A DNA stretch of 64,000 nt from Roseovarius halotolerans (lineage in GTDB: Bacteria > Pseudomonadota > Alphaproteobacteria > Rhodobacterales > Rhodobacteraceae): the NCBI RefSeq assembly GCF_900172255.1, contig NZ_FWFU01000003.1, forward strand, positions 620,001 to 684,000, read 5' to 3'. The position numbers and the translations under genes were made by a program. The notes under the pieces are model-generated. The model was not told the DNA's origin. It was given only the letters and a program-made list of their open reading frames with translations, and did not search any database. Below are positions 1 through 64,000 of the stretch, piece after piece. The first letter of the stretch is position 1, and every line of letters begins with the position of its first letter.

Positions 1-22
1 CCGGACCCGCTAGATCGACCCC

Positions 23-217
23 ATGGAACCCATTGAAGAACAGATCGCCCACCTCACCCGCATCGTCGACGATCTTTCCGAGGTCGTTGCCCGCCAGGAG
101 CGTGAACTCGCCCTGATGACGCGCCGCGTGCAACTGCTGCTCGAGCGCGAGGCCACGCGCGAGGTCGATCAGGGCGGCAGCGTTCCCCTTGGCGACGAGC
201 GCCCGCCCCATTGGTGA
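23..217 (+). CDS. slyX: SlyX family protein
   Basis: This 64-residue protein has the SlyX layout. An N-terminal heptad-rich helix (EEQIAHLTRIVDDLSEVV, then a long basic and acidic coiled coil to about residue 45) is followed by a short tail ending in RPPHW, where SlyX proteins usually end in PPHY. SlyX is a small coiled-coil protein of unclear function, and nothing more specific can be inferred here. It converges on dnaE, and only about 10 bases separate the two stop codons. Its promoter lies outside or at the very edge of the window. Confidence 0.85.
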   Translation: MEPIEEQIAHLTRIVDDLSEVVARQERELALMTRRVQLLLEREATREVDQGGSVPLGDERPPHW

Positions 218-227
218 ACTCCGCCGC

Positions 228-3200
228 CTAGAGCTCCTCGACGGTCATGACCCCCGGCAGGCTCTTGATGGCGCCCTTGATCTGGGGGTTCACCGGGAAC
301 TCCTCGCCCGCATCGATCTCGACCTCGCCGGGCAGACCCTGCGCCATCAGGTTGAACCGGATCGGCCCGCGCCCGCCGGATTTCACCGTCTGCGCAGCCT
401 TCGCCAGCACCGAGGCCACCGACGGGATCGCATCCCCGGTTTCGATAAATATGCGCAACCCGGTCGCGCTCACATCGGCGACAACCCCGTCGATCGGCGA
501 AATCGAGCGGCCCAGCAGCTTGAGCTGATCGCTTTCCATCGTCGCCTCGGCGGTCAGCACCACCTGTGACCCGGTTTCCAGGTGATCGCGGCATTTCTCC
601 AGCGCCTCGGAAAACAGCGTCACCTCGTAGCCGCCGGTGACATCCGACAGCTGCACAAAGGCAAAACGGTTGCCGCGCGCCGATTTGCGCTCCTGGCGGC
701 CCGCCACGACGCCGGCCATCTTGACCACCGCCGCGCCCTTGCGCTCGATCATCGCGGTCACTTCGTCCAGCGTTTTCACGTCCTTGCGCCTGAGCGCGCC
801 CATGTAATCGTCCAGCGGATGCCCCGACAGGTAGAACCCCACCGCCTTGAACTCCTCGGTCAGGCGCTCGGCGGGCAGCCAGTCTTCGACCGGACTCAGG
901 CGCGGTTCGGGCAGATCGTCGCCCGCCTCGCCGAACAATGACACCTGGTTGGAATTCTTCTGATCGTGGATCGCCGCAGAATAGTTCATCAGCGCCTCGA
1001 TACTGTCGAACACCCGGCGCCGGTTGCGGTCAAGCTCGTCAAACGCCCCGGCCCGCGCCAGCATCTCCAGCGGCCGCTTGCCGATCCGCTTGAGATCGAC
1101 CCGCCGCGCCACGTCGTAAAGCGTGGCAAAGGGTTTGTCGCCGCGCCCCTCCACGATCAGGCGCATCGCCTCGACGCCCACGTTCTTGAGCGCGCCGAGC
1201 GCGTAATGCAGAACCCCGCCGCGCACCTGGAACATCGCATCCGAGCGGTTCACGCAGGGCGGCGCATAGGGCAGGCCAAGGCCCTTCTTTACCTCCTGGA
1301 AATACACCGCCAGCTTGTCGGTCAGATGGATATCGCAGTTCATCACCCCGGCCATGAACTCGACCGGGTGATTGGCCTTCAGCCAGGCAGTCTGATAGCT
1401 GACCACCGCATAGGCCGCCGCGTGGGACTTGTTGAAACCGTAATTGGCGAACTTGTCTAGCAGGTTCCAGACTTCGAGCGCCTTGGCATCATCCACCCCG
1501 TTCGCCTTGGCGCCCTCGATGAATTTGGGCCGTTCGGCATCCATCGCGGCCTGGATCTTCTTGCCCATCGCGCGGCGCAACAGGTCGGCGCCCCCCAGCG
1601 TATAGCCTGCCATATCCTGCGCGATCTGCATCACCTGTTCCTGATAGACGATGATACCCTGAGTCTCGTCCAGGATATGATCGACCGTCGGATGCAGGTA
1701 ATCGCGCGCGCTCAGCTCGTTCTTGACCTCGCAATATTTCGGGATGTTCTCCATCGGGCCGGGCCGGTAAAGCGCCACCAGCGCCACGATATCCTCGATA
1801 CAGGTGGGCTTCATCCGCTTGAGCGCGTCCATCATCCCCGAGCTTTCCACCTGGAACACCGCCACCGTGCGCGCACGCGCGTAAAGCTCATAGGTCTTTT
1901 CGTCGTCCAGAGGTATCTGCCCGATATCGTTCTCGGCGCCCTCGAAGGGCTCGTAGATGGTGCTGCCATCCTGCGCGACATGCAGGTCGCGCCCCTCATT
2001 GTGGATCTGCTGCATCGCGTTCTGGATGACCGTCAGGGTCTTGAGGCCCAGGAAGTCGAACTTGACCAGCCCCGCCTGCTCGACCCATTTCATGTTGAAC
2101 TGCGTTGCAGGCATGTCCGAGCGCGGATCCTGGTAGATCGGCACCAGTTCATCGAGCGGCCGATCCCCGATCACGACCCCCGCAGCGTGAGTCGAGGCAT
2201 TGCGCAACAATCCCTCGACCTTCATGCCGTAGTTCAGCAGCCGGTCCACCACCTCTTCGCTGCGCGCCGCCTCGCGCAGGCGGTCTTCCTGCGCCAGCGC
2301 CTGTTCGATCGACACGGGCTTCACGCCCTCGACCGGAATCATCTTGCTCAGCTTGTCCACCTGCCCGTAGGGCATCTGCAGCACCCGCCCGATATCGCGC
2401 ACGGCGGCCTTGGACAGCAGCGCGCCGAAGGTGATGATCTGCCCCACCTTGTCGCGTCCGTACTTCTCCTGCACGTAATGGATCACCTCCTCCCGGCGAT
2501 CCATGCAGAAATCGATATCGAAATCGGGCATGCTGACCCGTTCGGGGTTCAGGAACCGCTCGAACAGCAGGCTGTAGCGCAGCGGGTCGAGATCGGTGAT
2601 CGTCAGCGCATAGGCCACGAGACTGCCCGCCCCCGAGCCCCGCCCCGGCCCGACCGGAATATCCCTTTCCTTGGCCCATTTGATGAAATCGGCAACGATC
2701 AGGAAATAGCCCGGAAAGCCCATCCCCTCGATGATCCCCAGCTCGAATTCCAGCCGCTTTTCATAGTCTTCGACGGATGCCGCATGCGGGATCACAGCCA
2801 GTCGCGCCGCCAGCCCTTCCTTGGCCTGCCGGCGAAGTTCGTCAACCTCGTCATCAGCGAAACGCGGCAGGATCGGATCCCGCCGATACGCTCCGAAGGC
2901 GCAGCGCTTGGCGATCTCGACGGTGTTTTCCAACGCCTCGGGCAGGTCCGCGAAAAGTGTCGCCATTTCCTGCGGTGTCTTGAGATAATGCTGCGCGGTC
3001 AGGCGGCGGCGCGGCTCGCCCTGATCCACATAGGCCCCATCGGCCACGCAAAGCATCGCATCATGCGCCTCGTACATGCCGGGATCGGTGAAATAGACGT
3101 CGTTCGTTGCGACCAGCGGAATGCCCATCCCATAGGCCATTTCCACGAACCCACGTTCCGTCTGGCGTTCGGCCTCCGGCGCGCCATCCTCACCGGGATG

Positions 3201-3731
3201 GCGCTGCAACTCGACATAAAGACGATCCCCGAACGCGCCATGCAGCCGAGTCATCAGCGCCTCGGCGGCCGGGCGCTGACCAGCCTGCAACAGCCGCCCC
3301 ACCGGCCCGTCCGGCCCGCCGCTCAAACAGATCACATCCTCGGCGTGGCGCTCGAGATCCTCGATCGTCAGATGCGCCAACTGCCCGTCCCCGCGCAGGT
3401 AAAGGCAGGAATTCAGCTTCATGAGGTTCCCGTAACCCCGCTCGCTCTGCGCCAGCAGAACCACCGGCGCAGGGGGCTTGGGGCGCTCGCCGGGCTGGAC
3501 CTCGACATATTCCAGATCCATCTGGCAGCCCATGATCGGCTGAATGCCCGCCCCGCTCGCCGTGACCGAAAATTCCAGCGCGGCGAACATGTTGTTGGTG
3601 TCGGTGACCGCCACCGCGGGCATGCCCGCACGTTCGCAAAGACCCGCAAGCGTCTTCAGCCGCACGGCGCCTTCCAGCAGGGAATATTCCGTGTGAAGAC
3701 GAAGATGGATGAATCGGGGATCACTGCTCAT
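228..3731 (-). CDS. dnaE: DNA polymerase III subunit alpha (replicative)
   Basis: This is the catalytic subunit of the replicative polymerase, about 1167 residues and full length for the DnaE1 type. The N-terminal PHP domain starts at HLRLHTEYSLLEGA. The palm carries GPGRGSGAGSL and the catalytic acidic motif PDFDIDFCMD near residue 402, as in E. coli DnaE (D401/D403). The C-terminal part contains helix-hairpin-helix and OB-fold regions. The frame is open for 34 codons upstream, but homology begins at MSSDPRFIHLRLHTEYS, so the start is placed at the ATG at 3731. A second, error-prone DnaE is encoded at 49306-52620; this copy is the essential one. Confidence 0.96.
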   Translation of the reverse strand: MSSDPRFIHLRLHTEYSLLEGAVRLKTLAGLCERAGMPAVAVTDTNNMFAALEFSVTASGAGIQPIMGCQMDLEYVEVQPGERPKPPAPVVLLAQSERGYGNLMKLNSCLYLRGDGQLAHLTIEDLERHAEDVICLSGGPDGPVGRLLQAGQRPAAEALMTRLHGAFGDRLYVELQRHPGEDGAPEAERQTERGFVEMAYGMGIPLVATNDVYFTDPGMYEAHDAMLCVADGAYVDQGEPRRRLTAQHYLKTPQEMATLFADLPEALENTVEIAKRCAFGAYRRDPILPRFADDEVDELRRQAKEGLAARLAVIPHAASVEDYEKRLEFELGIIEGMGFPGYFLIVADFIKWAKERDIPVGPGRGSGAGSLVAYALTITDLDPLRYSLLFERFLNPERVSMPDFDIDFCMDRREEVIHYVQEKYGRDKVGQIITFGALLSKAAVRDIGRVLQMPYGQVDKLSKMIPVEGVKPVSIEQALAQEDRLREAARSEEVVDRLLNYGMKVEGLLRNASTHAAGVVIGDRPLDELVPIYQDPRSDMPATQFNMKWVEQAGLVKFDFLGLKTLTVIQNAMQQIHNEGRDLHVAQDGSTIYEPFEGAENDIGQIPLDDEKTYELYARARTVAVFQVESSGMMDALKRMKPTCIEDIVALVALYRPGPMENIPKYCEVKNELSARDYLHPTVDHILDETQGIIVYQEQVMQIAQDMAGYTLGGADLLRRAMGKKIQAAMDAERPKFIEGAKANGVDDAKALEVWNLLDKFANYGFNKSHAAAYAVVSYQTAWLKANHPVEFMAGVMNCDIHLTDKLAVYFQEVKKGLGLPYAPPCVNRSDAMFQVRGGVLHYALGALKNVGVEAMRLIVEGRGDKPFATLYDVARRVDLKRIGKRPLEMLARAGAFDELDRNRRRVFDSIEALMNYSAAIHDQKNSNQVSLFGEAGDDLPEPRLSPVEDWLPAERLTEEFKAVGFYLSGHPLDDYMGALRRKDVKTLDEVTAMIERKGAAVVKMAGVVAGRQERKSARGNRFAFVQLSDVTGGYEVTLFSEALEKCRDHLETGSQVVLTAEATMESDQLKLLGRSISPIDGVVADVSATGLRIFIETGDAIPSVASVLAKAAQTVKSGGRGPIRFNLMAQGLPGEVEIDAGEEFPVNPQIKGAIKSLPGVMTVEEL

Positions 3732-3919
3732 ATGTGCAGAGTAGCTTCCCCACTCGCCGGGAAAAAGGCGCTTCGCGCGCGCTTGCGCGTTTTTTGCCCA
3801 TCCCGCCGACTGAGCGCACCCAGGGGCGCGCAAAAAGCGCGCAACCCATTGCCCATCATGGCGCCCCTGCGCTAGTCATCCTGAAACGCCGCGCAACCGC
3901 GCCACCAGGGGACCTACGC

Positions 3920-5437
3920 GTGACAGCACCATTGCTTGCCATTTCGGGACTGACCAAGGCCTATCCCGGAGTCGTGGCCAATGACAGCGTCTCCCTCGAT
4001 ATCGCGGGCGGCGAGGTTCATGCGCTGCTTGGCGAAAACGGCGCGGGGAAGTCCACCCTGGTCAAGATGATATACGGCCTGGTGAAACCCGACAGCGGCA
4101 CCATGACCCTGCATGGCGCGCCCTTTGTGCCGGGCGAACCGCGCGCCGCGCGCGCCGCCGGCGTGGCGATGGTGTTCCAGCACTTTTCACTCTTCGACGC
4201 ACTCAGCGTGGCCGAGAACATCGCGCTCGGGATGGAATCGCCCCCGCCTCTGCGCGACCTCTCGCGGCGAATCCGCGATGTCAGCGAGACCTACGGCCTC
4301 CCGCTCGACCCTCACCGCATCGTGGGCGATCTTTCTGCAGGCGAGCGCCAGCGCGTCGAGATCCTGCGCTGCCTTCTGCAGAACCCGCGGCTCCTGATCA
4401 TGGACGAGCCCACCTCGGTCTTGACCCCTCAAGAGGTCGCGATCCTCTTCCAGACCCTGCGCAAACTCGCCGCCGAAGGCGTGTCGATCCTCTACATCTC
4501 CCACAAGCTCGAGGAAATCCGCACGCTGTGTGACCGCGCCACCATCCTGCGCCAGGGGCGCAATGTCGCCACCTGCAACCCGCGTGAAACCACCGCGCGC
4601 GAGATGGCCGAGATGATGGTCGGCACCACACTCGATGTCACGGCCCGCCCCGCACGCGCGCCCGGCGCAACCGCCCTTGATATCACCGGCCTCTCGCTCG
4701 CCTCGCCCAACCGCTTCGGCACGGCACTGAAGAACCTGCATTTCACACTCGCCGAGGGCGAAATCCTGGGCATCGGCGGGGTCGCGGGCAACGGTCAGGA
4801 TGAACTCCTCGCGGCACTCTCAGGCGAGTTGCGCAGCGCCCCCGGCGCAATCCGGCTCAAGGGCCGCCCGGTTGGCGCGCTCGGCCCCGCAGCGCGCCGC
4901 CGCCTGGGGCTGCTCACCGCCCCCGAGGAAAGGCTCGGCCACGCCGCCGCCCCCGACATGAGCCTGACAGAAAACGCCCTGATGACCGGCGCCGAGCGCG
5001 AAGGACTGATGGCGCGCGGCTTCATCAGCTGGGCCGCCGCACAGGATTTCGCCGCGCGCATTATCTCCCGTTTCGACGTGCGCACGCCCGGCCCCGACAC
5101 CGCCGCGCGCGCACTTTCGGGCGGCAACCTGCAGAAATTCGTCATCGGCCGCGAGGTTCTCCAGCGCCCCGAGGTGCTGATCGTCAACCAGCCCACCTGG
5201 GGCGTCGATGCCGCCGCCGCCGTGGCGATCCGCCAGGCCCTGCTGGATCTCGCCGCCGACGGCGCCGCGATTCTCTGCATCAGCCAGGATCTCGACGAAC
5301 TGATGGAAATCGCGGACCGCTTCGGCGCGCTCAACGAAGGGCGGCTCTCCGACATCCGCCCCACCCATGCGCTCAGCCTTCAGGAAATCGGCCTGATGAT
5401 GGGCGGCGCGCACGGTATGGAGGTAGCCCATGCCTGA
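3920..5437 (+). CDS. ABC transporter ATPase, double-domain, nucleoside/BMP-type
   Basis: This is the energising subunit of a sugar/nucleoside-type importer, 505 residues with two fused nucleotide-binding domains. Domain 1 has an intact Walker A (GENGAGKST), the signature LSAGERQRVEI and Walker B (LLIMDEPTSVL). Domain 2 has a degenerate Walker A (GVAGNGQDE) and the motif LSGGNLQKFVIGRE followed by NQPTWGVD, as is normal for RbsA-like and BMP-associated ATPases. The start is the GTG at 3920, preceded by AGGGGA; the frame is open upstream to 3734 but without homology. It is followed by two permeases and a BMP-family binding protein, which together make a complete transporter. The substrate is probably a purine or other nucleoside, but this is not proven. 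Confidence 0.9.
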   Translation: MTAPLLAISGLTKAYPGVVANDSVSLDIAGGEVHALLGENGAGKSTLVKMIYGLVKPDSGTMTLHGAPFVPGEPRAARAAGVAMVFQHFSLFDALSVAENIALGMESPPPLRDLSRRIRDVSETYGLPLDPHRIVGDLSAGERQRVEILRCLLQNPRLLIMDEPTSVLTPQEVAILFQTLRKLAAEGVSILYISHKLEEIRTLCDRATILRQGRNVATCNPRETTAREMAEMMVGTTLDVTARPARAPGATALDITGLSLASPNRFGTALKNLHFTLAEGEILGIGGVAGNGQDELLAALSGELRSAPGAIRLKGRPVGALGPAARRRLGLLTAPEERLGHAAAPDMSLTENALMTGAEREGLMARGFISWAAAQDFAARIISRFDVRTPGPDTAARALSGGNLQKFVIGREVLQRPEVLIVNQPTWGVDAAAAVAIRQALLDLAADGAAILCISQDLDELMEIADRFGALNEGRLSDIRPTHALSLQEIGLMMGGAHGMEVAHA

Positions 5438-5448
5438 CCGCCACCGCG

Positions 5449-5471
5449 CTTCATCTTGCCCGAAATACTCC
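5449..5471 (+). repeat. Dispersed CTTCATCT...AAATACTC element, copy 1
   Basis: The segment reads CTTCATCTTGCCCGAAATAC followed by TCC. Two further copies occur at 8705-8727 (opposite orientation) and 16944-16966. In copies 1 and 2 the element is directly joined to GC-rich stem-loops. The gap between the ATPase gene and the first permease gene is occupied by this element and its hairpins. Confidence 0.75.
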
Positions 5472-5477
5472 GGGGGA

Positions 5478-5509
5478 GTCGCCCCTTGGGCGACGGGGGC
5501 AGCGCCCCC
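5478..5509. other. Twin GC-rich stem-loops in ABC operon
   Basis: Two perfect inverted repeats lie back to back: GTCGCCC-CTT-GGGCGAC (5478-5494) and GGGGGC-AGC-GCCCCC (5495-5509). They follow the dispersed element and precede the permease start at 5534 by about 25 bases. There is no T-run, so they look like mRNA-structuring elements rather than terminators. Confidence 0.6.
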
Positions 5510-5533
5510 CTCCACCGCCACGAAGGCGCGCCG

Positions 5534-6622
5534 ATGAGGATCCGGCTGGAAAAACGCCCCCAGCCCTCGCGCCGCTGGCTGTATCTCTCGCCGCTCCTTG
5601 CGGTGCTGGTCACCATGCTGGCAGGCGGCGCGCTTTTCGCGGCACTCGGCAAGAACCCCGTCGAGGCCATTGCCACCATCTTCTGGGAACCGCTCTTTGG
5701 CGAATTCGCCTTCTATTACCGCCCTCAGCTCCTGGTGAAGGGCGCGCCGCTCGTTCTGATCGCCATCGGGCTGTCGCTCGGGTTCCGCGCAGGAGTGTGG
5801 AATATCGGCGCCGAAGGGCAGTATATCATCGGCGCCCTCGCGGGGGCGGGTGTGGGGCTGGCCTTCTACCCTCTCGATGCCTGGTTCGTCTTTCCGCTGA
5901 TGGTGATCGCGGGCGCTCTTGGCGGGCTGGCCTGGGGCATGATTCCGGGGCTGCTCCGGGTCCGCTTCGGCACCAACGAGATCCTCGTCTCGCTGATGCT
6001 GGTCTATGTGGCCGAAAAACTGCTGGCGGCGATGGCGCTCGGCCCGATGAAGAACCCCGAGGGCATGGGCTTTCCCGGCAGCCGCAACCTGCAACAATAC
6101 CCGTCGGCGCATAATGCCGACCTCATCGCCGATACCGGGATGCATTGGGGCGCGGTCGCGGCGCTGATCGCGGTGATCTTCGCCTATATCCTGCTCGGGC
6201 GTCATGTGCTGGGCTACCATATCCGCCTGACCGGGCAGGCCCCGCGCGCCGCGCGCTTCGCGGGTGTCGATCCGGCGCGCCTCGTGCTGTTCTGCCTTGG
6301 CGTATCGGGCGCGCTGGCCGGGCTCGCAGGCATGTTCGAGGTCTCCGGACCCGCCGGACAGGTCAGTATCGACTTCAATGTCGGCTACGGTTTCACCGCG
6401 ATCATCGTGGCCTTCCTGGGGCGTCTGCACCCCTTCGGCATCGCGCTGGCGGGGCTGTTGATGGCGCTCACCTATATTGGTGGTGAGATCGCGCAGTCCA
6501 ATCTCGGCCTGCCGGCGGCGGCAATCCAGATGTTCCAGGGCATGTTGCTCTTCTTCCTGCTGGCGGTCGACCTGCTGACCAACTACCGCCTCCGCCTGCT
6601 CCCCCGACCGGAGACCGCATGA
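5534..6622 (+). CDS. ABC transporter permease 1, nucleoside/BMP-type
   Basis: This integral membrane subunit has 362 residues in the BPD_transp_2 style, with many hydrophobic segments starting at LYLSPLLAVLVTMLAGGALF. The family motif region GVWNIGAEGQYIIGALAGAGVG is clear. The start is taken as the ATG at 5534 (MRIRLEKRPQPSRRW); the frame is open further upstream, but that part is the dispersed repeat and stem-loop region. The stop overlaps the start of the second permease (ATGA), so the two are translationally coupled. It forms the channel together with the permease at 6619 and the ATPase at 3920. Confidence 0.9.
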   Translation: MRIRLEKRPQPSRRWLYLSPLLAVLVTMLAGGALFAALGKNPVEAIATIFWEPLFGEFAFYYRPQLLVKGAPLVLIAIGLSLGFRAGVWNIGAEGQYIIGALAGAGVGLAFYPLDAWFVFPLMVIAGALGGLAWGMIPGLLRVRFGTNEILVSLMLVYVAEKLLAAMALGPMKNPEGMGFPGSRNLQQYPSAHNADLIADTGMHWGAVAALIAVIFAYILLGRHVLGYHIRLTGQAPRAARFAGVDPARLVLFCLGVSGALAGLAGMFEVSGPAGQVSIDFNVGYGFTAIIVAFLGRLHPFGIALAGLLMALTYIGGEIAQSNLGLPAAAIQMFQGMLLFFLLAVDLLTNYRLRLLPRPETA

Positions 6623-7542
6623 TGGACCTCTCCTCGATCAGTCCGATCCTTCTGCTGGCCTCGATCATGGCCGCCTCGACGCCGATCCTGCTGGCGGCGA
6701 TCGGCGAATTGGTGGTCGAGCGCGCAGGCGTGCTCAATCTCGGGGTCGAGGGAATGATGATCACCGGGGCGATCTGCGGCTTTGCCTTCGCGGTGAACAC
6801 CGGCTCGCCCGCGCTCGGATTTCTGGCCGCAGCACTCGGGGGGGCGGGCCTGTCGCTGCTGTTCGCGCTGCTCACGCAATTCGCTCTGGCCAATCAGGTG
6901 GCCTCGGGGCTGGCGCTCACGCTCTTCGGCCTCGGGCTGAGCGCGCTTCTGGGCCAGGGCTATGTCGGCATCAAGCCCCCGCCCACGGCCCGGCTGGACA
7001 TTCCGGTGCTCAGCGACATCCCGTTCCTCGGCCCGGTGCTGTTTTCGCACGATCCGATGGTCTATATCGCGCTGGCGCTGGTCGCCGCGGTCTGGGCAGG
7101 TCTGAAATACACCCGTGCCGGGCTGATCCTGAGGGCCGTGGGCGAAAACCACGACGCCGCCCATGCACTCGGCTACAAGGTTGTGCGCGTGCGCGTGCTG
7201 GCGATCGCTTTCGGCGGTGCCTGCGCCGGACTTGGCGGGGCCTATCTCAGCCTCGTTCGGGTGCCGCAATGGACCGAGGGCATGACCGCCGGTGCGGGCT
7301 GGATCGCGCTGGCGCTGGTTGTCTTCGCCAGCTGGAAGGCGGGGCGCGTCTTGCTGGGCGCATGGCTATTCGGCGGCGTCAGCGTGCTGCAGCTCAACCT
7401 TCAGGCCGCCGGTGTCGCGCTGCCGGTCGAATATCTCTCGATGTCGCCCTACCTGATCACCATCCTCGTGCTTGTCATCATGTCGGCGGACCGCAGCCGC
7501 GCGCCCGCGTCGCTGACCCGAATTTTCCATGCCTCGCAATGA
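6619..7542 (+). CDS. ABC transporter permease 2, nucleoside/BMP-type
   Basis: This 307-residue hydrophobic permease is the partner of the one at 5534. The typical segment VVERAGVLNLGVEGMMITGAI lies near the N-terminus. GLKYTRAGLILRAVGEN, in the second half, is the conserved cytoplasmic loop of BPD_transp_2 proteins associated with BMP-type binding proteins. The gene starts inside the stop codon of the preceding permease, which indicates coupled translation and stoichiometric production. The binding protein gene begins 37 bases downstream. Confidence 0.9.
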   Translation: MMDLSSISPILLLASIMAASTPILLAAIGELVVERAGVLNLGVEGMMITGAICGFAFAVNTGSPALGFLAAALGGAGLSLLFALLTQFALANQVASGLALTLFGLGLSALLGQGYVGIKPPPTARLDIPVLSDIPFLGPVLFSHDPMVYIALALVAAVWAGLKYTRAGLILRAVGENHDAAHALGYKVVRVRVLAIAFGGACAGLGGAYLSLVRVPQWTEGMTAGAGWIALALVVFASWKAGRVLLGAWLFGGVSVLQLNLQAAGVALPVEYLSMSPYLITILVLVIMSADRSRAPASLTRIFHASQ

Positions 7543-7579
7543 GGCGCTGCCCATCCTCAAACCACAGGGAGTTCAACTC

Positions 7580-8668
7580 ATGACCCTCAAGACCCTTCTG
7601 ACCGGCGCCACGGTGGCGCTTGGCCTTGCCGCCGGCGCCGTGACCCCGGCGCTGGCGCAGGACGACAAGACCAAGGTCGGCTTCATCTATGTCGGCCCGA
7701 TCGGCGATGGCGGCTGGACCTACGAGCATAACCAGGGCCGCCTGGCCCTCGAAGAGCATTTCGGCGACCAGGTCGAGACGATCTACCAGGAAAGCGTGCC
7801 CGAAGGCGCCGACGCGACCCGCGCAATCACCCAGATGGCGCTGAATGGCGCGGATCTGATCTTCACCACATCCTTCGGCTACATGGATGCAACCGTCGCC
7901 GTGGCCGAGAAATTCCCGGACGTGAAATTCGAACACGCGACCGGCTACAAGACCGCCCCGAACCTTTCGACCTACTCGGCCCGCTTTTACGAGGGGCGCG
8001 CGATCCAGGGTCATATCGCGGGCAAGATGACCAAGTCCAACATCGTTGGCTACATCGCCTCCTACCCGATCCCCGAAGTGATCCGCGGCATCAATTCCGC
8101 CTTCATCCACGCCCGCAAGGCCAACCCCGATGTCGAGTTCAAGATCATCTGGGCCTATACATGGTTCGATCCCGCCAAGGAGGCCGACGCCGCCACCGCG
8201 CTCATCGAGCAGGGCGCCGACGTGATCCTGCAACACACCGATTCCACCGCCCCCCAGGCAGCGGCTGAAAAAGCCGGCGGCGTGGTCACCTTCGGGCAGG
8301 CCTCGGACATGGCCGAATACAAACCCTTCCCGCGCGTGAGCTCGATCATCGACAACTGGAAACCCTATTACATCGCCCGCACCCAGGCGGTGATCGACGG
8401 CACCTGGGAAAGCCAGCAGGTCTGGGACGGCATCGGCCCCGGCATGGTCGGCATCGGCGAGATCACCGACGCGGTGCCCGCCGAGGTCAAGGAAGAGGCG
8501 CTGGCCCTGAAGGACGCGATCGCCTCGGGCGATCACCATCCCTTCACCGGCCCGCTGAAGAAGCAGGACGGTTCGGACTGGCTGGCCGAAGGCGAAACCG
8601 CCGATGACGGCACGCTTCTGGGCATGGATTTCTATGTCGAGGGCCTCGACGCCGAAATCCCGCAGTAA
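7580..8668 (+). CDS. BMP family ABC transporter substrate-binding protein
   Basis: This periplasmic receptor has 362 residues. A Sec signal peptide of about 26 residues (MTLKTLLTGATVALGLAAG...ALA) is cleaved before QDDKTKV. There is no lipobox cysteine. The mature protein starts with KVGFIYVGPIGDGGWTYEHNQG, the hallmark of the BMP/PnrA nucleoside-binding family. The ATG at 7580 is preceded by AGGGAG at a spacing of about 9, which settles the start. It ends a four-gene operon and is followed by a strong stem-loop at 8678-8697. Purine nucleosides are the best-known ligands of the family; the ligand here is an inference. Confidence 0.92.
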   Translation: MTLKTLLTGATVALGLAAGAVTPALAQDDKTKVGFIYVGPIGDGGWTYEHNQGRLALEEHFGDQVETIYQESVPEGADATRAITQMALNGADLIFTTSFGYMDATVAVAEKFPDVKFEHATGYKTAPNLSTYSARFYEGRAIQGHIAGKMTKSNIVGYIASYPIPEVIRGINSAFIHARKANPDVEFKIIWAYTWFDPAKEADAATALIEQGADVILQHTDSTAPQAAAEKAGGVVTFGQASDMAEYKPFPRVSSIIDNWKPYYIARTQAVIDGTWESQQVWDGIGPGMVGIGEITDAVPAEVKEEALALKDAIASGDHHPFTGPLKKQDGSDWLAEGETADDGTLLGMDFYVEGLDAEIPQ

Positions 8669-8677
8669 CGAAAACGG

Positions 8678-8697
8678 CCGGGGGGCCAGCCCCCCGG
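8678..8697. other. Stem-loop after BMP binding protein gene
   Basis: This is a perfect 8-bp stem (CCGGGGGG / CCCCCCGG) with a CCAG loop, 10 bases after the stop codon. There is no T-run directly behind it, so it may protect the 3' end of the transcript, or terminate weakly. It abuts dispersed element copy 2. Confidence 0.6.
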
Positions 8698-8704
8698 ACC
8701 CCCC

Positions 8705-8727
8705 GAGGTATTTTCAGCCAGATGAAG
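8705..8727 (-). repeat. Dispersed CTTCATCT...AAATAC element, copy 2
   Basis: On the minus strand this reads CTTCATCTGGCTGAAAATAC followed by CTC, matching the copies at 5449 and 16944. As in copy 1, the CTC end points at a GC-rich hairpin, here at 8678-8697. Confidence 0.7.
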
Positions 8728-8800
8728 CGGCGGACAGGCGCTTGCGCGGACCGGCACGCGAGGCCTTCCACATTCCCGCGCGGCGTGGCAGTTTCACGTC

Positions 8801-9736
8801 ATGACACAGAACCTCACCTCCCCCGACGCCACACCGGCCAGCCGCCTCGCATTCGGCACCATGCAATTCGGCGGCGCCGCCGACGAGGGCCAGAGCCGCG
8901 CCATGTTCGACGCCTGCATCGAGGCCGGTCTCAATCATTTCGACACCGCCTATGTCTATACCGACGGGGAAGCGGAAACGCTGCTCGGGCGGTTTGCCGC
9001 GCCGCTGCGCGAGCGGCTGATCATCGCCACCAAGGCAGGCTATCTCGGTGGCGCGGGACGCGACAACCTGATCAAGCAGTTCGATATCTCGCGCCAGCGG
9101 CTCGGGATGGATCACGTCGATATCCTCTATCTCCACCGCTTCGATCCCGACACCGATCTCAACGAGACGATGGAGACCTTCGCCAGCCTGCGCGATGCGG
9201 GCAAGATCACTTATATGGGGCTGTCGAACTTTGCCGCCTGGCAGGTGATGAAGGCCGCCGCCATCGCCGCGCGTTTCGATCTGCCCGTGTCGATCCTGCA
9301 ACCGATGTACAACCTCGTGAAACGCCAGGCCGAGGTCGAGATCCTGCCGATGTGCCAGAGCGAAGGCATCGCCGTGGCGCCCTATTCACCGCTGGCGGGC
9401 GGGCTTCTGACGGGCAAATACGCCAGCGGCGGCACCGGGCGTCTGACCGAGAACGACCGCTATGCCGCACGCTATGGTCAGGACTGGATGCACAAGGCGG
9501 CAAGCGGCCTGAGCGAGATCGCCGCCGAACTGGGCGTGAGCCCCGCCACGCTGGCCGCCGCCTGGGCCGCGCATCATCCCGCCGCACCGATGCCGATCCT
9601 TTCGGCGCGTTCAACCGCGCAGCTGCAACCCTCGCTCGACGCCATCAGCTTTGACATGGATGACGCGCTTCGCGCCCGGCTGAGCGCACTCAGCCCGGCG
9701 CCGCCCCCCGCCACCGACCGCCTGGAAGAGGCCTGA
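8801..9736 (+). CDS. Aldo/keto reductase
   Basis: This is an NADPH-dependent oxidoreductase of the aldo/keto reductase superfamily, 311 residues and full length. The catalytic tetrad is visible: D48 and Y53 in HFDTAYVYTDG, K in IIATKAGY (about 79) and H in LYLHRFDPD (about 108). The C-terminal phosphate-binding loop corresponds to PILSARSTAQLQPSLDAI. The cellular substrate cannot be told from sequence. The next gene starts two bases after its stop, so the two are probably co-transcribed. Confidence 0.9.
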   Translation: MTQNLTSPDATPASRLAFGTMQFGGAADEGQSRAMFDACIEAGLNHFDTAYVYTDGEAETLLGRFAAPLRERLIIATKAGYLGGAGRDNLIKQFDISRQRLGMDHVDILYLHRFDPDTDLNETMETFASLRDAGKITYMGLSNFAAWQVMKAAAIAARFDLPVSILQPMYNLVKRQAEVEILPMCQSEGIAVAPYSPLAGGLLTGKYASGGTGRLTENDRYAARYGQDWMHKAASGLSEIAAELGVSPATLAAAWAAHHPAAPMPILSARSTAQLQPSLDAISFDMDDALRARLSALSPAPPPATDRLEEA

Positions 9737-9738
9737 AG

Positions 9739-10398
9739 GTGGCGCGCCGCCTCAACCTGCCCGACAGTGCGTCGATTGCCACGCCGGGGGAAGATGGCCG
9801 CCTCAACGCGCCTTCGGCCGCGCGCAACGCCGCGCCGATCCTCGATCTGCTGCGCCATCACGGCCCCGCCAGCGGACACGCGCTGGAACTGGCCTCGGGC
9901 ACTGGCCAGCACGCCGCCCATTTCGCGCCCGCCCTTCCGGGGCTCACCTGGCAGCCCACCGAGATCGACCCCGCGCGCCGCGCCAGCATCGACGCCTGGG
10001 CCGCCAGCGTGAACGCCCCCAACCTGCGCAAGGCGATCGAGCTTGACGCCACCGCGCCGCACTGGGGCGCGGAACACGCCGGACAGGATCTCATCTTGCT
10101 GGTGAACCTCCTGCATCTCATCAGCACGGATGAAGCGCGACAGCTCATATCGGAGGTCGCACAGGCGCTCGCCGCCGAAGGCCGCTTCATCATCTACGGC
10201 CCGTTCCTGCGCGCCGGCGAGACCATTTCCGAGGGCGACGCCAGCTTTGACGCCAGCCTGCGCGCCCAGGACCCCGAGATCGGCTACAAGGACGATTTCG
10301 ACGTCATCGACTGGCTGCACGATGCGGGTCTGACGCTTGTCGACGTGGTCGAAATGCCCGCCAACAACCTTGCCATCGTCGCCCGCCGCCCAGCGTGA
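9739..10398 (+). CDS. DUF938 family SAM-dependent methyltransferase-like protein
   Basis: This 219-residue protein has the DUF938 (UPF0585) fold of class I methyltransferases. The SAM-binding glycine motif is ALELASGTGQHAAHFA (about residues 49-64), and NLLHLIS sits at the position of motif IV. It begins with GTG two bases after the stop of the aldo/keto reductase, which suggests coupling. The substrate is unknown for the family in bacteria. Confidence 0.85.
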   Translation: MARRLNLPDSASIATPGEDGRLNAPSAARNAAPILDLLRHHGPASGHALELASGTGQHAAHFAPALPGLTWQPTEIDPARRASIDAWAASVNAPNLRKAIELDATAPHWGAEHAGQDLILLVNLLHLISTDEARQLISEVAQALAAEGRFIIYGPFLRAGETISEGDASFDASLRAQDPEIGYKDDFDVIDWLHDAGLTLVDVVEMPANNLAIVARRPA

Positions 10399-10568
10399 AG
10401 ACGCCATTGAACCGGCGCGCCGCGCTGGCAGTCTGACCGCAGTTGATGCCGGAGGATCGAAGGCGGGAGCGAGGACAGCACGGCGCGGTTCCGTCCCGAT
10501 CCCGGCTTCCTGTCGCGCCATCGCGCCCGGTTTCACGCACGCATCAATCAGGGCGCGCACTCTCCTGT

Positions 10569-10582
10569 CTGATCTGGGTCAA
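10569..10582. promoter_or_regulatory. Possible FNR/CRP-family box upstream of AhpD-like gene
   Basis: CTGAT-CTGG-GTCAA differs at two outer positions from the FNR consensus TTGAT-N4-ATCAA. It lies about 58 bases before the GTG start at 10640, a usual distance for an activator site. The remaining 10399-10639 region shows no open frame I can support. Confidence 0.35.
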
Positions 10583-10639
10583 GGTGTCCGGGCACCGCGC
10601 GCTCTAGGACAGGCTCGAAACACATCGAGGAGTGCGAAT

Positions 10640-10981
10640 GTGACCTGGAACGACAAACTGAACGACACGAGGCAACAGCTGCGGGCGCTCAACAAGACCA
10701 TCCCCGACACCGCGCAGGCCTTTGGCGCGCTTGGCAAGGCGGTCAAGGAAGGCGGCGTTCTGGAATTCAAGACCAAGGAGTATGTCGCGCTCGGTATCGC
10801 GGTCGCCACCAAATGCGAGGCCTGCATCGGGCTGCATGTCGAGGCGCTGGTGCGCTGCGGCGCCACCCGCGAGGAACTGGGCGACGTGCTCGCGATGACC
10901 ATCCAGATGGGCGGCGGCCCTTCGATGATGTATGCCGCCAAGGCCCTGGATTGCTTTGATGAACTGACCGGGCAGGCGTGA
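10640..10981 (+). CDS. Carboxymuconolactone decarboxylase family (AhpD-like) protein
   Basis: This 113-residue protein has the CxxC...H redox motif KCEACIGLHVEA (about residues 47-58), typical of AhpD-like alkylhydroperoxidase proteins in the CMD family. The start is a GTG at 10640 with a good GAGGAG seven bases upstream. The longer open frame beginning at 10337 overlaps the methyltransferase gene and is not needed. A role in peroxide or thiol redox chemistry is inferred from the motif only. Confidence 0.85.
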   Translation: MTWNDKLNDTRQQLRALNKTIPDTAQAFGALGKAVKEGGVLEFKTKEYVALGIAVATKCEACIGLHVEALVRCGATREELGDVLAMTIQMGGGPSMMYAAKALDCFDELTGQA

Positions 10982-11014
10982 CGCCACGCTTCTTCCCAAC
11001 CCGAAAAGGTGCAG

Positions 11015-11452
11015 ATGATGACATATCCCATGCTCGCCACACTCTGCCTCGCCATTTGTGCCAGCGCGGCCCAGGCGCAGGACGGACCCGGCCAGAAATT
11101 CATGTCCAATTGGGATCTTGACGGCGACGGAGCCGTCACCCTGTCTGAGGCCAGGGCCATGCGCGAGAACATCTTTGCCGCCTTCGACAGTGACGAGGAC
11201 GGCAACCTGAGCAGCGACGACTATGACATGTTCGATGCGGCGCGGGCCAATGACATGGCCTCGGTCACGCCCGAAGGCCGCGCGCCGATGCGCCGGGTGG
11301 CGGGTGGCCTGAAACGCGAGGTCACGGATCTCGATCACGACGGCACGGTGACGCTGAGCGAATTCCTGGACAGCACCGCCGCCTGGCATGAAGCGATCGA
11401 CACCAACGGCGACGGGGTGGTCACGCCGCAGGATTTCGGCCAGGGAAACTAG
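11015..11452 (+). CDS. Exported EF-hand calcium-binding protein
   Basis: This protein of about 145 residues has a Sec signal peptide (ATLCLAICASAAQA, cleaved before QDGPG). Its EF-hand-type loops are DLDGDGAVTLSE, DSDEDGNLSSDD, DHDGTVTLSE and DTNGDGVVTPQD. The third loop is one residue short of the canonical spacing. The start is put at ATG 11015, six bases after AAAGG; a second ATG follows immediately at 11018. A periplasmic calcium-binding or calcium-sensing role is likely, but no partner is indicated by the context. Confidence 0.85.
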   Translation: MMTYPMLATLCLAICASAAQAQDGPGQKFMSNWDLDGDGAVTLSEARAMRENIFAAFDSDEDGNLSSDDYDMFDAARANDMASVTPEGRAPMRRVAGGLKREVTDLDHDGTVTLSEFLDSTAAWHEAIDTNGDGVVTPQDFGQGN

Positions 11453-11557
11453 GCACCCTGCTCCGAGTGCCGTGAACCGAGGCTGTTTCCCCTTACGCCA
11501 AGGGCGCGAATCTGCGTCTTCTGTCCGCTTCAGTGACAGTTGGAAAAGGGTTAACGA

Positions 11558-12175
11558 ATGTCGATCATGAAACTTCTCGAACAGGCGCAGGGCGGACAGG
11601 GCCTGAGCCAGCTTGCCAGCCAGTTCGGACTTGACGAAAGCAAGGCGCGCGCATTGACGGACATGCTGGCGCCCGCCATCGGCCAGGCCGCCAAGAAACG
11701 CGCTGAAAGCGGCGGTGCCGAAACCGTTCTCGGCTTCATGAAAGGCGAGGACAAGGCCGCCTTCTTTGACGATGCGAGCGCCGCCGCGACACCCGAGGGG
11801 GTCGCGCAGGGCCAGTCCTTTCTGGACAGTCTGATGGGCGACGCCGCCGCGACCGAAGGGCTGGCCAGTGCCGCCGCCGAGAAGGCAGGCGTCGATCAGC
11901 GCACGGTCTCGCAATTCCTTCCGGCGCTTGCCGCGATGGCACAGGGCGGGCTGCAGAAGCAGATGCCCGATTCCTCGATCGACGGCATGATGGGCATGCT
12001 TCAGGGCGCTGGTGGTGCCGGCGGCAATGGCCTGATGGGGATGATCGGCGGACTGCTGGGCGGCAAGGCAGGCGCGAAATCCTCCGGGCCGGACCTTTCG
12101 ATGTTGACCAGGATGCTCGATGCAGATGGCGACGGCTCGGTGGTCGATGACCTCCTCGGCAAGATCATGAAATGA
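11558..12175 (+). CDS. DUF937 domain-containing protein
   Basis: This 205-residue protein carries a DUF937-type helical region (LASQFGLDESKARALTDMLAPAIGQAAKK, about residues 22-50). A glycine- and methionine-rich segment (about 145-180) is followed by the acidic loop DADGDGSVVDD near the C-terminus. The function of the family is unknown. A perfect hairpin at 12183-12208 follows the stop. Confidence 0.75.
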   Translation: MSIMKLLEQAQGGQGLSQLASQFGLDESKARALTDMLAPAIGQAAKKRAESGGAETVLGFMKGEDKAAFFDDASAAATPEGVAQGQSFLDSLMGDAAATEGLASAAAEKAGVDQRTVSQFLPALAAMAQGGLQKQMPDSSIDGMMGMLQGAGGAGGNGLMGMIGGLLGGKAGAKSSGPDLSMLTRMLDADGDGSVVDDLLGKIMK

Positions 12176-12182
12176 ACGCAAA

Positions 12183-12208
12183 CGGGGCAGACGCCAAGGT
12201 CTGCCCCG
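12183..12208. terminator. Bidirectional hairpin between convergent genes
   Basis: This is a perfect 10-bp inverted repeat (CGGGGCAGAC / GTCTGCCCCG) with a GCCAAG loop, between the convergent DUF937 gene and the probable cuyA gene. Downstream on the minus strand comes TTTGCGTTCATT; on the plus strand there is no T-run. It is probably a shared terminator. Confidence 0.6.
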
Positions 12209-12244
12209 CTCCATTCCGGCCGGTCTGTTTCTTCGGCGCTTGCC

Positions 12245-13267
12245 TCAGCCCGCCGCTGTCCAGCGATCCGCGAAATCGAAGGCCTGGTCATAGCCGAACA
12301 GCGCCGCGGCACCGCCGGTATGCAGGAACACGACCCGCTCGCCCTTCTTGAAGTGGCCCTTGCGGATCAGGTCGATCAGCCCGGCCGCACCCTTGGCCGA
12401 ATAGACCGGATCAAGCAGGATCGCCTCCAACTCGGCAAACATCCGGATCGCCTCCAGCCCGCTTTCGGTGGGAATGCCATAGCCCTCACCGACATAGTCG
12501 GTGTTGGCGACCACGTCCTCGCGCTTGACCACCCCCGCACAACCCAGTTTCTCGGCAGTGGCGCAGGCCAGGTTATAGACGTTTTCTTCCTGCTTGGCCT
12601 TGGGCGCGCGCACCCCGATCCCCAAGAGCGGGATCTGCGCGTTCATCGCCTGAAGCCCGGTAATGAGCCCCGCCTGCGTGCCCGCACTACCGGTGGCATG
12701 AACCAGGTGGTCGATCCTGAGGCCGGTGCCGTTGACCTGCGACAAGAGCTCGAAGGCGCAGTTTACATAGCCCAATGCGCCCGTCGCGTTCGAGCCACCG
12801 CCGGGAATGGTATAGACCTTGCGGCCTTCGGCACGCAGCCTCTCGGCCACCGTTTCCATCTCGGCATTCATGTCACCGCCACCGGCGCGCTTTTCGGTCG
12901 TGGCGCCATGCAGGTGATCCAGCAGCACGTTGCCATTGTGGTTGTAATTCGCATCGTTGGAGCCGGTCCGGTCCTCCAGCAGGATATGGCAATCCATCCC
13001 CAGCTTGGCGGCAAAGGCGGCGGTCTGGCGGGCATGGTTCGACTGCGTCGCGCCCTGCGTCATCACCATGTCGGCGCCCTGCGCTTCGGCCTCGGCCATC
13101 AGGAACTCGAGCTTGCGGGTCTTGTTGCCCCCGGTGCTCAGCCCTGTGCAATCGTCGCGCTTGATCCAGATCTCCGGTCCGCCCAACTCGGCGCTCAGCC
13201 GATCAAGACGTTCCAGCGGCGTAGGCAGATGCGCCAGAAAATGACGTGGGAAGCGGGCGAGATGCAT
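12245..13267 (-). CDS. cuyA: Probable L-cysteate sulfo-lyase / D-cysteine desulfhydrase family PLP enzyme
   Basis: This 340-residue PLP enzyme belongs to the ACC deaminase/D-cysteine desulfhydrase family. The PLP lysine is in [12 protein letters not shown] (K49), followed by [14 protein letters not shown], and the phosphate-binding region is GSAGTQAGL. As I recall the sequence, it resembles L-cysteate sulfo-lyase (CuyA) of marine roseobacters closely along its whole length. CuyA splits L-cysteate into pyruvate, ammonia and sulfite. The alternative is a D-cysteine desulfhydrase, and the two cannot be separated with certainty by eye. A LysR-type gene is divergently transcribed 124 bases away, which fits an inducible sulfonate gene. 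Confidence 0.75.
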
Positions 13268-13337
13268 GGGGAATCCTCCTTATAATGCGTTACACTCCAG
13301 ATAACGCGGCAAATACCCCCGCGCAAATGCGAATACC

Positions 13338-13351
13338 GCAAAACATATTGC
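13338..13351. promoter_or_regulatory. Possible LysR operator between cuyA and lysR
   Basis: GCAA-AACATA-TTGC is a short dyad in the 124-base divergent intergenic region, 41 bases before the LysR start. LysR regulators often bind such dyads near their own promoter. The call rests on dyad symmetry and position only. Confidence 0.3.
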
Positions 13352-13391
13352 ACAACTTGCATTTTGTGGCGCCGCACCCTATCCCCGATCC

Positions 13392-14276
13392 ATGCGTCTC
13401 GATTGGCTCGAAGATATCCTTGCGGTGCTCGACACCGGCTCCTTTGCCCGCGCGGCGATGGCCCGCAACCTCACGCAATCCGCCTTTACCCGGCGCATCC
13501 GCAGCATCGAGGACGGCATCGGCGCCGCCCTCTTCGACCGCTCCTGCAAACCGGTGCAACTGCTGCCCGATGTGCGCGCCCGCGAAGCCGAGATGCGCCG
13601 GATGGCAGCCGATCTGCGCGCGCTGCGCGACGGGCTGCGCCAGTCCGCCTCGGGCGCGGGGCGCATCGTGTCTCTGGCCTGCCAGCATGCGATCACCACC
13701 ACCGTTTCGCCCCGCCTCGTGCACCTGCTGGCACAGGACCGCTCGGTGCGGGTGCGCTCGGGCAACCGCGACGACTGCCTCGGACAGCTTGTCACCGGCG
13801 AGGTCGATCTGGCCGTGATCTACGACTCCCCCCTCGGTCCGCCCCGCCCCGACAGCCGCGTCTTCACCGAACTCTCGATCGGCACCGAACCGCTCGTGGC
13901 CGTCTGCGCGCCTGCGCTCGCTGCCCGCGATCCCGATGCTCCACTGGCGATCATCGCCTATCCGGGCGATGTCTTCCTCGGGCAGGTCGTCGAACGCGCC
14001 GTCCTCAGCCGCCTGCCCCCCGGCACCGAGATCACGCGCAAGGCCGAAACCGCGCTGACCCTCGCCGCGCTCCAATATGCGCTCGACGGCATCGGTATCG
14101 CCTGGCTTCCCCATGGCGTCGCCGCCGAGGCGCTGTCGCAAGGGCGCCTGGTGCGCGTCCCGCTTGGCGGCGCCGACCACATGCTCGACCTGCGCATGAT
14201 CCGCCTCGCCGAACCGATCCGCCCCGCGACGCTCGATTGCTGGGATCTCTTGCGCGCCGCCCTCGTCCCAAAATGA
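13392..14276 (+). CDS. LysR family transcriptional regulator
   Basis: This 294-residue LysR protein has a winged helix at residues 1-60 (MRLDWLEDILAVLDTGSFARAAMARNL, then SAFTRRIRSIEDGIGAALFDR). It is followed by a two-lobed effector domain. It is divergent from the probable cuyA gene, so it is probably the regulator of that gene, with a cysteate- or sulfonate-derived effector as an inference. Its stop overlaps the A-run that forms the minus-strand tail of the terminator at 14270-14301. Confidence 0.88.
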   Translation: MRLDWLEDILAVLDTGSFARAAMARNLTQSAFTRRIRSIEDGIGAALFDRSCKPVQLLPDVRAREAEMRRMAADLRALRDGLRQSASGAGRIVSLACQHAITTTVSPRLVHLLAQDRSVRVRSGNRDDCLGQLVTGEVDLAVIYDSPLGPPRPDSRVFTELSIGTEPLVAVCAPALAARDPDAPLAIIAYPGDVFLGQVVERAVLSRLPPGTEITRKAETALTLAALQYALDGIGIAWLPHGVAAEALSQGRLVRVPLGGADHMLDLRMIRLAEPIRPATLDCWDLLRAALVPK

Positions 14277-14301
14277 AAAAGGCCGGGCTTTCGGCCCGGC
14301 C
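14270..14301 (-). terminator. Rho-independent terminator of the FAD/GcvT gene
   Basis: On the minus strand an 8-bp perfect stem (GGCCGGGC / GCCCGGCC, loop CGAAA) is followed by TTTTTCATTT. It starts 8 bases beyond the stop of the gene at 14309-16810 and is the clearest intrinsic terminator in the window. Confidence 0.85.
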
Positions 14302-14308
14302 CTTCGCT

Positions 14309-16810
14309 TCAGCCATCCACCCGGATGACCTCGTTCTTGGGGTCATAAGGGCTGTCCTCGACAACCTCGGCATCCCAGAGCGCCCCCAGGATACGCACCT
14401 TCAGTTTCTGCCCGACCTCGGCCTTTTCGGGGCTGACATAGCCCATGCCGATGGATTTCCCGAAAGCCACCGAATAGCCACCCGATGTCAGGCGGCCCAC
14501 CCGCGTGTCGCCATCAAACAGCACCTCCGCGCCCCAGGGGTCGGCATCCTCCGGCCCGTCGATCAGCAAGGTCACGCATTTGACCCGCACACCAAGCGCG
14601 TTCATCGCATCCTTGCCCTGGAAGTCCTTCGACTGATCCACGAAACGCGGCAGGTCGGCCTCGAGCGGCGTCGCATCCCGGCCCAGCTCGTTGCCGAAGG
14701 CGCGATAGGATTTCTCCTGGCGCAGCCAGTTCTGCGCGCGCACCCCGACCAGCTTCATGCCATGCTTCTTCCCGGCATCTTCCAGCAGGTCGAAAAGGTA
14801 GTTCTGCATCTCGATCGGATGATGCAGCTCCCAGCCCAGCTCGCCCGTATAGGCCACGCGGATCGCGCGCACCGGGCACATGCCCAGCTCGATATCGCGC
14901 TGGCTCAACCACGGGAACCGCTTGTTCGACAGCGCGGTCTCGGGCTCGGCATCCTTGACGACCTCTTTCAGAACATCGCGCGATTTCGGCCCGGCAATGG
15001 CGAAGACGCCCCATTGCGTGGTCACATCCTCGACCGCGATATAGCCGAACTCGGGCGCCTTGTCCTCGGCGCATTTGCGCAGGTAGTCGCCGTCGTAATC
15101 GGTCAGCGCGCCCGCAGACACCAGGTAATAGCTGTCCTCTCCCAGCCGCACGATGGTGTATTCGGTGCGCGTCGTGCCCTCGGGCGTCAGCGCATAGGTC
15201 AGGTTGATCCGCCCCACCTTGGGCAGCTTGTTGCAGGTGAACCAGTCAAGGAACGCCGTCGCGCCCGGTCCCTTCACCGTATGCTTGGTAAAGGCCGAGG
15301 CGTCGATCAGGCCGACACCCTCGCGCACGGCCTTCGCCTCATCGACCGCATATTCCCACCAGCCGCCGCGCCGGAAACTGCGTGCGTCATGGTCGAAATC
15401 AGCGGGCGCACCGACGGGGCCGTAATAGTTCGCCCGCTCGAAACCGTTGACCACGCCGAACTGGGCGCCGCGCGCCTTCAGCCGGTCGTAGCTCGGCGCG
15501 GTGCGCAGCGGGCGGCAGGCCTCGCGCTCCTCGTCGGGATGGTGCAGAACATAGACGTGGCTATAGGCCTCCTCGTTCTTGCGCGCGGAATATTCGGTGG
15601 TGATCCAGCTGCCGAACCGCTTGGGATCAAGCGAGGCCATGTCGATCTCGGCTTCACCCTCGACCATCATCTGCGCCATGTAATGCCCGGTGCCGCCAGC
15701 GGCGGTGATGCCGAAGCTGAACCCCTCGGCCAGCCACATGTTGCGCAGCCCCGGCGCCGGACCGACCAGCGGGTTGCCATCGGGCGTGTAACAGATCGGA
15801 CCGTTGAAATCGTCCTTCAGACCCACGGTTTCCGAACTGGGGATCCGGTGGATCATGCTCATGTATTCCTCCTCGATCCGCTCAAGGTCGAGCGGAAAGA
15901 GATCGGCGCGGAAACTGTCGGGCACGCCGTATTCAAACCGCGCGGGCGCATTGAGTTCATAGGGGCCAAGGATCCAGCCGCCGCGCTCCTCGCGCACATA
16001 CCACTTGGCGTCGGCATCGCGCAGCACGGGATGTTCAGGGTTGCCCGCCTTGCGGTATTCCACCAGCGCCGGGTCGGGTTCGGTCACGATGAACTGATGC
16101 TCGACCGGAATGGCCGGGGTCTTGATGCCCAACAGGCGCGCGGTGCGCTGCGCGTGATTGCCGGTGGCGGTGACCACATGCTCGGCCGTCACCACGATCT
16201 GCTCCTCGGAGGGGACGAGGTTGCCACCCTTCTCGACCATCTTGGTCAGCGTCACCTCCCAGGCCTCGCCGGTCCAGTGATAGGCATCCGCCTGCCACTT
16301 GCGCTCGATGGTGACACCGCGCTGGCGCGCGCCCCGCGCCATGGCCATGGTCACGTCCGCAGGGTTGATATAGCCGTCGGTCGGGTGATAGATCGCACCC
16401 TTCAGATCGTCGCAATTGACCAGCGGCCAGCGCTCCTTGATCTGCGCCGGCGTCAGCCACTCGAAGGGCACCCCCACCGTTTCCGCGGTCGAGGCATAGA
16501 CCCGGTACTCGTCCATCCGCGCATCGCTCTGCGCCATGCGCAGGTTGCCCACCACCGAGAACCCGGCATTGAGGCCGGTCTCCTCCTCCAGTGTCTTGTA
16601 GAACTTGACCGAGTAGTCATGGATATGGGTGACCGCGTAGGACATGTTGAACAGCGGCAACAACCCCGCCGCGTGCCAGGTAGAGCCGCTCGTCAGTTCG
16701 TCGCGCTCCAGCAGCACCACGTCGTCCCATCCGAACTTGGCCAGATGATAGGCGATCGATGTGCCGATGGCGCCGCCACCGACGATCAGGGCTTTGACAT
16801 GGGTCTTCAT
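14309..16810 (-). CDS. FAD-dependent oxidoreductase/GcvT fusion (dimethylglycine/sarcosine dehydrogenase-like)
   Basis: This 833-residue flavoenzyme has an N-terminal FAD domain (ALIVGGGAIGTSIAYHLAK) with TSGSTWHAAG, the region of the covalent FAD histidine in dimethylglycine and sarcosine dehydrogenases. The C-terminal half is a glycine-cleavage T-protein/aminomethyltransferase domain that would pass the one-carbon unit to tetrahydrofolate. The length matches the DMGDH family. It probably oxidatively demethylates a small N-methyl amine or amino acid; betaine-derived dimethylglycine is one option. It is a single-gene unit with its own terminator. The upstream region holds a dispersed element and an 11-bp repeat array. 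Confidence 0.85.
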   Translation of the reverse strand: MKTHVKALIVGGGAIGTSIAYHLAKFGWDDVVLLERDELTSGSTWHAAGLLPLFNMSYAVTHIHDYSVKFYKTLEEETGLNAGFSVVGNLRMAQSDARMDEYRVYASTAETVGVPFEWLTPAQIKERWPLVNCDDLKGAIYHPTDGYINPADVTMAMARGARQRGVTIERKWQADAYHWTGEAWEVTLTKMVEKGGNLVPSEEQIVVTAEHVVTATGNHAQRTARLLGIKTPAIPVEHQFIVTEPDPALVEYRKAGNPEHPVLRDADAKWYVREERGGWILGPYELNAPARFEYGVPDSFRADLFPLDLERIEEEYMSMIHRIPSSETVGLKDDFNGPICYTPDGNPLVGPAPGLRNMWLAEGFSFGITAAGGTGHYMAQMMVEGEAEIDMASLDPKRFGSWITTEYSARKNEEAYSHVYVLHHPDEEREACRPLRTAPSYDRLKARGAQFGVVNGFERANYYGPVGAPADFDHDARSFRRGGWWEYAVDEAKAVREGVGLIDASAFTKHTVKGPGATAFLDWFTCNKLPKVGRINLTYALTPEGTTRTEYTIVRLGEDSYYLVSAGALTDYDGDYLRKCAEDKAPEFGYIAVEDVTTQWGVFAIAGPKSRDVLKEVVKDAEPETALSNKRFPWLSQRDIELGMCPVRAIRVAYTGELGWELHHPIEMQNYLFDLLEDAGKKHGMKLVGVRAQNWLRQEKSYRAFGNELGRDATPLEADLPRFVDQSKDFQGKDAMNALGVRVKCVTLLIDGPEDADPWGAEVLFDGDTRVGRLTSGGYSVAFGKSIGMGYVSPEKAEVGQKLKVRILGALWDAEVVEDSPYDPKNEVIRVDG

Positions 16811-16943
16811 TGGGTTGCGACTCCTTGAATGCGTTGAACCCTGTTTATCAGTCCTGCAACGTCACGCAGGGTCCAGCCGACACAAGATTGCGCAAAACCG
16901 ACGCCGGGCAACATCTTCGCGCCCGCTTTCACGGTCAAAGGGG

Positions 16944-16966
16944 CTTCATCTTGCCAAAAATACTCT
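16944..16966 (+). repeat. Dispersed CTTCATCT...AAATACTC element, copy 3
   Basis: The segment reads CTTCATCTTGCCAAAAATAC followed by TCT, closely matching the copies at 5449 and 8705. Unlike those it has no adjacent GC hairpin. It lies about 135 bases upstream of the FAD/GcvT start. Confidence 0.65.
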
Positions 16967-17008
16967 CGCCGAAGTCCCGCAACCGGCAATGGCGGAGCTG
17001 CCGGAATA

Positions 17009-17052
17009 ATACCGACCCGATACCGACGTGATACCGACACGATACAGATGCC
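17009..17052. repeat. 11-bp tandem repeat array, locus 1
   Basis: Four head-to-tail 11-bp units: ATACCGACCCG, ATACCGACGTG, ATACCGACACG and ATACAGATGCC. The array lies 25 bases after the ggt stop and about 200 bases upstream of the FAD/GcvT start. A related array, in the same unit order, is at 63900-63954. The 11-base period would place every unit on almost the same face of the helix. Confidence 0.75.
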
Positions 17053-17076
17053 GTTTTCGGCCCGTTTCCGGCCCTC

Positions 17077-18870
17077 TCACTCGCCCAGCGCGATGCCTTC
17101 GCGGCGCGGATCGGCCCCGCCGCGCAATGTCTCGCCGATCGCGATCGCCTGCAATCCAGACACCATCGGCCTCGACGAAACCTCGTATCCCATCGCCTCG
17201 AGCTCTGCCGTGAGACGCGGGGAAACCAGGCCCGCCTCGACATCGAAAACGCCGAAACGATTGACCATGTTGGGCATGCTAACCGCTTGTTGCACATCCA
17301 TTTTCCAGTCCAGATGCGCGATGATCGCCTTGACCACGTAACCGATGATCCGGCTGCCGCCGGGGCTGCCCAGGATCAGCACCGGCGCATCGTCCTTCAG
17401 CACGATGGTCGGCGCCATCGAGGATCGCGGCCGCTTGCCCGGCTCGACCCGGTTGGCGACCGGAACGCCGTCTTCATGGCTTCTGAAGGAAAAATCCGTC
17501 AACTCGTTGTTCAGCAGGAATCCCCGCACCATCAGACGCGACCCGAATGCGTTCTCGATTGTCGTCGTCATCGACAGCACGTTGCCGTAACGATCCGTTA
17601 ACGAAATATGCGAGGTCGAGGGAAACTCGATCGATTCGTCATCCGCCAGGTTCAGCGCATGATCGAATGCCGGCCGCCCCGGCTCCACCTCGGGCAGCGC
17701 GTCGTCGCCCCTCAGAAGCTGTGCGCGGCGCTCCAGATAATCCTTTGCTATCAATCCCTTGATCGGCACCGGCACGAAATCGTCATCCGCCATGTAGCGG
17801 CCCCGGTCGGCAAAGGCCAGTCGGCTCGCATCCCCGATCAGTCGCCATGCCTCCGGGCTTTCAGGCCCCATCGCGGCCAGGTCGAACGGCTCCAGCATCC
17901 CCAATATCTGTCCCACCGTCAGCCCGCCCGAAGACGGAGGCCCCATCCCGCAGACCTCATAGGCGCGGTAAGCCACGCAAATCGGCGCGCGTTCCTTCAC
18001 GCGATAGATCGCAAGGTCGGTCTCGGTCATGACCCCCGGATTGCCCTGCGCGCCGCGCACCGTCTCGACGATATCGCGCGCGATCTCTCCGCCATAGAAG
18101 GCCGCCGCGCCCTCGCTCGCGAGGCGGCGCAATGTCTCGGCATAGTCCGGGTTCCGCAACCTCTCGCCCACTTCCAAAAGGCTGTTATCGCTCAGGAAAT
18201 AGTCCCTTGTCGGGCCGAACCGCGACAGGCGGATCGCGTCCCCCGCCACCATGATCGACAGGCGCGGGCTCACCGCGAAGCCTTCCTCGGCCAGCGCAAT
18301 GGCGTCATCGAACAGCCCCGCCCAATCGGCCCGTCCCCAGCGTTCATGTGCTGCTTCCATCAACGCAGGCGTTCCCGGCACCCCTACCGAGCGTCCGCCC
18401 ACCACGGCATCATAGAACTGCAGGGGCTCGCCCGCTTCGTCCTGGAACAGGCGCGGCGTCGCCGCCAGCGGCGCGGTCTCGCGCCCGTCGAGCGTGGTGA
18501 TTTCACCGGTCGTTCCGTCGCGCCAAAGCAGGAACGCACCGCCCCCCAGACCCGAGCTTTGCGGCTCCACGAGTCCCAGCACCGCCTGCACGGCCACCAT
18601 CGCATCCGCCGCCGTACCGCCCGCGCGCAGCACTCTCGCACCGGCCTCGGCGGCAAGCGGATTGGCCACCGAAACCATCCAGTCCCGTGCCTCGACGGGC
18701 CTGCCTGCGGATTTTGCGGCCTCCGCCGCGGCAACATCGGGCGACACCGTCGCCGATGCCGCAGGCCCCGCGCCCGCCCCTTCCGGCGCAACGCTGTCGG
18801 TCGCCTGCTGCGCCCATGGCGCACCCGAAAACAGCATGGCGGCGGCAAACGCCGTCAGGATCGTTCTCAT
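17077..18870 (-). CDS. ggt: Gamma-glutamyltransferase (gamma-glutamyltranspeptidase)
   Basis: This periplasmic enzyme of about 597 residues removes or transfers the gamma-glutamyl group of glutathione and related peptides. It has a signal peptide (LTAFAAAMLFSGAPWA, cleaved before QQATDS). The precursor would self-cleave before the catalytic threonine in FPSTSHIS (about residue 417). The GGSRIIG segment near the C-terminus belongs to the oxyanion region. The start is the ATG at 18870 with GGAGG seven bases upstream. Its stop is followed by the 11-bp repeat array. The 2-hydroxyacid dehydrogenase gene ends 26 bases upstream of it on the same strand. Confidence 0.92.
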   Translation of the reverse strand: MRTILTAFAAAMLFSGAPWAQQATDSVAPEGAGAGPAASATVSPDVAAAEAAKSAGRPVEARDWMVSVANPLAAEAGARVLRAGGTAADAMVAVQAVLGLVEPQSSGLGGGAFLLWRDGTTGEITTLDGRETAPLAATPRLFQDEAGEPLQFYDAVVGGRSVGVPGTPALMEAAHERWGRADWAGLFDDAIALAEEGFAVSPRLSIMVAGDAIRLSRFGPTRDYFLSDNSLLEVGERLRNPDYAETLRRLASEGAAAFYGGEIARDIVETVRGAQGNPGVMTETDLAIYRVKERAPICVAYRAYEVCGMGPPSSGGLTVGQILGMLEPFDLAAMGPESPEAWRLIGDASRLAFADRGRYMADDDFVPVPIKGLIAKDYLERRAQLLRGDDALPEVEPGRPAFDHALNLADDESIEFPSTSHISLTDRYGNVLSMTTTIENAFGSRLMVRGFLLNNELTDFSFRSHEDGVPVANRVEPGKRPRSSMAPTIVLKDDAPVLILGSPGGSRIIGYVVKAIIAHLDWKMDVQQAVSMPNMVNRFGVFDVEAGLVSPRLTAELEAMGYEVSSRPMVSGLQAIAIGETLRGGADPRREGIALGE

Positions 18871-18896
18871 GTCCAACCCTCCCTGCGTGGCGCATC

Positions 18897-19883
18897 TTAA
18901 AGCATTGCCGGAACCACCTGATCGGGCGGACGGTGGCCGTCCTGAAAGGTCTTGATGTTCACGATCACCTTCTCGCCCATCTCGATGCGTCCCTCGACCG
19001 TCGCCGAGCCCATATGCGGCAACAACACCACGTTCTTGAGTTCGCGCAGACGCGGGTTCACCTCGGCGCCGTGCTCGTAGACATCCAGCCCCGCACCCGC
19101 GATCTCGCCCGCGCGCAGCATCCGCGTCAGCGCATTCTCGTCGATCACCTCGCCCCGCGACGTGTTCACGATCACCGCCTCCGGTTTCATCAGCTTCAGG
19201 CGCCGCGCGTTCATCAGGTGAAAGGTCGAAGGCGTATGCGGGCAGTTGATGCTCAGCACATCCATCCGCGCGACCATCTGGTCAAGGCTCTCCCAATATG
19301 TCGCTTCGAGAGCCTCCTCGATCTCGGGGCGCAACCGGCGGCGGTTGTGGTAATGAATCTGCATGTTGAACGCCGCCGCGCGCCGCGCCACAGCCTGCCC
19401 GATCCGGCCCATCCCGAGGATGCCCAGCCGCCGGCCCGACAGCCGCCCGCCGAGCAACGCGCTTGGCGACCAGCCTTCCCAGCCGCCCGACTGCATCAGA
19501 GCCAGCCCCTCGGGAATGCGCCGTGCGACCCCAAGGATCAGCGCCATCGCCATGTCGGCCGTGTCATCGGCCGAGACACCCGGCGTGTTCGACACCAGAA
19601 TGCCGTGCTGGCGGGCTGTCTGGACGTCGATATGATCGACTCCCGCCCCGTAATTCGCGATCAGCTTCAGGCTGTCACCCGCCTGCGCGATCAGCGCCGC
19701 GTCGATCCTGTCGCTCAACGTCGGCACCAGGACATCCGCCGAACGCATCGCGCTGGCCAGCGCGGCGCGGCTCAGGGGTTTGTCATCCTCGTTCAGGGTA
19801 ACGTCGAACAGTTCTGCCAGCCGGTTCTCGACCGGCGCGGGCAAGCGTCGCGTAACGACAACACTCAGACGTCCAGATGACAT
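18897..19883 (-). CDS. D-isomer-specific 2-hydroxyacid dehydrogenase (glyoxylate/hydroxypyruvate reductase type)
   Basis: This 328-residue NAD(P)-dependent dehydrogenase has the Rossmann motif GILGMGRIGQAVARRAA, VNTSRGEVIDE and the catalytic histidine in LLPHMGSAT. The family reduces glyoxylate or hydroxypyruvate, or oxidises D-glycerate. The start is the ATG at 19883, which has a strong AGGAGG just upstream; an in-frame ATG eight codons earlier lacks this. Gamma-glutamyltransferase follows on the same strand. Confidence 0.9.
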   Translation of the reverse strand: MSSGRLSVVVTRRLPAPVENRLAELFDVTLNEDDKPLSRAALASAMRSADVLVPTLSDRIDAALIAQAGDSLKLIANYGAGVDHIDVQTARQHGILVSNTPGVSADDTADMAMALILGVARRIPEGLALMQSGGWEGWSPSALLGGRLSGRRLGILGMGRIGQAVARRAAAFNMQIHYHNRRRLRPEIEEALEATYWESLDQMVARMDVLSINCPHTPSTFHLMNARRLKLMKPEAVIVNTSRGEVIDENALTRMLRAGEIAGAGLDVYEHGAEVNPRLRELKNVVLLPHMGSATVEGRIEMGEKVIVNIKTFQDGHRPPDQVVPAML

Positions 19884-19995
19884 GCACCCCCTCCTTTCAC
19901 TTTTCATACCGGCACATTGCTGCCAGAGTGGCGCAGGAACGGACGGGGCACAAGAACCCCATGCCGCTCATCGTGCAGAAATCGGATCACAGGCC

Positions 19996-20496
19996 ATGAA
20001 ATCGCTGCTTGGGTTGTTAGGCGCATTGGCGCTCTCGCTGGGGCTTGCCACGCAATCACCCGCCGCCGAACGAGGGCCGGTCACCAACCTGCCCCTGCCC
20101 CGCTTCGTGTCGATGAAGGCCAGCGAAGGCAATATCCGCCGCGGTCCCAGCCTGACACACCGGATCGACTGGGTATTCAAGCGCAAGGATGTGCCGCTGG
20201 AAATCACCGCCGAACACGGCCACTGGCGCCGCGTGCGCGACCGTGACGGCGCGGGCGGCTGGATTCACTATTCGCTGCTCTCGGGCGTGCGCACCGCCAT
20301 CGTCGAAGAGGACCTGCTGGACCTCCACGCCAAGCCCGACCCCTCAACCCTGGTCGTGGCACGGCTTGAATTCGGCGTGATCGCGCGCATCGAATCCTGC
20401 AGCGTCGACTGGTGCCGGATTTCTGCCGGCGGCTATACCGGCTGGAGTCCCAAATCCGCGATCTGGGGTGTTCGCCCGCGCGAAACCCTCGACTGA
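19996..20496 (+). CDS. Exported SH3-domain protein
   Basis: This 166-residue protein has an N-terminal signal peptide (LLGLLGALALSLGLA, cleavage near SPAAE) and two bacterial SH3-like modules. The first includes GNIRRGPSLTHRIDWVF...GWIHYSLLSG, and the second includes LHAKPDPSTLVVARLEFG...GWSPKSAIWG. Such modules usually bind peptidoglycan or peptides in the periplasm. It is divergent from the 2-hydroxyacid dehydrogenase gene. The frame is open upstream into that gene, but the ATG at 19996 begins the signal peptide. Confidence 0.88.
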   Translation: MKSLLGLLGALALSLGLATQSPAAERGPVTNLPLPRFVSMKASEGNIRRGPSLTHRIDWVFKRKDVPLEITAEHGHWRRVRDRDGAGGWIHYSLLSGVRTAIVEEDLLDLHAKPDPSTLVVARLEFGVIARIESCSVDWCRISAGGYTGWSPKSAIWGVRPRETLD

Positions 20497-20593
20497 GCCG
20501 GGCCGACGCACCGGCGGGTGCCCTCATGCACGGACCTTGTGAGAGCGTCTGCGCGGCGCCTCCGCATTGATCGGTTTTTTTTCGTTTCGGGCC

Positions 20594-20622
20594 TTGAACA
20601 GGGTCAAGGTCCAGAGTAATTA
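20594..20622 (+). promoter_or_regulatory. Sigma-70 type promoter of tRNA-Gln
   Basis: A -35 box TTGAAC (20594-20599) and a -10 box TAATTA (20617-20622) are separated by 17 bases. The tRNA begins 13 bases after the -10 box, which is a good fit for a constitutive stable-RNA promoter. Confidence 0.7.
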
Positions 20623-20634
20623 GCGCGTCACCGT

Positions 20635-20709
20635 TGGGGTGTAGCCAAGTGGTAAGGCAGCGGTTTTTGGTACCGTGTACCGTAGGTTCGAATCCTACCA
20701 CCCCAGCCA
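20635..20709 (+). tRNA. tRNA-Gln (anticodon TTG), CCA encoded
   Basis: A full cloverleaf can be folded. The acceptor is TGGGGTG paired with CACCCCA, and the D arm is GCC...GGC. The anticodon stem is GCGGT/ACCGT with loop TTTTGGT, giving anticodon TTG for CAA. The T arm is GTAGG-TTCGAAT-CCTAC. The discriminator G is followed by an encoded CCA at 20707-20709. Confidence 0.97.
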
Positions 20710-20893
20710 AGTCCTCCCGATCCTTGACCCGATGAACCGCGCGGACGCCGTGCGGTCCGGACGTGCCCCGGCTGATGACCCCGCGACGGGTGGCTCGGAT
20801 GATGTGTTGGTCGGCCACAAGTCCGCGTGGTCAGAGAACGGTCCCGGCAGGTAACGACTGGCCGGGGTCAGATTACGAAGTGGAGCATGTCAA

Positions 20894-21334
20894 ATGGCGG
20901 GTATCGTCGGTGTTTTCCGGAACGTTGTGTTCCTCGGATGGCTTTCCATTGCACTGGTTTCCACCACGATCGCGGCGGGTATCTGGGCCCTGCAGATGAC
21001 CACCACGGTCGCTGCCATGAGCGCAAAGGCAGCATCCACGGCGGTCGCGCATCGCAAACAACTGGCGAAGGCCGTCGCGAAGGCCAAGGCGAAGGCTCGC
21101 TTGCGCAGAGCCGTCGTCGCCGTTCCGATCGCCGGTGTCGCCGCTATTGGTTACTTCGAGGAGCAGGATTATCAGGAGTGGCTGGCGGAGAACCCCGACG
21201 GGACTCGCAAGCAATACGCCTGCGAGGTGGCGTCGCTGACCGCGGAGGTGGTCGACGAGGTGCTACAGGACCTACCAGGTGGCCTGCGCCCGGACCCAGA
21301 GACGGTATTGGGCTACATGCCGGAGTGTGAGTGA
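20894..21334 (+). CDS. Small membrane protein of unknown function
   Basis: I do not recognise this 146-residue protein. It has a hydrophobic segment at about residues 8-35 (VVFLGWLSIALVSTTIAAGIWAL), then a lysine/alanine-rich stretch (KQLAKAVAKAKAKARLRR). A second hydrophobic segment follows (AVVAVPIAGVAAIGYF), then an acidic soluble tail with two cysteines. This suggests two membrane passes with a basic loop between them. It lies between tRNA-Gln and a convergent phosphatase gene. The 185 bases between the tRNA and this gene, and the 149 bases after it, show no other feature. Confidence 0.6.
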   Translation: MAGIVGVFRNVVFLGWLSIALVSTTIAAGIWALQMTTTVAAMSAKAASTAVAHRKQLAKAVAKAKAKARLRRAVVAVPIAGVAAIGYFEEQDYQEWLAENPDGTRKQYACEVASLTAEVVDEVLQDLPGGLRPDPETVLGYMPECE

Positions 21335-21483
21335 CATGACCCGGCCTGCAATGCGCGGGAGAGCTGCGCCTGATCTTGGCCGGTTGCAGACTTGCTGGAA
21401 TGCGATCCGGCGGCCTCCGCTCCAAGCAAAAACCACTTGTGGCAGATATCTCCTCGCCTCCCTCCACGTCCGGTGGGCATGGA

Positions 21484-22062
21484 TCACTCGTAGTGCCGTT
21501 CCTGCCCGCCGCTGATATGGATCACGGTCCCTTGCCGAGAGGTCAGTTCGGATAGCTTGTCGTCCGGCAGGCCCGTCAGCAGGCCCCGCATGACGATCAG
21601 CGTCACCTTGTGCGACACGATCACGGCCGGTCCGGTCAGGTCGGCCAGAAACGCAGCTGTCCGCGCCTGAAGCGCCGTCAGACCCTCGTTGCCCGGTGCC
21701 TTGAAATACAGGTCGAGATCCGTCTTGCAGCGCGACACGATGTCGGGATCGCGGGCGACGCGTTCAGCAGGAGTCAGCCCTTCCCATTCGCCGCATCCGA
21801 TTTCGATCAGGCGGTCGTCGATGGTGCAGTCCCGCCCCTCCAGCGCAAGCGCGGCGGTTTCGCGGGTTCTGGTGAGGGGGCTGCAGTACAGGCCGATATC
21901 GTCCAATCCGATATCCAGCCGCTTGAGGATGCCAGCCTGCGCCTTTGCCTGCTCGCGGCCCAGATCGGTCAGGTCGGAATTCATCTGCCCCTGAATGCGG
22001 CCCGCCTTGTTCCAGACGGTTTCGCCATGCCGCAAAAGGTAGACATCGGGAATTGGGTTCAT
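21484..22062 (-). CDS. Histidine phosphatase family protein
   Basis: This 192-residue enzyme of the phosphoglycerate-mutase-like superfamily has the catalytic motif LLRHGETVWN (R10, H11), the middle acid in IGCGEWEGL and the second histidine in VIVSHKVTL. Such enzymes remove or move phosphate on small molecules. It is the last gene of the Fbp/Afu-type ABC transporter operon, 20 bases after the ATPase gene. That placement suggests it acts on the imported compound, which therefore may be a phosphate ester. The exact substrate cannot be read from sequence. Confidence 0.88.
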   Translation of the reverse strand: MNPIPDVYLLRHGETVWNKAGRIQGQMNSDLTDLGREQAKAQAGILKRLDIGLDDIGLYCSPLTRTRETAALALEGRDCTIDDRLIEIGCGEWEGLTPAERVARDPDIVSRCKTDLDLYFKAPGNEGLTALQARTAAFLADLTGPAVIVSHKVTLIVMRGLLTGLPDDKLSELTSRQGTVIHISGGQERHYE

Positions 22063-22082
22063 CTTGACAGCCTGTATGTGTT

Positions 22083-23135
22083 TCAGAGAATGACCGCGCT
22101 GGAGGTATTGGCGACCAGATGCACCTGTGCCCCCGGATCGAACCAGTCCCGCCCGGCACTGTGACTTTGATCGACGACAATCTCGGCGCCCGCGACCTTG
22201 ACCAGATACCGGATCTGACTGCCCAGAAACTCGCGGTGCAGCACCTCGCCTTTCAGGGCGTCCTGCTCCGGGGCCTGCGTCATCGAGATGTTCTGCGGAC
22301 GCAAGACCACGTTGCTTCCATCCAGATTACCCGAGGCCGGGATCGTGAGCACCTCGCCGGTTTTCGTGTGGAACCGCGCGACATCGCCGTCGATCTCGAC
22401 CCGGCCCTCAAAGATATTGGCGGTGCCGAGAAAGTTCGCAACGAATAGGTTGGCGGGCCGGTCGTACAATTCCTGCGGGGTGCCGATCTGCTGAATCACA
22501 CCGCCATCCAGAACCGCCATCCTGTCGGATGTGGTATTCGCCTCTTCCTGATCGTGGGTCACGAAAATGGTCGTCAGGCCCAGCTTGCGCTGAAGGTGCA
22601 AGAGTTCGCGGCGCATCTGCACGCGCAGCGACGCATCGAGATTCGACAGCGGTTCGTCCAGCAACAGAACCTCGGGTTCGACAACGACCGTGCGCGCAAG
22701 GGCGATACGCTGTTGCTGCCCCCCCGATAGCTGGTTGGGCATGCGGTCGGCCAGATGCGCCAGCCCCACCAGATCGAGCGCCGCGTCCACGCGGTCTCTG
22801 ATCTGCTTTGCAGGCACCCGGCGTTCCCTGAGGCCGAAACCGACATTGTCGCGCACGCTCATATGCGGCCAAAGGGCGTATGACTGAAACACCATGCCGA
22901 CATTGCGTTTCCACGGGTCAAGCCCGACAACATCGCGATCCCCGATGAGGATGCGCCCCTGTGGCGTCGGGCCGAACCCGGCAATCGCGCGCAGCAATGT
23001 GGATTTGCCCGATCCCGAGGGGCCGAGGAAGGCGAAAAACTCTCCGGGGCGAATATCGAGGTTCACGCCGCGCAGGACCTGTGTCTCGCCGAACGACAGG
23101 TGCAGGTCTTCGATCTTGATGCCGGTCTGGTCCAT
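22083..23135 (-). CDS. ABC transporter ATPase, Fbp/Afu/Pot type
   Basis: This 350-residue ATPase has Walker A (GPSGSGKST), signature ([11 protein letters not shown]), Walker B (VLLLDEPLSNLD) and the switch histidine (FVTHDQEEA). A C-terminal TOBE-like regulatory domain follows after about residue 240. It energises the two-domain permease at 23154. The family is often annotated as iron(III) importers, but Afu- and phosphonate-type members carry organophosphates. The surrounding phosphatase and Pgt-like sensor favour the latter. Confidence 0.9.
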   Translation of the reverse strand: MDQTGIKIEDLHLSFGETQVLRGVNLDIRPGEFFAFLGPSGSGKSTLLRAIAGFGPTPQGRILIGDRDVVGLDPWKRNVGMVFQSYALWPHMSVRDNVGFGLRERRVPAKQIRDRVDAALDLVGLAHLADRMPNQLSGGQQQRIALARTVVVEPEVLLLDEPLSNLDASLRVQMRRELLHLQRKLGLTTIFVTHDQEEANTTSDRMAVLDGGVIQQIGTPQELYDRPANLFVANFLGTANIFEGRVEIDGDVARFHTKTGEVLTIPASGNLDGSNVVLRPQNISMTQAPEQDALKGEVLHREFLGSQIRYLVKVAGAEIVVDQSHSAGRDWFDPGAQVHLVANTSSAVIL

Positions 23136-23153
23136 TCTTCCGTCTCCGCCTTT

Positions 23154-24908
23154 TCAGTGCATATCGGCCGAAGCCTTGGCCTTCTTGTCGCGTTCGATAA
23201 TGACCTGGGATGCCAGCGTGCCAGCGGCTACCAACAATACCGCCACCACACCAAGCGCGGCCCCTGCCCCGCGTCCCGACGGCGTCTGCATGAACAGGTA
23301 GATGCCATAGGCCAGCGGCGCATCCTGATTGGAGCTGACCAGCATGATGGTGGCCGACAGTTCGACTGCTGCGGTGGCAAAACTGGTCACGAATCCCGCC
23401 AGCAGACCGCCCTTCATGAGCGGCACGACGATCTTGTAGATGGTGCGCTTCTTCGTGGCGCCGAGGCTCTCGGCGGCTTCCTCCAGAGCAAGGCTGACCT
23501 GCTGCAGCGCCGCCATGCAGGCGCGCAGCGCATAGGGCAAACGGCGGATCATCAGCGCGAGGGCGATCACCACCCACCAGCTGGCCAGCGGTTCGCCGAC
23601 AAACGGCACATCGACGCTGTGGAAGGTCCGCAGATATCCGATCCCCAGCACCACGCCCGGCACGGCGAGCGCCGCGGTCGCCAGGTAATCGAGCCCCTTG
23701 CGGCCAAAGATATTGGTGCGCAGCACGATATAGGCGATAGCCGTTCCAAGGATCACGTCCGCTGTGGCGGCGATCCCGGCATAGAGCAGGGTATTCATAA
23801 TGAAGGACTTGGAGCCTTCCCACATCGTCACGTAGTTCTGCAGGGTGTAGCCGTCAGGCAACGGAGCGAAAGACCATATCGTGCCGAAGGACAAGAGCGT
23901 CAGGCCGATATGAGGTGTCAGGACCAGCAACAGAATGAAGATCACGACGCCATAGGCCAGCATCTTTTCCGCCGGTTTCAGGTTGCGCTTGGCCATTCCG
24001 CCGCCGCCTTTCTGGACGGTCGCGTAATCCTTGCCGCGCATGAACAGGAACGACGCCCACAATGAAAGCACCGAAAAGACGACCAGAATGACTGAAATCA
24101 CGTATCCCATCGGATCGCTGATCCCGATGGACGAAATCCGCAGATAGGCCTGCGGGGCCAGCATGTTGTTGACGTTAAGAAGCAAGGGCGTTCCCAGATC
24201 ATCGAAAACCTTGATGAAAACCAGCGCCGCCCCGGCGATGTAGCCCGGCATCGCCAGCGGAAAGACGATCCGCCGAAACAGCCGCATCCCGTGCGAACCG
24301 AGGTTTTGCGCGGCCTCTTCCATCGAGCGGTCGATATTGCGCAACGACGCCGACAGGTTGATCAGGATGAACGGGAAATAATGGATCGACTGCACGAGGA
24401 TCACACCGTTCAGGCCCTCCATGAACGGAATGTCGAACCCGAGGTAATCGCGCAAAAGCAGGTTTACCGTGCCATTGCGCCCGAAGATCAGCTGCATCGC
24501 GACCGCGCCGACAAAGGGCGGCATGATCAGCGGAATGAACCCTAGGCTCTGGATCAGCACCGATCCCGCAAAATGAAACCGTGTCGTGATATAGGCCAGC
24601 GGCAGCGCGATCGCGGTGGCCACCACCACCGACATGGCCGAGACATAGAACGAGTTCCAGAAACTCTCACGGAACAGGGACGTGCGGAAGAAATCCAGAA
24701 AGTTCTGCAAGGTCGCGGCGCCGGTTGCCGGGTCCTGGAAGGCGACGATCATCACCTGAGCGACCGGCACCAGAAGCAACCCGATCAACAGCAGCGCGAT
24801 AAACAGCGCCACCATGTTCAGCCCCGACAGGTTCGGCACCAGCCATTTGGGCAGACGATCGGCGATTCCGGCACTCACGCCGGGCGTAGACCTGTTCGTG
24901 CTTGGCAT
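23154..24908 (-). CDS. ABC transporter permease, fused two-domain (FbpB/AfuB-like)
   Basis: This 584-residue permease contains two homologous halves, each ending in an EAA-loop: EEAAQNLGSHGMRLFRRIVFPLAMPG in the first and EEAAESLGATKKRTIYKIVVPLMKGG in the second. One polypeptide thus supplies the whole channel, as in FbpB/AfuB. The start is the ATG at 24908; the GTG three codons earlier is also possible. It lies between the binding protein and the ATPase. Two strong stem-loops separate it from the binding protein gene. Confidence 0.92.
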   Translation of the reverse strand: MPSTNRSTPGVSAGIADRLPKWLVPNLSGLNMVALFIALLLIGLLLVPVAQVMIVAFQDPATGAATLQNFLDFFRTSLFRESFWNSFYVSAMSVVVATAIALPLAYITTRFHFAGSVLIQSLGFIPLIMPPFVGAVAMQLIFGRNGTVNLLLRDYLGFDIPFMEGLNGVILVQSIHYFPFILINLSASLRNIDRSMEEAAQNLGSHGMRLFRRIVFPLAMPGYIAGAALVFIKVFDDLGTPLLLNVNNMLAPQAYLRISSIGISDPMGYVISVILVVFSVLSLWASFLFMRGKDYATVQKGGGGMAKRNLKPAEKMLAYGVVIFILLLVLTPHIGLTLLSFGTIWSFAPLPDGYTLQNYVTMWEGSKSFIMNTLLYAGIAATADVILGTAIAYIVLRTNIFGRKGLDYLATAALAVPGVVLGIGYLRTFHSVDVPFVGEPLASWWVVIALALMIRRLPYALRACMAALQQVSLALEEAAESLGATKKRTIYKIVVPLMKGGLLAGFVTSFATAAVELSATIMLVSSNQDAPLAYGIYLFMQTPSGRGAGAALGVVAVLLVAAGTLASQVIIERDKKAKASADMH

Positions 24909-24929
24909 TTTTCCCACCTTCCCCGAAAC

Positions 24930-24978
24930 CCCTCGCCGCGCTGAACGGCGAGGGTGAGACCGGCCCGAACCGGGCCGG
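24930..24978. other. Twin stem-loops between binding protein and permease genes
   Basis: Two perfect dyads lie in tandem: CCCTCGCCG / CGGCGAGGG (24930-24954, 7-base loop) and CCGGCCCG / CGGGCCGG (24960-24978, 3-base loop). Such intercistronic hairpins commonly stabilise the upstream message, so the binding protein would be made in excess of the permease. Confidence 0.65.
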
Positions 24979-24986
24979 CAAAGCGC

Positions 24987-26315
24987 TTACAGGGCTGCTG
25001 CCTGTTCGGCCAGTTCACGGGCGCGGCGGTAGTTTTCGACCACCATCGCATCCCATTCCTGTTCGACCTCGGCCTGACGGCCCTCGACCGTGTCGCTCGC
25101 CGTGCGGCGCTTCTTGGTGAAGATCGCGGCGAAATCGGGATCGAGGCTGGTGGCTTCGTCAATCGGGTTGGCCTCGATCAGGCCGCGGGCTTCGGCGATC
25201 AGGGCCTTGGCCTCGGCATTGTCGCCATCCGCGTGCTTCATCTCGGCCTTCTGAATCGCGTTCACGGCGCTGCGCAGGTCATCGAGGCGATAGGTGATCA
25301 TCACGTCGAACATCGAGTTGACCAGGTTGTAGCGCGCGCCGGATTTCTCGACGTCGAATTTCACGCTGGCGCCGATGGTCGAATCCTCGAACGGGTTGGG
25401 GAACCCTTCGGGCGCGTTGGCATAGCTCGCGGGGTTGACCGGCAGCCGCATGATCGCAGGGTCCAGAAGCACGGATTGCCCTTCGGGGGTCAGCAGGAAC
25501 TCGACAAAGGCGATTGCGCCTTGCTGATTGGGCGCGTTCTTCACCACGGCAACATTGGCCGGAACCAGGGCGGTGATCGTCGGATAGGCGAAATCGACAG
25601 GGAACCCTGACGCCTTGGACGAGAACCCGAAGAAATCGATCACGATCCCCAGGCCGAAACTGCCGGTGTTCACCCCGTCAGGCACCCCGAAGCTGCGTTC
25701 GGTCACTGTCGAGAAGTTCCCGGCGATCCATTTCCATTTGGCCCAGCCGTCATCCCATCCGTCGCCCTGCAGGACGGTTTCGACGGTCAGGTGCGTCGTG
25801 CCGGACCGCGATGGCGCGGACATGCCGACATGGCCGTGATACTTGGGATCGGCCAGTTCCGCCCACTCGCGGGCGGGCTCCAGATCGTTCGCCTTGAGAT
25901 AGCGTTCGTTCCACATGATGCCGTATCCCGCACCCGCGAAACCGAAGTAATACCCATCCGGATCGTTCAGCGGATAGGCCCCGATCATGTCGGGAATGCC
26001 TTCGGATGCGATCTGCACCTGATCCAGCATACCGTCGCTTTTCAGGACCTCGAACGCATCCGGCGCCGACGCCCAGAAGATATCGGCGGTGTTATCGCTT
26101 GCGATTTCCTGGATATACTTCACCCCGGCCGAGGTTTTCTTGTTCAGAACCTCAAGGTCGTATTCGGGATGTGCCGCCTCGAAGGCCGCTTCGATCGGGC
26201 CGGTCATCGAGTCGGGGAACGATGTGATGACCGTGATCGACCCTTCGGCCACAGCCGTGCCGCCCGCCAGCGCAGTCGCGGCCAGTGACGAGAAGAACAA
26301 ATGTTTCAAATTCAT
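24987..26315 (-). CDS. ABC transporter substrate-binding protein (Afu/PgtC-like)
   Basis: This periplasmic receptor of about 442 residues belongs to the iron/organophosphate type-2 binding protein group. It has a signal peptide (FFSSLAATALAGGTAVA, cleaved near EGSITV). The start is ATG 26315, preceded by GGGAGGG. Conserved stretches are ITSFPDSMTGP, VLNKKTSAGVKYIQEI, ADIFWASAPDAFEVL, ARSGTTH-like SRSGTTHLTVE and RSFGVPDG. Several of these recur in the sensor-linked binding protein at 29653. I see no clear tyrosine pair in the second lobe as used by FbpA for iron. The long helical C-terminal extension (about residues 330-440) is shared with the paralogue. Confidence 0.88.
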   Translation of the reverse strand: MNLKHLFFSSLAATALAGGTAVAEGSITVITSFPDSMTGPIEAAFEAAHPEYDLEVLNKKTSAGVKYIQEIASDNTADIFWASAPDAFEVLKSDGMLDQVQIASEGIPDMIGAYPLNDPDGYYFGFAGAGYGIMWNERYLKANDLEPAREWAELADPKYHGHVGMSAPSRSGTTHLTVETVLQGDGWDDGWAKWKWIAGNFSTVTERSFGVPDGVNTGSFGLGIVIDFFGFSSKASGFPVDFAYPTITALVPANVAVVKNAPNQQGAIAFVEFLLTPEGQSVLLDPAIMRLPVNPASYANAPEGFPNPFEDSTIGASVKFDVEKSGARYNLVNSMFDVMITYRLDDLRSAVNAIQKAEMKHADGDNAEAKALIAEARGLIEANPIDEATSLDPDFAAIFTKKRRTASDTVEGRQAEVEQEWDAMVVENYRRARELAEQAAAL

Positions 26316-26422
26316 GGAACCCTCCCAGATATCCTCGCGCTCCTCCAGCGCCCGCAAACTGTGTCGGCAACCGGAGAAGCGATCAAATTTCTTGCGAAAA
26401 TCGGGGTTTGCGGGTGGCTTTA

Positions 26423-26459
26423 GGTCGATTTTGACACGCCACTTGGGTCAAAACTGACC
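26423..26459. promoter_or_regulatory. Tandem dyads GGTC-N6-GAC upstream of the transporter operon
   Basis: GGTC-GATTTT-GAC (26423-26435) and GGTC-AAAACT-GACC (26446-26459) are two dyads with centres 23 bases apart, about two helical turns. A longer repeat, TTTTGAC-N11-GTCAAAA (26429-26453), links them. They lie 108-144 bases upstream of the binding protein start, directly behind the response regulator stop. They are good candidates for the binding sites of that regulator. Confidence 0.55.
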
Positions 26460-27697
26460 TATTCGGACAAGCCTACCGCCTTGAGTCGCAGATAAAGCCG
26501 CTTGCGCGGGATCGACAGCATCGCCGCTGCATCGCCCTTGTGTCCGCCTGTCTCGACAAGCGTACGCACCAGCAGGCTGCGCTCGAAATCGCGCATGGCT
26601 TCTTCATATGACATGGACTGCCCCGCATCGCGTGCCGTCGTCTTGAGATCGATCGGAAGACCGATCACCAGACGGTCGGCCACGTTGCGCAGTTCACGCA
26701 CATTGCCGGGCCAGTCATGCGCCCGGAAGCGTTCGATCAGCGCAGTATCGACACGCGGCAGGCTTTTCCCCAATCGTGCCGCCCCGGTGCGAAGAAAAGT
26801 CTCGAGCAGGATGAAGATATCCCTGTCACGGCTGCGAAGCGGGGGCAGGCAGATCGTCGCGACATTTATCAGATAGTAGAGTTCCCTGGTCAGGACACCG
26901 CTTGCCATGTGTGCATCGGGATCGCCGATCATCGACACAACCACGCGCGGGCGTTGGCTCTGGCGCAGGAACTCTGCCAGATGGCTTTGCAGAAAGGCAT
27001 CCATCTGATGCAGCGACCGCATGAACAGCGTGTCTTGCGGGTCGGTCTGGCACTCCAGTTCGGCCCGCAGGCTGTCTATCGTGGCTGTCGCGCAGTTGAT
27101 GGTGTGAAATTCGCCCGTCAGTTCGGAAAACTCGTGAATCGTGCGTGCGCCGAGTTCCTTGCCGGTGCCCGCCTCGCCGTGAAGCGTCACCGTGACAGGC
27201 AGCGGGGTCACGTTCAGCAATTCGTTTCGGCAGGCTTTCATGGCCTTCGACGTGCCAATCAGACGCGAGCGCATGTCGCTGTAACGCGCCACCCGGCGGC
27301 GCAGGCGATTGTTCTCGACAGCAAGCTTGCGAACCTTCAACCCCCGGCGCAGCAGGTTGAGCAGGTAGTCGGGCTGCACCGGCTTTTCGAGAAAATCATA
27401 CGCCCCCGCCTTGGTGGCGGCGATCGCCGTGCGCAGATCGCCGTGCCCCGTCAGCATGACGAAGGGCACCCCCGGCGCAGATTTGCGAGCCGCCTCGAGA
27501 ACCGCGAGCCCGTCCATGTTCTGCATTCTGAAATCGCATAGAATGATGCCGTTCCATTCCGGATCCAGCTGCGCCAGCATCGCATCGCCCTGCTCGAACG
27601 CGACGGTCGGAAAACCCTCGGCCTCCAGGAACTCGCATGTGGCTTCGCGGAAATCCTTGTCGTCATCCACAAGATAGATCAGCTTTTCATCCGTCAT
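26459..27697 (-). CDS. Response regulator, NtrC/PgtA-like with degenerate AAA+ domain
   Basis: This 412-residue protein has a receiver domain with acidic pocket D11-D13, phospho-acceptor D55 and K105. The AAA+ region has Walker A GEAGTGKE (174-181), and a Fis-type helix-turn-helix lies at about 380-410 (GHKGDAAAMLSIPRKRLYLRL). After NCAT (201) the GAFTGA sigma-54 contact loop is absent, and the Walker B block is replaced by DTLFMRSLHQM, so it probably does not drive sigma-54 polymerase. Length and layout recall PgtA, the phosphoglycerate transport activator. The gene follows the kinase by 3 bases, and the tandem dyads downstream are its likely targets. Confidence 0.88.
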   Translation of the reverse strand: MTDEKLIYLVDDDKDFREATCEFLEAEGFPTVAFEQGDAMLAQLDPEWNGIILCDFRMQNMDGLAVLEAARKSAPGVPFVMLTGHGDLRTAIAATKAGAYDFLEKPVQPDYLLNLLRRGLKVRKLAVENNRLRRRVARYSDMRSRLIGTSKAMKACRNELLNVTPLPVTVTLHGEAGTGKELGARTIHEFSELTGEFHTINCATATIDSLRAELECQTDPQDTLFMRSLHQMDAFLQSHLAEFLRQSQRPRVVVSMIGDPDAHMASGVLTRELYYLINVATICLPPLRSRDRDIFILLETFLRTGAARLGKSLPRVDTALIERFRAHDWPGNVRELRNVADRLVIGLPIDLKTTARDAGQSMSYEEAMRDFERSLLVRTLVETGGHKGDAAAMLSIPRKRLYLRLKAVGLSE

Positions 27698-27700
27698 GGC

Positions 27701-29656
27701 TCATGTCCCTTTCGGCAAGATGACCGTGGCGCGCGTGCCGCCCTGTGCCCGGTGCGCCAGACGCAGGCCGCCGCCCATTCCGGTGATGATGTTATAGGAA
27801 ATTGACAACCCCAGACCCAGGCCTTCGCCGGGCGGTTTGGTTGTCACGAACGGATCGAAGGCGCGTTCGGGCTCCAGGTCGCCCAGACCCACGCCGGTAT
27901 CGAGCACCGAGAAGGCCACGTTGCCGGGCGCTGCGGACTCGGCGCGAAAGACGATGACACCGGGGCCTGACGTGGCCGCAATCGCGTCGATCGCGTTCGA
28001 GACCAGGTTGACCACGACCTGTTCGATCAGAATGAAATCGCCGGTGGCGGTCATATCTCTCAGGGTATCGTCGATCTCGACCGTGATACCGTGATCGTCC
28101 AGCCGAGAGCGGAGCAGTTCGCAGGCCGCGTCGGTCACCTGCAAGATGCGGATCGTGTCGCGCCTGTATTCCGAAGCGCGCGCAAAGCGCCGCAAATGGC
28201 TGATGATGCGCTCCATCCGGGCGACCAGATCGTCGATTTTCTCTGTCTGGCCCTGTGCCGTCGCCACATCGCCGCGCTCAAGCGCCCGTCCGGTCATGTG
28301 CAAACGTTGTCGAATTGCCCCAAGCGGCTGGTTCAGCTCATGCGACAGCCCCGCCGACAGGTTGCCAAGCGCGGCCATCTTGCCCGTCTGAACAAGCTCG
28401 GACTGGGTTTGCTGAAGCTGTTCGATCGCGCGGTCGCGCTCTTGCACCGAGTCGCGAAAGGCTTCGACCGCCCCGGCAAGCTGCGAGATTTCGTCATTGC
28501 GGGCCGGAAGAACCACAAGACGGGGTTGCCGCCCTTCGGCAATCGCGCGCATCGCGGCGGTTAGGTGATCCAGCGGGCGAATGATTGCGGGACGGATATA
28601 TGCGAAAAGGATGGTCAACGCGGCCAGCGCCGCAAATATCGTCATCCCCACCAAAAGGCGAACCGTACGCGAAGCACTGATTTCAAACGCCTCGCTGGTG
28701 CTGAGGATTTGGGCTCGGCGATCCGCCGACAGATCCTGCACAAGCGATTGCAGCGCGGACAACCCCGAAAGACTGGCCTCGAGGTTCTGACTGAGAATCC
28801 CGCGTTCCTCCAGCCAGTTGCGACGGATCGAAACAATACTGCCCTGCCCGATGGTGATCTGATTCAAGGCCTCGATGGATTGCCGCAAGGTGACATACTC
28901 CGCCTTGAGCGGCAGCCCCTGAAGCTGTCCGTTGAGACGGCTCAGCGCATCCGACAAGAGCCCTGCGAATTGTTTGAGCTGTTCCTTCTGCATGCTCGCC
29001 GAACCTTCCACTGCCAGGGTGCTTGCGATCGAAGCTTCGGTGCCGATGTCCACGAACGTTCGGTAAAGCGCCTGTTCGGCCATCAGGACTTCGGCCCGCC
29101 TGCGGCGTTCAGCAGGGTCGTTTTCTTGGGTCAGGCCACGGATCAATGCCGCGATGTTGAAAGAAAAGTCCGCAACCAACGGCGTGGTTTCGTCCTGGAT
29201 ATCCACGTTGATCCAGCGCAGCCTGTCGACCTGTCCGCGCAGGGTCGTCTCGAACCGGCGGGCCCGGTCCAGTGATCGAATCACCCCGGCCAGTTTCCGT
29301 TGCAGGTCCAGCGATTGCGCCTGCATCTCGGGCGTGCTGAAGGAGTCACGCAGCATCTGGTTCAACTGATCCACCGAGACCCGCAGATCGTTTTCAAACG
29401 TATTGGGCGTGTCGGCATTGGAATAGAGAATCCGATTGCTCAGCACCGCCAGGTCCGATGCCTGCGCCGCCAGATCGGTGGTTTGCATCAATCGGGGCGT
29501 ATGTTCGGTGCTGAAGGTGTGAACCAGTGCCTGAGCATTACCCAGCCAATAGAGCGCGATCCCGATCACCGCCCATGTCAACAGCACCGCCGTGACGATC
29601 ATCAGGAATAGACGCGTCCAGATCTTCGGCAGCAGCCGGTCGAACAGGCGCTTCAT
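27701..29656 (-). CDS. Sensor histidine kinase (PgtB/DctB-like)
   Basis: This 651-residue membrane kinase has a first transmembrane helix at about 15-40 and a large periplasmic helical domain (about 45-330). The second helix is at about 333-355, followed by a HAMP region and coiled coil (about 355-425). The HisKA domain has phospho-acceptor H439 in SAGLSHELNQPLGAI, and the ATPase domain has N-box NLVSNAIDAI (550-559) and DTGVGLG (586-592). The start is ATG 29656, which overlaps the stop of the preceding binding protein gene (ATGA). With that protein and the regulator at 26459 it forms a three-part sensing system. Confidence 0.92.
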   Translation of the reverse strand: MKRLFDRLLPKIWTRLFLMIVTAVLLTWAVIGIALYWLGNAQALVHTFSTEHTPRLMQTTDLAAQASDLAVLSNRILYSNADTPNTFENDLRVSVDQLNQMLRDSFSTPEMQAQSLDLQRKLAGVIRSLDRARRFETTLRGQVDRLRWINVDIQDETTPLVADFSFNIAALIRGLTQENDPAERRRRAEVLMAEQALYRTFVDIGTEASIASTLAVEGSASMQKEQLKQFAGLLSDALSRLNGQLQGLPLKAEYVTLRQSIEALNQITIGQGSIVSIRRNWLEERGILSQNLEASLSGLSALQSLVQDLSADRRAQILSTSEAFEISASRTVRLLVGMTIFAALAALTILFAYIRPAIIRPLDHLTAAMRAIAEGRQPRLVVLPARNDEISQLAGAVEAFRDSVQERDRAIEQLQQTQSELVQTGKMAALGNLSAGLSHELNQPLGAIRQRLHMTGRALERGDVATAQGQTEKIDDLVARMERIISHLRRFARASEYRRDTIRILQVTDAACELLRSRLDDHGITVEIDDTLRDMTATGDFILIEQVVVNLVSNAIDAIAATSGPGVIVFRAESAAPGNVAFSVLDTGVGLGDLEPERAFDPFVTTKPPGEGLGLGLSISYNIITGMGGGLRLAHRAQGGTRATVILPKGT

Positions 29657-30939
29657 GGAAGATACCTTTGCTGAAGGTCCAAAAGCGCGCGTTCCGCCTC
29701 CTCCAGTTGCGCAATGACCCGCGCCCGCCAATCCCCTGCCAGTGAGCGCATATGCGGATCCATCCGGATCAGCGAGGTGTTGCGCAACCCCGCATCGGCC
29801 CCTGTCGCCAGCCTGGCCTCGTCTTCTGTGGCAACCACGGTGGTCAGCAGTTCGTGAACCCGATCAAGGGACGCGGCCGGTGCATATGGTTTCAGATCAT
29901 GATGCATACGCCAAAGCGTGCGGCGGCGATCCAGTTGTTCGGTGATCATCAGATCGAAAAGGGTATTCACCGCCCAGTAGCGATCCGCCGACGTTTCAGC
30001 ATCGTATTCGAACCATGTCAGTTTCAACGCGTCCACGATCTCCGTGGGCAGCCTGTCCTTTACTTCGGCGCGAATGTCCGGGTTATAGGGGACGCGCGAA
30101 ATTCCGGGCGAAAGCAGGGTCAGTTGGCCTTCCCGCGACAGCACGGCGCTCAGAAAGGCACAGGCCGCATCCGGATCGCGGCCATTGCGCAAGATCCCGA
30201 TCTGCGCGGGCGCAACAACAAGGGGTCGTCCGTACTGGAACCTCAGGAAGGCGCTGTCGGCCTGTGACAGGAAATCGATCGTCAGGCCGATATCGAACCT
30301 GTCGTTCGCAAGCCCGTCGGGAACCCCGAAACTGCGCGCCGTGAGAGTGGACAGGTTCGCCGACATACCCAGGATGAACGCCCAGCCATCCTGCCAGCCC
30401 CTGACCTGCAGGATCTGCTCGATCAGCATATGGGTCGACCCCGACCGCGCGGGGCGCGCCATCGCCAGACGATTGCGGTATAGCGGACGCGTCAGGTCAT
30501 TCCATTCGGCAGGCATGAACAGGTCCGAATCCCGACGCCGCGCCCATCCGACCGAGGACAGCGCAAATGCGGCCACCGGCGGCGGCCCATCCGTCCCGCA
30601 GACATCGCCATCGGCAAAGGCATCGCTGCGCGACAGTATTTCAAACGCCTCGGGCGAAGAGGCCCAGAACACGTCAAAGCCGCGTTCGTTGCCGCGCAAG
30701 ATCTCGTCAATTCCGGCAATGGTGTTCTTGTTGAGCACCTGCACCGCCCCGTCCTCCGTCCGGGATATGAAAAGATCCACATAGGGCTCCGATACACTGG
30801 GCGGCAGAGATGTCAGAACACGCAGATCGGCCGCGCTGACCGTTCCGGTCAGGCAGGCCCATAGGCATATCAATATGACCGTCGGATACCGCATGGGGCG
30901 CAGGATACCGGGCCAGCGCATTTTGAAAAGCACAGACAT
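29653..30939 (-). CDS. Periplasmic binding protein linked to the sensor kinase (PgtC-like)
   Basis: This protein of up to 428 residues is paralogous to the transporter binding protein at 24987. Shared segments are VLNKNTIAGIDEIL, FDVFWASSPEAFEIL, ARSGSTHMLIEQIL, ARSFGVPDG and NTLFDLMITEQLD. A signal peptide is visible (TVILICLWACLTGTVSA, before ADLR). The first ATG (30939) follows GGAAGAGA; ATG 30894 at the signal peptide core is an alternative. It has no permease of its own and is translationally coupled to the kinase gene. It therefore probably presents ligand to the sensor, as PgtC does in phosphoglycerate sensing. Confidence 0.85.
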   Translation of the reverse strand: MSVLFKMRWPGILRPMRYPTVILICLWACLTGTVSAADLRVLTSLPPSVSEPYVDLFISRTEDGAVQVLNKNTIAGIDEILRGNERGFDVFWASSPEAFEILSRSDAFADGDVCGTDGPPPVAAFALSSVGWARRRDSDLFMPAEWNDLTRPLYRNRLAMARPARSGSTHMLIEQILQVRGWQDGWAFILGMSANLSTLTARSFGVPDGLANDRFDIGLTIDFLSQADSAFLRFQYGRPLVVAPAQIGILRNGRDPDAACAFLSAVLSREGQLTLLSPGISRVPYNPDIRAEVKDRLPTEIVDALKLTWFEYDAETSADRYWAVNTLFDLMITEQLDRRRTLWRMHHDLKPYAPAASLDRVHELLTTVVATEDEARLATGADAGLRNTSLIRMDPHMRSLAGDWRARVIAQLEEAERALLDLQQRYLP

Positions 30940-30954
30940 TCTCTTCCGCCCTCA

Positions 30955-30969
30955 CGGGTGAAACACCCG
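30955..30969. promoter_or_regulatory. Stem-loop just upstream of PgtC-like gene
   Basis: CGGGTG-AAA-CACCCG is a perfect 6-bp stem whose edge lies about 15 bases before the first ATG at 30939, next to the ribosome-binding region. It could modulate translation, but no further evidence is available. Confidence 0.35.
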
Positions 30970-31008
30970 GCTTGGCGAAAGATCAGAAGGAAGCCCGGAA
31001 GACAGAGA

Positions 31009-31030
31009 GCCGCTATCCGCCGGTAGCGGC
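31009..31030. terminator. Stem-loop at the end of the opine-type operon
   Basis: GCCGCTA-TCCGCCGG-TAGCGGC is a perfect 7-bp stem 39 bases beyond the last stop of the long minus-strand operon (31069). There is no clear T-run on either side, so termination is only a possibility. Confidence 0.4.
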
Positions 31031-31068
31031 GGCTTTGGGCCATCGCCGCCTTGGTTCAATGCCGCCTT

Positions 31069-31839
31069 TCAATGGCCGAGAACCTGATCCAGAAACAGCC
31101 TCGTGCGGGCGTGCCTTGGCTGCCCGAAAAAGCTCTCGGGCGGGCCTTCTTCGATGATCCGCCCTTCGTCCATGAAGATGACACGATCAGCGACCTCGCG
31201 TGCAAAGCCCATCTCATGCGTGACGCAGACCATCGTCATCCCGTCATTGGCAAGAGTCACCATCGTGTCCAGGACCTCCTTGATCATCTCGGGATCGAGC
31301 GCCGAAGTCGGTTCGTCGAACAGCATGATGTTGGGCTGCATGCAAAGCGATCTTGCGATCGCGACGCGCTGCTGCTGGCCGCCAGACAGCTGGCCGGGAT
31401 ACTTGTGCGCCTGCTCGGGGATCTTCACCTTCTCAAGGAAATGCATCGCCGTTGCCTCGGCCTCCTTGCGTCTCTGGCCACGCACCCAGATCGGCGCGAG
31501 CGTGCAATTGTCGAGGATCGAAAGATGGGGGAAGAGGTTGAAATGCTGAAATACCATGCCGACCTCGCGGCGCACCTGGTCGATATTCTTCATCGCGGTG
31601 CCAAGTTCGGTGCCATCCACCGACACCGAGCCGCTCTGAAAACCCTCAAGCGCGTTGATGCAACGGATCAGGGTAGACTTCCCCGATCCCGACGGCCCGC
31701 AGATCACGACCCGTTCGCCGCGCCCGACCACGAGGTCGATGTCGTGGAGCACCTGAAACGAGCCGAAACTCTTGGAAAGGCCGCTGATCTCGATGGCGTT
31801 CTCTTCGACCTCGGCGGCAAGCATCGCTTGGCTGTTCAT
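31069..31839 (-). CDS. Polar amino acid ABC transporter ATPase 1
   Basis: This 256-residue GlnQ-type ATPase has Walker [10 protein letters not shown], signature [11 protein letters not shown], Walker [13 protein letters not shown] and THEMGFA. It is the last gene of the long operon and starts inside the stop codon of the FAD subunit gene (ATGA). A second ATPase of the same family, also with all catalytic motifs, is encoded at 34622. Only one permease pair and one binding protein are present. Confidence 0.92.
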
Positions 31840-33230
31840 TGCACATTCCCTGATCTGTCTTTGTCGGTCATCGCGCCGCTGCGAGCGATTACGCCCAAGG
31901 GCACGGGTTTCAGCGGCGGGCGGATCCGGAAATAGCCGGTGCTATCCATATCCTGTCCAAGGCCTTCGGAAATGACCTCGCTCACCGCAAGGCCACAGAC
32001 CCGCCCCTGACATGGCCCCATCCCGGCGCGCAGCAGGAACTTGACCTGGTTCGGCCCGCTGGCACCGTCGCGCACCGCCTGGCGGACGCGGCCCGCCGTG
32101 ACCTCTTCACAGCGGCACAGCGTCGTCATATCGGCTGGTCGCCTCAGCGCCTCTCCGGGGCGATAGAGGCTGTCGAGGAAGGGCCGCGTCGCCCTTCGCT
32201 TCGCCACGCGGGCTCTCAGGGCGGGGTCGTCGCTCCCTGCGGCCAGCCTGCCCACCAGCTGTCCCTCGAGCCAGGCGACCTCGGCGCCCCCGATCCGCGC
32301 CCCGTCACCGGCCAGGAATATCCGCTCATGCACCTTCAGCCCCGCATCGCGTTCCGGGAAAAAGGCATGTTGCTCCCGATCCCATTGATGCGGCAAGCGC
32401 AACAGCCGGCTGGCCTGCTGGTTGGGGATCACGCCCGCATGCAGGCCGATGATCCCGGCATCGATGCGCTGCGCGCGCCCGCGCCAATCCCTGAAACCAA
32501 GCGCCTGCACCCGGCCGTCCCCCTCGACACGAAGCGCTCTGGCAAACCGATGCACCGCCACACCGGCGCGCTGCACCCGCGCGATCAGCCCAAGCCCCTT
32601 CGCCAGCGGCCCCGGATGGCGCAGCGCGCCCGGAAGATACCGGAGCGATCTCAGATAGGCTCCACCGGACACGCTCTCGACCACGGCGCGCGGCGGGTTG
32701 CCCGCTTCGACCATCTGCGCTGCCAGAAGCCACAGCAACGGCCCCGCCCCCGCCAGCACCGCATTGTCGGCGCTCAGCCGCGCGGATTTGAGCAGGATCT
32801 GCAACCCGCCAGCCGTCATCACGCCCGGCATCGTCCATCCGGGGATCGGAACGGGACGTTCCAGCGCCCCGGTCGCAAGCAGCAACCGGTCCGCCGTGAT
32901 CGCGACCCCGCCGTCCGGCCCGGCACATTGCAGAGTCGGCCGCCCCGCGACGATCTCGATATGCCAGACGGTGTGTTCGCGAAGATATGTCGCGCCGCAG
33001 GCCATGAAGTTCTGGACCTGAACGCGCCCGAACTCATATTCCTTGCCAAGACGCGCCGCATGGTCCGGCGCCGCGCTGCCTGCGGAACGCCAAATCTGAC
33101 CGCCCGGTTCGATCTGGTCGTCGACCACGATCACGGACAACCCCGCCGCCCTCGCTGCAAGCGCCGCGCCGATCCCGGCCGGTCCGGCTCCGACGATCAC
33201 CAACTCCGCTGCCATGTGCTCGCCACTCAT
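31836..33230 (-). CDS. FAD/NAD(P)-dependent oxidoreductase, opine/hydroxyproline dehydrogenase A-type subunit
   Basis: This subunit of about 464 residues has an N-terminal FAD site ([21 protein letters not shown]) and a second Rossmann fold in the middle. The C-terminal BFD-like iron-sulfur region has cysteines in TLCRCEEV and [11 protein letters not shown]. This layout is shared by HcnB, octopine/nopaline oxidase A subunits and D-hydroxyproline dehydrogenase. The start at 33230 overlaps the stop of the small iron-sulfur subunit; MAAEL at 33215 is an alternative. It should assemble with the genes at 33227 and 33510 into one amine dehydrogenase. Confidence 0.85.
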
Positions 33231-33523
33231 CTGCGGGCTCCGATCTGGGGGCGGATCGCCATACCCTCCTTCAATCTGACCTGGCAGGCCTGACGGTTCG
33301 GCACGCCATCGATCTCCACCAGGCATTCAAAGCATGTACCCATCATGCAGAAAGGCGCGCGCTCCTGTCCCGACACCGGATGGACCCGGTTTGCGCGCAC
33401 GCCCGCCCCCAACAGCGCCGACGCGACCGTGTCGCCGTCACAGCCGCTGAGCGACCGGCCATTCCAGGTGAACCCGATCCGCGCGCCGGAGTCGGGCATT
33501 TCGTCATTGCTACGCTTGAACAT
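33227..33523 (-). CDS. Small (2Fe-2S)-binding subunit of amine dehydrogenase (HcnA-like)
   Basis: This 98-residue protein is of the HcnA/SoxD-like 2Fe-2S type. The cluster ligands are visible in PFCMMGTCFECLVEIDG and RQACQV. It lies between the two flavin subunits, overlapping the upstream one by 14 bases and the downstream one by 4. Translation of all three is therefore coupled, and a stable complex is likely. Confidence 0.88.
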   Translation of the reverse strand: MFKRSNDEMPDSGARIGFTWNGRSLSGCDGDTVASALLGAGVRANRVHPVSGQERAPFCMMGTCFECLVEIDGVPNRQACQVRLKEGMAIRPQIGARR

Positions 33524-34625
33524 GCAACCTCCGCGAGGACATCGCCGCCAACTGCGGCGGGAAACTTGCTTCCGCGATCATCGGGGCAAGACGCAATGCG
33601 TGGACCGGCGCCAACGTCACACCCGAATGGCAATTCGCCGAGAACAGGCCCGGATACTGCGTATAGCTGTCGTAAAGCGGAAAACCATCCTCGGTCATCG
33701 TGCGGATACCGCCCCAGGCCCGCACCAGGTTCACCTCCGCAAGCCACGGGAACATGCGAATGCTCCTCTGCGCGATGTCGCTGATCATCTCCGAGGTCGA
33801 CCGGTCGTCATGCCCCGCTTCGGGTTCCTTGCTGTCGCCAAGCAGCATCGTACCCGCTTCGGTCTGGCGCACCTTATGCGTCGGAATCTCCAACACGGAT
33901 GCCATCCGTTCGCTCACCAGGATCTGCCCCTTGAGGCCAAACACCGGAATATCGAGAGCAAGCATGGTCCCCAAAGCCTTGTTCGCGGTGCCCGCCGCGA
34001 GCACCACCGCAGCGGCTTCAAACCGGCTCTGACCGCTTTCGATCTTCCAGACCCCGTTTTCCCGCCCGATGGACGTGACCGCATGGTTCGACAATATCTC
34101 GCCGCCCTGCGCCTGAATGGCACGGTGCATGGCCAGCAACAGCCCGTGCGGGCTGGCATGTCCGTCCTGTCCGCAAAAACCCGCGCCGACAACATCCGCG
34201 CCGATCCCCGGCACAAGGTCGGCGACCTCGCCCTGGTCCAGAACCCTGAGATAAAGCGGGTTTTCCCCGCCAATCCGCTCCATCCGCGCGAACAAAGCGC
34301 GTCGGCTCTCAAGCTCGGCCTCGCTCATGCACAGATGCAGCCCGCCATTCCCCGAGAACCCGCAGGACACGCCCGTCAGATTCAGCAGCTCGTCCTGAAA
34401 GGCAGGCCAAAGCGCGATCGCTTCGCGCGTCCAATGAGCATATTCGGCCAGCCCATCGCCCTTGGATTGCCCCCAGACCAGCCCGAAATTCGCCCGCGCG
34501 GCGCGCTCGGCGTCATCGGCGCCATCTAGAACCAGCACCTTGATGCCCCGGCGGCACAGGCCCCAGGCAATAGCCGATCCGACCATGCCCCCGCCTATCA
34601 CGATGGTATCGGCAGTTGCGGTCAC
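33510..34625 (-). CDS. FAD-dependent oxidoreductase, DAO type (opine oxidase B/HcnC-like subunit)
   Basis: This 371-residue D-amino-acid-oxidase-like flavoprotein has the FAD motif [17 protein letters not shown] at the N-terminus and [18 protein letters not shown] in the C-terminal part. It would be the substrate-oxidising subunit that attacks the C-N bond of a secondary amine. It overlaps the ATPase gene upstream (ATGA at 34622) and the iron-sulfur gene downstream. Opines, D-hydroxyproline and similar N-substituted amino acids are known substrates of relatives. Confidence 0.87.
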
Positions 34626-35377
34626 GCGTCATGCCTCGAAATCAGCTCCAGGAACCGTCTGCTGCGCTCGGCCTTGGGGGCGGTAAAGAAGTTGTCGGGC
34701 GATGCCATCTCGACGATCTCGCCCTGGTCCATGAAGATCACCCGATCCGCGGCACTGCGCGCAAAGCCCATCTCGTGAGTGACGCAGATCATCGTGATAC
34801 CCTCCTGCGCAAGACGCTTCATCACCGCCAGCACCTCGCCGACCATCTCGGGGTCCAGCGCCGATGTCGGCTCGTCGAACAACAGGACCTTGGGCTGCAT
34901 CGCCAAGGCGCGGCATATCGCGACGCGCTGCTGCTGCCCGCCCGAAAGCGAGGCCACCGGCGCGGTCTCCTTGTCCGCAAGGCCGACCATGTCCAGCAGT
35001 CGGCGCGCCTCGTCTTCCGCCTCTGCGCGGCGCATGATGCCCGCGCGCCGCGGCGCAAGGGTGATGTTGCCCAACACGTTCAGATGCGGAAACAGCGCAT
35101 AGTTCTGGAACACCATCCCGACATTCAGACGCACCTTGCGCCAGCGCCGCTGGGAAATGCCGTTCACCTGCTGGCCATCCACACGGATACTGCCCCCGGT
35201 CGTCGTCTCAAGCCCGTTGATACAGCGGATCAGGGTGGATTTGCCCGATCCCGAAGGCCCGAGAACCACCACGACCTCGCCGCTGGCGACCGTCAGATCG
35301 ACATCCCGCAGCGCCTGAATTCCGCCGCGGAACTCCTTGTTGAGCGCGGATATCTCGATCAGCGGCCGTTCCATCAC
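34622..35377 (-). CDS. Polar amino acid ABC transporter ATPase 2
   Basis: This 251-residue GlnQ-type ATPase has Walker [10 protein letters not shown], signature [11 protein letters not shown], Walker [13 protein letters not shown] and THEMGFA. It starts in the stop codon of the lyase gene (ATGA) and is clearly distinct in sequence from the ATPase at 31069. The two may act as a heterodimer, or alternate. Confidence 0.92.
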
Positions 35378-36918
35378 GCCGGGCTCCCGGACCGTGCGAC
35401 GCTTTCATAACGCGCGCAGGCCTTGGCAAGCAGGTCCTCGGCGGCCTCCTGGCGCTGACAATGGCGCGCAAGGCCCGCTTCGGCCTTGGCCAAGCGAAGC
35501 CGCGCTTCCGCCAAGAGGCTGGTGCTTTCCTTGCGGCTCGGCCCACAGCCGGTGGTCGCGTCAAGCACGCTTGCCGGATCAAGCGCTTCGTCCAGCAGCG
35601 CCTGCGCTTCCGCGAGCGCCTCGCCGGTCTGTTCCATATAGGCCGACTCGATCGCCGCTTGCGGTGTTGCGCCATCCAGCACCAGCCGGACATAACGCCC
35701 GGTGATGTGGTGCGCCTCCCGAAAAGGTAGCCCGAACCGGGTCGACAGAAGGTCGGCAAGCGTCGTCGCGGTCGCGAAATTCGCACCGGCCAGTTCGGCC
35801 ATCCGGTCGCGGCGTGGCTTGGCGCATTCGATGACGACCCGTGCAGCGGGCAGCATCTCGGCCAGTTCCTCGACCGCGCCCCAAAGCCATCGCCCGGACT
35901 CGAATCCCACCTCCTGGCTGTGCCCGAAGGGCACCGCGCGACAGGCGGCCACCGCCGTGGTCAGCGCGCCGACCATTGCCGCGGGCCGCGCCTTGAGGTG
36001 CTCAAGCACCGCAAGGTTCTTCTTTTGCGGCATGATCGACGAGGTGATGGCGACCCGGTCCGGGAATTCCAGCATACCGAATTCGAATGTCGCCCAGAGA
36101 TAGAAATCCTGGCACATCCGGCCGATCGTCATGGACAACTGCGTTGCCGCCGTCGCCAGTTCGATCATCGCGTCCCGGTTGCCGACCGCATCCAGCGAAT
36201 GCGGCTGCGCCTTGGAAAAGCCCAGCAGCTCGGCCACCCGCTCGCGGTCGATGTCAAACCGCGTCCCCGCCAGCGCCCCGGCGCCCAACGGGCATTCATC
36301 CATGCGCATCAGCGCATCCTCAAGCCGGCCGGCATCGCGCGTCAGCGCATTCTCGAGCCCCAGAAGATACCACCCGAAGGTGATCGGCTGGGCATGCTGC
36401 AGATGCGTGTAGCCCGGCATGATCGTGGCGATCTCGTCCTCGACCCGCGCGATCAGCGCCTTGCGCAGGCTCAGGCATTCGCGCAGCAGGCTCTCGGCCA
36501 GCTTGCGGGTCCGCATCCGGTCCTGGGTCGATTTCAGATCGTTGCGCGAGCGCGCCATATGCAGCCGCCCGGCCTCCGGACCTGCGCGGTTGGTCAGTTC
36601 GGCCTCGTAGTTGAACCACGGATCCTCGCGCTCCGGATCCAGCGTGAAGGCATCCGGGCCTTCCGCGTCAAGCTGTGCGATATGCCCGAGCAACCGGCCC
36701 GCGACATCGGGTTCGATCAGCCCCTGTTCGGCCAGCATCACCAGATGCGCGCGGTTGATGCGGGTGAACCAGGGCAGCGAGGCCGGAAATCCACGCACCA
36801 GTCCGGGCGCGTTGATGCCTTCGATGACCTCTTTCGCCAAAGGCTCGTTCAAGAAGCCGCTGACCTTTGATTGCGCGGGCGCTGCGGCCTCGGGATGATC
36901 GGGTTGGACGGACATCAT
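35374..36918 (-). CDS. Argininosuccinate-lyase-like C-N lyase (fumarase/aspartase superfamily)
   Basis: This 514-residue superfamily enzyme has [28 protein letters not shown] and the catalytic loop [16 protein letters not shown]. In housekeeping ArgH the loop reads [11 protein letters not shown]; here proline is replaced by leucine, and the C-terminus is longer than the usual 460 residues. Its position inside a transporter and amine dehydrogenase operon argues against arginine synthesis. It may cleave fumarate, or another unsaturated acid, from an N-substituted amino acid, as (S,S)-EDDS lyase does. The true substrate is unknown. Confidence 0.85.
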
Positions 36919-37646
36919 GTATTCTCCGGATTCACTTGGGTTTCATGAGTAGATGCGATTTCCTGCGGCGCGTGCCGGTGCACGGTGCGCGCCGTCACGA
37001 TGCGCCGCTCCAGCCAGGCGGTGAACAGGTTGAGGCTGTAGCAAATGACGAAATAGACACAGAGCACGAAGCCGAACACCATGAAGGCGGGGCTTTCGCC
37101 GGTCATCATCGTCTGGCGCTCGACGATGATCTTGGCCGATCGCAGGAACTCGGTCGCGCCCACAAGCGTGGCCAGCGATGTCGCCTGGATCAGCAATGAA
37201 AAGAGGCCGGTAAAGGCAGGCAGGATCGGCAGCACGATCTGCGGCAGAAGCACGAGGAACATGGTCTCCCACGACCTCAGGCCCAGCGCCTGCGCACTTT
37301 CGCGCTGATGTTTCGCCAGCGCGTTGAATCCGCCACGGATGATCTCTGCGCCATTGGCGCTGCCCCAACTCGTGAAACTGACGAGCGCCGCCGAGAACGG
37401 GTCCAGAGCCAGCCCCACCAAGGGCGCGCCGAAGTAGACGAACAGAAGGTTCACCACCAGCGGAATATCCCGGAAGAACTCGACGTAGATCACCGCCAGC
37501 GCGCGCAGGGTCCAGAACCGCGACACCGAAGCGATCCCCACGAAAAGCGAGATGAAGGCGGTGAACAGAAGGGTCAGCGAGGCAAGTTGAAACGTCACGA
37601 TCAACCCGCGCCACAACAGCGGAAGACTATCTATGATAAGCTGCAT
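36915..37646 (-). CDS. Polar amino acid ABC transporter permease 1
   Basis: This 243-residue GlnP/HisM-type permease has about five hydrophobic segments. The EAA-like loop is QRESAQALGLRSWETMFLVLLPQI. The start is the ATG at 37646 after GAGGAGG. Its stop overlaps the lyase start (ATGA). It pairs with the permease at 37660. Confidence 0.92.
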   Translation of the reverse strand: MQLIIDSLPLLWRGLIVTFQLASLTLLFTAFISLFVGIASVSRFWTLRALAVIYVEFFRDIPLVVNLLFVYFGAPLVGLALDPFSAALVSFTSWGSANGAEIIRGGFNALAKHQRESAQALGLRSWETMFLVLLPQIVLPILPAFTGLFSLLIQATSLATLVGATEFLRSAKIIVERQTMMTGESPAFMVFGFVLCVYFVICYSLNLFTAWLERRIVTARTVHRHAPQEIASTHETQVNPENT

Positions 37647-37659
37647 GTCACCCGCCTCC

Positions 37660-38331
37660 TCAAGCTGTCCGGAATGGTGCCTGCAGCACCGCTTCAAGGC
37701 GCCGCACCGCGGCCGAGAGCAACAGGACGATGGTCAGGTAGATCAGGCCGATCGCGAGGAACATCTCGAGCGTGCGGAAATCCATCGCCACCCGGTTCAT
37801 CGCCACAAAGGTCAACTCCGCCACACCGATCGCCTGAAGATAGGACGAGTTCTTGAGCACCGACACAGATGTATTGAGCATCGCGGGAATACAGACCCGC
37901 AGCCCGATGGGTAGTGCGACGAGACGGAGGTAAAGCGCAGGGCGCAACCCAAGCGACAGCGCCGCCTCCTGCAATCCCTTGGGCACCGCCGCCAGCCCGC
38001 CCCGGACATTCTCGGTGTTATAGGCGCCACCCCAGAGCGACAGCGCCAGAACCCCCGACCAGAACCCCCCGAGTCCGAGCCCCAGCGACGCCAGCCCGTA
38101 GAAGATGAAGTAAAGCTGCACCAGAAGCGGCGTCGAGCGCATGAAGTGCACATATGCCGTCGCGATCTGCGATAATACCGGCACCTTGAACAGCCGCAGG
38201 CAGGCACAGACCGTGCCCAGCACCACCGAGATCGCAATCGACACCAGGCTGACGAGCAGCGTCATCCACAGACCCTGGAAAAGGTCCGGCGTCGCCCCCC
38301 AGATGTAGGGAAAGCTGAATTCATAGCTCAT
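37660..38331 (-). CDS. Polar amino acid ABC transporter permease 2
   Basis: This 223-residue GlnP/HisQ-type permease starts MSYEFSFPYIWGATPDLFQGLWMTLLVSL. It has the EAA-like loop LQEAALSLGLRPALYLRLVALPIGLR. The gene is 66 bases downstream of the binding protein gene; a nested stem-loop lies in that gap. It forms the membrane channel with the permease at 36915. Confidence 0.92.
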   Translation of the reverse strand: MSYEFSFPYIWGATPDLFQGLWMTLLVSLVSIAISVVLGTVCACLRLFKVPVLSQIATAYVHFMRSTPLLVQLYFIFYGLASLGLGLGGFWSGVLALSLWGGAYNTENVRGGLAAVPKGLQEAALSLGLRPALYLRLVALPIGLRVCIPAMLNTSVSVLKNSSYLQAIGVAELTFVAMNRVAMDFRTLEMFLAIGLIYLTIVLLLSAAVRRLEAVLQAPFRTA

Positions 38332-38355
38332 GACAGATTGACCTGACTTGAACGG

Positions 38356-38391
38356 GGACGGAACAGGGGCAACGCGGCCCCCATCCCGTCC
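38356..38391. other. Nested stem-loop after opine-type binding protein gene
   Basis: The outer arms GGACGG / CCGTCC enclose the inner arms GGGGC / GCCCC. It sits between the binding protein stop (38398) and the first permease start (38331), as expected for an element that raises binding protein output. Confidence 0.55.
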
Positions 38392-38397
38392 AGGTTC

Positions 38398-39243
38398 TTA
38401 TTGCGACGGCTTCTTGGACATGTCCCAGAAGGTCTTCTTCACCTCGACGGTTTCGGGGTCGGAATAGGTTTCAAGCCACTCGCTCAGCTTGCCCTCTTCG
38501 GCCATCCGCTTGATCGCGGCATTCACATAGGTCAGCCACTCGGTCTCGCCCGGCCGCACGGCCGCGCCCCTTGTGCCGATCTTGTAGGATTCCTCGATCA
38601 GGCGGATCTTGGAATTGTTCTGCACCATCGAAATCAGGACGGCGGTGTCATGCGCATAGCCCTCGACACGGTTCTGCATCAGCGCCTGAAGGCTGTCCGA
38701 AACCCCGTCCAGCAACAGCTTCTCGACCTCGGGATGATGCTCGTCGAAATAGGGAATCTGCCAGGCGCCCTTGATGAAGGCCACCGGCTTGCCTTCGAGA
38801 TCGGCCAGCTTGTTGTATGAATCTTCGGCCCGCACGACCATGCCGGACGACGACCACGCATAGGGGTCGGTGAAATCCACCACTTCGGCCCGCTCGGCGT
38901 TGATCCCCATCGTGGCGATGATCACGTCGATCTTGCCGCCCAGAAGCGCAGGCACCCGGTTCGAGCCGGTGACACAGACGATCTCGGCCGCGGCATCCTC
39001 GCCAAAGGCATATTTCGCGATCTGGTGTCCCATCGACACTTCGACCCCGACCGGCGTGCCGGAATTGTTCAGAAAGCCCTCGGGCGGATAGTCGCATTTC
39101 GTGCCGACGCGCACGACCCCTGCGTCCTCGATGGCCTGGGGCACCGGGGGCATCTCCTGGGCAAAGGCGACCGACGCCGGACCGGCGGCAAGGCACAGCC
39201 CCGCGACAAGCCCGTAGGCGGTGAAAGTCTTTGATGATGTCAT
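38398..39243 (-). CDS. Polar amino acid ABC transporter substrate-binding protein (family 3)
   Basis: This 281-residue periplasmic receptor has a signal peptide (YGLVAGLCLAAGPASVAFA, cleaved before QEMPP). The family 3 signature region is VVRVGTKCDYPPEGFLNNSGTPVGVEVS. It is the first gene of a nine-gene minus-strand operon that runs to 31069. Relatives bind polar amino acids and opines. The operon enzymes suggest an N-carboxyalkyl amino acid or related compound. Confidence 0.92.
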   Translation of the reverse strand: MTSSKTFTAYGLVAGLCLAAGPASVAFAQEMPPVPQAIEDAGVVRVGTKCDYPPEGFLNNSGTPVGVEVSMGHQIAKYAFGEDAAAEIVCVTGSNRVPALLGGKIDVIIATMGINAERAEVVDFTDPYAWSSSGMVVRAEDSYNKLADLEGKPVAFIKGAWQIPYFDEHHPEVEKLLLDGVSDSLQALMQNRVEGYAHDTAVLISMVQNNSKIRLIEESYKIGTRGAAVRPGETEWLTYVNAAIKRMAEEGKLSEWLETYSDPETVEVKKTFWDMSKKPSQ

Positions 39244-39340
39244 CGGGTAGTCTCCTTGTTGTATCTGCTTTTTCCAATCGCAGGCATCGCAGCATCACTG
39301 CGAAACCGGCACGCCGTTCAAATTCGACACATACGCGAAA

Positions 39341-39392
39341 GGTTGTTTTTCTTGGGGCAAGCGTCCGCTCACCTTGGACAACCCTCTTGACG
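39341..39392. promoter_or_regulatory. Divergent control region of the opine-type operon
   Basis: In the 227-base divergent gap, GGTTGT (39341-39346) and ACAACC (39378-39383) form an inverted repeat 37 bases apart centre to centre. A TTGACG (39387-39392) could serve as a -35 box for the LysR gene, followed by a markedly AT-rich stretch to 39430. LysR-type sites are expected here; the exact operator cannot be fixed by eye. Confidence 0.35.
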
Positions 39393-39470
39393 GGATGAGA
39401 TAAAGTCAAAGAATAAATAATGATGAAGATATCACCTGAACTCATATAGGAATAAAAGCGCTTGCCCGAC

Positions 39471-40394
39471 ATGAGGATAACCCACCGCCAGATCGAAGCC
39501 TTCCGCGCATTGATGGTCAGCGGATCGATGACAGAGGCCGCCCAGTATCTCTCGGTCACGCAGCCCGCCGTCTCGAAAATCATCAGCCAGCTGGAATCGG
39601 AACTCGGCTTCTCGCTGTTCGAGCGCCGTCAGGGCAAGCTCAGCCCGACCGATGACGGCTATATCCTCTATGCCGAGGTCGAACAGAGCTTCGCCGGGCT
39701 GGAACGCATCAAACGCGCCGCGAAACGTATCCATGACCGCACCGCCGGCAGCCTGCGCCTCGCGGTCTTGCCGACCTTCGCGACCGGTTTCATCGTCCAT
39801 GTCGCACGGCGGCTCTACCAGACGGTCGGCGGGTTGCAGCTCTCGATTCAGGCCTACAATTCCGAAGAGGCCGTCGAACTGGTCGCCTCAGGCCTGTGCG
39901 AACTCGGCTTCGCCATGACGCCGGTCGATGCGCGGCGCGTCCATGTCGGGCCGGTCATGTCGGTGCCTTCCTTCTGCATCCTGCCACCGGGCCACCGCCT
40001 GCAGGACCGCCACGAGATTTCAGTCGGGGATCTTGCCGGCGAAACCTTCATCGCCACGGCGGAAGGTACCTCGAGCCGCCTGCGGACGGATGCGCTGTTC
40101 GCTTCGATGAACATCTCGCGCCGGATTCAGACCGAGGCGCGCTGGTCGCTCACCATATCCGAATTCGTCCAAGCCGGGCTCGGGTGCAGTATCGTCGACG
40201 GCTTCACCGCTGCCAGTTTCGCGGACCGCGGCGGTCTGGTCAGGCCGCTGCGCGAGAAACTGGATTTCACCTTCGTCTGCATCACCCCGCGGGTCGCAAG
40301 CAAATCGGGCACCATCCGCCTGTTCGACGAGGCCTTCGAGATCGAGTTCGCGGCATTCCAGGAGCGATTGAAAGCCTTGCAGCATACACCTTGA
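39471..40394 (+). CDS. LysR family regulator, OccR/NocR-like
   Basis: This LysR protein of about 307 residues begins MRITHRQIEAFRALMVSGSMTEAAQYLSV, then TQPAVSKIISQLE. The pattern (FRA-M---G-MT-AA, VTQPA) is that of the octopine and nopaline regulators OccR and NocR. It is divergent from the opine-type operon and is its probable activator, with the imported compound as effector. A TTG at 39462 with AGGA ten bases upstream is an alternative start three codons earlier. Confidence 0.88.
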   Translation: MRITHRQIEAFRALMVSGSMTEAAQYLSVTQPAVSKIISQLESELGFSLFERRQGKLSPTDDGYILYAEVEQSFAGLERIKRAAKRIHDRTAGSLRLAVLPTFATGFIVHVARRLYQTVGGLQLSIQAYNSEEAVELVASGLCELGFAMTPVDARRVHVGPVMSVPSFCILPPGHRLQDRHEISVGDLAGETFIATAEGTSSRLRTDALFASMNISRRIQTEARWSLTISEFVQAGLGCSIVDGFTAASFADRGGLVRPLREKLDFTFVCITPRVASKSGTIRLFDEAFEIEFAAFQERLKALQHTP

Positions 40395-40446
40395 TGGCGC
40401 TCGCCCTGCCCAGCGCTCGCCGCAAACCGCGTTCCTTCACACCCGC

Positions 40447-41346
40447 TCAGGGCTTGCGGAACAACCGTGTCAGTTCAAACAGGCGATCCAGCCGCTCGAA
40501 CCGCTCGCGCGCATCGGGCCAGCGTTCCTCCTGCGTGGCGGCGATCAGCGCCTCCAGCAGCGACAGCGTTGCGATGTTGGAATCCCATGCCGACGGGATC
40601 TCACCCCAGCAATTGAAGGTGATCTCGGCGACACCGGCCACCGGACTGGCCCATTGATCGGTGATCAGGATCACCCTGACCCCGCGCTCGGCCGCGATAT
40701 TGGCCAGCCGCAGCAGGTTCTCTTCATAGCGTCGCACGTCAAAGATCAGCAGCGTATCGCCCTCGACCATATCCAGCACGTAATGCGGCCATGTCGCAGG
40801 CGACGAGGTCAGATGCACCACGCCTTCGCGGATCGCCTGGAAATGGGTAAAGGCATATTCCGCCAATGACCGCGTGATCCGCCCGCCCACGACGTAGAGT
40901 CCCGAATCGCCGGCCAGCAGCTGCGCCGCGGTGTCGAACTGCCGGGAATCGATATTGGCAAAGGTCTGGCTCAGGTTCTGCGTCACCGAATCCGCGAACC
41001 GGTTCAGCATATGCGATTCGGGCGCCTCGGCGGCCCATACTGCGCGCCGCGCCGTGGGGCCTGACACCTTGGCCTGCAACTCCTGAAGCAATGCCTGATG
41101 GAACTGCGGATAACCCTTGAAACCCAGCTTCTGCACCATCCGCGCCACCACCGGCGTCGACACCCCCGCCCCCGCCGCCGCCAGCGTGATCGTCGCCAGG
41201 CCGGCACCGGGATAATCTTCGACCAGCGCATTGGCGAACTTGCGCTCCGATTGGGTCAGCTGCGGATAATGCTTGCGGATCAGCTGGCGCACAGTGACTT
41301 TCGCGGCCGTCTGGGGGGGCGTTCCGGTACGCGCGCGATCAGTCAA
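40447..41346 (-). CDS. MurR/RpiR family transcriptional regulator
   Basis: This regulator of about 299 residues has an N-terminal RpiR helix-turn-helix (VRQLIRKHYPQLTQSERKFA, then GVSTPVVARMVQKLGFKGYPQF) and a C-terminal SIS domain (about 135-280) for binding a phosphorylated or anionic ligand. The frame stays open far upstream, but homology starts near residue 15. The best start is a TTG at 41346 with GAGG eight bases before it; GTG 41424 is an alternative. It is divergent from the amidohydrolase/TRAP/ligase operon and probably controls it through the dyad at 41455. Confidence 0.85.
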   Translation of the reverse strand: MTDRARTGTPPQTAAKVTVRQLIRKHYPQLTQSERKFANALVEDYPGAGLATITLAAAGAGVSTPVVARMVQKLGFKGYPQFHQALLQELQAKVSGPTARRAVWAAEAPESHMLNRFADSVTQNLSQTFANIDSRQFDTAAQLLAGDSGLYVVGGRITRSLAEYAFTHFQAIREGVVHLTSSPATWPHYVLDMVEGDTLLIFDVRRYEENLLRLANIAAERGVRVILITDQWASPVAGVAEITFNCWGEIPSAWDSNIATLSLLEALIAATQEERWPDARERFERLDRLFELTRLFRKP

Positions 41347-41424
41347 AAGCGGGGCCTCGTCTGGCTGTTTTTTGTGCAAATCCCCGGCGCGCAAACACGG
41401 AAACGACTTCGCCCGCCACGTCAC

Positions 41425-41470
41425 TGGAAAATTATTGACATAAATATTGCCTCGTGGAAAGGTTTTTCCA
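41425..41470. promoter_or_regulatory. Candidate RpiR operator and promoter
   Basis: TGGAAA-GGTT-TTTCCA (41455-41470) is a perfect dyad, and a third half-site TGGAAA lies at 41425-41430. A TTGACA box (41435-41440) lies between them, with the dyad near the expected -10 position for the plus-strand operon. This suggests repression by the divergent RpiR protein. Confidence 0.5.
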
Positions 41471-41481
41471 ATTGCAGGGGG

Positions 41482-42261
41482 ATGACCGTGGCCGAGACCG
41501 CCGAACAGGCCTATGACGTGATGAATGCGACGGGCGCAGGTCCGGCGGTGATCATCTGCGAACATGCCTCCAACCACATCCCCGAACGCTATCACGGGCT
41601 GGGCCTCGATGACGCCGCCCGCACCAGCCACGCCGCCTGGGACCCCGGCGCCGAAGCCGTGGCCCGCCTGTTGAGCAAGGCCCTCGATGCGCCGCTGATC
41701 GCGGGCCGGGTTTCGCGGCTGGTCTATGATTGCAACCGCCCGCCCGAAGCGCCCAGCGCCATGCCCGCTCAAAGCGAAACCATCGCCATCCCCGCCAATG
41801 CGGCCCTCTCCGACGATGATCGCGCCGAACGCGTCCGCACCGTCTATGACCCGTTCACCGCTGCGGTCACCGACCTCCTCGCGCAGCGCAAGGCGCAGGG
41901 CACGCCCTTCGCGCTGATCACGATGCACAGTTTCACGCCGCTCTGGTTCGGCACGCCGCGCCCGGTCGAGATCGGCATCCTCCATGACGACGACAGCCGC
42001 CTTGCCGATGCCATGCTGGCCGAGACCCACCGCCTGTCGCACCGCCGCATCGCGCGCAACGACCCCTACGGCCCGGCTGACGGGGTGACCCATACGCTGC
42101 GCCTGCACGGGCTGCAGAACGACCTGCCCAACGTGATGATCGAACTGCGCAACGACCTTCTGACCACCCCGGCTGACGAACGCGCGATGGCGCAGGAGCT
42201 GATCACCCTCCTGCTTCCCGCGCTCGCGCACCTGGGCCTTCGGGAGCAAAGCGATGCCTAG
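41482..42261 (+). CDS. N-formylglutamate amidohydrolase family protein
   Basis: This 259-residue protein of the HutG/N-formylglutamate amidohydrolase family has VIICEHASNHIPE at the N-terminus, LVYDCNRPP, LITMHSFTP and VMIELRNDLL. The frame opens earlier, but ATG 41482 with GCAGGGGG upstream is the natural start. Histidine degradation genes are not nearby. With a gamma-glutamyl ligase downstream, the enzyme may instead hydrolyse a gamma-glutamyl amide at the end of the pathway. Its stop overlaps the TRAP small subunit by 8 bases. Confidence 0.88.
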   Translation: MTVAETAEQAYDVMNATGAGPAVIICEHASNHIPERYHGLGLDDAARTSHAAWDPGAEAVARLLSKALDAPLIAGRVSRLVYDCNRPPEAPSAMPAQSETIAIPANAALSDDDRAERVRTVYDPFTAAVTDLLAQRKAQGTPFALITMHSFTPLWFGTPRPVEIGILHDDDSRLADAMLAETHRLSHRRIARNDPYGPADGVTHTLRLHGLQNDLPNVMIELRNDLLTTPADERAMAQELITLLLPALAHLGLREQSDA

Positions 42262-42850
42262 GGCGATGCTGGCCTATATCCGCGTGATCGACCGCCTGAA
42301 CCGCTTCATCGGGCGGATCGCGATGTATATGATTTTCGCGCTGATCGGCGTGCTGCTCTGGTCCTCGGTCTCCAAGACCTTCTTCACCCCGTCCCTCTGG
42401 ACGCTGGAAACCGCGCAGTTCGTGATGGTCGCCTATTACATCCTCGGCGGACCCTATTCGATCCAGCTCGGCTCGAATGTGCGCATGGACCTGTTCTACG
42501 GCGACTGGTCGCCGCGCACCAAGGCCTCGGTCGATGCCTTCACGATCTTCTTCCTGGTCTTCTACCTTGGCGTCCTGTTTTACGGCGCGATCAGTTCGAC
42601 AGCCTATTCGCTGGGCTATTTCGGCATGGAGCCGTTTCAGTTCTTCGGGGATCTTCTGGTGACCTTCGTTACCCAGGGGCCGACCGCCGCAGGTGACATG
42701 CTGGGCCACCTCGAGGTGAGCTCGACCGCCTGGCGGCCGCAGATCTGGCCGATCAAGGTGCTGCTCTGCGTCGGGGTCTTCCTGATGATCCTGCAATGTC
42801 TGGCGGAATTCTTCCGCGATCTCGGTCGCATCCGGGGAGTGGAGGTCTGA
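42254..42850 (+). CDS. TRAP transporter small permease (DctQ type)
   Basis: This 198-residue membrane protein has four hydrophobic segments. RIAMYMIFALIGVLLWSSVSKTFF and TAQFVMVAYYILGGPYSI are the first two, and the DctQ hallmark RMDLFYGDWSPRTKA follows. It overlaps the amidohydrolase gene, and its stop overlaps the DctM start (TGATG), so the three are coupled. Confidence 0.9.
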   Translation: MPRAMLAYIRVIDRLNRFIGRIAMYMIFALIGVLLWSSVSKTFFTPSLWTLETAQFVMVAYYILGGPYSIQLGSNVRMDLFYGDWSPRTKASVDAFTIFFLVFYLGVLFYGAISSTAYSLGYFGMEPFQFFGDLLVTFVTQGPTAAGDMLGHLEVSSTAWRPQIWPIKVLLCVGVFLMILQCLAEFFRDLGRIRGVEV

Positions 42851-44172
42851 TGTCCCAGGAACTCATCGCCGTTGTCATGTTCTCCGGCATGATGCTGATG
42901 CTGATGACCGGACAGCGCGTGTTCGGCGCCATCGGTTTCGTCGGGGCAATGGCCGGGCTGATGCTCTGGGGCACGGGTGGCGCCGAGATTCCGTTCTCGG
43001 CCGCGATGAAGCTGATGAAGTGGTATCCGCTGCTGACGCTGCCGATGTTCATCTTCATGGGCTACGTGCTCTCGGAAAGCCGCATCGCGGACGACCTCTA
43101 CAAGATGTTCCATGTCTGGATGGGGCCGGTGCGCGGCGGGCTGGCCATCGGCACGATCGGGCTGATGGTGCTGATTTCGGCAATGAACGGCCTCTCGGTC
43201 GCCGGCATGGCGATCGGCGCCACCATCGCCCTGCCCGAACTTCTGCGGCGCAATTACGACAAGCTGATGGTGACCGGCGTGATCCAGGCCGGGTCATCCC
43301 TTGGCATTCTTGTGCCGCCATCGGTGGTGCTGGTGCTTTATGCGATGATCGCGCGCCAGCCAGTCGGACAGCTCTGGCTGGCCGGAGTGGTGCCGGGGCT
43401 GATGATGGCGACGCTGTTCATCTTCTATATCTGGCTGCGCTGCCGGATTCAGCCCGAACTGGGGCCGGTCCTCCCCAAGGAAGAACGCAACGTCCCCCTC
43501 TCAGAGAAACTGCGCCTCCTGCGCGCCGGCCTTCTGCCGCTGGTGATCTTCGCCACCATGATGGTGCCCTTCGTCAAGGGCTGGACCTCGCTGGTGGAAA
43601 GCTCGGCCATCGGGGCGATCACGGCCTTTCTGGCGGCGGTCCTCAAGGGGCGCATGACCCGCGAGGTGTTCGAGACATCCGTGCGCAGCACGCTGGCGAT
43701 CTCCTGCATGTTCATGTGGATTATCCTCGCCGCTCTCGGCTTCGGCGCGATCTTCGACGGGCTGGGCGCGGTCAGCGCCATCGAGGACCTGTTTACCGCG
43801 CAGCTGGGCCTTGGCCCCTGGGGAATCCTGATCCTCATGCAGCTCAGCTTCATCATCATGGGCACGTTTCTTGACGATACCGCTATGCTGGTGATCGTCG
43901 CGCCGCTCTACGTGCCATTGGTGGGCGCGTTGGGGTTCGATCTGATCTGGTATGGTGTGCTCTACACGATCACCACGCAGATCGCCTATATGACCCCGCC
44001 CTTCGGCTACAACCTGTTCTTGATGCGCGCGATGGCGCCACCCGAAATCAGCCTGCGCGACATCTACCGCTCGATCGTGCCCTTCGTGGCCGTCATGGCC
44101 CTGGCGCTGGCGCTGGTGATGCTGTTCCCGCAGATCGCGCTCTGGCTGCCGAACTACGTCTACGGAAAATAA
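42850..44172 (+). CDS. TRAP transporter large permease (DctM type)
   Basis: This 440-residue polytopic permease has about 12 membrane segments. GSSLGILVPPSVVLVLYAM and GTFLDDTAMLVIVAPLYVP are DctM family motifs. It uses the sodium gradient to import the ligand delivered by the binding protein at 44227. The start is ATG 42850, which overlaps the preceding stop. Confidence 0.92.
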   Translation: MSQELIAVVMFSGMMLMLMTGQRVFGAIGFVGAMAGLMLWGTGGAEIPFSAAMKLMKWYPLLTLPMFIFMGYVLSESRIADDLYKMFHVWMGPVRGGLAIGTIGLMVLISAMNGLSVAGMAIGATIALPELLRRNYDKLMVTGVIQAGSSLGILVPPSVVLVLYAMIARQPVGQLWLAGVVPGLMMATLFIFYIWLRCRIQPELGPVLPKEERNVPLSEKLRLLRAGLLPLVIFATMMVPFVKGWTSLVESSAIGAITAFLAAVLKGRMTREVFETSVRSTLAISCMFMWIILAALGFGAIFDGLGAVSAIEDLFTAQLGLGPWGILILMQLSFIIMGTFLDDTAMLVIVAPLYVPLVGALGFDLIWYGVLYTITTQIAYMTPPFGYNLFLMRAMAPPEISLRDIYRSIVPFVAVMALALALVMLFPQIALWLPNYVYGK

Positions 44173-44184
44173 CCGCAAGAAGAA

Positions 44185-44200
44185 GCCCCGCCCAAGGGGC
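44185..44200. other. Small stem-loop between dctM and dctP
   Basis: GCCCC-GCCCAA-GGGGC lies 12 bases after the DctM stop and about 25 before the binding protein start. It may mark a processing site that separates the abundant binding protein message. Confidence 0.4.
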
Positions 44201-44226
44201 CGAACCATAACAAGGAGAGAAAGAAA

Positions 44227-45264
44227 ATGACCACGACAAGACGCAAGTTCCTGAAAAGCGCCGGGATCGGTATCGCCGCAACGCCGCTGGCCGCCCCGGC
44301 CATCGCGCAATCCACCATCACCTGGCGGATGCAGACCTATGCCGGCGCGGCCCTCGCCGAGCATGTGGTGAAGCCCGCGATCGACACCTTCAACAAGATC
44401 GCCGGAGACCGCATGCAGATCGAGCTATTCTTCGCCGATCAGCTGGTCCCGACCGGCGAGCTCTTTCGCGCTCTCCAGCGCGGCACCATCGACGCGGTGC
44501 AGTCGGATGACGATTCGATGGCCTCGCCCACCGAAGTCACCGTGTTCGGCGGCTATTTCCCCTTCGGCTCGCGCTACTCGCTCGATGTGCCGGTTCTGTT
44601 CAACCAGTATGGCCTGAAGGATATCTGGGACGAGGAATACGCCAAGGTCGGCGTCAAGCATATCAGCGCCGGGTCCTGGGACCCCTGCCATTTCGCCACC
44701 AAGGACCCGATCCACAGCCTCGAGGATCTCAAGGGCAAGCGCGTCTTCACCTTCCCCACAGCGGGCCGCTTTCTGTCGCAGTTCGGCGTCGTGCCGGTGA
44801 CGTTGCCCTGGGAGGACATCGAGGTCGCCGTGCAGACCGGCGAACTTGACGGCATCGCATGGTCGGGCATCACCGAGGATTACACCGTCGGCTGGGCCGA
44901 CGTGACCGACTACTTCCTCACCAACAACATCTCCGGCGCCTGGGTTGGCCATTTCTTCGCCAATATGGGCCGCTGGGAGGAACTGCCCGAGGATCTGCAA
45001 CTTCTGCTGGCTACCTGCATGGAGCAGTCGCATTACTATCGCCAGTGGTGGTATTGGGGCGGCGAAGCGCGGCTGCGCGTCAACGGCGAGAAGATGAAAC
45101 TCACCACGATCCCCGATGCCGAGTGGGCGACGGTCGAATCCGCCGCGCGCGAATTCTGGGACGAGATCGCGGCCGAGTCCGAAACCAAGGCGAAGGTCGT
45201 CGAGATCTTCAAGCAATACAACGCCGACATGGAAAAAGCGGGCCGTCCATACCGCTACACCTGA
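44227..45264 (+). CDS. TRAP transporter substrate-binding protein (DctP type)
   Basis: This 345-residue receptor has a twin-arginine signal peptide, TTTRRKFLKSAGIGIAATPLAAPAIA, cleaved before QSTITWRMQ. Export is thus of a folded protein, possibly already carrying a ligand or ion. The body has the DctP features GDRMQIELFFADQLVP and the arginine-containing region KRVFTFPTAGRFLSQFG. It completes the TRAP importer. The ligand is unknown; the operon enzymes suggest an amine or amino alcohol. Confidence 0.92.
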   Translation: MTTTRRKFLKSAGIGIAATPLAAPAIAQSTITWRMQTYAGAALAEHVVKPAIDTFNKIAGDRMQIELFFADQLVPTGELFRALQRGTIDAVQSDDDSMASPTEVTVFGGYFPFGSRYSLDVPVLFNQYGLKDIWDEEYAKVGVKHISAGSWDPCHFATKDPIHSLEDLKGKRVFTFPTAGRFLSQFGVVPVTLPWEDIEVAVQTGELDGIAWSGITEDYTVGWADVTDYFLTNNISGAWVGHFFANMGRWEELPEDLQLLLATCMEQSHYYRQWWYWGGEARLRVNGEKMKLTTIPDAEWATVESAAREFWDEIAAESETKAKVVEIFKQYNADMEKAGRPYRYT

Positions 45265-45283
45265 CCCGGCACCACACTGACCC

Positions 45284-45308
45284 GAGGGGGCCGCTTCATG
45301 GCCCCCTC
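45284..45308. other. Stem-loop after TRAP binding protein gene
   Basis: GAGGGGGCC-GCTTCAT-GGCCCCCTC is a perfect 9-bp stem 20 bases behind the stop of the binding protein gene. It is followed by CCCTTG without a T-run. It probably stabilises the upstream message or attenuates the downstream enzyme genes. Confidence 0.6.
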
Positions 45309-45334
45309 CCCTTGTATGAACGGAGCGAATGCAC

Positions 45335-46696
45335 ATGGCTGCCCTGACCCTGGACGAGCTGAAAACCAAGGCCGCAAGCGGCGAAATCGACACGGTGCTG
45401 GTCTGCGCCGTGGACATGCAGGGCCGGCTGACCGGCAAGCGGTTCCATGTGTCGAACTTCCTGGAAAGCGCGCATGAGGAAACCCATTGCTGCAACTACC
45501 TCTTGGCGACCGACCTTGAGATGCAGACGCCCGAGGGCTTCGCGGCGACAAGCTGGGCCTCGGGTTATGGCGATTACGTCATGAAACCCGACCTCGCCAC
45601 CATGCGCCCGGTGCCCTGGCTCGAGGGCACGGTGCTGGTGCTCTGCGACTATCTCGATCACCACCACCACGCCCCGGTCCCCCACTCGCCACGCCAGATC
45701 CTTCAGGCGCAGGTGGCACGCGCCGCCGCAATGGGCTTCACCCCGATGATGGCGACCGAACTGGAATTCTTCCTGTTCAAGAAAAGCTATGACGAGATCC
45801 GCGCCAGCGGCTATCGCGACCTCGAACCGGTGGTGAAATACAATCAGGACTACTCGATCCAGTTCACCAGCCGCGAAGAACATGTCATGCGCCCGGTGCG
45901 CAACGCGCTCTACGCAATGGGCATCCCGGTCGAGAACACCAAGGGCGAGGCCGAAATCGGCCAGGGTGAGCTCAACATCCGCTACGGCGATGCGCTCACC
46001 GCCTGCGACCAGCACGTCCTGGCCAAGCACGCCGTCAAGGAAATCGCCCATCAACATGGCCACGCGGCGACCTTCCTGCCCAAATGGCACGCCGACAAGG
46101 TCGGCAGCGCCGCCCATATCCACCAGTCGCTCTTCGCCGACGGCAACAATGTCTTTCACGACGCCAGCGGCGACCACTCCATGTCGAAGATCATGGGCCA
46201 TTACGTCGCCGGCCTGTTGAAATACGCGCCCGACTGCATGCTGCTGATGGCGCCCTATATCAACAGCTACAAGCGCTTCGTGCCCGGCACCTTCGCGCCC
46301 ACCAAATCCGCATGGTCCGTGGACAACCGCACCGCCGGTTTCCGCCTCGTGGGCGAGAACACCAAGGGCGTGCGCATCGAATGCCGCATCCCCGGCTCGG
46401 ACATGAACCCCTATCTCGCCTGCGCGGGCCAGCTCGCCGCCGGGCTTGCCGGGATCGAGGAGGAACTGGACCTCCCCGCGCCGGTCCAGGGCGATCTCTA
46501 CAGCATGGATGACGTGGCCGAGGTGCCCTACACCCTCGGCGCCGCCACGGCGGCCTTCCGCAACTCCGCCATGCTGCGGCGCGCGCTTGGCGACGATGTC
46601 GTCGATCACTACACCCGCGCCGCCGAGGTCGAACAGGAAGACTTCGACCGCACCGTCACCGATTACGAAATCCAGCGCGGCTTTGAACGCGCCTGA
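45335..46696 (+). CDS. Glutamine-synthetase-like gamma-glutamylamide synthetase (PuuA/GlnA3-4 type)
   Basis: This ligase of about 453 residues belongs to the glutamine synthetase superfamily, non-GlnA group. Metal and substrate motifs are MATELEFFLF, GEAEIGQGELNIRYGD, GSAAHIHQSLF and the ATP/glutamate region APYINSYKRFVPGTF. The N-terminus is short, as in PuuA and the GlnA3/GlnA4 polyamine and ethanolamine enzymes. The expected reaction joins glutamate to an amine with ATP. ATG 45335 has GGAG nine bases upstream and is preferred over ATG 45329. Aldehyde and alcohol dehydrogenase genes follow at once. Confidence 0.87.
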   Translation: MAALTLDELKTKAASGEIDTVLVCAVDMQGRLTGKRFHVSNFLESAHEETHCCNYLLATDLEMQTPEGFAATSWASGYGDYVMKPDLATMRPVPWLEGTVLVLCDYLDHHHHAPVPHSPRQILQAQVARAAAMGFTPMMATELEFFLFKKSYDEIRASGYRDLEPVVKYNQDYSIQFTSREEHVMRPVRNALYAMGIPVENTKGEAEIGQGELNIRYGDALTACDQHVLAKHAVKEIAHQHGHAATFLPKWHADKVGSAAHIHQSLFADGNNVFHDASGDHSMSKIMGHYVAGLLKYAPDCMLLMAPYINSYKRFVPGTFAPTKSAWSVDNRTAGFRLVGENTKGVRIECRIPGSDMNPYLACAGQLAAGLAGIEEELDLPAPVQGDLYSMDDVAEVPYTLGAATAAFRNSAMLRRALGDDVVDHYTRAAEVEQEDFDRTVTDYEIQRGFERA

Positions 46697-46712
46697 TCCC
46701 CAGAGGACTCGC

Positions 46713-48092
46713 ATGACCACCCTGACCTGCACATCGCCGATCGACGGATCGGCCTTCGCCACCCGAGAGACCCTGACCGCGGATGCGGCCCGTGACGCCA
46801 TCGCCAAGACCCGCGCCGCGCAGGCCGACTGGGCCGCGCGCCCGCTTCAGGAACGCATCGACCTCGTCATGGCCGGTGTCGCCGCCATCGGCGAGATGAA
46901 CGACGAAATCGTCCCCGAACTGGCCCGGATGATGGGCCGCCCCGTCCGGTATGGCGGCGAATTCGGCGGCTTCAACGAACGCGCGTCATACATGGCCGAA
47001 ATCGCCCAAGAGGGGCTGGCCGATATCGAAATCTCGGATGACGCGACCTTCCACCGCTATATCCGGCGCGTGCCGCACGGGGTGGTCTTCGTGGTGGCGC
47101 CCTGGAACTACCCTTACATGACGGCGATCAACACCGTCGCCCCGGCGCTGATCGCGGGCAACGCGGTGGTGCTCAAACACGCCACGCAAACCCTGCTGGT
47201 GGGCGAACGCATGGCCCGTGCCTTCCACGATGCCGGCGTACCCGAGGACGTGTTCCGCAACGTGTTCCTCGATCACGACACCACCTCGCAGCTCATCTCG
47301 GAAAGCTGCTTCGATTTCGTCAACTTCACCGGCTCGGTGGGCGGCGGCAAGGCGATGGAACGCGCCGCCGCGGGCACCTTCACCGGGCTTGGGCTGGAAC
47401 TTGGCGGCAAGGATCCGGGCTATGTGATGGAAGACGCCGACCTCGACGCTGCGGTCGATACGCTGATCGACGGCGCGATGTTCAACTCGGGCCAGTGCTG
47501 CTGCGGGATCGAGCGCATCTACGTCCATGAAAGCCTGTTCGACGCCTTCGTCGAGAAGGCCGTGGCCATCGTCAAGGGCTACAGGCTGGGCGACCCGCTC
47601 GACCCCGAAACCACCATCGGTCCGATGGCCAATGCCCGTTTCGCCGCCGAGGTGCGCGCCCAGATATCCGAGGCTCTCGAGGCCGGGGCAACCGCCCATA
47701 TCGACACCTTCGCGCAGGATGACGGCGGCACGTATCTGACACCCCAGATCCTGACCGGAGTCAGCCACGACATGCGTGTCATGCGCGACGAAAGTTTCGG
47801 CCCCGTGGTCGGCATCATGCCGGTGCGCGACGATGCCGAGGCCATCGCGCTGATGAATGACAGCCCCTTCGGCCTCACGGCCTCGCTCTGGACCGCGGAT
47901 GTGGCGCGCGCGGCGCGGATCGGCGACGCCATCGAGACCGGCACGATCTTCATGAACCGGGCCGATTACCTCGATCCGGCGCTCTGCTGGACCGGCTGCA
48001 AAAGCACCGGCCGGGGCGGCGCGCTCTCGGTCATCGGCTATCACAACCTCACCCGTCCCAAATCCTACCACCTCAAGAAGGTCACATCATGA
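46713..48092 (+). CDS. NAD(P)-dependent aldehyde dehydrogenase
   Basis: This 459-residue ALDH superfamily enzyme has the N-anchor FVVAPWNYP, NFTGSVGGGKAME, ELGGKDPGYV with the general-base glutamate, and the catalytic cysteine in NSGQCCCGIERIY. It would oxidise an aldehyde to an acid in the cytosol. The start is ATG 46713 behind AGAGGA. The alcohol dehydrogenase start overlaps its stop (ATGA). In the proposed route it acts on a gamma-glutamyl aminoaldehyde, as PuuC does in putrescine breakdown. Confidence 0.92.
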   Translation: MTTLTCTSPIDGSAFATRETLTADAARDAIAKTRAAQADWAARPLQERIDLVMAGVAAIGEMNDEIVPELARMMGRPVRYGGEFGGFNERASYMAEIAQEGLADIEISDDATFHRYIRRVPHGVVFVVAPWNYPYMTAINTVAPALIAGNAVVLKHATQTLLVGERMARAFHDAGVPEDVFRNVFLDHDTTSQLISESCFDFVNFTGSVGGGKAMERAAAGTFTGLGLELGGKDPGYVMEDADLDAAVDTLIDGAMFNSGQCCCGIERIYVHESLFDAFVEKAVAIVKGYRLGDPLDPETTIGPMANARFAAEVRAQISEALEAGATAHIDTFAQDDGGTYLTPQILTGVSHDMRVMRDESFGPVVGIMPVRDDAEAIALMNDSPFGLTASLWTADVARAARIGDAIETGTIFMNRADYLDPALCWTGCKSTGRGGALSVIGYHNLTRPKSYHLKKVTS

Positions 48093-49234
48093 GCCTCACC
48101 GCAAACTGGTCCTATCCGACCGCCATCCGCTTTGGCGCAGGCCGCATCGCGGAACTGCCCGACGCCTGCCGCCAGTCCTCGATCACCAAACCCCTGCTGG
48201 TCACAGACCGCGGGCTTGCCGGGCTGCCGATCACCGCACAGGCACTCGACATCCTGCGCGAGGCCGGGCTTGATGCCGGGCTGTTCGCGGATGTCGATCC
48301 CAACCCCAATGAAACCAACCTCGCCGCCGGTGTCGCCGCCTATAACGCAGGCGGCCATGACGGCGTGATCGCCTTTGGCGGCGGCTCGGGGCTCGATCTG
48401 GGCAAATGCGTGGCCTTCATGGCCGGACAGACCCGCCCGGTCTGGGATTTCGAGGATATCGGCGATTGGTGGACCCGCGCCGATGCCGACGCCATCGCGC
48501 CCATCATCGCCGTGCCCACCACCGCCGGAACCGGCTCCGAAGTGGGCCGCGCGGGCGTTCTGACCAATTCTGAAACCCACGAGAAAAAGATTATCTTCCA
48601 CCCCCGGATGCTGCCCGCCGTGGTGATCTGCGATGCCGAACTGACCGTCGGCATGCCGCGCGCCATCACCGCCGGGACCGGGCTTGACGCCTTCGCCCAC
48701 TGCGTCGAGGCGTTCTCCTCGCCCCATTACCACCCGATGAGCCAGGGTATCGCGCTCGAAGGGATGCGGCTGGTGGTCGAATACCTGCCGCGCGCCTATG
48801 AGGATGGCACCGATATCGAGGCCCGCGCCCAGATGATGAGCGCAGCCGCCATGGGCGCCACCGCCTTTCAGAAGGGGCTCGGCGCGATCCATGCCATGAG
48901 TCACCCGATCGGGGCGCATTTCAACACCCATCACGGCACCACCAACGCGGTCTGCATGCCCGCCGTTCTGGACCTCAACGAGCCGATGATCGCCGGGCGC
49001 TTCGACCTTGCCGCGAGCTACCTGGGGATCGAAGGCGGCTACAAGGGCTTCCGCGCCTTTGTCGACGGTTTCAATGACCGTCTGGGCGTGCCCAAGGGGC
49101 TGGCCGCGCTTGGCGTGAACGAAGCCGCCATTCCCGATCTGGTCAAGGGCGCGATCAAGGACCCGTCCTGTGGCGGCAACCCGGTCGAATTGACCGAAGA
49201 GAACCTGACCGCGCTCTTCCGCGCGGCGATGTAA
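48089..49234 (+). CDS. Iron-containing (group III) alcohol dehydrogenase
   Basis: This 381-residue enzyme has the NAD-binding GGGSGLDLGKCVAFM segment, PTTAGTGSEVGRAGVL, and the metal ligands in GLDAFAHCVEAFSS and AMSHPIGAHFNTHHGTTNA. It would convert an alcohol to the aldehyde used by the ALDH encoded just upstream. The two genes are translationally coupled. It is the last gene of the seven-gene plus-strand operon. Confidence 0.92.
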   Translation: MSLTANWSYPTAIRFGAGRIAELPDACRQSSITKPLLVTDRGLAGLPITAQALDILREAGLDAGLFADVDPNPNETNLAAGVAAYNAGGHDGVIAFGGGSGLDLGKCVAFMAGQTRPVWDFEDIGDWWTRADADAIAPIIAVPTTAGTGSEVGRAGVLTNSETHEKKIIFHPRMLPAVVICDAELTVGMPRAITAGTGLDAFAHCVEAFSSPHYHPMSQGIALEGMRLVVEYLPRAYEDGTDIEARAQMMSAAAMGATAFQKGLGAIHAMSHPIGAHFNTHHGTTNAVCMPAVLDLNEPMIAGRFDLAASYLGIEGGYKGFRAFVDGFNDRLGVPKGLAALGVNEAAIPDLVKGAIKDPSCGGNPVELTEENLTALFRAAM

Positions 49235-49305
49235 GCGGGCGGCAGGGCCGGGGCGATCTCTGCTCCGGCCCGCACCGCACCTGCGGTTCCGCCCTCACCC
49301 TCGCA

Positions 49306-52300
49306 TCAATGAAAATCCCGGCTCGGAAACAGCCGCTTGGCCTGTTCGCGCGGATGGCGCGCGCGCGGCGGATAGCGCGCGGGGCGGGGCGCGTCGTCGG
49401 TCTCGGGGCGGGTGACGCCGACCGCCTCGTCCAGCGGATGCCCCAGTTCCGACAGCCGCGGCGACAGGTCTTCGACCTGCTGCGCGATCACATGCACGAT
49501 GATGCCCTCGCGCTGAAGATAGCCGCGCACCCGCAACAGCCGCCCCCCCATGACGACCCGGCGGAATTGTTCGTATATCCTCGGCCAGACCACGATATTC
49601 GACACCCCGGTCTCATCCTCCAGCGTCAGGAATATCACCCCCGACGAGGTGCCGGGGCGCTGGCGCGTGATGACCAGACCGCAGACGCTGACCTGTTTCA
49701 GCGGCGTCGTCGCCAACCGTTCATGCGGCATGAGGTCAGGGATCGCGGGGCGCAGGATCTCCATCGGATGCGCCCGCAGCGTCAGCCGCGTCGAGACGTA
49801 ATCCTCCACTACCTCCTCGCCCAGATGCATCGCCGGCAGCTCGACCACCGGCTCGCGGATCGCCTCGCCGTCGATCGGGTCGTTGAACAGCGGCAGCGGC
49901 GCCTGCCCGCGCACCGCCTTCACCTGCCATAGCGCATCGCGCCGGGTCAGCCCCATATCGGCAAAGGCATCCGCCTCGGCCAGCCGCGCCAGCACCGCGG
50001 GCGCGACCCCGGCCCTCAGCCAGACCGCCTCGGGATCGCGATAGCCATTGCCGCGCGCCGCGACGATCCAGCCCGCATCCTCCTCGCGCAGGCCCTTGAT
50101 CTGGCGAAACCCCAGCCGCAACGCCAGCCGCCCGTCGGCGCGCCGCTCCAAGAGGTTGTCCCAGCCGCTCGCATTCACGCAGACCGGCCGCACCTCGACA
50201 TGATGCTCACGCGCATCGCGCACGATCTGGGCCGGCGCATAGAACCCCATCGGCTGCGCATTCAGCAGCGCACAGGCAAAGATCGCCGGATGATGGCATT
50301 TCAGCCATGCCGAGACATAGGCCAGCATGGCAAAGGCCGCCGCGTGGCTTTCGGGAAAGCCGTAATCGGCAAAGCCCTCGATCTGGTCGAAACAGCGCTC
50401 CGCCACCTCCTGGCTGTAACCATTGCCCAGCATCCCGGCGATGAACTTGTCCCGAAACGCGCCGATCGTGCCCATCCGCCGGAACGAGGCCAGCGAGCGG
50501 CGCAGATGGTCGGCCTCTTCCGCCGTGAACCCCGCCCCGACCACAGCGATCTGCATCGCCTGCTCCTGGAACAGCGGCACACCCAGGGTGCGCCGCGTCA
50601 CCTCTTCCAGCGCGTCGCCGAACGGTTCGGGTCGCTCCAGCCCCTGGCGCCGCCTGATATAGGGCTGCACCATGCCGCCCTGGATCGGGCCGGGGCGCAC
50701 GATGGCGACCTCGATCACCAGATCATAGAAGGTCGCAGGCTTCATCCGGGGCAGGAAATTCATCTGCGCGCGGCTTTCCACCTGGAACACGCCCACCGCA
50801 TCGGCCCGTTGCAGCATCTCGTAGGTCGCCGGGTCCTCCTGCGGGACGCTGTCGATGGTCATGCGTGTGCCCGCGTGCCGCTCCAGCAGGTCAAAGGCCT
50901 TGCGGATACAGGTCAGCATCCCCAGCGACAGGATATCGACCTTGAGAATGCCCAGCGTGTCGATATCGTCCTTGTCCCACTCGATGACGGTGCGGTCCTC
51001 CATCGCCGCGTTCTCGATCGCACACAGCTCATCCAGCCGCCCCCGCGTGATGACGAACCCGCCCACATGCTGCGACAGATGCCGCGGAAAGCCGATGATC
51101 TCGCCGATCAGCCGGATGGTCTGCGCCAGCCTGCGATCCTCGGGATCAAGCCCCAGCTCGCGGATCCGCTCGGGTTCCGCCCCACCATTCGACATGCCCC
51201 AGATCTGCCCCGACAGGTTGGCCGTCACATCCTGGCTGAGGCCCATCACCTTGCCCACCTCCCGGATCGCCGCCCGGCTGCGGAAATGAATGACCGTCGC
51301 ACAGAGCCCCGCCCGGTGGCGACCGTAGCGTTCATAGATCCACTGGATCACCTCCTCGCGCCGCTCATGCTCGAAATCCACGTCGATATCGGGCGGCTCG
51401 CCCCGGTATTTCGAGATGAACCGCTCGACCACCATGGCGATCTGGTCCGGCCCCACATCGGTGATCCCGAGCAGGTAACACAGGATCGAATTCGCAGCCG
51501 AGCCGCGCCCCTGGCACAGGATGCCCCGCGAACGGGCGTAACAGACGATATCGTGAACGGTCAGGAAATAGGCGGCGAAACCCAGCTCCGCGACCAGCTT
51601 CAGCTCCTTTTCCAACAGCGCATGAACCCGTTCGGGCGCATCACCGCGCGGATAGCGCCGCGTCACCCCCTCACGCGCCAGCCGCTCCAGCCGCGCCTGC
51701 GGGGTCTCGCCCTCGGACATCTCGTCGGGATATTCATAGCTCAGCTCGCTCAGGCAGAAACTGCACCGCGCGGCGATCTCCAGCGTCCGGCGCAGCGCGG
51801 CGGGATGATCGCGAAACACCCGCGCCATGTCGTCATGACCCTTGAGGCGCCGCTCCGCATTGGGCAGCGCGCGGGTGCCGATCTCGTCGATGGTGATATG
51901 TTCGCGCATGCAGGTCAGCACATCCGCCAACTGGCGGCGCGCGGCCCGGTGCATCAGCACATCGCCCACCGCCACCATCGGCGCCGAGGCCCGGTGCGCC
52001 AGCCGCGCACAGGCCCGCAGATAGGCCTGATCCGACCCGTCATAGCGCGGCGCGGCGCCCAGGAACACATGCCCCGGAAACCGCCGCTGCATCTTTTGCA
52101 AAGGCCCCAGCACCCCCGACAGCCGCCCCTGCGGCAGCGCCACAAGGATCATACCCGCACAGCCCTCCAGCAGATCGGCAAGATCCAGGTGGCATTCCCC
52201 CTTCCCGGCCCGCCGCTTGCCCAGGGTCAACAGCCGGGTCAGCCGCTGATACCCCGCCCTTTCGCAAGGCAGCGCAAGCCACTCCACCGGGCTGTCGCGC

Positions 52301-52620
52301 AACACAAGACGGCAGCCCGTGATCAGCCGCGGCAGGCGCGGCGCTTCGGGCCGTGCGATCGGCGCCGCCTGCCCCACCTCCTGACGCGAACAAGGGTCGA
52401 TCCGGTGCTGCGACCGTATCCGTATCGCCGCCTCGTCCGCCTCGCGCCGCAACGCCTTCAGCGCCGCATAAGCCCGCACCACACCGGCCAGCGAATTGCG
52501 GTCGGTGATGGCGATCGCCTCAAGCCCCAGCTCCGCCGCGCGCGTCACCATCTCCTCGGGATGCGACGCGCCGGTCAGGAAGGTGAAATTCGTGGTCACG
52601 CAGAGTTCCGCATAGCTCAT
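49306..52620 (-). CDS. dnaE2: Error-prone DNA polymerase III alpha subunit (ImuC/DnaE2)
   Basis: This 1104-residue damage-induced polymerase alpha subunit has an N-terminal PHP domain (LCVTTNFTFLTGASHPEEMV) and palm motifs GRGSAANSILCYLLG and PDIDVDFEHERREEVIQWIYERYG. The C-terminus is an OB-fold region. It is clearly different from the replicative DnaE at 228-3731. It performs lesion bypass together with ImuA and ImuB. Its start overlaps the imuB stop (ATGA), so the cassette is one operon in the order imuA-imuB-dnaE2. Confidence 0.95.
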   Translation of the reverse strand: MSYAELCVTTNFTFLTGASHPEEMVTRAAELGLEAIAITDRNSLAGVVRAYAALKALRREADEAAIRIRSQHRIDPCSRQEVGQAAPIARPEAPRLPRLITGCRLVLRDSPVEWLALPCERAGYQRLTRLLTLGKRRAGKGECHLDLADLLEGCAGMILVALPQGRLSGVLGPLQKMQRRFPGHVFLGAAPRYDGSDQAYLRACARLAHRASAPMVAVGDVLMHRAARRQLADVLTCMREHITIDEIGTRALPNAERRLKGHDDMARVFRDHPAALRRTLEIAARCSFCLSELSYEYPDEMSEGETPQARLERLAREGVTRRYPRGDAPERVHALLEKELKLVAELGFAAYFLTVHDIVCYARSRGILCQGRGSAANSILCYLLGITDVGPDQIAMVVERFISKYRGEPPDIDVDFEHERREEVIQWIYERYGRHRAGLCATVIHFRSRAAIREVGKVMGLSQDVTANLSGQIWGMSNGGAEPERIRELGLDPEDRRLAQTIRLIGEIIGFPRHLSQHVGGFVITRGRLDELCAIENAAMEDRTVIEWDKDDIDTLGILKVDILSLGMLTCIRKAFDLLERHAGTRMTIDSVPQEDPATYEMLQRADAVGVFQVESRAQMNFLPRMKPATFYDLVIEVAIVRPGPIQGGMVQPYIRRRQGLERPEPFGDALEEVTRRTLGVPLFQEQAMQIAVVGAGFTAEEADHLRRSLASFRRMGTIGAFRDKFIAGMLGNGYSQEVAERCFDQIEGFADYGFPESHAAAFAMLAYVSAWLKCHHPAIFACALLNAQPMGFYAPAQIVRDAREHHVEVRPVCVNASGWDNLLERRADGRLALRLGFRQIKGLREEDAGWIVAARGNGYRDPEAVWLRAGVAPAVLARLAEADAFADMGLTRRDALWQVKAVRGQAPLPLFNDPIDGEAIREPVVELPAMHLGEEVVEDYVSTRLTLRAHPMEILRPAIPDLMPHERLATTPLKQVSVCGLVITRQRPGTSSGVIFLTLEDETGVSNIVVWPRIYEQFRRVVMGGRLLRVRGYLQREGIIVHVIAQQVEDLSPRLSELGHPLDEAVGVTRPETDDAPRPARYPPRARHPREQAKRLFPSRDFH

Positions 52621-54095
52621 GCGAATTCCCCCTGCACGAACCAGCCCGGCCTTTGCGGCGTATGAAACAGCCAGAGCCGCCGCCCCTGCCGGGTCTCCAC
52701 ATGCCAGTAATCGCGCAGGCCCGAGCGCCAGTTGTCATCCTCCAGCCACCATTCCGGCGCGATCCTCTCCGGCCCCGTGGCCCGCGCCGTCACAAGCCGC
52801 ATCCGCCGCCAGCGGAAATGCTGCGGCGGGCGCGGCCCGCTGCCCGCGATCGGCTCGGGCGCGAACAGGCGCAACGGACGCGGGCGCAGACTGACCCAAG
52901 ACCCCTCCGGCCGGCTGTAAGCCGCCGGGGCGACGATGAAACCGCGCTCGGGGATATGGCTGTCGGCAGGCAGGAAGCGGCGGATATTCTCCAGCCCGAT
53001 CCGGGTGCCCAGGCGACTGACCAGATCGTCCAGCCGCGCCCGGCTGTCGGTGGAAACATGGCTCAGCTGCTGAACCGGCAAGGGCTCGACCCGCGTCGCC
53101 TCCAGCCGCATCTGGTCGATCCCGTAACCCGCTTCCACCTTGCTCACGCCGCGCTCGAACAGCGGCAGGATGCGGGCCGGGTCGCGCAGCGGGCGCGCCA
53201 GCCGCAATTCCACGCTCTGCGCCTCCTGATCGACCCGGCGCAGCGTCAGGCACAAGGCCCGCGCGCCCGCCTCCTGCGCCTTCAGCCTGTCGCAGATCCG
53301 CTCCAGCAGCCGCGCCGCGCCCGCCATGACATCGCCCTGCAAGCCAATCGGCTCTGGCAGGGTCATGCGCGCGCCGTAATGGGGCGGCTCGGCCAGCGGG
53401 GTGATCTGCTCGGGCTGGCGGCCCAGCGCCTGGTCCAGCCGCAACAGCGGCTCCGGCCCGAACCGGCGCGCCAGCGGCGCGCGCGCCGTGGCCTCCAGTT
53501 CGGCAATACTGCGCAATCCCAGCCGTTGCAGGGCGGTGACGGTGCCCTCGTCCAGTCGCAGCGCAGTCACCGGCAGCGCCCCCAGCGCCTCCATCGGCGC
53601 ACCCGGCGCGGCCAGCCCCTCGCCATGACGCGCCAGCGCCCAGGCCGCGCCGCGCGTATCCGCCAGCCCGATCCGCCCCGAAACCCCACCCCGCGCAAGC
53701 TGCCGGCGCATATCCGACAGCATCATCGCCTCGCCGCCGAACAGATGCGCCGCCCCGGTGATATCCAGCACCAGCCCGGAATCGCCCTCAAGGCCGACCC
53801 AGGGACAATAGCGCGTCGCCCAGCGGCGCAGCACATGCAGGAATCGCATATCGCTGCGCGGCTCCGCCGGGCGGCTTTGCAGGTCGGGGCAGAACGCCCG
53901 CGCATCCGACACCGACATGCCCCGATGCAGCCCCAGCCGCTCGGCCTGCGCATTGAGGCAATATATGCGGTTGGCGTTGTTCTGCTTCAGCGTCAGGGCA
54001 AACGGCCCGTCAACCGGATGCGCGCGCAGAACCCGGTCGCTCGCCAACCGGGGAAACCACATCGAGACGACGCGACGTCCTATCCCATCGAACAT
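52617..54095 (-). CDS. imuB: ImuB, Y-family polymerase-like mutagenesis protein
   Basis: This 492-residue Y-family-like protein starts RRVVSMWFPRLASDRVLR. The polymerase fold follows (GLHRGMSVSDARAFCPDL, GLVLDITGAAHLFGGE, and the helix-hairpin-helix region LQRLGLRSIAELEA), but the catalytic acidic residues of active Y-family enzymes are missing, as is normal for ImuB. It serves as the hub linking DnaE2 to the sliding clamp. The gene overlaps imuA by 86 bases if the first ATG is used; ATG 54062 is an alternative. Confidence 0.92.
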   Translation of the reverse strand: MFDGIGRRVVSMWFPRLASDRVLRAHPVDGPFALTLKQNNANRIYCLNAQAERLGLHRGMSVSDARAFCPDLQSRPAEPRSDMRFLHVLRRWATRYCPWVGLEGDSGLVLDITGAAHLFGGEAMMLSDMRRQLARGGVSGRIGLADTRGAAWALARHGEGLAAPGAPMEALGALPVTALRLDEGTVTALQRLGLRSIAELEATARAPLARRFGPEPLLRLDQALGRQPEQITPLAEPPHYGARMTLPEPIGLQGDVMAGAARLLERICDRLKAQEAGARALCLTLRRVDQEAQSVELRLARPLRDPARILPLFERGVSKVEAGYGIDQMRLEATRVEPLPVQQLSHVSTDSRARLDDLVSRLGTRIGLENIRRFLPADSHIPERGFIVAPAAYSRPEGSWVSLRPRPLRLFAPEPIAGSGPRPPQHFRWRRMRLVTARATGPERIAPEWWLEDDNWRSGLRDYWHVETRQGRRLWLFHTPQRPGWFVQGEFA

Positions 54096-54603
54096 GCCAG
54101 ATACCCAATGTTCCTGCTTTGTTCTTGATAATTTCCCACGCCATCAGAGTCGAGTCCTGCGCATCGAAAACCGGCGCGCAACGCCAGCGGGTTTCGGCCG
54201 CGTTGCTGCCCATCTCCTCGGAAATCAGGCACAGGCCGGTCGTGCCCCCGTCCTTCGCCGCCAGCTGCAGGCGCCGTCCCGCGGTCAGGCTCAGGGGCTG
54301 GCTCAACTCGATCACCACCAGCGGGATCGCCCCGTCGCGCAGGGTTTCTTCCGCCACGCCAAGGGCTTCGAGCTGATTGTTTACCTGCGCGACCAGCAGT
54401 TTCGCGGGGTCGCAAAAGGCGCTCAGCCCGACCGGGTTGAGCACCTCGGGCCGCCAGGTCTCGTGGATCCACAACACATCCGACGCCGCCCGCGCGGCAG
54501 CAATGGCGGCAAAGCCGGTCGCCCCGGCCCCGCACGCCTCATGGACGCGGGCCTTGCGCAAGGGAAACGAGTCGAAAAGATCGGGCATCATGATGCCGAA
54601 CAT
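54010..54603 (-). CDS. imuA: ImuA, SOS mutagenesis protein
   Basis: This 197-residue protein matches ImuA of alphaproteobacteria: FPLRKARVHEACGAGATGFAA near the N-terminus, SDVLWIHETWRPEVLNPVGL and RRLQLAAKDGGTTGLCLISE. It is RecA-like in fold and works with ImuB and DnaE2 in lesion bypass. A perfect SOS box overlaps its first ATG (54603). ATGs at 54591 and 54588 are alternative starts. The exporter gene ends only 39 bases upstream. Confidence 0.9.
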   Translation of the reverse strand: MFGIMMPDLFDSFPLRKARVHEACGAGATGFAAIAAARAASDVLWIHETWRPEVLNPVGLSAFCDPAKLLVAQVNNQLEALGVAEETLRDGAIPLVVIELSQPLSLTAGRRLQLAAKDGGTTGLCLISEEMGSNAAETRWRCAPVFDAQDSTLMAWEIIKNKAGTLGIWHVRWDRTSRRLDVVSPVGERPGSARASG

Positions 54604-54612
54604 AATGTGAAC
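54598..54612 (-). promoter_or_regulatory. LexA SOS box on the imuA start codon
   Basis: On the minus strand the sequence is GTTC-ACATTAT-GTTC, an exact match to the alphaproteobacterial direct-repeat SOS box GTTC-N7-GTTC. The ATG of imuA at 54603-54601 lies inside the box. LexA bound here would block the imuA-imuB-dnaE2 operon. Confidence 0.88.
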
Positions 54613-54642
54613 ATCCGGCAGTTCAAAGGGGTAGCGCGCGCC

Positions 54643-55668
54643 TCAGCCCACCGCCAGCAGGTCCAGCCAGACCAGCGCCGCCAGCACCAGCCCCGCCAGG
54701 AACAGCGTCTCCGCCACGATCAGCGCGATCGCGCCGCCGCCCACCTGGATCACGTTGCGCAGGTCGGTCTTCATGCCCACCGCCGCGATCGCCGCCAGCA
54801 GCGCCCATGATGACAGCTTCGCCAGGAACGCCCCCGCCGCCTGCGGAATGAGTCCGAAGGAATTCAGCCCCGCCAGCACCAGGAACCCCAGCACGAAGCC
54901 CGGTATGATCGGCGGCCGCTTCTCGCCCGCACCGCTTTCGGGGTCGCGCCACCACAGCGCGATCAGCACCACCACCGGCGCCAGGAACGACACCCGGATC
55001 AGCTTGACCAGCGTCGAAGTCTCCCCGGCCGTGTCGGAAATCGAGAACCCCGCCCCGACCACCTGCGCCACGTCATGCACCGTCGCCCCGATAAAGGCCC
55101 CCGCCGTCAGCTCGTCAAAGCCCAGCGCATTGGTCAGGATCGGGTAAAGGATCATCGCCAGCGTCGACAGCACCGTCACCCCCAGCACCGTGAACAACAG
55201 GTTGCGCTCGGACCGCTCGTCCTTGGGCAGCACCGCCGCGATCGCCATCGCCGCCGAGGCCCCGCAGATCGCCACCGACCCGGCGGTCAGGATCGCAAAG
55301 CGCGGCCCCTGCCCGATCAGCCGCGCGAAAATCACGCCGAAAAGGATCGTCGCGACCACCCCGGCCACCAGCAGCGCGATCATCCCCCAGCCCAGCGAGG
55401 TCAGCATCTCGACGCTGATCCGCGCCCCGAGGATCGCCACCCCGAAACGCAGCACCGTGCGCGCGGTGAACCCGATGCCCTCGGCAGTCGGCCCCGGCTC
55501 GCTCAGGAAATTCAGCGCAATCCCGAACAGCAACGCCATCAGCATCGCCGGCGCGCCGTAATGCTCGGCCACGAACTGCGCCGCCAGCGCCACCAGCAAC
55601 GCCACCATCATGCCGGGAAACAGCCCGCGTGCCTTTGCCGCGATGCCCTCGAACCAGAAATTCATCAT
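54643..55668 (-). CDS. YeiH/UPF0324 family putative anion (sulfate) exporter
   Basis: This 341-residue polytopic membrane protein has about 9-10 hydrophobic segments. [17 protein letters not shown] and [19 protein letters not shown] are characteristic of the YeiH family, and [12 protein letters not shown] is also conserved. Members are annotated as putative sulfate exporters from their link to sulfur metabolism, without much direct proof. The GMC dehydrogenase gene lies 21 bases upstream on the same strand, so both may be one transcript. Confidence 0.88.
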
Positions 55669-55689
55669 GTCCTCACAGCTTCCGGGATG

Positions 55690-57321
55690 TCATGCGATCC
55701 CCTGCACCCGGCCCGCCTTGCGATCCTCCAGGATCATGTCCGAGGCCTTCTCGCCGATCATGATCGCAGGGGCGTTGGTGTTGCCCGAAACGATCTCGGG
55801 CATGATCGAACAATCCGCCACCCGCAACCCCTCGATCCCGTGCACCCGCAGCCGCGCATCGACCACGGCACCTTCGTCCGGACCCATCCGGCAGGTGCCG
55901 GTCGGGTGATAGATCGTCGTCGAATTGCTGCGCGCCCAGTCCAGCGTGCCCTCGTAATCGTCCATCCCGAGCGTGTCATCCGGCCGGAACGCCTCGGAAA
56001 TCTTGCTGTCCAGCGGCGCACAACGCGCGATCCTGCGCGCAATCCGGATGCCCTCCACGATGGTGCGGCAATCGGTTTCGCTCGACAGGTAATTCGGGTG
56101 GATCTTCGGGTAAACCCCCGCATCCCCCGATGCCAGGCGGATCTCGCCCCGGCTTTCGGGACGCAGCTGGCAGACCGACATGGTGAAGGCCGAGAACGGA
56201 TGCACCCCCTCGCCGGGGCTGTCCGCCGACCAGGGCTGGACGTGAAACTGGATATCGGGCGTCTCCACATGCTCGCCCGTGCGCAGGAACCCGGTGGCCA
56301 GGCTGGCCGCCATCGCCATCGGCCCCGACCGGAACATCGCGTATTTCAGCGCGATGCGCGCCTGGTTGAAAAGGCTGCGCACCTCGTCGTTCAGGGTCGG
56401 CTCATTGCACTTGAACACCAGCCGTGCCTGCAAATGGTCCTGCATGTTCTTGCCCACGGCGGTCATGTCGCGGCGCACGTCGATCCCGTGCTCGCGCAAC
56501 TGCTCGCCCTCGCCGATTCCCGACAGCATCAACAGTTGCGGCGACCCGATCGCCCCCGATGACAGGATCACCTCGCCTTCGGCCCTGACCACCTGTTCGC
56601 GCCCCGCCCCGTCGCGATAGGCCACACCGGTCGCGCGCGCGCCATCGAACAGAATGCGCTGCGCCGCCGCCCGCGTGACGATGGTCAGGTTCGGACGCGA
56701 CCGTGCCGGATTGAGAAACGCCACCGCGCTCGAACAGCGCCGCCCGTTGCGGGTGGTCAGCTGGAAGTATCCGACGCCTTCCTGCGTCGCGCCGTTGTAA
56801 TCTGGGTTGAACGGATACCCGGCCTCCTGCGCCGCCGCCACCCAGGCATCACAGATCGGCCTTTGCAGCCGCATGTTCGACACCGAAAGCGGCCCCTGGT
56901 CACCGTGAAAATCATCCGCCCCGCGCTCCTGGTTCTCGGATCGCTTGAACAGCGGCAGAACCTCGTCCCAGCCCCAGCCGGGATTGCCCATCTGTTGCCA
57001 GCGGTCGTAATCCTGCGGCTGGCCGCGCACGTAAAGCAGCCCGTTGAGCGATGACGACCCCCCCAGGACCTTGCCCCGCGGCCAGTCAAGCTGACGGCCG
57101 TTCAGCCCCGGATCGGGCTCGGTTCGGTAACACCAGTCCACCGACGGGTTATGCATCGTCTTGAAATAACCGACCGGGATATGGATCCACGGGTTCCAGT
57201 CCCGCCCCCCCGCTTCCAGCAGAACGACCTTCACCGAAGGATCGGCTGACAGGCGATTCGCCAGCACGCAGCCCGCAGAGCCTGCACCGACGATGACGTA
57301 ATCCGCTGAAATCCCCGACAT
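55690..57321 (-). CDS. GMC family flavin-dependent alcohol dehydrogenase (choline/isethionate dehydrogenase-like)
   Basis: This 543-residue FAD enzyme has an N-terminal dinucleotide motif [22 protein letters not shown] signature 1 is around [19 protein letters not shown], and signature 2 around [12 protein letters not shown]. The catalytic region is HPTGTCRMG, with [17 protein letters not shown] at the end. The start is ATG 57321, within the GGAGGAG...GGGAA region. It would oxidise a primary alcohol to an aldehyde. Divergent from it lies a TRAP importer with an IclR regulator. This set resembles isethionate clusters, where the GMC enzyme IseJ makes sulfoacetaldehyde; choline-like alcohols are the alternative. 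Confidence 0.9.
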
Positions 57322-57437
57322 TTCCCGAAACTCCTCCTCACGGCGACAAGTGTTGAAAGTTTTTTCTTGCCACAGAGACCTTAGTTCGAGCAATATTGAG
57401 ACCGCAAGTATCAAAATTGCGCATTTGGGAGGAAACC

Positions 57438-58673
57438 ATGAAAGCATCAAAAGCCCTGAGCGGCATCAGCCGCAGGGACCTGTTCCGTTTGTCGGGCCAG
57501 TTCGGCCTGTCCTCGGTCGTGCTGGGCGCAGGCGCGCTCACTGGCGCGGTCACGCTTCCGTCGCTGGCGAAAGCCGCCGAAAGCACCTATGACAAGCGGT
57601 TCTCGAAGGAACCCAAACACACGCTCAAACTGGGCGCATCGGGCTTCAACGCCCGCAACCTGCTGATCGAACGCGCCGGCGTTCTCGAATTCGCGCGCGA
57701 CCTCGAAGAGCGCACCGAAGGCGAGATCCGCGTCGAATTCATCGGCGACAACCAGATTTGCGGGCAGCTTTCCTGCGTCGAGAAAACCCAGCTGGGTGTT
57801 GTCGACATGTATGCCGCCTCAACCCAGAACTCCGCCGGCGGCGCACCCTATCTCAATGTTCTCGATTACGCCTACATGTTCCCCAGCCGTGCGTCGCAGT
57901 ATCATTTCCTCTACAGCCCGGAATCGCAGCGCATCCTGCGCGAACCGCTTGAAAAGCGCCACGGGCTCAAGTTCCTGTTCAGCCATTGTGAATTGCGCGG
58001 CATCCAGCTCGGCCAGTCCTTTGCCGACAAGCCGACCGTGACCAAGCTCGAGGAACTGTTCGGCACCAAGAACCGCGTCACCGGCACACAGCTGGGCCGC
58101 ATCGCCATGCAGCAGCTCAACCTCAACCCGGTCCCGGTGGCCTGGGAAGAAACGCTCGACGGTCTCAAGCAGGGCCTGATCGACGGTGCCGAAACATGGG
58201 CCTCCGCCGTGGCCTATGCCAACATGGCGCCCGTGGTCAGCCAGTCGGTCGATCTCAAGTTCTTCTGCGGCACCGAGCATACCTCGATGTCGGCCAAGGT
58301 GTTCGACGCGATGGAGCCCCATCTGCAGGACGCGATCATGGAATCGGCCTATCTTGCGCAGGTCCATGTGCAGGCCGCCAACGAGGCCGCCCTGGTCAAG
58401 ACTGTGGGCTTCTCGGACCCGCAGTTGCCCGGCACGATCTTTGCCGAGAACAACGTGCGCCCGGCCTTCCTGGCCGACGATCAGGTCAAGATGGCCGAAG
58501 AAATGTGCTCGCCCGAGTTCAATCCCGAACCTTGGGCACAATGGCGCGAGCGCATCAACGGCTGGGCTGGCGGCATCGACACCTATCAGGAAATCTACGA
58601 TGTCGCGCGGCAGATTCCCAAGGATATGCTGCCCGAAAACGTCGAACCCCGCCGCTGGTGGCGTTCGGCCTGA
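57438..58673 (+). CDS. TRAP transporter substrate-binding protein (DctP type) 2
   Basis: This 411-residue receptor has a Tat-type signal (ISRRDLFRLSGQFGLSSVVL, cleavage near AKAAES). DctP features follow: GEIRVEFIGDNQICGQ, NRVTGTQLGRIAMQQL and DGLKQGLIDGAETW. ATG 57438 has GGGAGGA just upstream. It is longer than the usual 330 residues and belongs to a different subgroup from the receptor at 44227. It is the first gene of a TRAP operon and is divergent from the GMC dehydrogenase. A stem-loop follows its stop. Confidence 0.9.
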   Translation: MKASKALSGISRRDLFRLSGQFGLSSVVLGAGALTGAVTLPSLAKAAESTYDKRFSKEPKHTLKLGASGFNARNLLIERAGVLEFARDLEERTEGEIRVEFIGDNQICGQLSCVEKTQLGVVDMYAASTQNSAGGAPYLNVLDYAYMFPSRASQYHFLYSPESQRILREPLEKRHGLKFLFSHCELRGIQLGQSFADKPTVTKLEELFGTKNRVTGTQLGRIAMQQLNLNPVPVAWEETLDGLKQGLIDGAETWASAVAYANMAPVVSQSVDLKFFCGTEHTSMSAKVFDAMEPHLQDAIMESAYLAQVHVQAANEAALVKTVGFSDPQLPGTIFAENNVRPAFLADDQVKMAEEMCSPEFNPEPWAQWRERINGWAGGIDTYQEIYDVARQIPKDMLPENVEPRRWWRSA

Positions 58674-58688
58674 CGCGATAGCGTGGAA

Positions 58689-58715
58689 CCGGGCCGCCCT
58701 TTCGCGGTGGCCCGG
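58689..58715. other. Stem-loop after TRAP binding protein 2 gene
   Basis: The arms CCGGGCC (58689-58695) and GGCCCGG (58709-58715) are extended by further pairs towards the loop. It lies 16 bases behind the stop, with no T-run, in the gap before the small permease gene. Confidence 0.6.
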
Positions 58716-58777
58716 CGATCCGCGCACGGATCTCACTTCTGTTCGAGAAAACGGCCACCCAAAGGGAGGAACGGGGA

Positions 58778-59446
58778 ATGAGCGGCTTGTTCCAGGGCAC
58801 GGGAGAAATCCTCAGCGCCCTTTCATCAGGCGATTCATGGATGCTGTCCGAAGCGATGCGCCAACCGGCGATCTGGCCCCTCGGGCTGATCGCCATGCTG
58901 GGCGCGGCGGGACTGATCCTGCTGATCTATCAGATCAGCCCGTGGTTCGAGCGCAACTTCGAATCCACCGTGATGGTGATCTCCTATCTCGCCATCGGCG
59001 GCATCATCTTCGTCGAGGTCTTTCGCCGCTTCGTGCTGGAACAACAGGCGCCGTGGTCCACGACCCTGCCGCCCTTCCTGTTCCTCATCATGACGTGGTT
59101 CGGCTGCGCCTATAACGTCAAGCTGCGCACCCATCTGGCCTTTGCCGAGTTCCGCACCGCCATGCCGCGCGTCGGTCAACTGGCCTGCCTGCTGCTCGAT
59201 GCGCTGCTCTGGATCGGGTTTTCCTGGGTCGTGGTCGTGACCTCGTCGCGCGTCGTCGCGAATTCGGCGGCGAATTTCCAGATCATGCTGGGCACCGACA
59301 ATATCATGCAATGGTGGTTCCTGCTTTCGGTGCCGCTGGCCTTCACGATGCTGGTCGCACGGGTGCTCGAAAACCTGCTGATCGACCTTCGCAATTACCG
59401 CTCGGGCGAAACGCTGCTCCGGCAAGCCGTGATCGGAGGGGACTGA
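58778..59446 (+). CDS. TRAP transporter small permease (DctQ type) 2
   Basis: This 222-residue membrane protein has four main hydrophobic segments, including LIAMLGAAGLILLIYQI, FESTVMVISYLAIGGIIFVEVFRR, and a third around LLDALLWIGFSWVVVV. NVKLRTHLAFAEFRTAMP is the DctQ-like loop. The DctM gene starts one base after its stop. Confidence 0.88.
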   Translation: MSGLFQGTGEILSALSSGDSWMLSEAMRQPAIWPLGLIAMLGAAGLILLIYQISPWFERNFESTVMVISYLAIGGIIFVEVFRRFVLEQQAPWSTTLPPFLFLIMTWFGCAYNVKLRTHLAFAEFRTAMPRVGQLACLLLDALLWIGFSWVVVVTSSRVVANSAANFQIMLGTDNIMQWWFLLSVPLAFTMLVARVLENLLIDLRNYRSGETLLRQAVIGGD

Positions 59447-59447
59447 C

Positions 59448-60803
59448 ATGGCCGATTCAACAATCATCACGCTGATTTCACTGGGCGTCACGCTCTTCTT
59501 CATGCTCGGCGTGCCGGTCTTTCTGGTGATCGGCTACTGGGTCATCGGCATGTCCTTCTTCCTGGGCATGACGCTCGACAATATCGGCGCCGCGCTGGCG
59601 GATGTGTTCACCGACGGCTTCGCCCTGCTGGCGATGCCGCTCTTCATCCTCACCGGCGACCTCATCAACCGCTCCGGCATCGCCCGCAGGCTCAGCGATT
59701 TCGCCTATGCCTGCCTCGGCTGGATCCGTGGCGGGCTGGCGATGGCGGCACTCGGGGCCTGTGGCCTCTTCGCCGCGATCTCCGGCTCGAACTCTGCCAC
59801 CACCGCCACCATCGGCTCGATGCTCCACCCCGAAATGGTCAAGGGCGGCTATGACGAGCGCTTCTCGGCCGCCACAGCAGCGGCGGGCGGCACCGTCGGC
59901 ATCATCATCCCGCCCTCGATCATCTTCATCGTCTACGGCTTCCTCATGAACCTGCCGATCTCGGACCTCTTCGTCGCCGGGATCATCCCCGGCGCGATGA
60001 TGGTCGGGGCGATGATGCTCGCCTGCTTCCTGATCTGCTGGCGCAATGGCTGGGGCTTTCTCATTCCGCTGAGCCCGCTGCGTGTCCTCAAGACGGCGAT
60101 CGGCGCATGGCTCGGCTTCTTCGCCATCGGCCTCGTGCTCTGGGGCATCTATACCGGCAAGTTCTCACCCACCGAGGCCGCCGGCGTCACCGTGGGCTTC
60201 TGCGTGATCGTCGGCTTCCTGTGCCTGCCCCTGCACCGTATAACGGGCGGCAGCGCACATACCGACGTGTCGCAGAAATCCATCCCCCAGATGCTCGTGG
60301 TGCAAGGCTTCGGCCCGCTCGAACTCCCCTCGATCACCATGCGCTCGGCCCAGATCACCGGCATCCTTGCGCCCCTCATCGCCGTCTCGGTGGTGATGCA
60401 GCAGATCCTCTCGGTGCTCGGTGCGCAGGAGGCGATCAGCGGCTTCGTCACCTCGATGGGCGGCTATCACGCGGTGCTCTTCACCTCGATGGCGATCGTC
60501 TTCGTCTCGGGCATGGTGCTCGAAAGCCTGCCCGTCACCATCATCCTGGCCCCTATCCTGGCCCCCATCGCCCATTCCGTCGGGGTCGAGCCGGTCCAGT
60601 TCGCGGTGATCTTCCTCGTGGGCGCCTCGATCGGCTTCATCACCCCGCCCTACGGGCTCAACCTCTATGTGGCCTCCGGTGTCACTGGCGTTCCCTATTT
60701 CAGACTGCTGCGCTATACGGTCCCCTATCTTGTGGCCCTGTTGACGGTCTGGGTTATCGTCGCCCTTGTTCCCAGCCTCTCAACGGCGCTTCTGGCGAAC
60801 TGA
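59448..60803 (+). CDS. TRAP transporter large permease (DctM type) 2
   Basis: This 451-residue polytopic permease has GSNSATTATIGSMLHPEM, GGTVGIIIPPSIIFIVYGF and LPVTIILAPILAPIA, all DctM motifs. With the genes at 57438 and 58778 it completes a sodium-driven importer for an anionic ligand. An IclR regulator gene follows 15 bases later, probably in the same transcript. Confidence 0.92.
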   Translation: MADSTIITLISLGVTLFFMLGVPVFLVIGYWVIGMSFFLGMTLDNIGAALADVFTDGFALLAMPLFILTGDLINRSGIARRLSDFAYACLGWIRGGLAMAALGACGLFAAISGSNSATTATIGSMLHPEMVKGGYDERFSAATAAAGGTVGIIIPPSIIFIVYGFLMNLPISDLFVAGIIPGAMMVGAMMLACFLICWRNGWGFLIPLSPLRVLKTAIGAWLGFFAIGLVLWGIYTGKFSPTEAAGVTVGFCVIVGFLCLPLHRITGGSAHTDVSQKSIPQMLVVQGFGPLELPSITMRSAQITGILAPLIAVSVVMQQILSVLGAQEAISGFVTSMGGYHAVLFTSMAIVFVSGMVLESLPVTIILAPILAPIAHSVGVEPVQFAVIFLVGASIGFITPPYGLNLYVASGVTGVPYFRLLRYTVPYLVALLTVWVIVALVPSLSTALLAN

Positions 60804-60818
60804 CGAGGGGTTTCGCGC

Positions 60819-61598
60819 ATGGATGACGACAGGGCGTCAACGATCCCGACCAACCTTCGGCTCCTCCTGGTGATCGAGGAAATCTCCAAGGCCGGGGTGC
60901 CCGTCACCCCGACCGAGGTGAACATCGCTCTCGGCCTGCCCAAACCGACCATCCATCGCCTCTTCGCCACCCTCGAGGAAGAAGGCTTCCTGCAACGCGA
61001 CATGGACGGGCGGACCTATTCGCCCGGCCCCCGTCTGCGCACCATGTCAGGCGGAATCCTGTCCTCGCTGCGCATCCGCACGGCGCGACAGGCGATCCTG
61101 CGCCGCCTCAGCCGCGAGATCGGCGAGACCTGCAACATCGCCCTGCCCGACCGCGATGCGATGACCTATCTCGAACGGGTCGAAACCGAATGGCCGCTGC
61201 GCATCCAGCTGCCCATCGGCACGCGGGTGCCCTTCTATTGCACCGCCAGCGGCAAGATGTATCTCAGTTCGCTGACCCGTGCCCATCTTCTGAAATACCT
61301 CGCCGCAACGCCGCTCGATGCGCGCACCCCCAACACCCTCACCGACCACGATGCCCTATTCGCCGAACTGCGCGAAATCCGCCAGCAGGGCTATGCGCTC
61401 GACCGCGAGGAATTCATGGCCGACATGATCGCCCTCGCCGTGCCGGTGCCCGACACCAACGGGCGGCTGATGGCGACCCTCTCGTTCCATGCCCCGACCC
61501 AGCGCTTCACGATCCAGAAGGCGCTCGACTACCTTGACGCAATGCGCCGGGCGGCGGACGACCTTGCCGCGCTGGTCTCGGATACCGATCAGGAATAA
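60819..61598 (+). CDS. IclR family transcriptional regulator
   Basis: This 259-residue protein has an N-terminal winged helix (NLRLLLVIEEISKAGVPVTPTEVNIALGLPKPTIHRLFATLEEEGFL) and a GAF-like effector domain with IQLPIGTRVPFYCTASGKMYLS. It sits directly behind the TRAP permease and likely regulates this cluster in response to its substrate. Isethionate clusters are also known to carry an IclR-type regulator. Confidence 0.92.
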   Translation: MDDDRASTIPTNLRLLLVIEEISKAGVPVTPTEVNIALGLPKPTIHRLFATLEEEGFLQRDMDGRTYSPGPRLRTMSGGILSSLRIRTARQAILRRLSREIGETCNIALPDRDAMTYLERVETEWPLRIQLPIGTRVPFYCTASGKMYLSSLTRAHLLKYLAATPLDARTPNTLTDHDALFAELREIRQQGYALDREEFMADMIALAVPVPDTNGRLMATLSFHAPTQRFTIQKALDYLDAMRRAADDLAALVSDTDQE

Positions 61599-61629
61599 CC
61601 ATGCCCGCCCCCTGCCCCCGGCCCCTCTG

Positions 61630-62352
61630 ATGGAGATGCTCGCCGCCAGCGCGATCGTGATGCTTGCCGCGATCCTCCATGCCTGCACGGGCTTCGGCTT
61701 TTCGGTGCTGGCCACGCCCTTCCTGTTGCTGGTCTTCGACACCGCCGATGCGATCCAGATCAATATCGCCCTTTCGATCATGATCTCCGTGGTGCTGATG
61801 CCCCGCCTTCTGGCCGATATCGACACGGCGCTGCTCTGGCGGCTGCTGGCGGGCGGGATACTGGGCGCCCCGCTGGGGATACTGACCTACGTTTATGCGG
61901 ATCCCGATCATTTGCGCATGGGCATCGGGCTGTTGCTTCTGGCGTTCACCTTCTTCGTGCTGCGCAAGTTCCGCTTTCGGCGCAGCAACCGGCGCGACGT
62001 GCTGACCGGCGCGTTCTCGGGCGCGCTCACCAGCGGGCTGGGAATGCCGGGGCCGCCGCTCATGGTCTATTTCTCGGGCGCGCCGATCCCGCCGCGCGTG
62101 CTGCGCAGCACCACGCTCACCTGCTTCCTCATCACCTATTCGATCAGCCTCGCGCTCCAGATCGGGGTCGGCTCGGCCACCGGCGAGGTGCTTCGCGCCT
62201 CGCTGATCCTGGCCCCGGCCACCGGCGCGGGCGTGGTCCTGGGGCAGATGCTGTTCACCCGGATCGACACGGCCGTGTTCATGCGCCTGATCTACGGCCT
62301 GCTGATCCTGACCGGGCTCTACCTTGTGATCGCCTCCGCGCTGCGGTTCTGA
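61630..62352 (+). CDS. TauE/SafE family sulfite exporter-like membrane protein
   Basis: This 240-residue membrane protein has about seven to eight hydrophobic segments and the two internal repeats of the TauE/SafE family. The first starts LHACTGFGFSVLATPFLLLVF, and the second includes GAFSGALTSGLGMPGPPLMVYF. Members export sulfite, sulfoacetate or other small anions. It follows the IclR gene by 31 bases. Sulfite release would be needed if the cluster degrades a sulfonate. The start is ATG 61630, with ATG 61636 also possible. Confidence 0.87.
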   Translation: MEMLAASAIVMLAAILHACTGFGFSVLATPFLLLVFDTADAIQINIALSIMISVVLMPRLLADIDTALLWRLLAGGILGAPLGILTYVYADPDHLRMGIGLLLLAFTFFVLRKFRFRRSNRRDVLTGAFSGALTSGLGMPGPPLMVYFSGAPIPPRVLRSTTLTCFLITYSISLALQIGVGSATGEVLRASLILAPATGAGVVLGQMLFTRIDTAVFMRLIYGLLILTGLYLVIASALRF

Positions 62353-62408
62353 CCCCCGCCAATCATCGCCTTGCACTTTCCGTCCATCGCCGCTCATATG
62401 GCGCTGGC

Positions 62409-63803
62409 ATGAGACCCTCGACACGCGTGAACCGAACGACCGGCAGTTTGCTGCTCACCATCACCGGGCTGGTGATCCTGCGCGAATGGACACCAAACGC
62501 GCTGGCCGACATGATACTGCCCGGACTGGTGATCGTGACCACCCTCCTCCTGGCCCTGCAAACAAGCGCCGGGCGCTATCTCTTCGCCCTGGTCGCCCTC
62601 GCGCTGACCGTCGCGCTGGCGCTGGCCAATCCCGACTGGCAGGCGGTGACGCTCAAGGCACTCTATACCGCCGGTTTCATCTGCGCCTTCTTCACTGCTC
62701 TCGCCACCCTTCGCTTTGCGGCCGAGACCTCCGCTTCGATCCGCCGCGCCGGTCGCTTTCTCGCACAACAGCCACCGGGGCGGCGCTACCTTGCGCTGAC
62801 AGTCGGCGGACAGATGTTCGCGCTTCTGCTCAATTACGGGGCCATCGCCCTTCTGGGCAGCCTCGCCACCGCCAGCGCCAACGAGGAACCCGACCCCGAA
62901 ATCCGCCGCCACCGCACGCGGCGCATGTTGCTGGCGATCCAGCGGGCCTTTACCTCGATGTTGCCCTGGTCGCCGCTCTCCTTCGCCATCGCCATCTCGG
63001 TCGCGCTCATTCCCGGCGCGACATGGGCGCAGGCGGTGCTTCCCGGAATCGTCAGCTCGGTGCTGATGGCCGGCACCGGCTGGGCGCTCGATTCGATGTT
63101 TCGCCCGACCCTGTCAGGGCCGCGCCCCGCTCCCAAACCGCCCCAGGGCTCATGGGCCTCGATCCTGCCGCTTCTGCTGTTGCTGGCGATCCTCGTCAGC
63201 AGCATCACCTTGCTGCATTACGTCACCGACGTGCGCGTGGTCGGGATGGTGATATTGATCGTGCCGTTGATCGCGATGGCATGGATCGCCCTGCAAAGCC
63301 GCAGCGCGGAACCCGAACTGCGCATTGCCCGCAGGTTTGCGCGCTACAGCTTTTGCGAATTGCCCAATTACCGCAGCGAGATCCTGTTGCTGATGATGGC
63401 CGGCTATATCGGCACCGTCGGCGCGCCCCTGCTCGAACCCCTGCTGACTGGCCTCGGCCTCGATCTGGCGGCCCTGCCCATGCCGCTGGTCCTGGTCGCC
63501 TTCGTCTGGCTCATTCCATTGGCCGGACAGATCGGGATGAACCCGATCCTTGCGGTCACGCTGATCGCGCCGCTGGTGCCCCCGGCGGCCGAACTCGGCA
63601 TTTCGCCCACCGCCCTCATCGTCGCCATCACCGCCGGTTGGGCGCTGAGCGGCGTGACCTCGCCCTTTACCGCAACGACGCTGCTTGTTGGCTCCTTCGC
63701 CCGTATCAGCGCGCGCCACGTCGGACTGCGCTGGAACGGGGGCTACTTCCTCCTGACCGCCACGATCCTGTCGGTCTGGGTCGTGATCTACGCCAGCCTC
63801 TGA
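62409..63803 (+). CDS. Polytopic membrane protein of unknown function
   Basis: I cannot assign this 464-residue protein to a family. It has about 11-12 hydrophobic segments. A basic cytoplasmic loop with an EEPDPEIRRHRTRRML segment lies near residues 158-178, and a proline-rich loop (RPTLSGPRPAPKPPQG) near 235-250. The second half (FVWLIPLAGQIGMNPILAVTLIAPLVPP, then GVTSPFTATTLLVGSFA) recalls ion transporter superfamily re-entrant motifs such as those of ArsB, NhaD and DctM. An anion permease is thus possible. It lies downstream of the TauE/SafE gene but 57 bases away, so co-transcription is uncertain. Confidence 0.7.
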   Translation: MRPSTRVNRTTGSLLLTITGLVILREWTPNALADMILPGLVIVTTLLLALQTSAGRYLFALVALALTVALALANPDWQAVTLKALYTAGFICAFFTALATLRFAAETSASIRRAGRFLAQQPPGRRYLALTVGGQMFALLLNYGAIALLGSLATASANEEPDPEIRRHRTRRMLLAIQRAFTSMLPWSPLSFAIAISVALIPGATWAQAVLPGIVSSVLMAGTGWALDSMFRPTLSGPRPAPKPPQGSWASILPLLLLLAILVSSITLLHYVTDVRVVGMVILIVPLIAMAWIALQSRSAEPELRIARRFARYSFCELPNYRSEILLLMMAGYIGTVGAPLLEPLLTGLGLDLAALPMPLVLVAFVWLIPLAGQIGMNPILAVTLIAPLVPPAAELGISPTALIVAITAGWALSGVTSPFTATTLLVGSFARISARHVGLRWNGGYFLLTATILSVWVVIYASL

Positions 63804-63899
63804 CCCGCTCGGTCGCGCCGCCGGTCACGGCGCGACCCTGTACGGAACCGGGGGGTGTTTTGTGCAGATTTCATCGCGCGCCCTGTTAACCCGGCGGCT

Positions 63900-63954
63900 T
63901 TACCGTACCGATACCGACGCGTTACCGACGTGAAACAGACGCAATACCGAAGCA
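63900..63954. repeat. 11-bp tandem repeat array, locus 2
   Basis: Five head-to-tail 11-bp units: TTACCGTACCG, ATACCGACGCG, TTACCGACGTG, AAACAGACGCA and ATACCGAAGCA. The units match those at 17009-17052, including the shift from ACCGA to ACAGA units at the fourth place. The array lies about 97 bases behind the last gene; the rest of 63804-64000 holds no gene I can support. Confidence 0.75.
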
Positions 63955-64000
63955 TGTTTTCTTTGTTAATCAATGGCTTGTAGGGCGATTCGGCCACTCA

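What the first reader, a model, noticed from the sequence alone, without database searches (positions are those of the whole stretch)
41482..49234. Complete candidate gamma-glutamylation pathway for an amino alcohol with its own TRAP importer
One plus-strand operon encodes an amidohydrolase, a three-part TRAP importer, a PuuA/GlnA4-like ligase, an aldehyde dehydrogenase and an iron alcohol dehydrogenase. Read in pathway order: import of an amino alcohol, ATP-dependent coupling to glutamate, oxidation of the alcohol to aldehyde and then acid, and hydrolysis back to glutamate plus an amino acid. The logic is that of the putrescine (Puu) pathway, but with an alcohol dehydrogenase in place of the amine oxidase. 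Ethanolamine (to glycine), aminopropanol (to beta-alanine) or alaninol (to alanine) would fit. The isopropylamine pathway and Streptomyces GlnA4 give precedents for the first step. I know of no described TRAP-linked version.
Basis: partly seen in the sequence, partly recalled or inferred. Interest (0 to 1): 0.85.

Follow-up and report, generated by a model that had tools for sequence, protein, structure and literature searches.

The report
Known ethanolamine-use operon in Roseovarius

Summary
Seven plus-strand genes at 41482-49234 encode an FGase-family amidohydrolase, a DctQ/M/P TRAP importer, a glutamine-synthetase-like ligase, an aldehyde dehydrogenase and an iron alcohol dehydrogenase. Westermann et al. 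2023 (PMC10132767) describe the same eight genes in the same order in Phaeobacter sp. MED193 as an ethanolamine gamma-glutamylation operon, with the binding protein EtoX binding ethanolamine at Kd 7.9 uM, and refer the pathway to earlier work on Chromohalobacter and Agrobacterium (Vetting et al. 2015). The window's binding protein is 86% identical to Csal_0678 (PDB 4UAB, solved with ethanolamine). Its ligase is 65% identical to PDB 5dm3, scores below the curated cut-offs for PuuA and for glutamine synthetases, and has Phe where E. coli GlnA has its flap glutamate. The host is a Roseovarius without EutB. 59 of 80 related genome loci keep all eight genes in order. A side observation may be new: EtoX in this operon comes in two sequence types, one per genome, exchanged in place; the window has the type whose ligand is known.

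The parts
40447..41298 (-). RpiR-family regulator (HTH_6 + SIS), divergent from the operon; start codon uncertain (GTG near 41298 is my choice)
   Evidence: Pfam SIS 63 bits, HTH_6 48 bits; same position in 59 of 80 related loci and in Phaeobacter MED193
41455..41470 (.). inverted repeat TGGAAA-N4-TTTCCA, candidate operator
   Evidence: exact in 16 of 22 regulator/operon gaps whose RpiR is at least 60% identical (window included), in 0 of 41 with a more distant RpiR
41482..42261 (+). FGase-family amidohydrolase, proposed gamma-glutamylglycine hydrolase (GGAH)
   Evidence: PF05013 150 bits; HutG equivalog model 21 bits against a cut-off of 279; closest solved chain 2odf, Atu2144, 261 bits
42254..42850 (+). 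TRAP small permease, DctQ (EtoV)
   Evidence: PF04290 58 bits
42850..44172 (+). TRAP large permease, DctM (EtoW); ORF can also start at 42796
   Evidence: PF06808 217 bits
44227..45264 (+). TRAP ethanolamine-binding protein (EtoX), type A
   Evidence: PF03480; 85.9% identical over 319 residues to PDB 4uab/4xf5
45329..46696 (+). glutamine-synthetase-like ligase, proposed glutamate--ethanolamine ligase (ETAGA)
   Evidence: PF00120 346 bits; 64.7% identical to PDB 5dm3; tree and residues
46713..48092 (+). aldehyde dehydrogenase, proposed gamma-glutamyl-aminoacetaldehyde dehydrogenase (GAADDH)
   Evidence: PF00171 389 bits; start
48089..49234 (+). iron alcohol dehydrogenase, proposed gamma-glutamylethanolamide dehydrogenase (GETADH)
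   Evidence: PF00465 159 bits and PF25137 144 bits

Best explanation
It is the eto operon for catabolism of ethanolamine by gamma-glutamylation. EtoX captures ethanolamine in the periplasm and the DctQ/M permease brings it in. The ligase couples it to glutamate with ATP, giving gamma-glutamylethanolamide. The iron alcohol dehydrogenase and then the aldehyde dehydrogenase oxidise the alcohol to gamma-glutamylglycine. The FGase-family amidohydrolase splits that into glutamate and glycine. The RpiR regulator probably switches the operon through the inverted repeat at 41455-41470. Shown in other organisms: ethanolamine binding by two EtoX homologues, and induction of the operon's proteins on phosphoethanolamine. 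Inferred by homology here: every step in this organism, and the regulator-site link.
For: Same eight genes, same order, in Phaeobacter MED193, with EtoX binding ethanolamine (Kd 7.9 uM), no binding of four other compounds tested, and five of the operon's proteins raised on phosphoethanolamine (passages). EtoX here is 85.9% identical to the protein crystallised with ethanolamine and keeps a Glu in the invariant stretch WSGITEDYTVGWA. The ligase is nearest to PDB 5dm3 and 11zs, far from true glutamine synthetases (655 and 535 bits against about 191), keeps the GS catalytic residues but has Phe for the flap Glu 327. Operon conserved in 59 of 80 loci. No EutB in the own genome. Related loci pair the ligase with a gene annotated as ethanolamine permease in Thermomicrobium.
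Against: No assay was made on these proteins, and in the passages I saw the four enzymes of MED193 were assigned by induction and position, not assayed one by one; the figure calls the pathway predicted. PMC6529630 describes the Chromohalobacter pathway as predicted in silico, whereas PMC10132767 calls it demonstrated. Vetting et al. could not be read. The Glu equivalence to Csal Glu220 rests on an assumed numbering shift of three. Some loci lack the ALDH (L031, L052, L096) or the TRAP genes.
Confidence: 0.93

Rival explanations
1. The same chemistry but another main substrate: a small amino alcohol such as alaninol (2-aminopropanol) or aminopropanol, giving alanine or beta-alanine.
For: The sequence of 4uab is shared by a second entry, 4xf5, which I recall as the same protein with 2-amino-1-propanol bound (not checked). 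The ligase family also occurs beside other gene sets.
Against: The EtoX homologues with a published ligand bind ethanolamine and the window's EtoX belongs with Csal_0678.
Confidence: 0.05
2. The ligase is a glutamine or gamma-glutamylmethylamide synthetase, or a PuuA, and the operon serves ammonia, methylamine or polyamines.
For: It belongs to PF00120.
Against: Below the cut-offs for type I GS (246 of 429), type III (249 of 470) and PuuA (229 of 650); set apart from E. coli GlnA and PuuA in the tree, though those rows have long branches; flap Glu replaced by Phe; an alcohol dehydrogenase has no place in those pathways.
Confidence: 0.02

Closest known systems
eto operon of Phaeobacter sp. MED193 (MED193_10021 to 10056; Westermann et al. 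2023, PMC10132767)
   Same: Eight genes, order and proposed functions: RpiR, GGAH, EtoV, EtoW, EtoX, ETAGA, GAADDH, GETADH.
   Different: Only the host (Roseovarius); MED193 sequences themselves were not in hand, so identity was not measured.
Chromohalobacter salexigens Csal_0678 TRAP binding protein (PDB 4UAB) and the ligase of PDB 5dm3
   Same: EtoX 85.9% identical, ungapped over 319 residues; ligase 64.7%. I recall 5dm3 as coming from the same organism.
   Different: The Chromohalobacter gene order was not examined here.
Streptomyces coelicolor GlnA4 pathway (PMC6529630)
   Same: Gamma-glutamylation of ethanolamine, proposed oxidation to gamma-glutamylglycine and hydrolysis by an FGase-family protein, SCO1615.
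   Different: No TRAP importer; a short-chain dehydrogenase in the cluster. GlnA4's sequence was not compared.
E. coli Puu pathway
   Same: Ligate to glutamate, oxidise, hydrolyse.
   Different: Amine oxidase PuuB instead of an alcohol dehydrogenase, PuuP importer, PuuD hydrolase; ligase well below the PuuA cut-off.
Isopropylamine (Ipu) pathway
   Same: Gamma-glutamylation first (recalled).
   Different: Not compared; no sequence in hand.

Membership tests
eto ethanolamine gamma-glutamylation operon | gene set and order RpiR / amidohydrolase-DctQ-DctM-DctP-ligase-ALDH-FeADH | tested here: met
eto ethanolamine gamma-glutamylation operon | binding protein homologous to ethanolamine-binding Csal_0678, lacking the usual carboxylate-binding Arg | tested here: met
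   85.9% identity, ungapped; Csal_0678 lacks the Arg by PMC4646407; the stretch TFPTAG is invariant in the window, Csal_0678 and 68 loci
eto ethanolamine gamma-glutamylation operon | EtoX binds ethanolamine; operon induced by ethanolamine | not testable with these tools
   needs protein and cells
PuuA, gamma-glutamylputrescine synthetase | NCBIfam NF045547 at or above 650 bits | tested here: not met
   229 bits
Type I glutamine synthetase | TIGR00653 at or above 429 bits; flap Glu 327 | tested here: not met
   246 bits; Phe at that column in the window, 5dm3 and 80 of 80 loci
Type III glutamate--ammonia ligase | TIGR03105 at or above 470 bits | tested here: not met
   249 bits
HutG N-formylglutamate deformylase | TIGR02017 at or above 279 bits | tested here: not met
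   21 bits
eut ethanolamine ammonia-lyase pathway | EutB | tested here: not met
   0 of 1 genome (own); the control search found it in E. coli
GlnA4 | orthology to SCO1613 | not tested
   sequence not in hand

The most novel reading that the evidence does not exclude
The operon family uses two interchangeable binding proteins. Type A (window, Csal_0678; 76-99% to the window among 68 loci) and type B (62-68%) sit in the same slot of otherwise matching operons, one per genome, and have been swapped several times on the ligase tree. They differ at 26 nearly fixed positions, including aromatic ones (W151/Q, W195/Y, Y270/T), while the stretch holding the presumed ligand-binding Glu is invariant. 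Type B may be tuned to another amino alcohol or another concentration range, so that a lineage changes its diet or affinity by exchanging one gene.
Probability: 0.25. Interest if true: 0.4.

Novelty: already known. Interest (0 to 1): 0.14.

Why it matters
It moves an attractive annotation from 'new pathway' to 'known pathway, new host', and adds that this Roseovarius has the eto operon and no EutB. Within the genus, 69 of 84 genomes examined have an EtoX, so ethanolamine from membrane lipids is probably a common food there. The two exchangeable EtoX types are a small open question that a binding assay could settle.

Tried and rejected
Considered and set aside: true glutamine synthetase, methylamide synthetase or PuuA; HutG histidine pathway; eut pathway. 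A search for a second EtoX in the 80 loci found none. The gap between EtoX and ligase in L043 holds an unrelated membrane protein, not a second binding protein. Paper searches; the search for rhizobitoxine and glutamine synthetase together was used as a listing only. The tree is a quick one with long branches for GlnA, PuuA, the own paralogues and two actinobacterial rows; its deep joins are not relied on, and its only rows of known glutamine synthetase function are E. coli GlnA and, as contrast, PuuA. The own-genome paralogue at contig 3 lacks the flap Glu too, so it was not used as a true synthetase. No structure was predicted: at 86% identity to a solved protein it would add little, and no coordinates are returned for mapping the pocket.

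Full report
What is there. Small or negative gaps fit one operon. A divergent RpiR-family regulator lies on the other side. The ligase scan of named genomes gives Roseovarius as nearest kin: Roseovarius sp. EGI FJ00037 at 94% of the ligase, R. pacificus at 87%. Records of the window's own genome may be left out of that collection.

What it is. The binding protein is decisive. It matches PDB 4uab/4xf5 at 660 bits, the next chain at 64; the alignment is ungapped over 319 residues at 85.9% identity. A passage of PMC12410723 says 4UAB is Csal_0678 of Chromohalobacter salexigens with ethanolamine at 1.40 A, held by Glu220 and aromatic side chains; a passage of PMC4646407 says it lacks the usual carboxylate-binding Arg. 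In the window the only Glu in the matching stretch is at 217; taking it as Glu220 assumes a numbering shift of three. It is invariant in the window, Csal_0678 and 68 locus proteins.

The ligase matches 5dm3 at 655 bits and 11zs at 535, glutamine synthetases at about 191 or less. It fails the curated cut-offs for type I GS, type III and PuuA. Aligned with E. coli GlnA (residue numbers recalled), it keeps Glu 129, 131, 212, 220, 357, His 269 and Arg 321, 339, 344, 355, 359, but has Phe at 327 and Asp at 179, as do 5dm3 and 80 of 80 locus ligases. PuuA has Tyr at 327. Asp 50 of GlnA aligns with Glu in the window, but with Asp in 60 of 80 loci, so that column says little. In a quick 35-row tree the window ligase lies with 5dm3 and the alphaproteobacterial rows, apart from GlnA and PuuA; the tool warns of long branches there.

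Prior description. Passages of PMC10132767 (abstract and section list) give the operon in Phaeobacter MED193 as RpiR, gamma-glutamylglycine amidohydrolase, EtoV, EtoW, EtoX, ethanolamine gamma-glutamylase, aldehyde dehydrogenase, gamma-glutamylethanolamide dehydrogenase: the same genes in the same order as here. Five of them (amidohydrolase, EtoX, ligase, two dehydrogenases) were raised on phosphoethanolamine; EtoX bound ethanolamine at Kd 7.9 uM and did not bind four other compounds named. The authors say related genes were demonstrated to work as an ethanolamine pathway in C. salexigens and A. tumefaciens by reference 32, Vetting et al. 2015. PMC6529630 (abstract, section list and four passages) says the Chromohalobacter pathway was predicted in silico, and proposes the same FGase-family hydrolysis step for Streptomyces. 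Vetting et al. is not held; I recall its abstract as announcing a novel pathway for ethanolamine as sole nitrogen source.

Distribution. The genome scan with the ligase matched 222 places, of which the best 80 were kept. 59 of these 80 have all eight genes in order, L030 with only an ALDH fragment. Of the other 21, several are cut by contig ends, and others are real variants: ligase and dehydrogenases without TRAP genes (for example L033, L044, L055, L095, L098), no ALDH hit (L031, L052, L096), or ligase alone (L034, L061, L081). On plasmids, 17 records have EtoX and 42 a ligase relative at the limits used. Paracoccus denitrificans PD1222 plasmid 1 has the full operon; Rhizobium leguminosarum pSK03 has an amino acid permease in the TRAP place; Aminobacter pAA03 has none there and lies beside bhcABC; Thermomicrobium has a gene annotated as ethanolamine permease. 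The importer is thus the changeable module, the ligase the fixed one.

Regulation. A TGGAAA-N4-TTTCCA repeat at 41455-41470 is exact in 16 and within one mismatch in 19 of 22 gaps with an RpiR at least 60% identical, but in 0 of 41 with a more distant RpiR; base shuffles of the 22 gave a mean of 0.005. The 22 are close relatives, so they are not independent.

Two EtoX types. Among 68 full-length EtoX of the 80 loci, identity to the window is 76-99% (35) or 62-68% (33), with 26 positions nearly fixed differently. On the ligase tree the type changes at least 8 times (4 forced by well-supported branches; 23 on shuffled labels), on the DctM tree of 67 rows 6 times. In the genus, 84 genomes examined: 69 have exactly one match at E of 1e-60 or better, 31 full-length at 81-100%, 2 fragments at 86 and 89%, and 36 at 62-69%; none has two. 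The limit used would hide more distant copies. Whether type B binds something else is unknown; I did not establish which type MED193 EtoX is, nor whether this split is in print (search showed no paper on it, by listing only).

Verdict.

Noticed in passing
L022-L101 (68 full-length EtoX) and 84 Roseovarius-genus genomes: EtoX comes in two sharply separated types, one per genome, swapped within otherwise matching operons.
   Followed up: partly
41455-41470: Conserved inverted repeat in front of the operon, tracking the RpiR subtype.
   Followed up: partly
L031, L052, L096, L030: Operons with no ALDH hit, or in L030 only a fragment, between ligase and alcohol dehydrogenase; the missing step may be done by an unlinked ALDH.
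   Followed up: no
L105 (Aminobacter aminovorans pAA03): TRAP-less version next to bhcRABC (beta-hydroxyaspartate cycle) and flavin monooxygenase genes on a conjugative plasmid.
   Followed up: no
L106 (Paraburkholderia sabiae pPs24235_1): A 54% identical ligase sits with an aminotransferase, a PLP-dependent transferase, a desaturase, a gamma-glutamyl-GABA hydrolase family gene and a homoserine O-succinyltransferase, which recalls rhizobitoxine biosynthesis; a gamma-glutamyl protecting step on serinol is a guess.
   Followed up: no
L068: A MAG labelled Mesoflavibacter (Bacteroidota) carries the full operon at alphaproteobacteria-like identity; probably a mislabelled or mixed assembly.
   Followed up: no
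35374-40394: Neighbouring argininosuccinate-lyase-like gene, two ABC permeases and a family 3 binding protein on the minus strand, with a LysR regulator on the plus strand; an amino-acid-type uptake cluster not tied to the operon.
   Followed up: no
49306-54095: DnaE2-like polymerase and ImuB-like protein downstream on the minus strand, an ordinary mutagenesis cassette.
   Followed up: no
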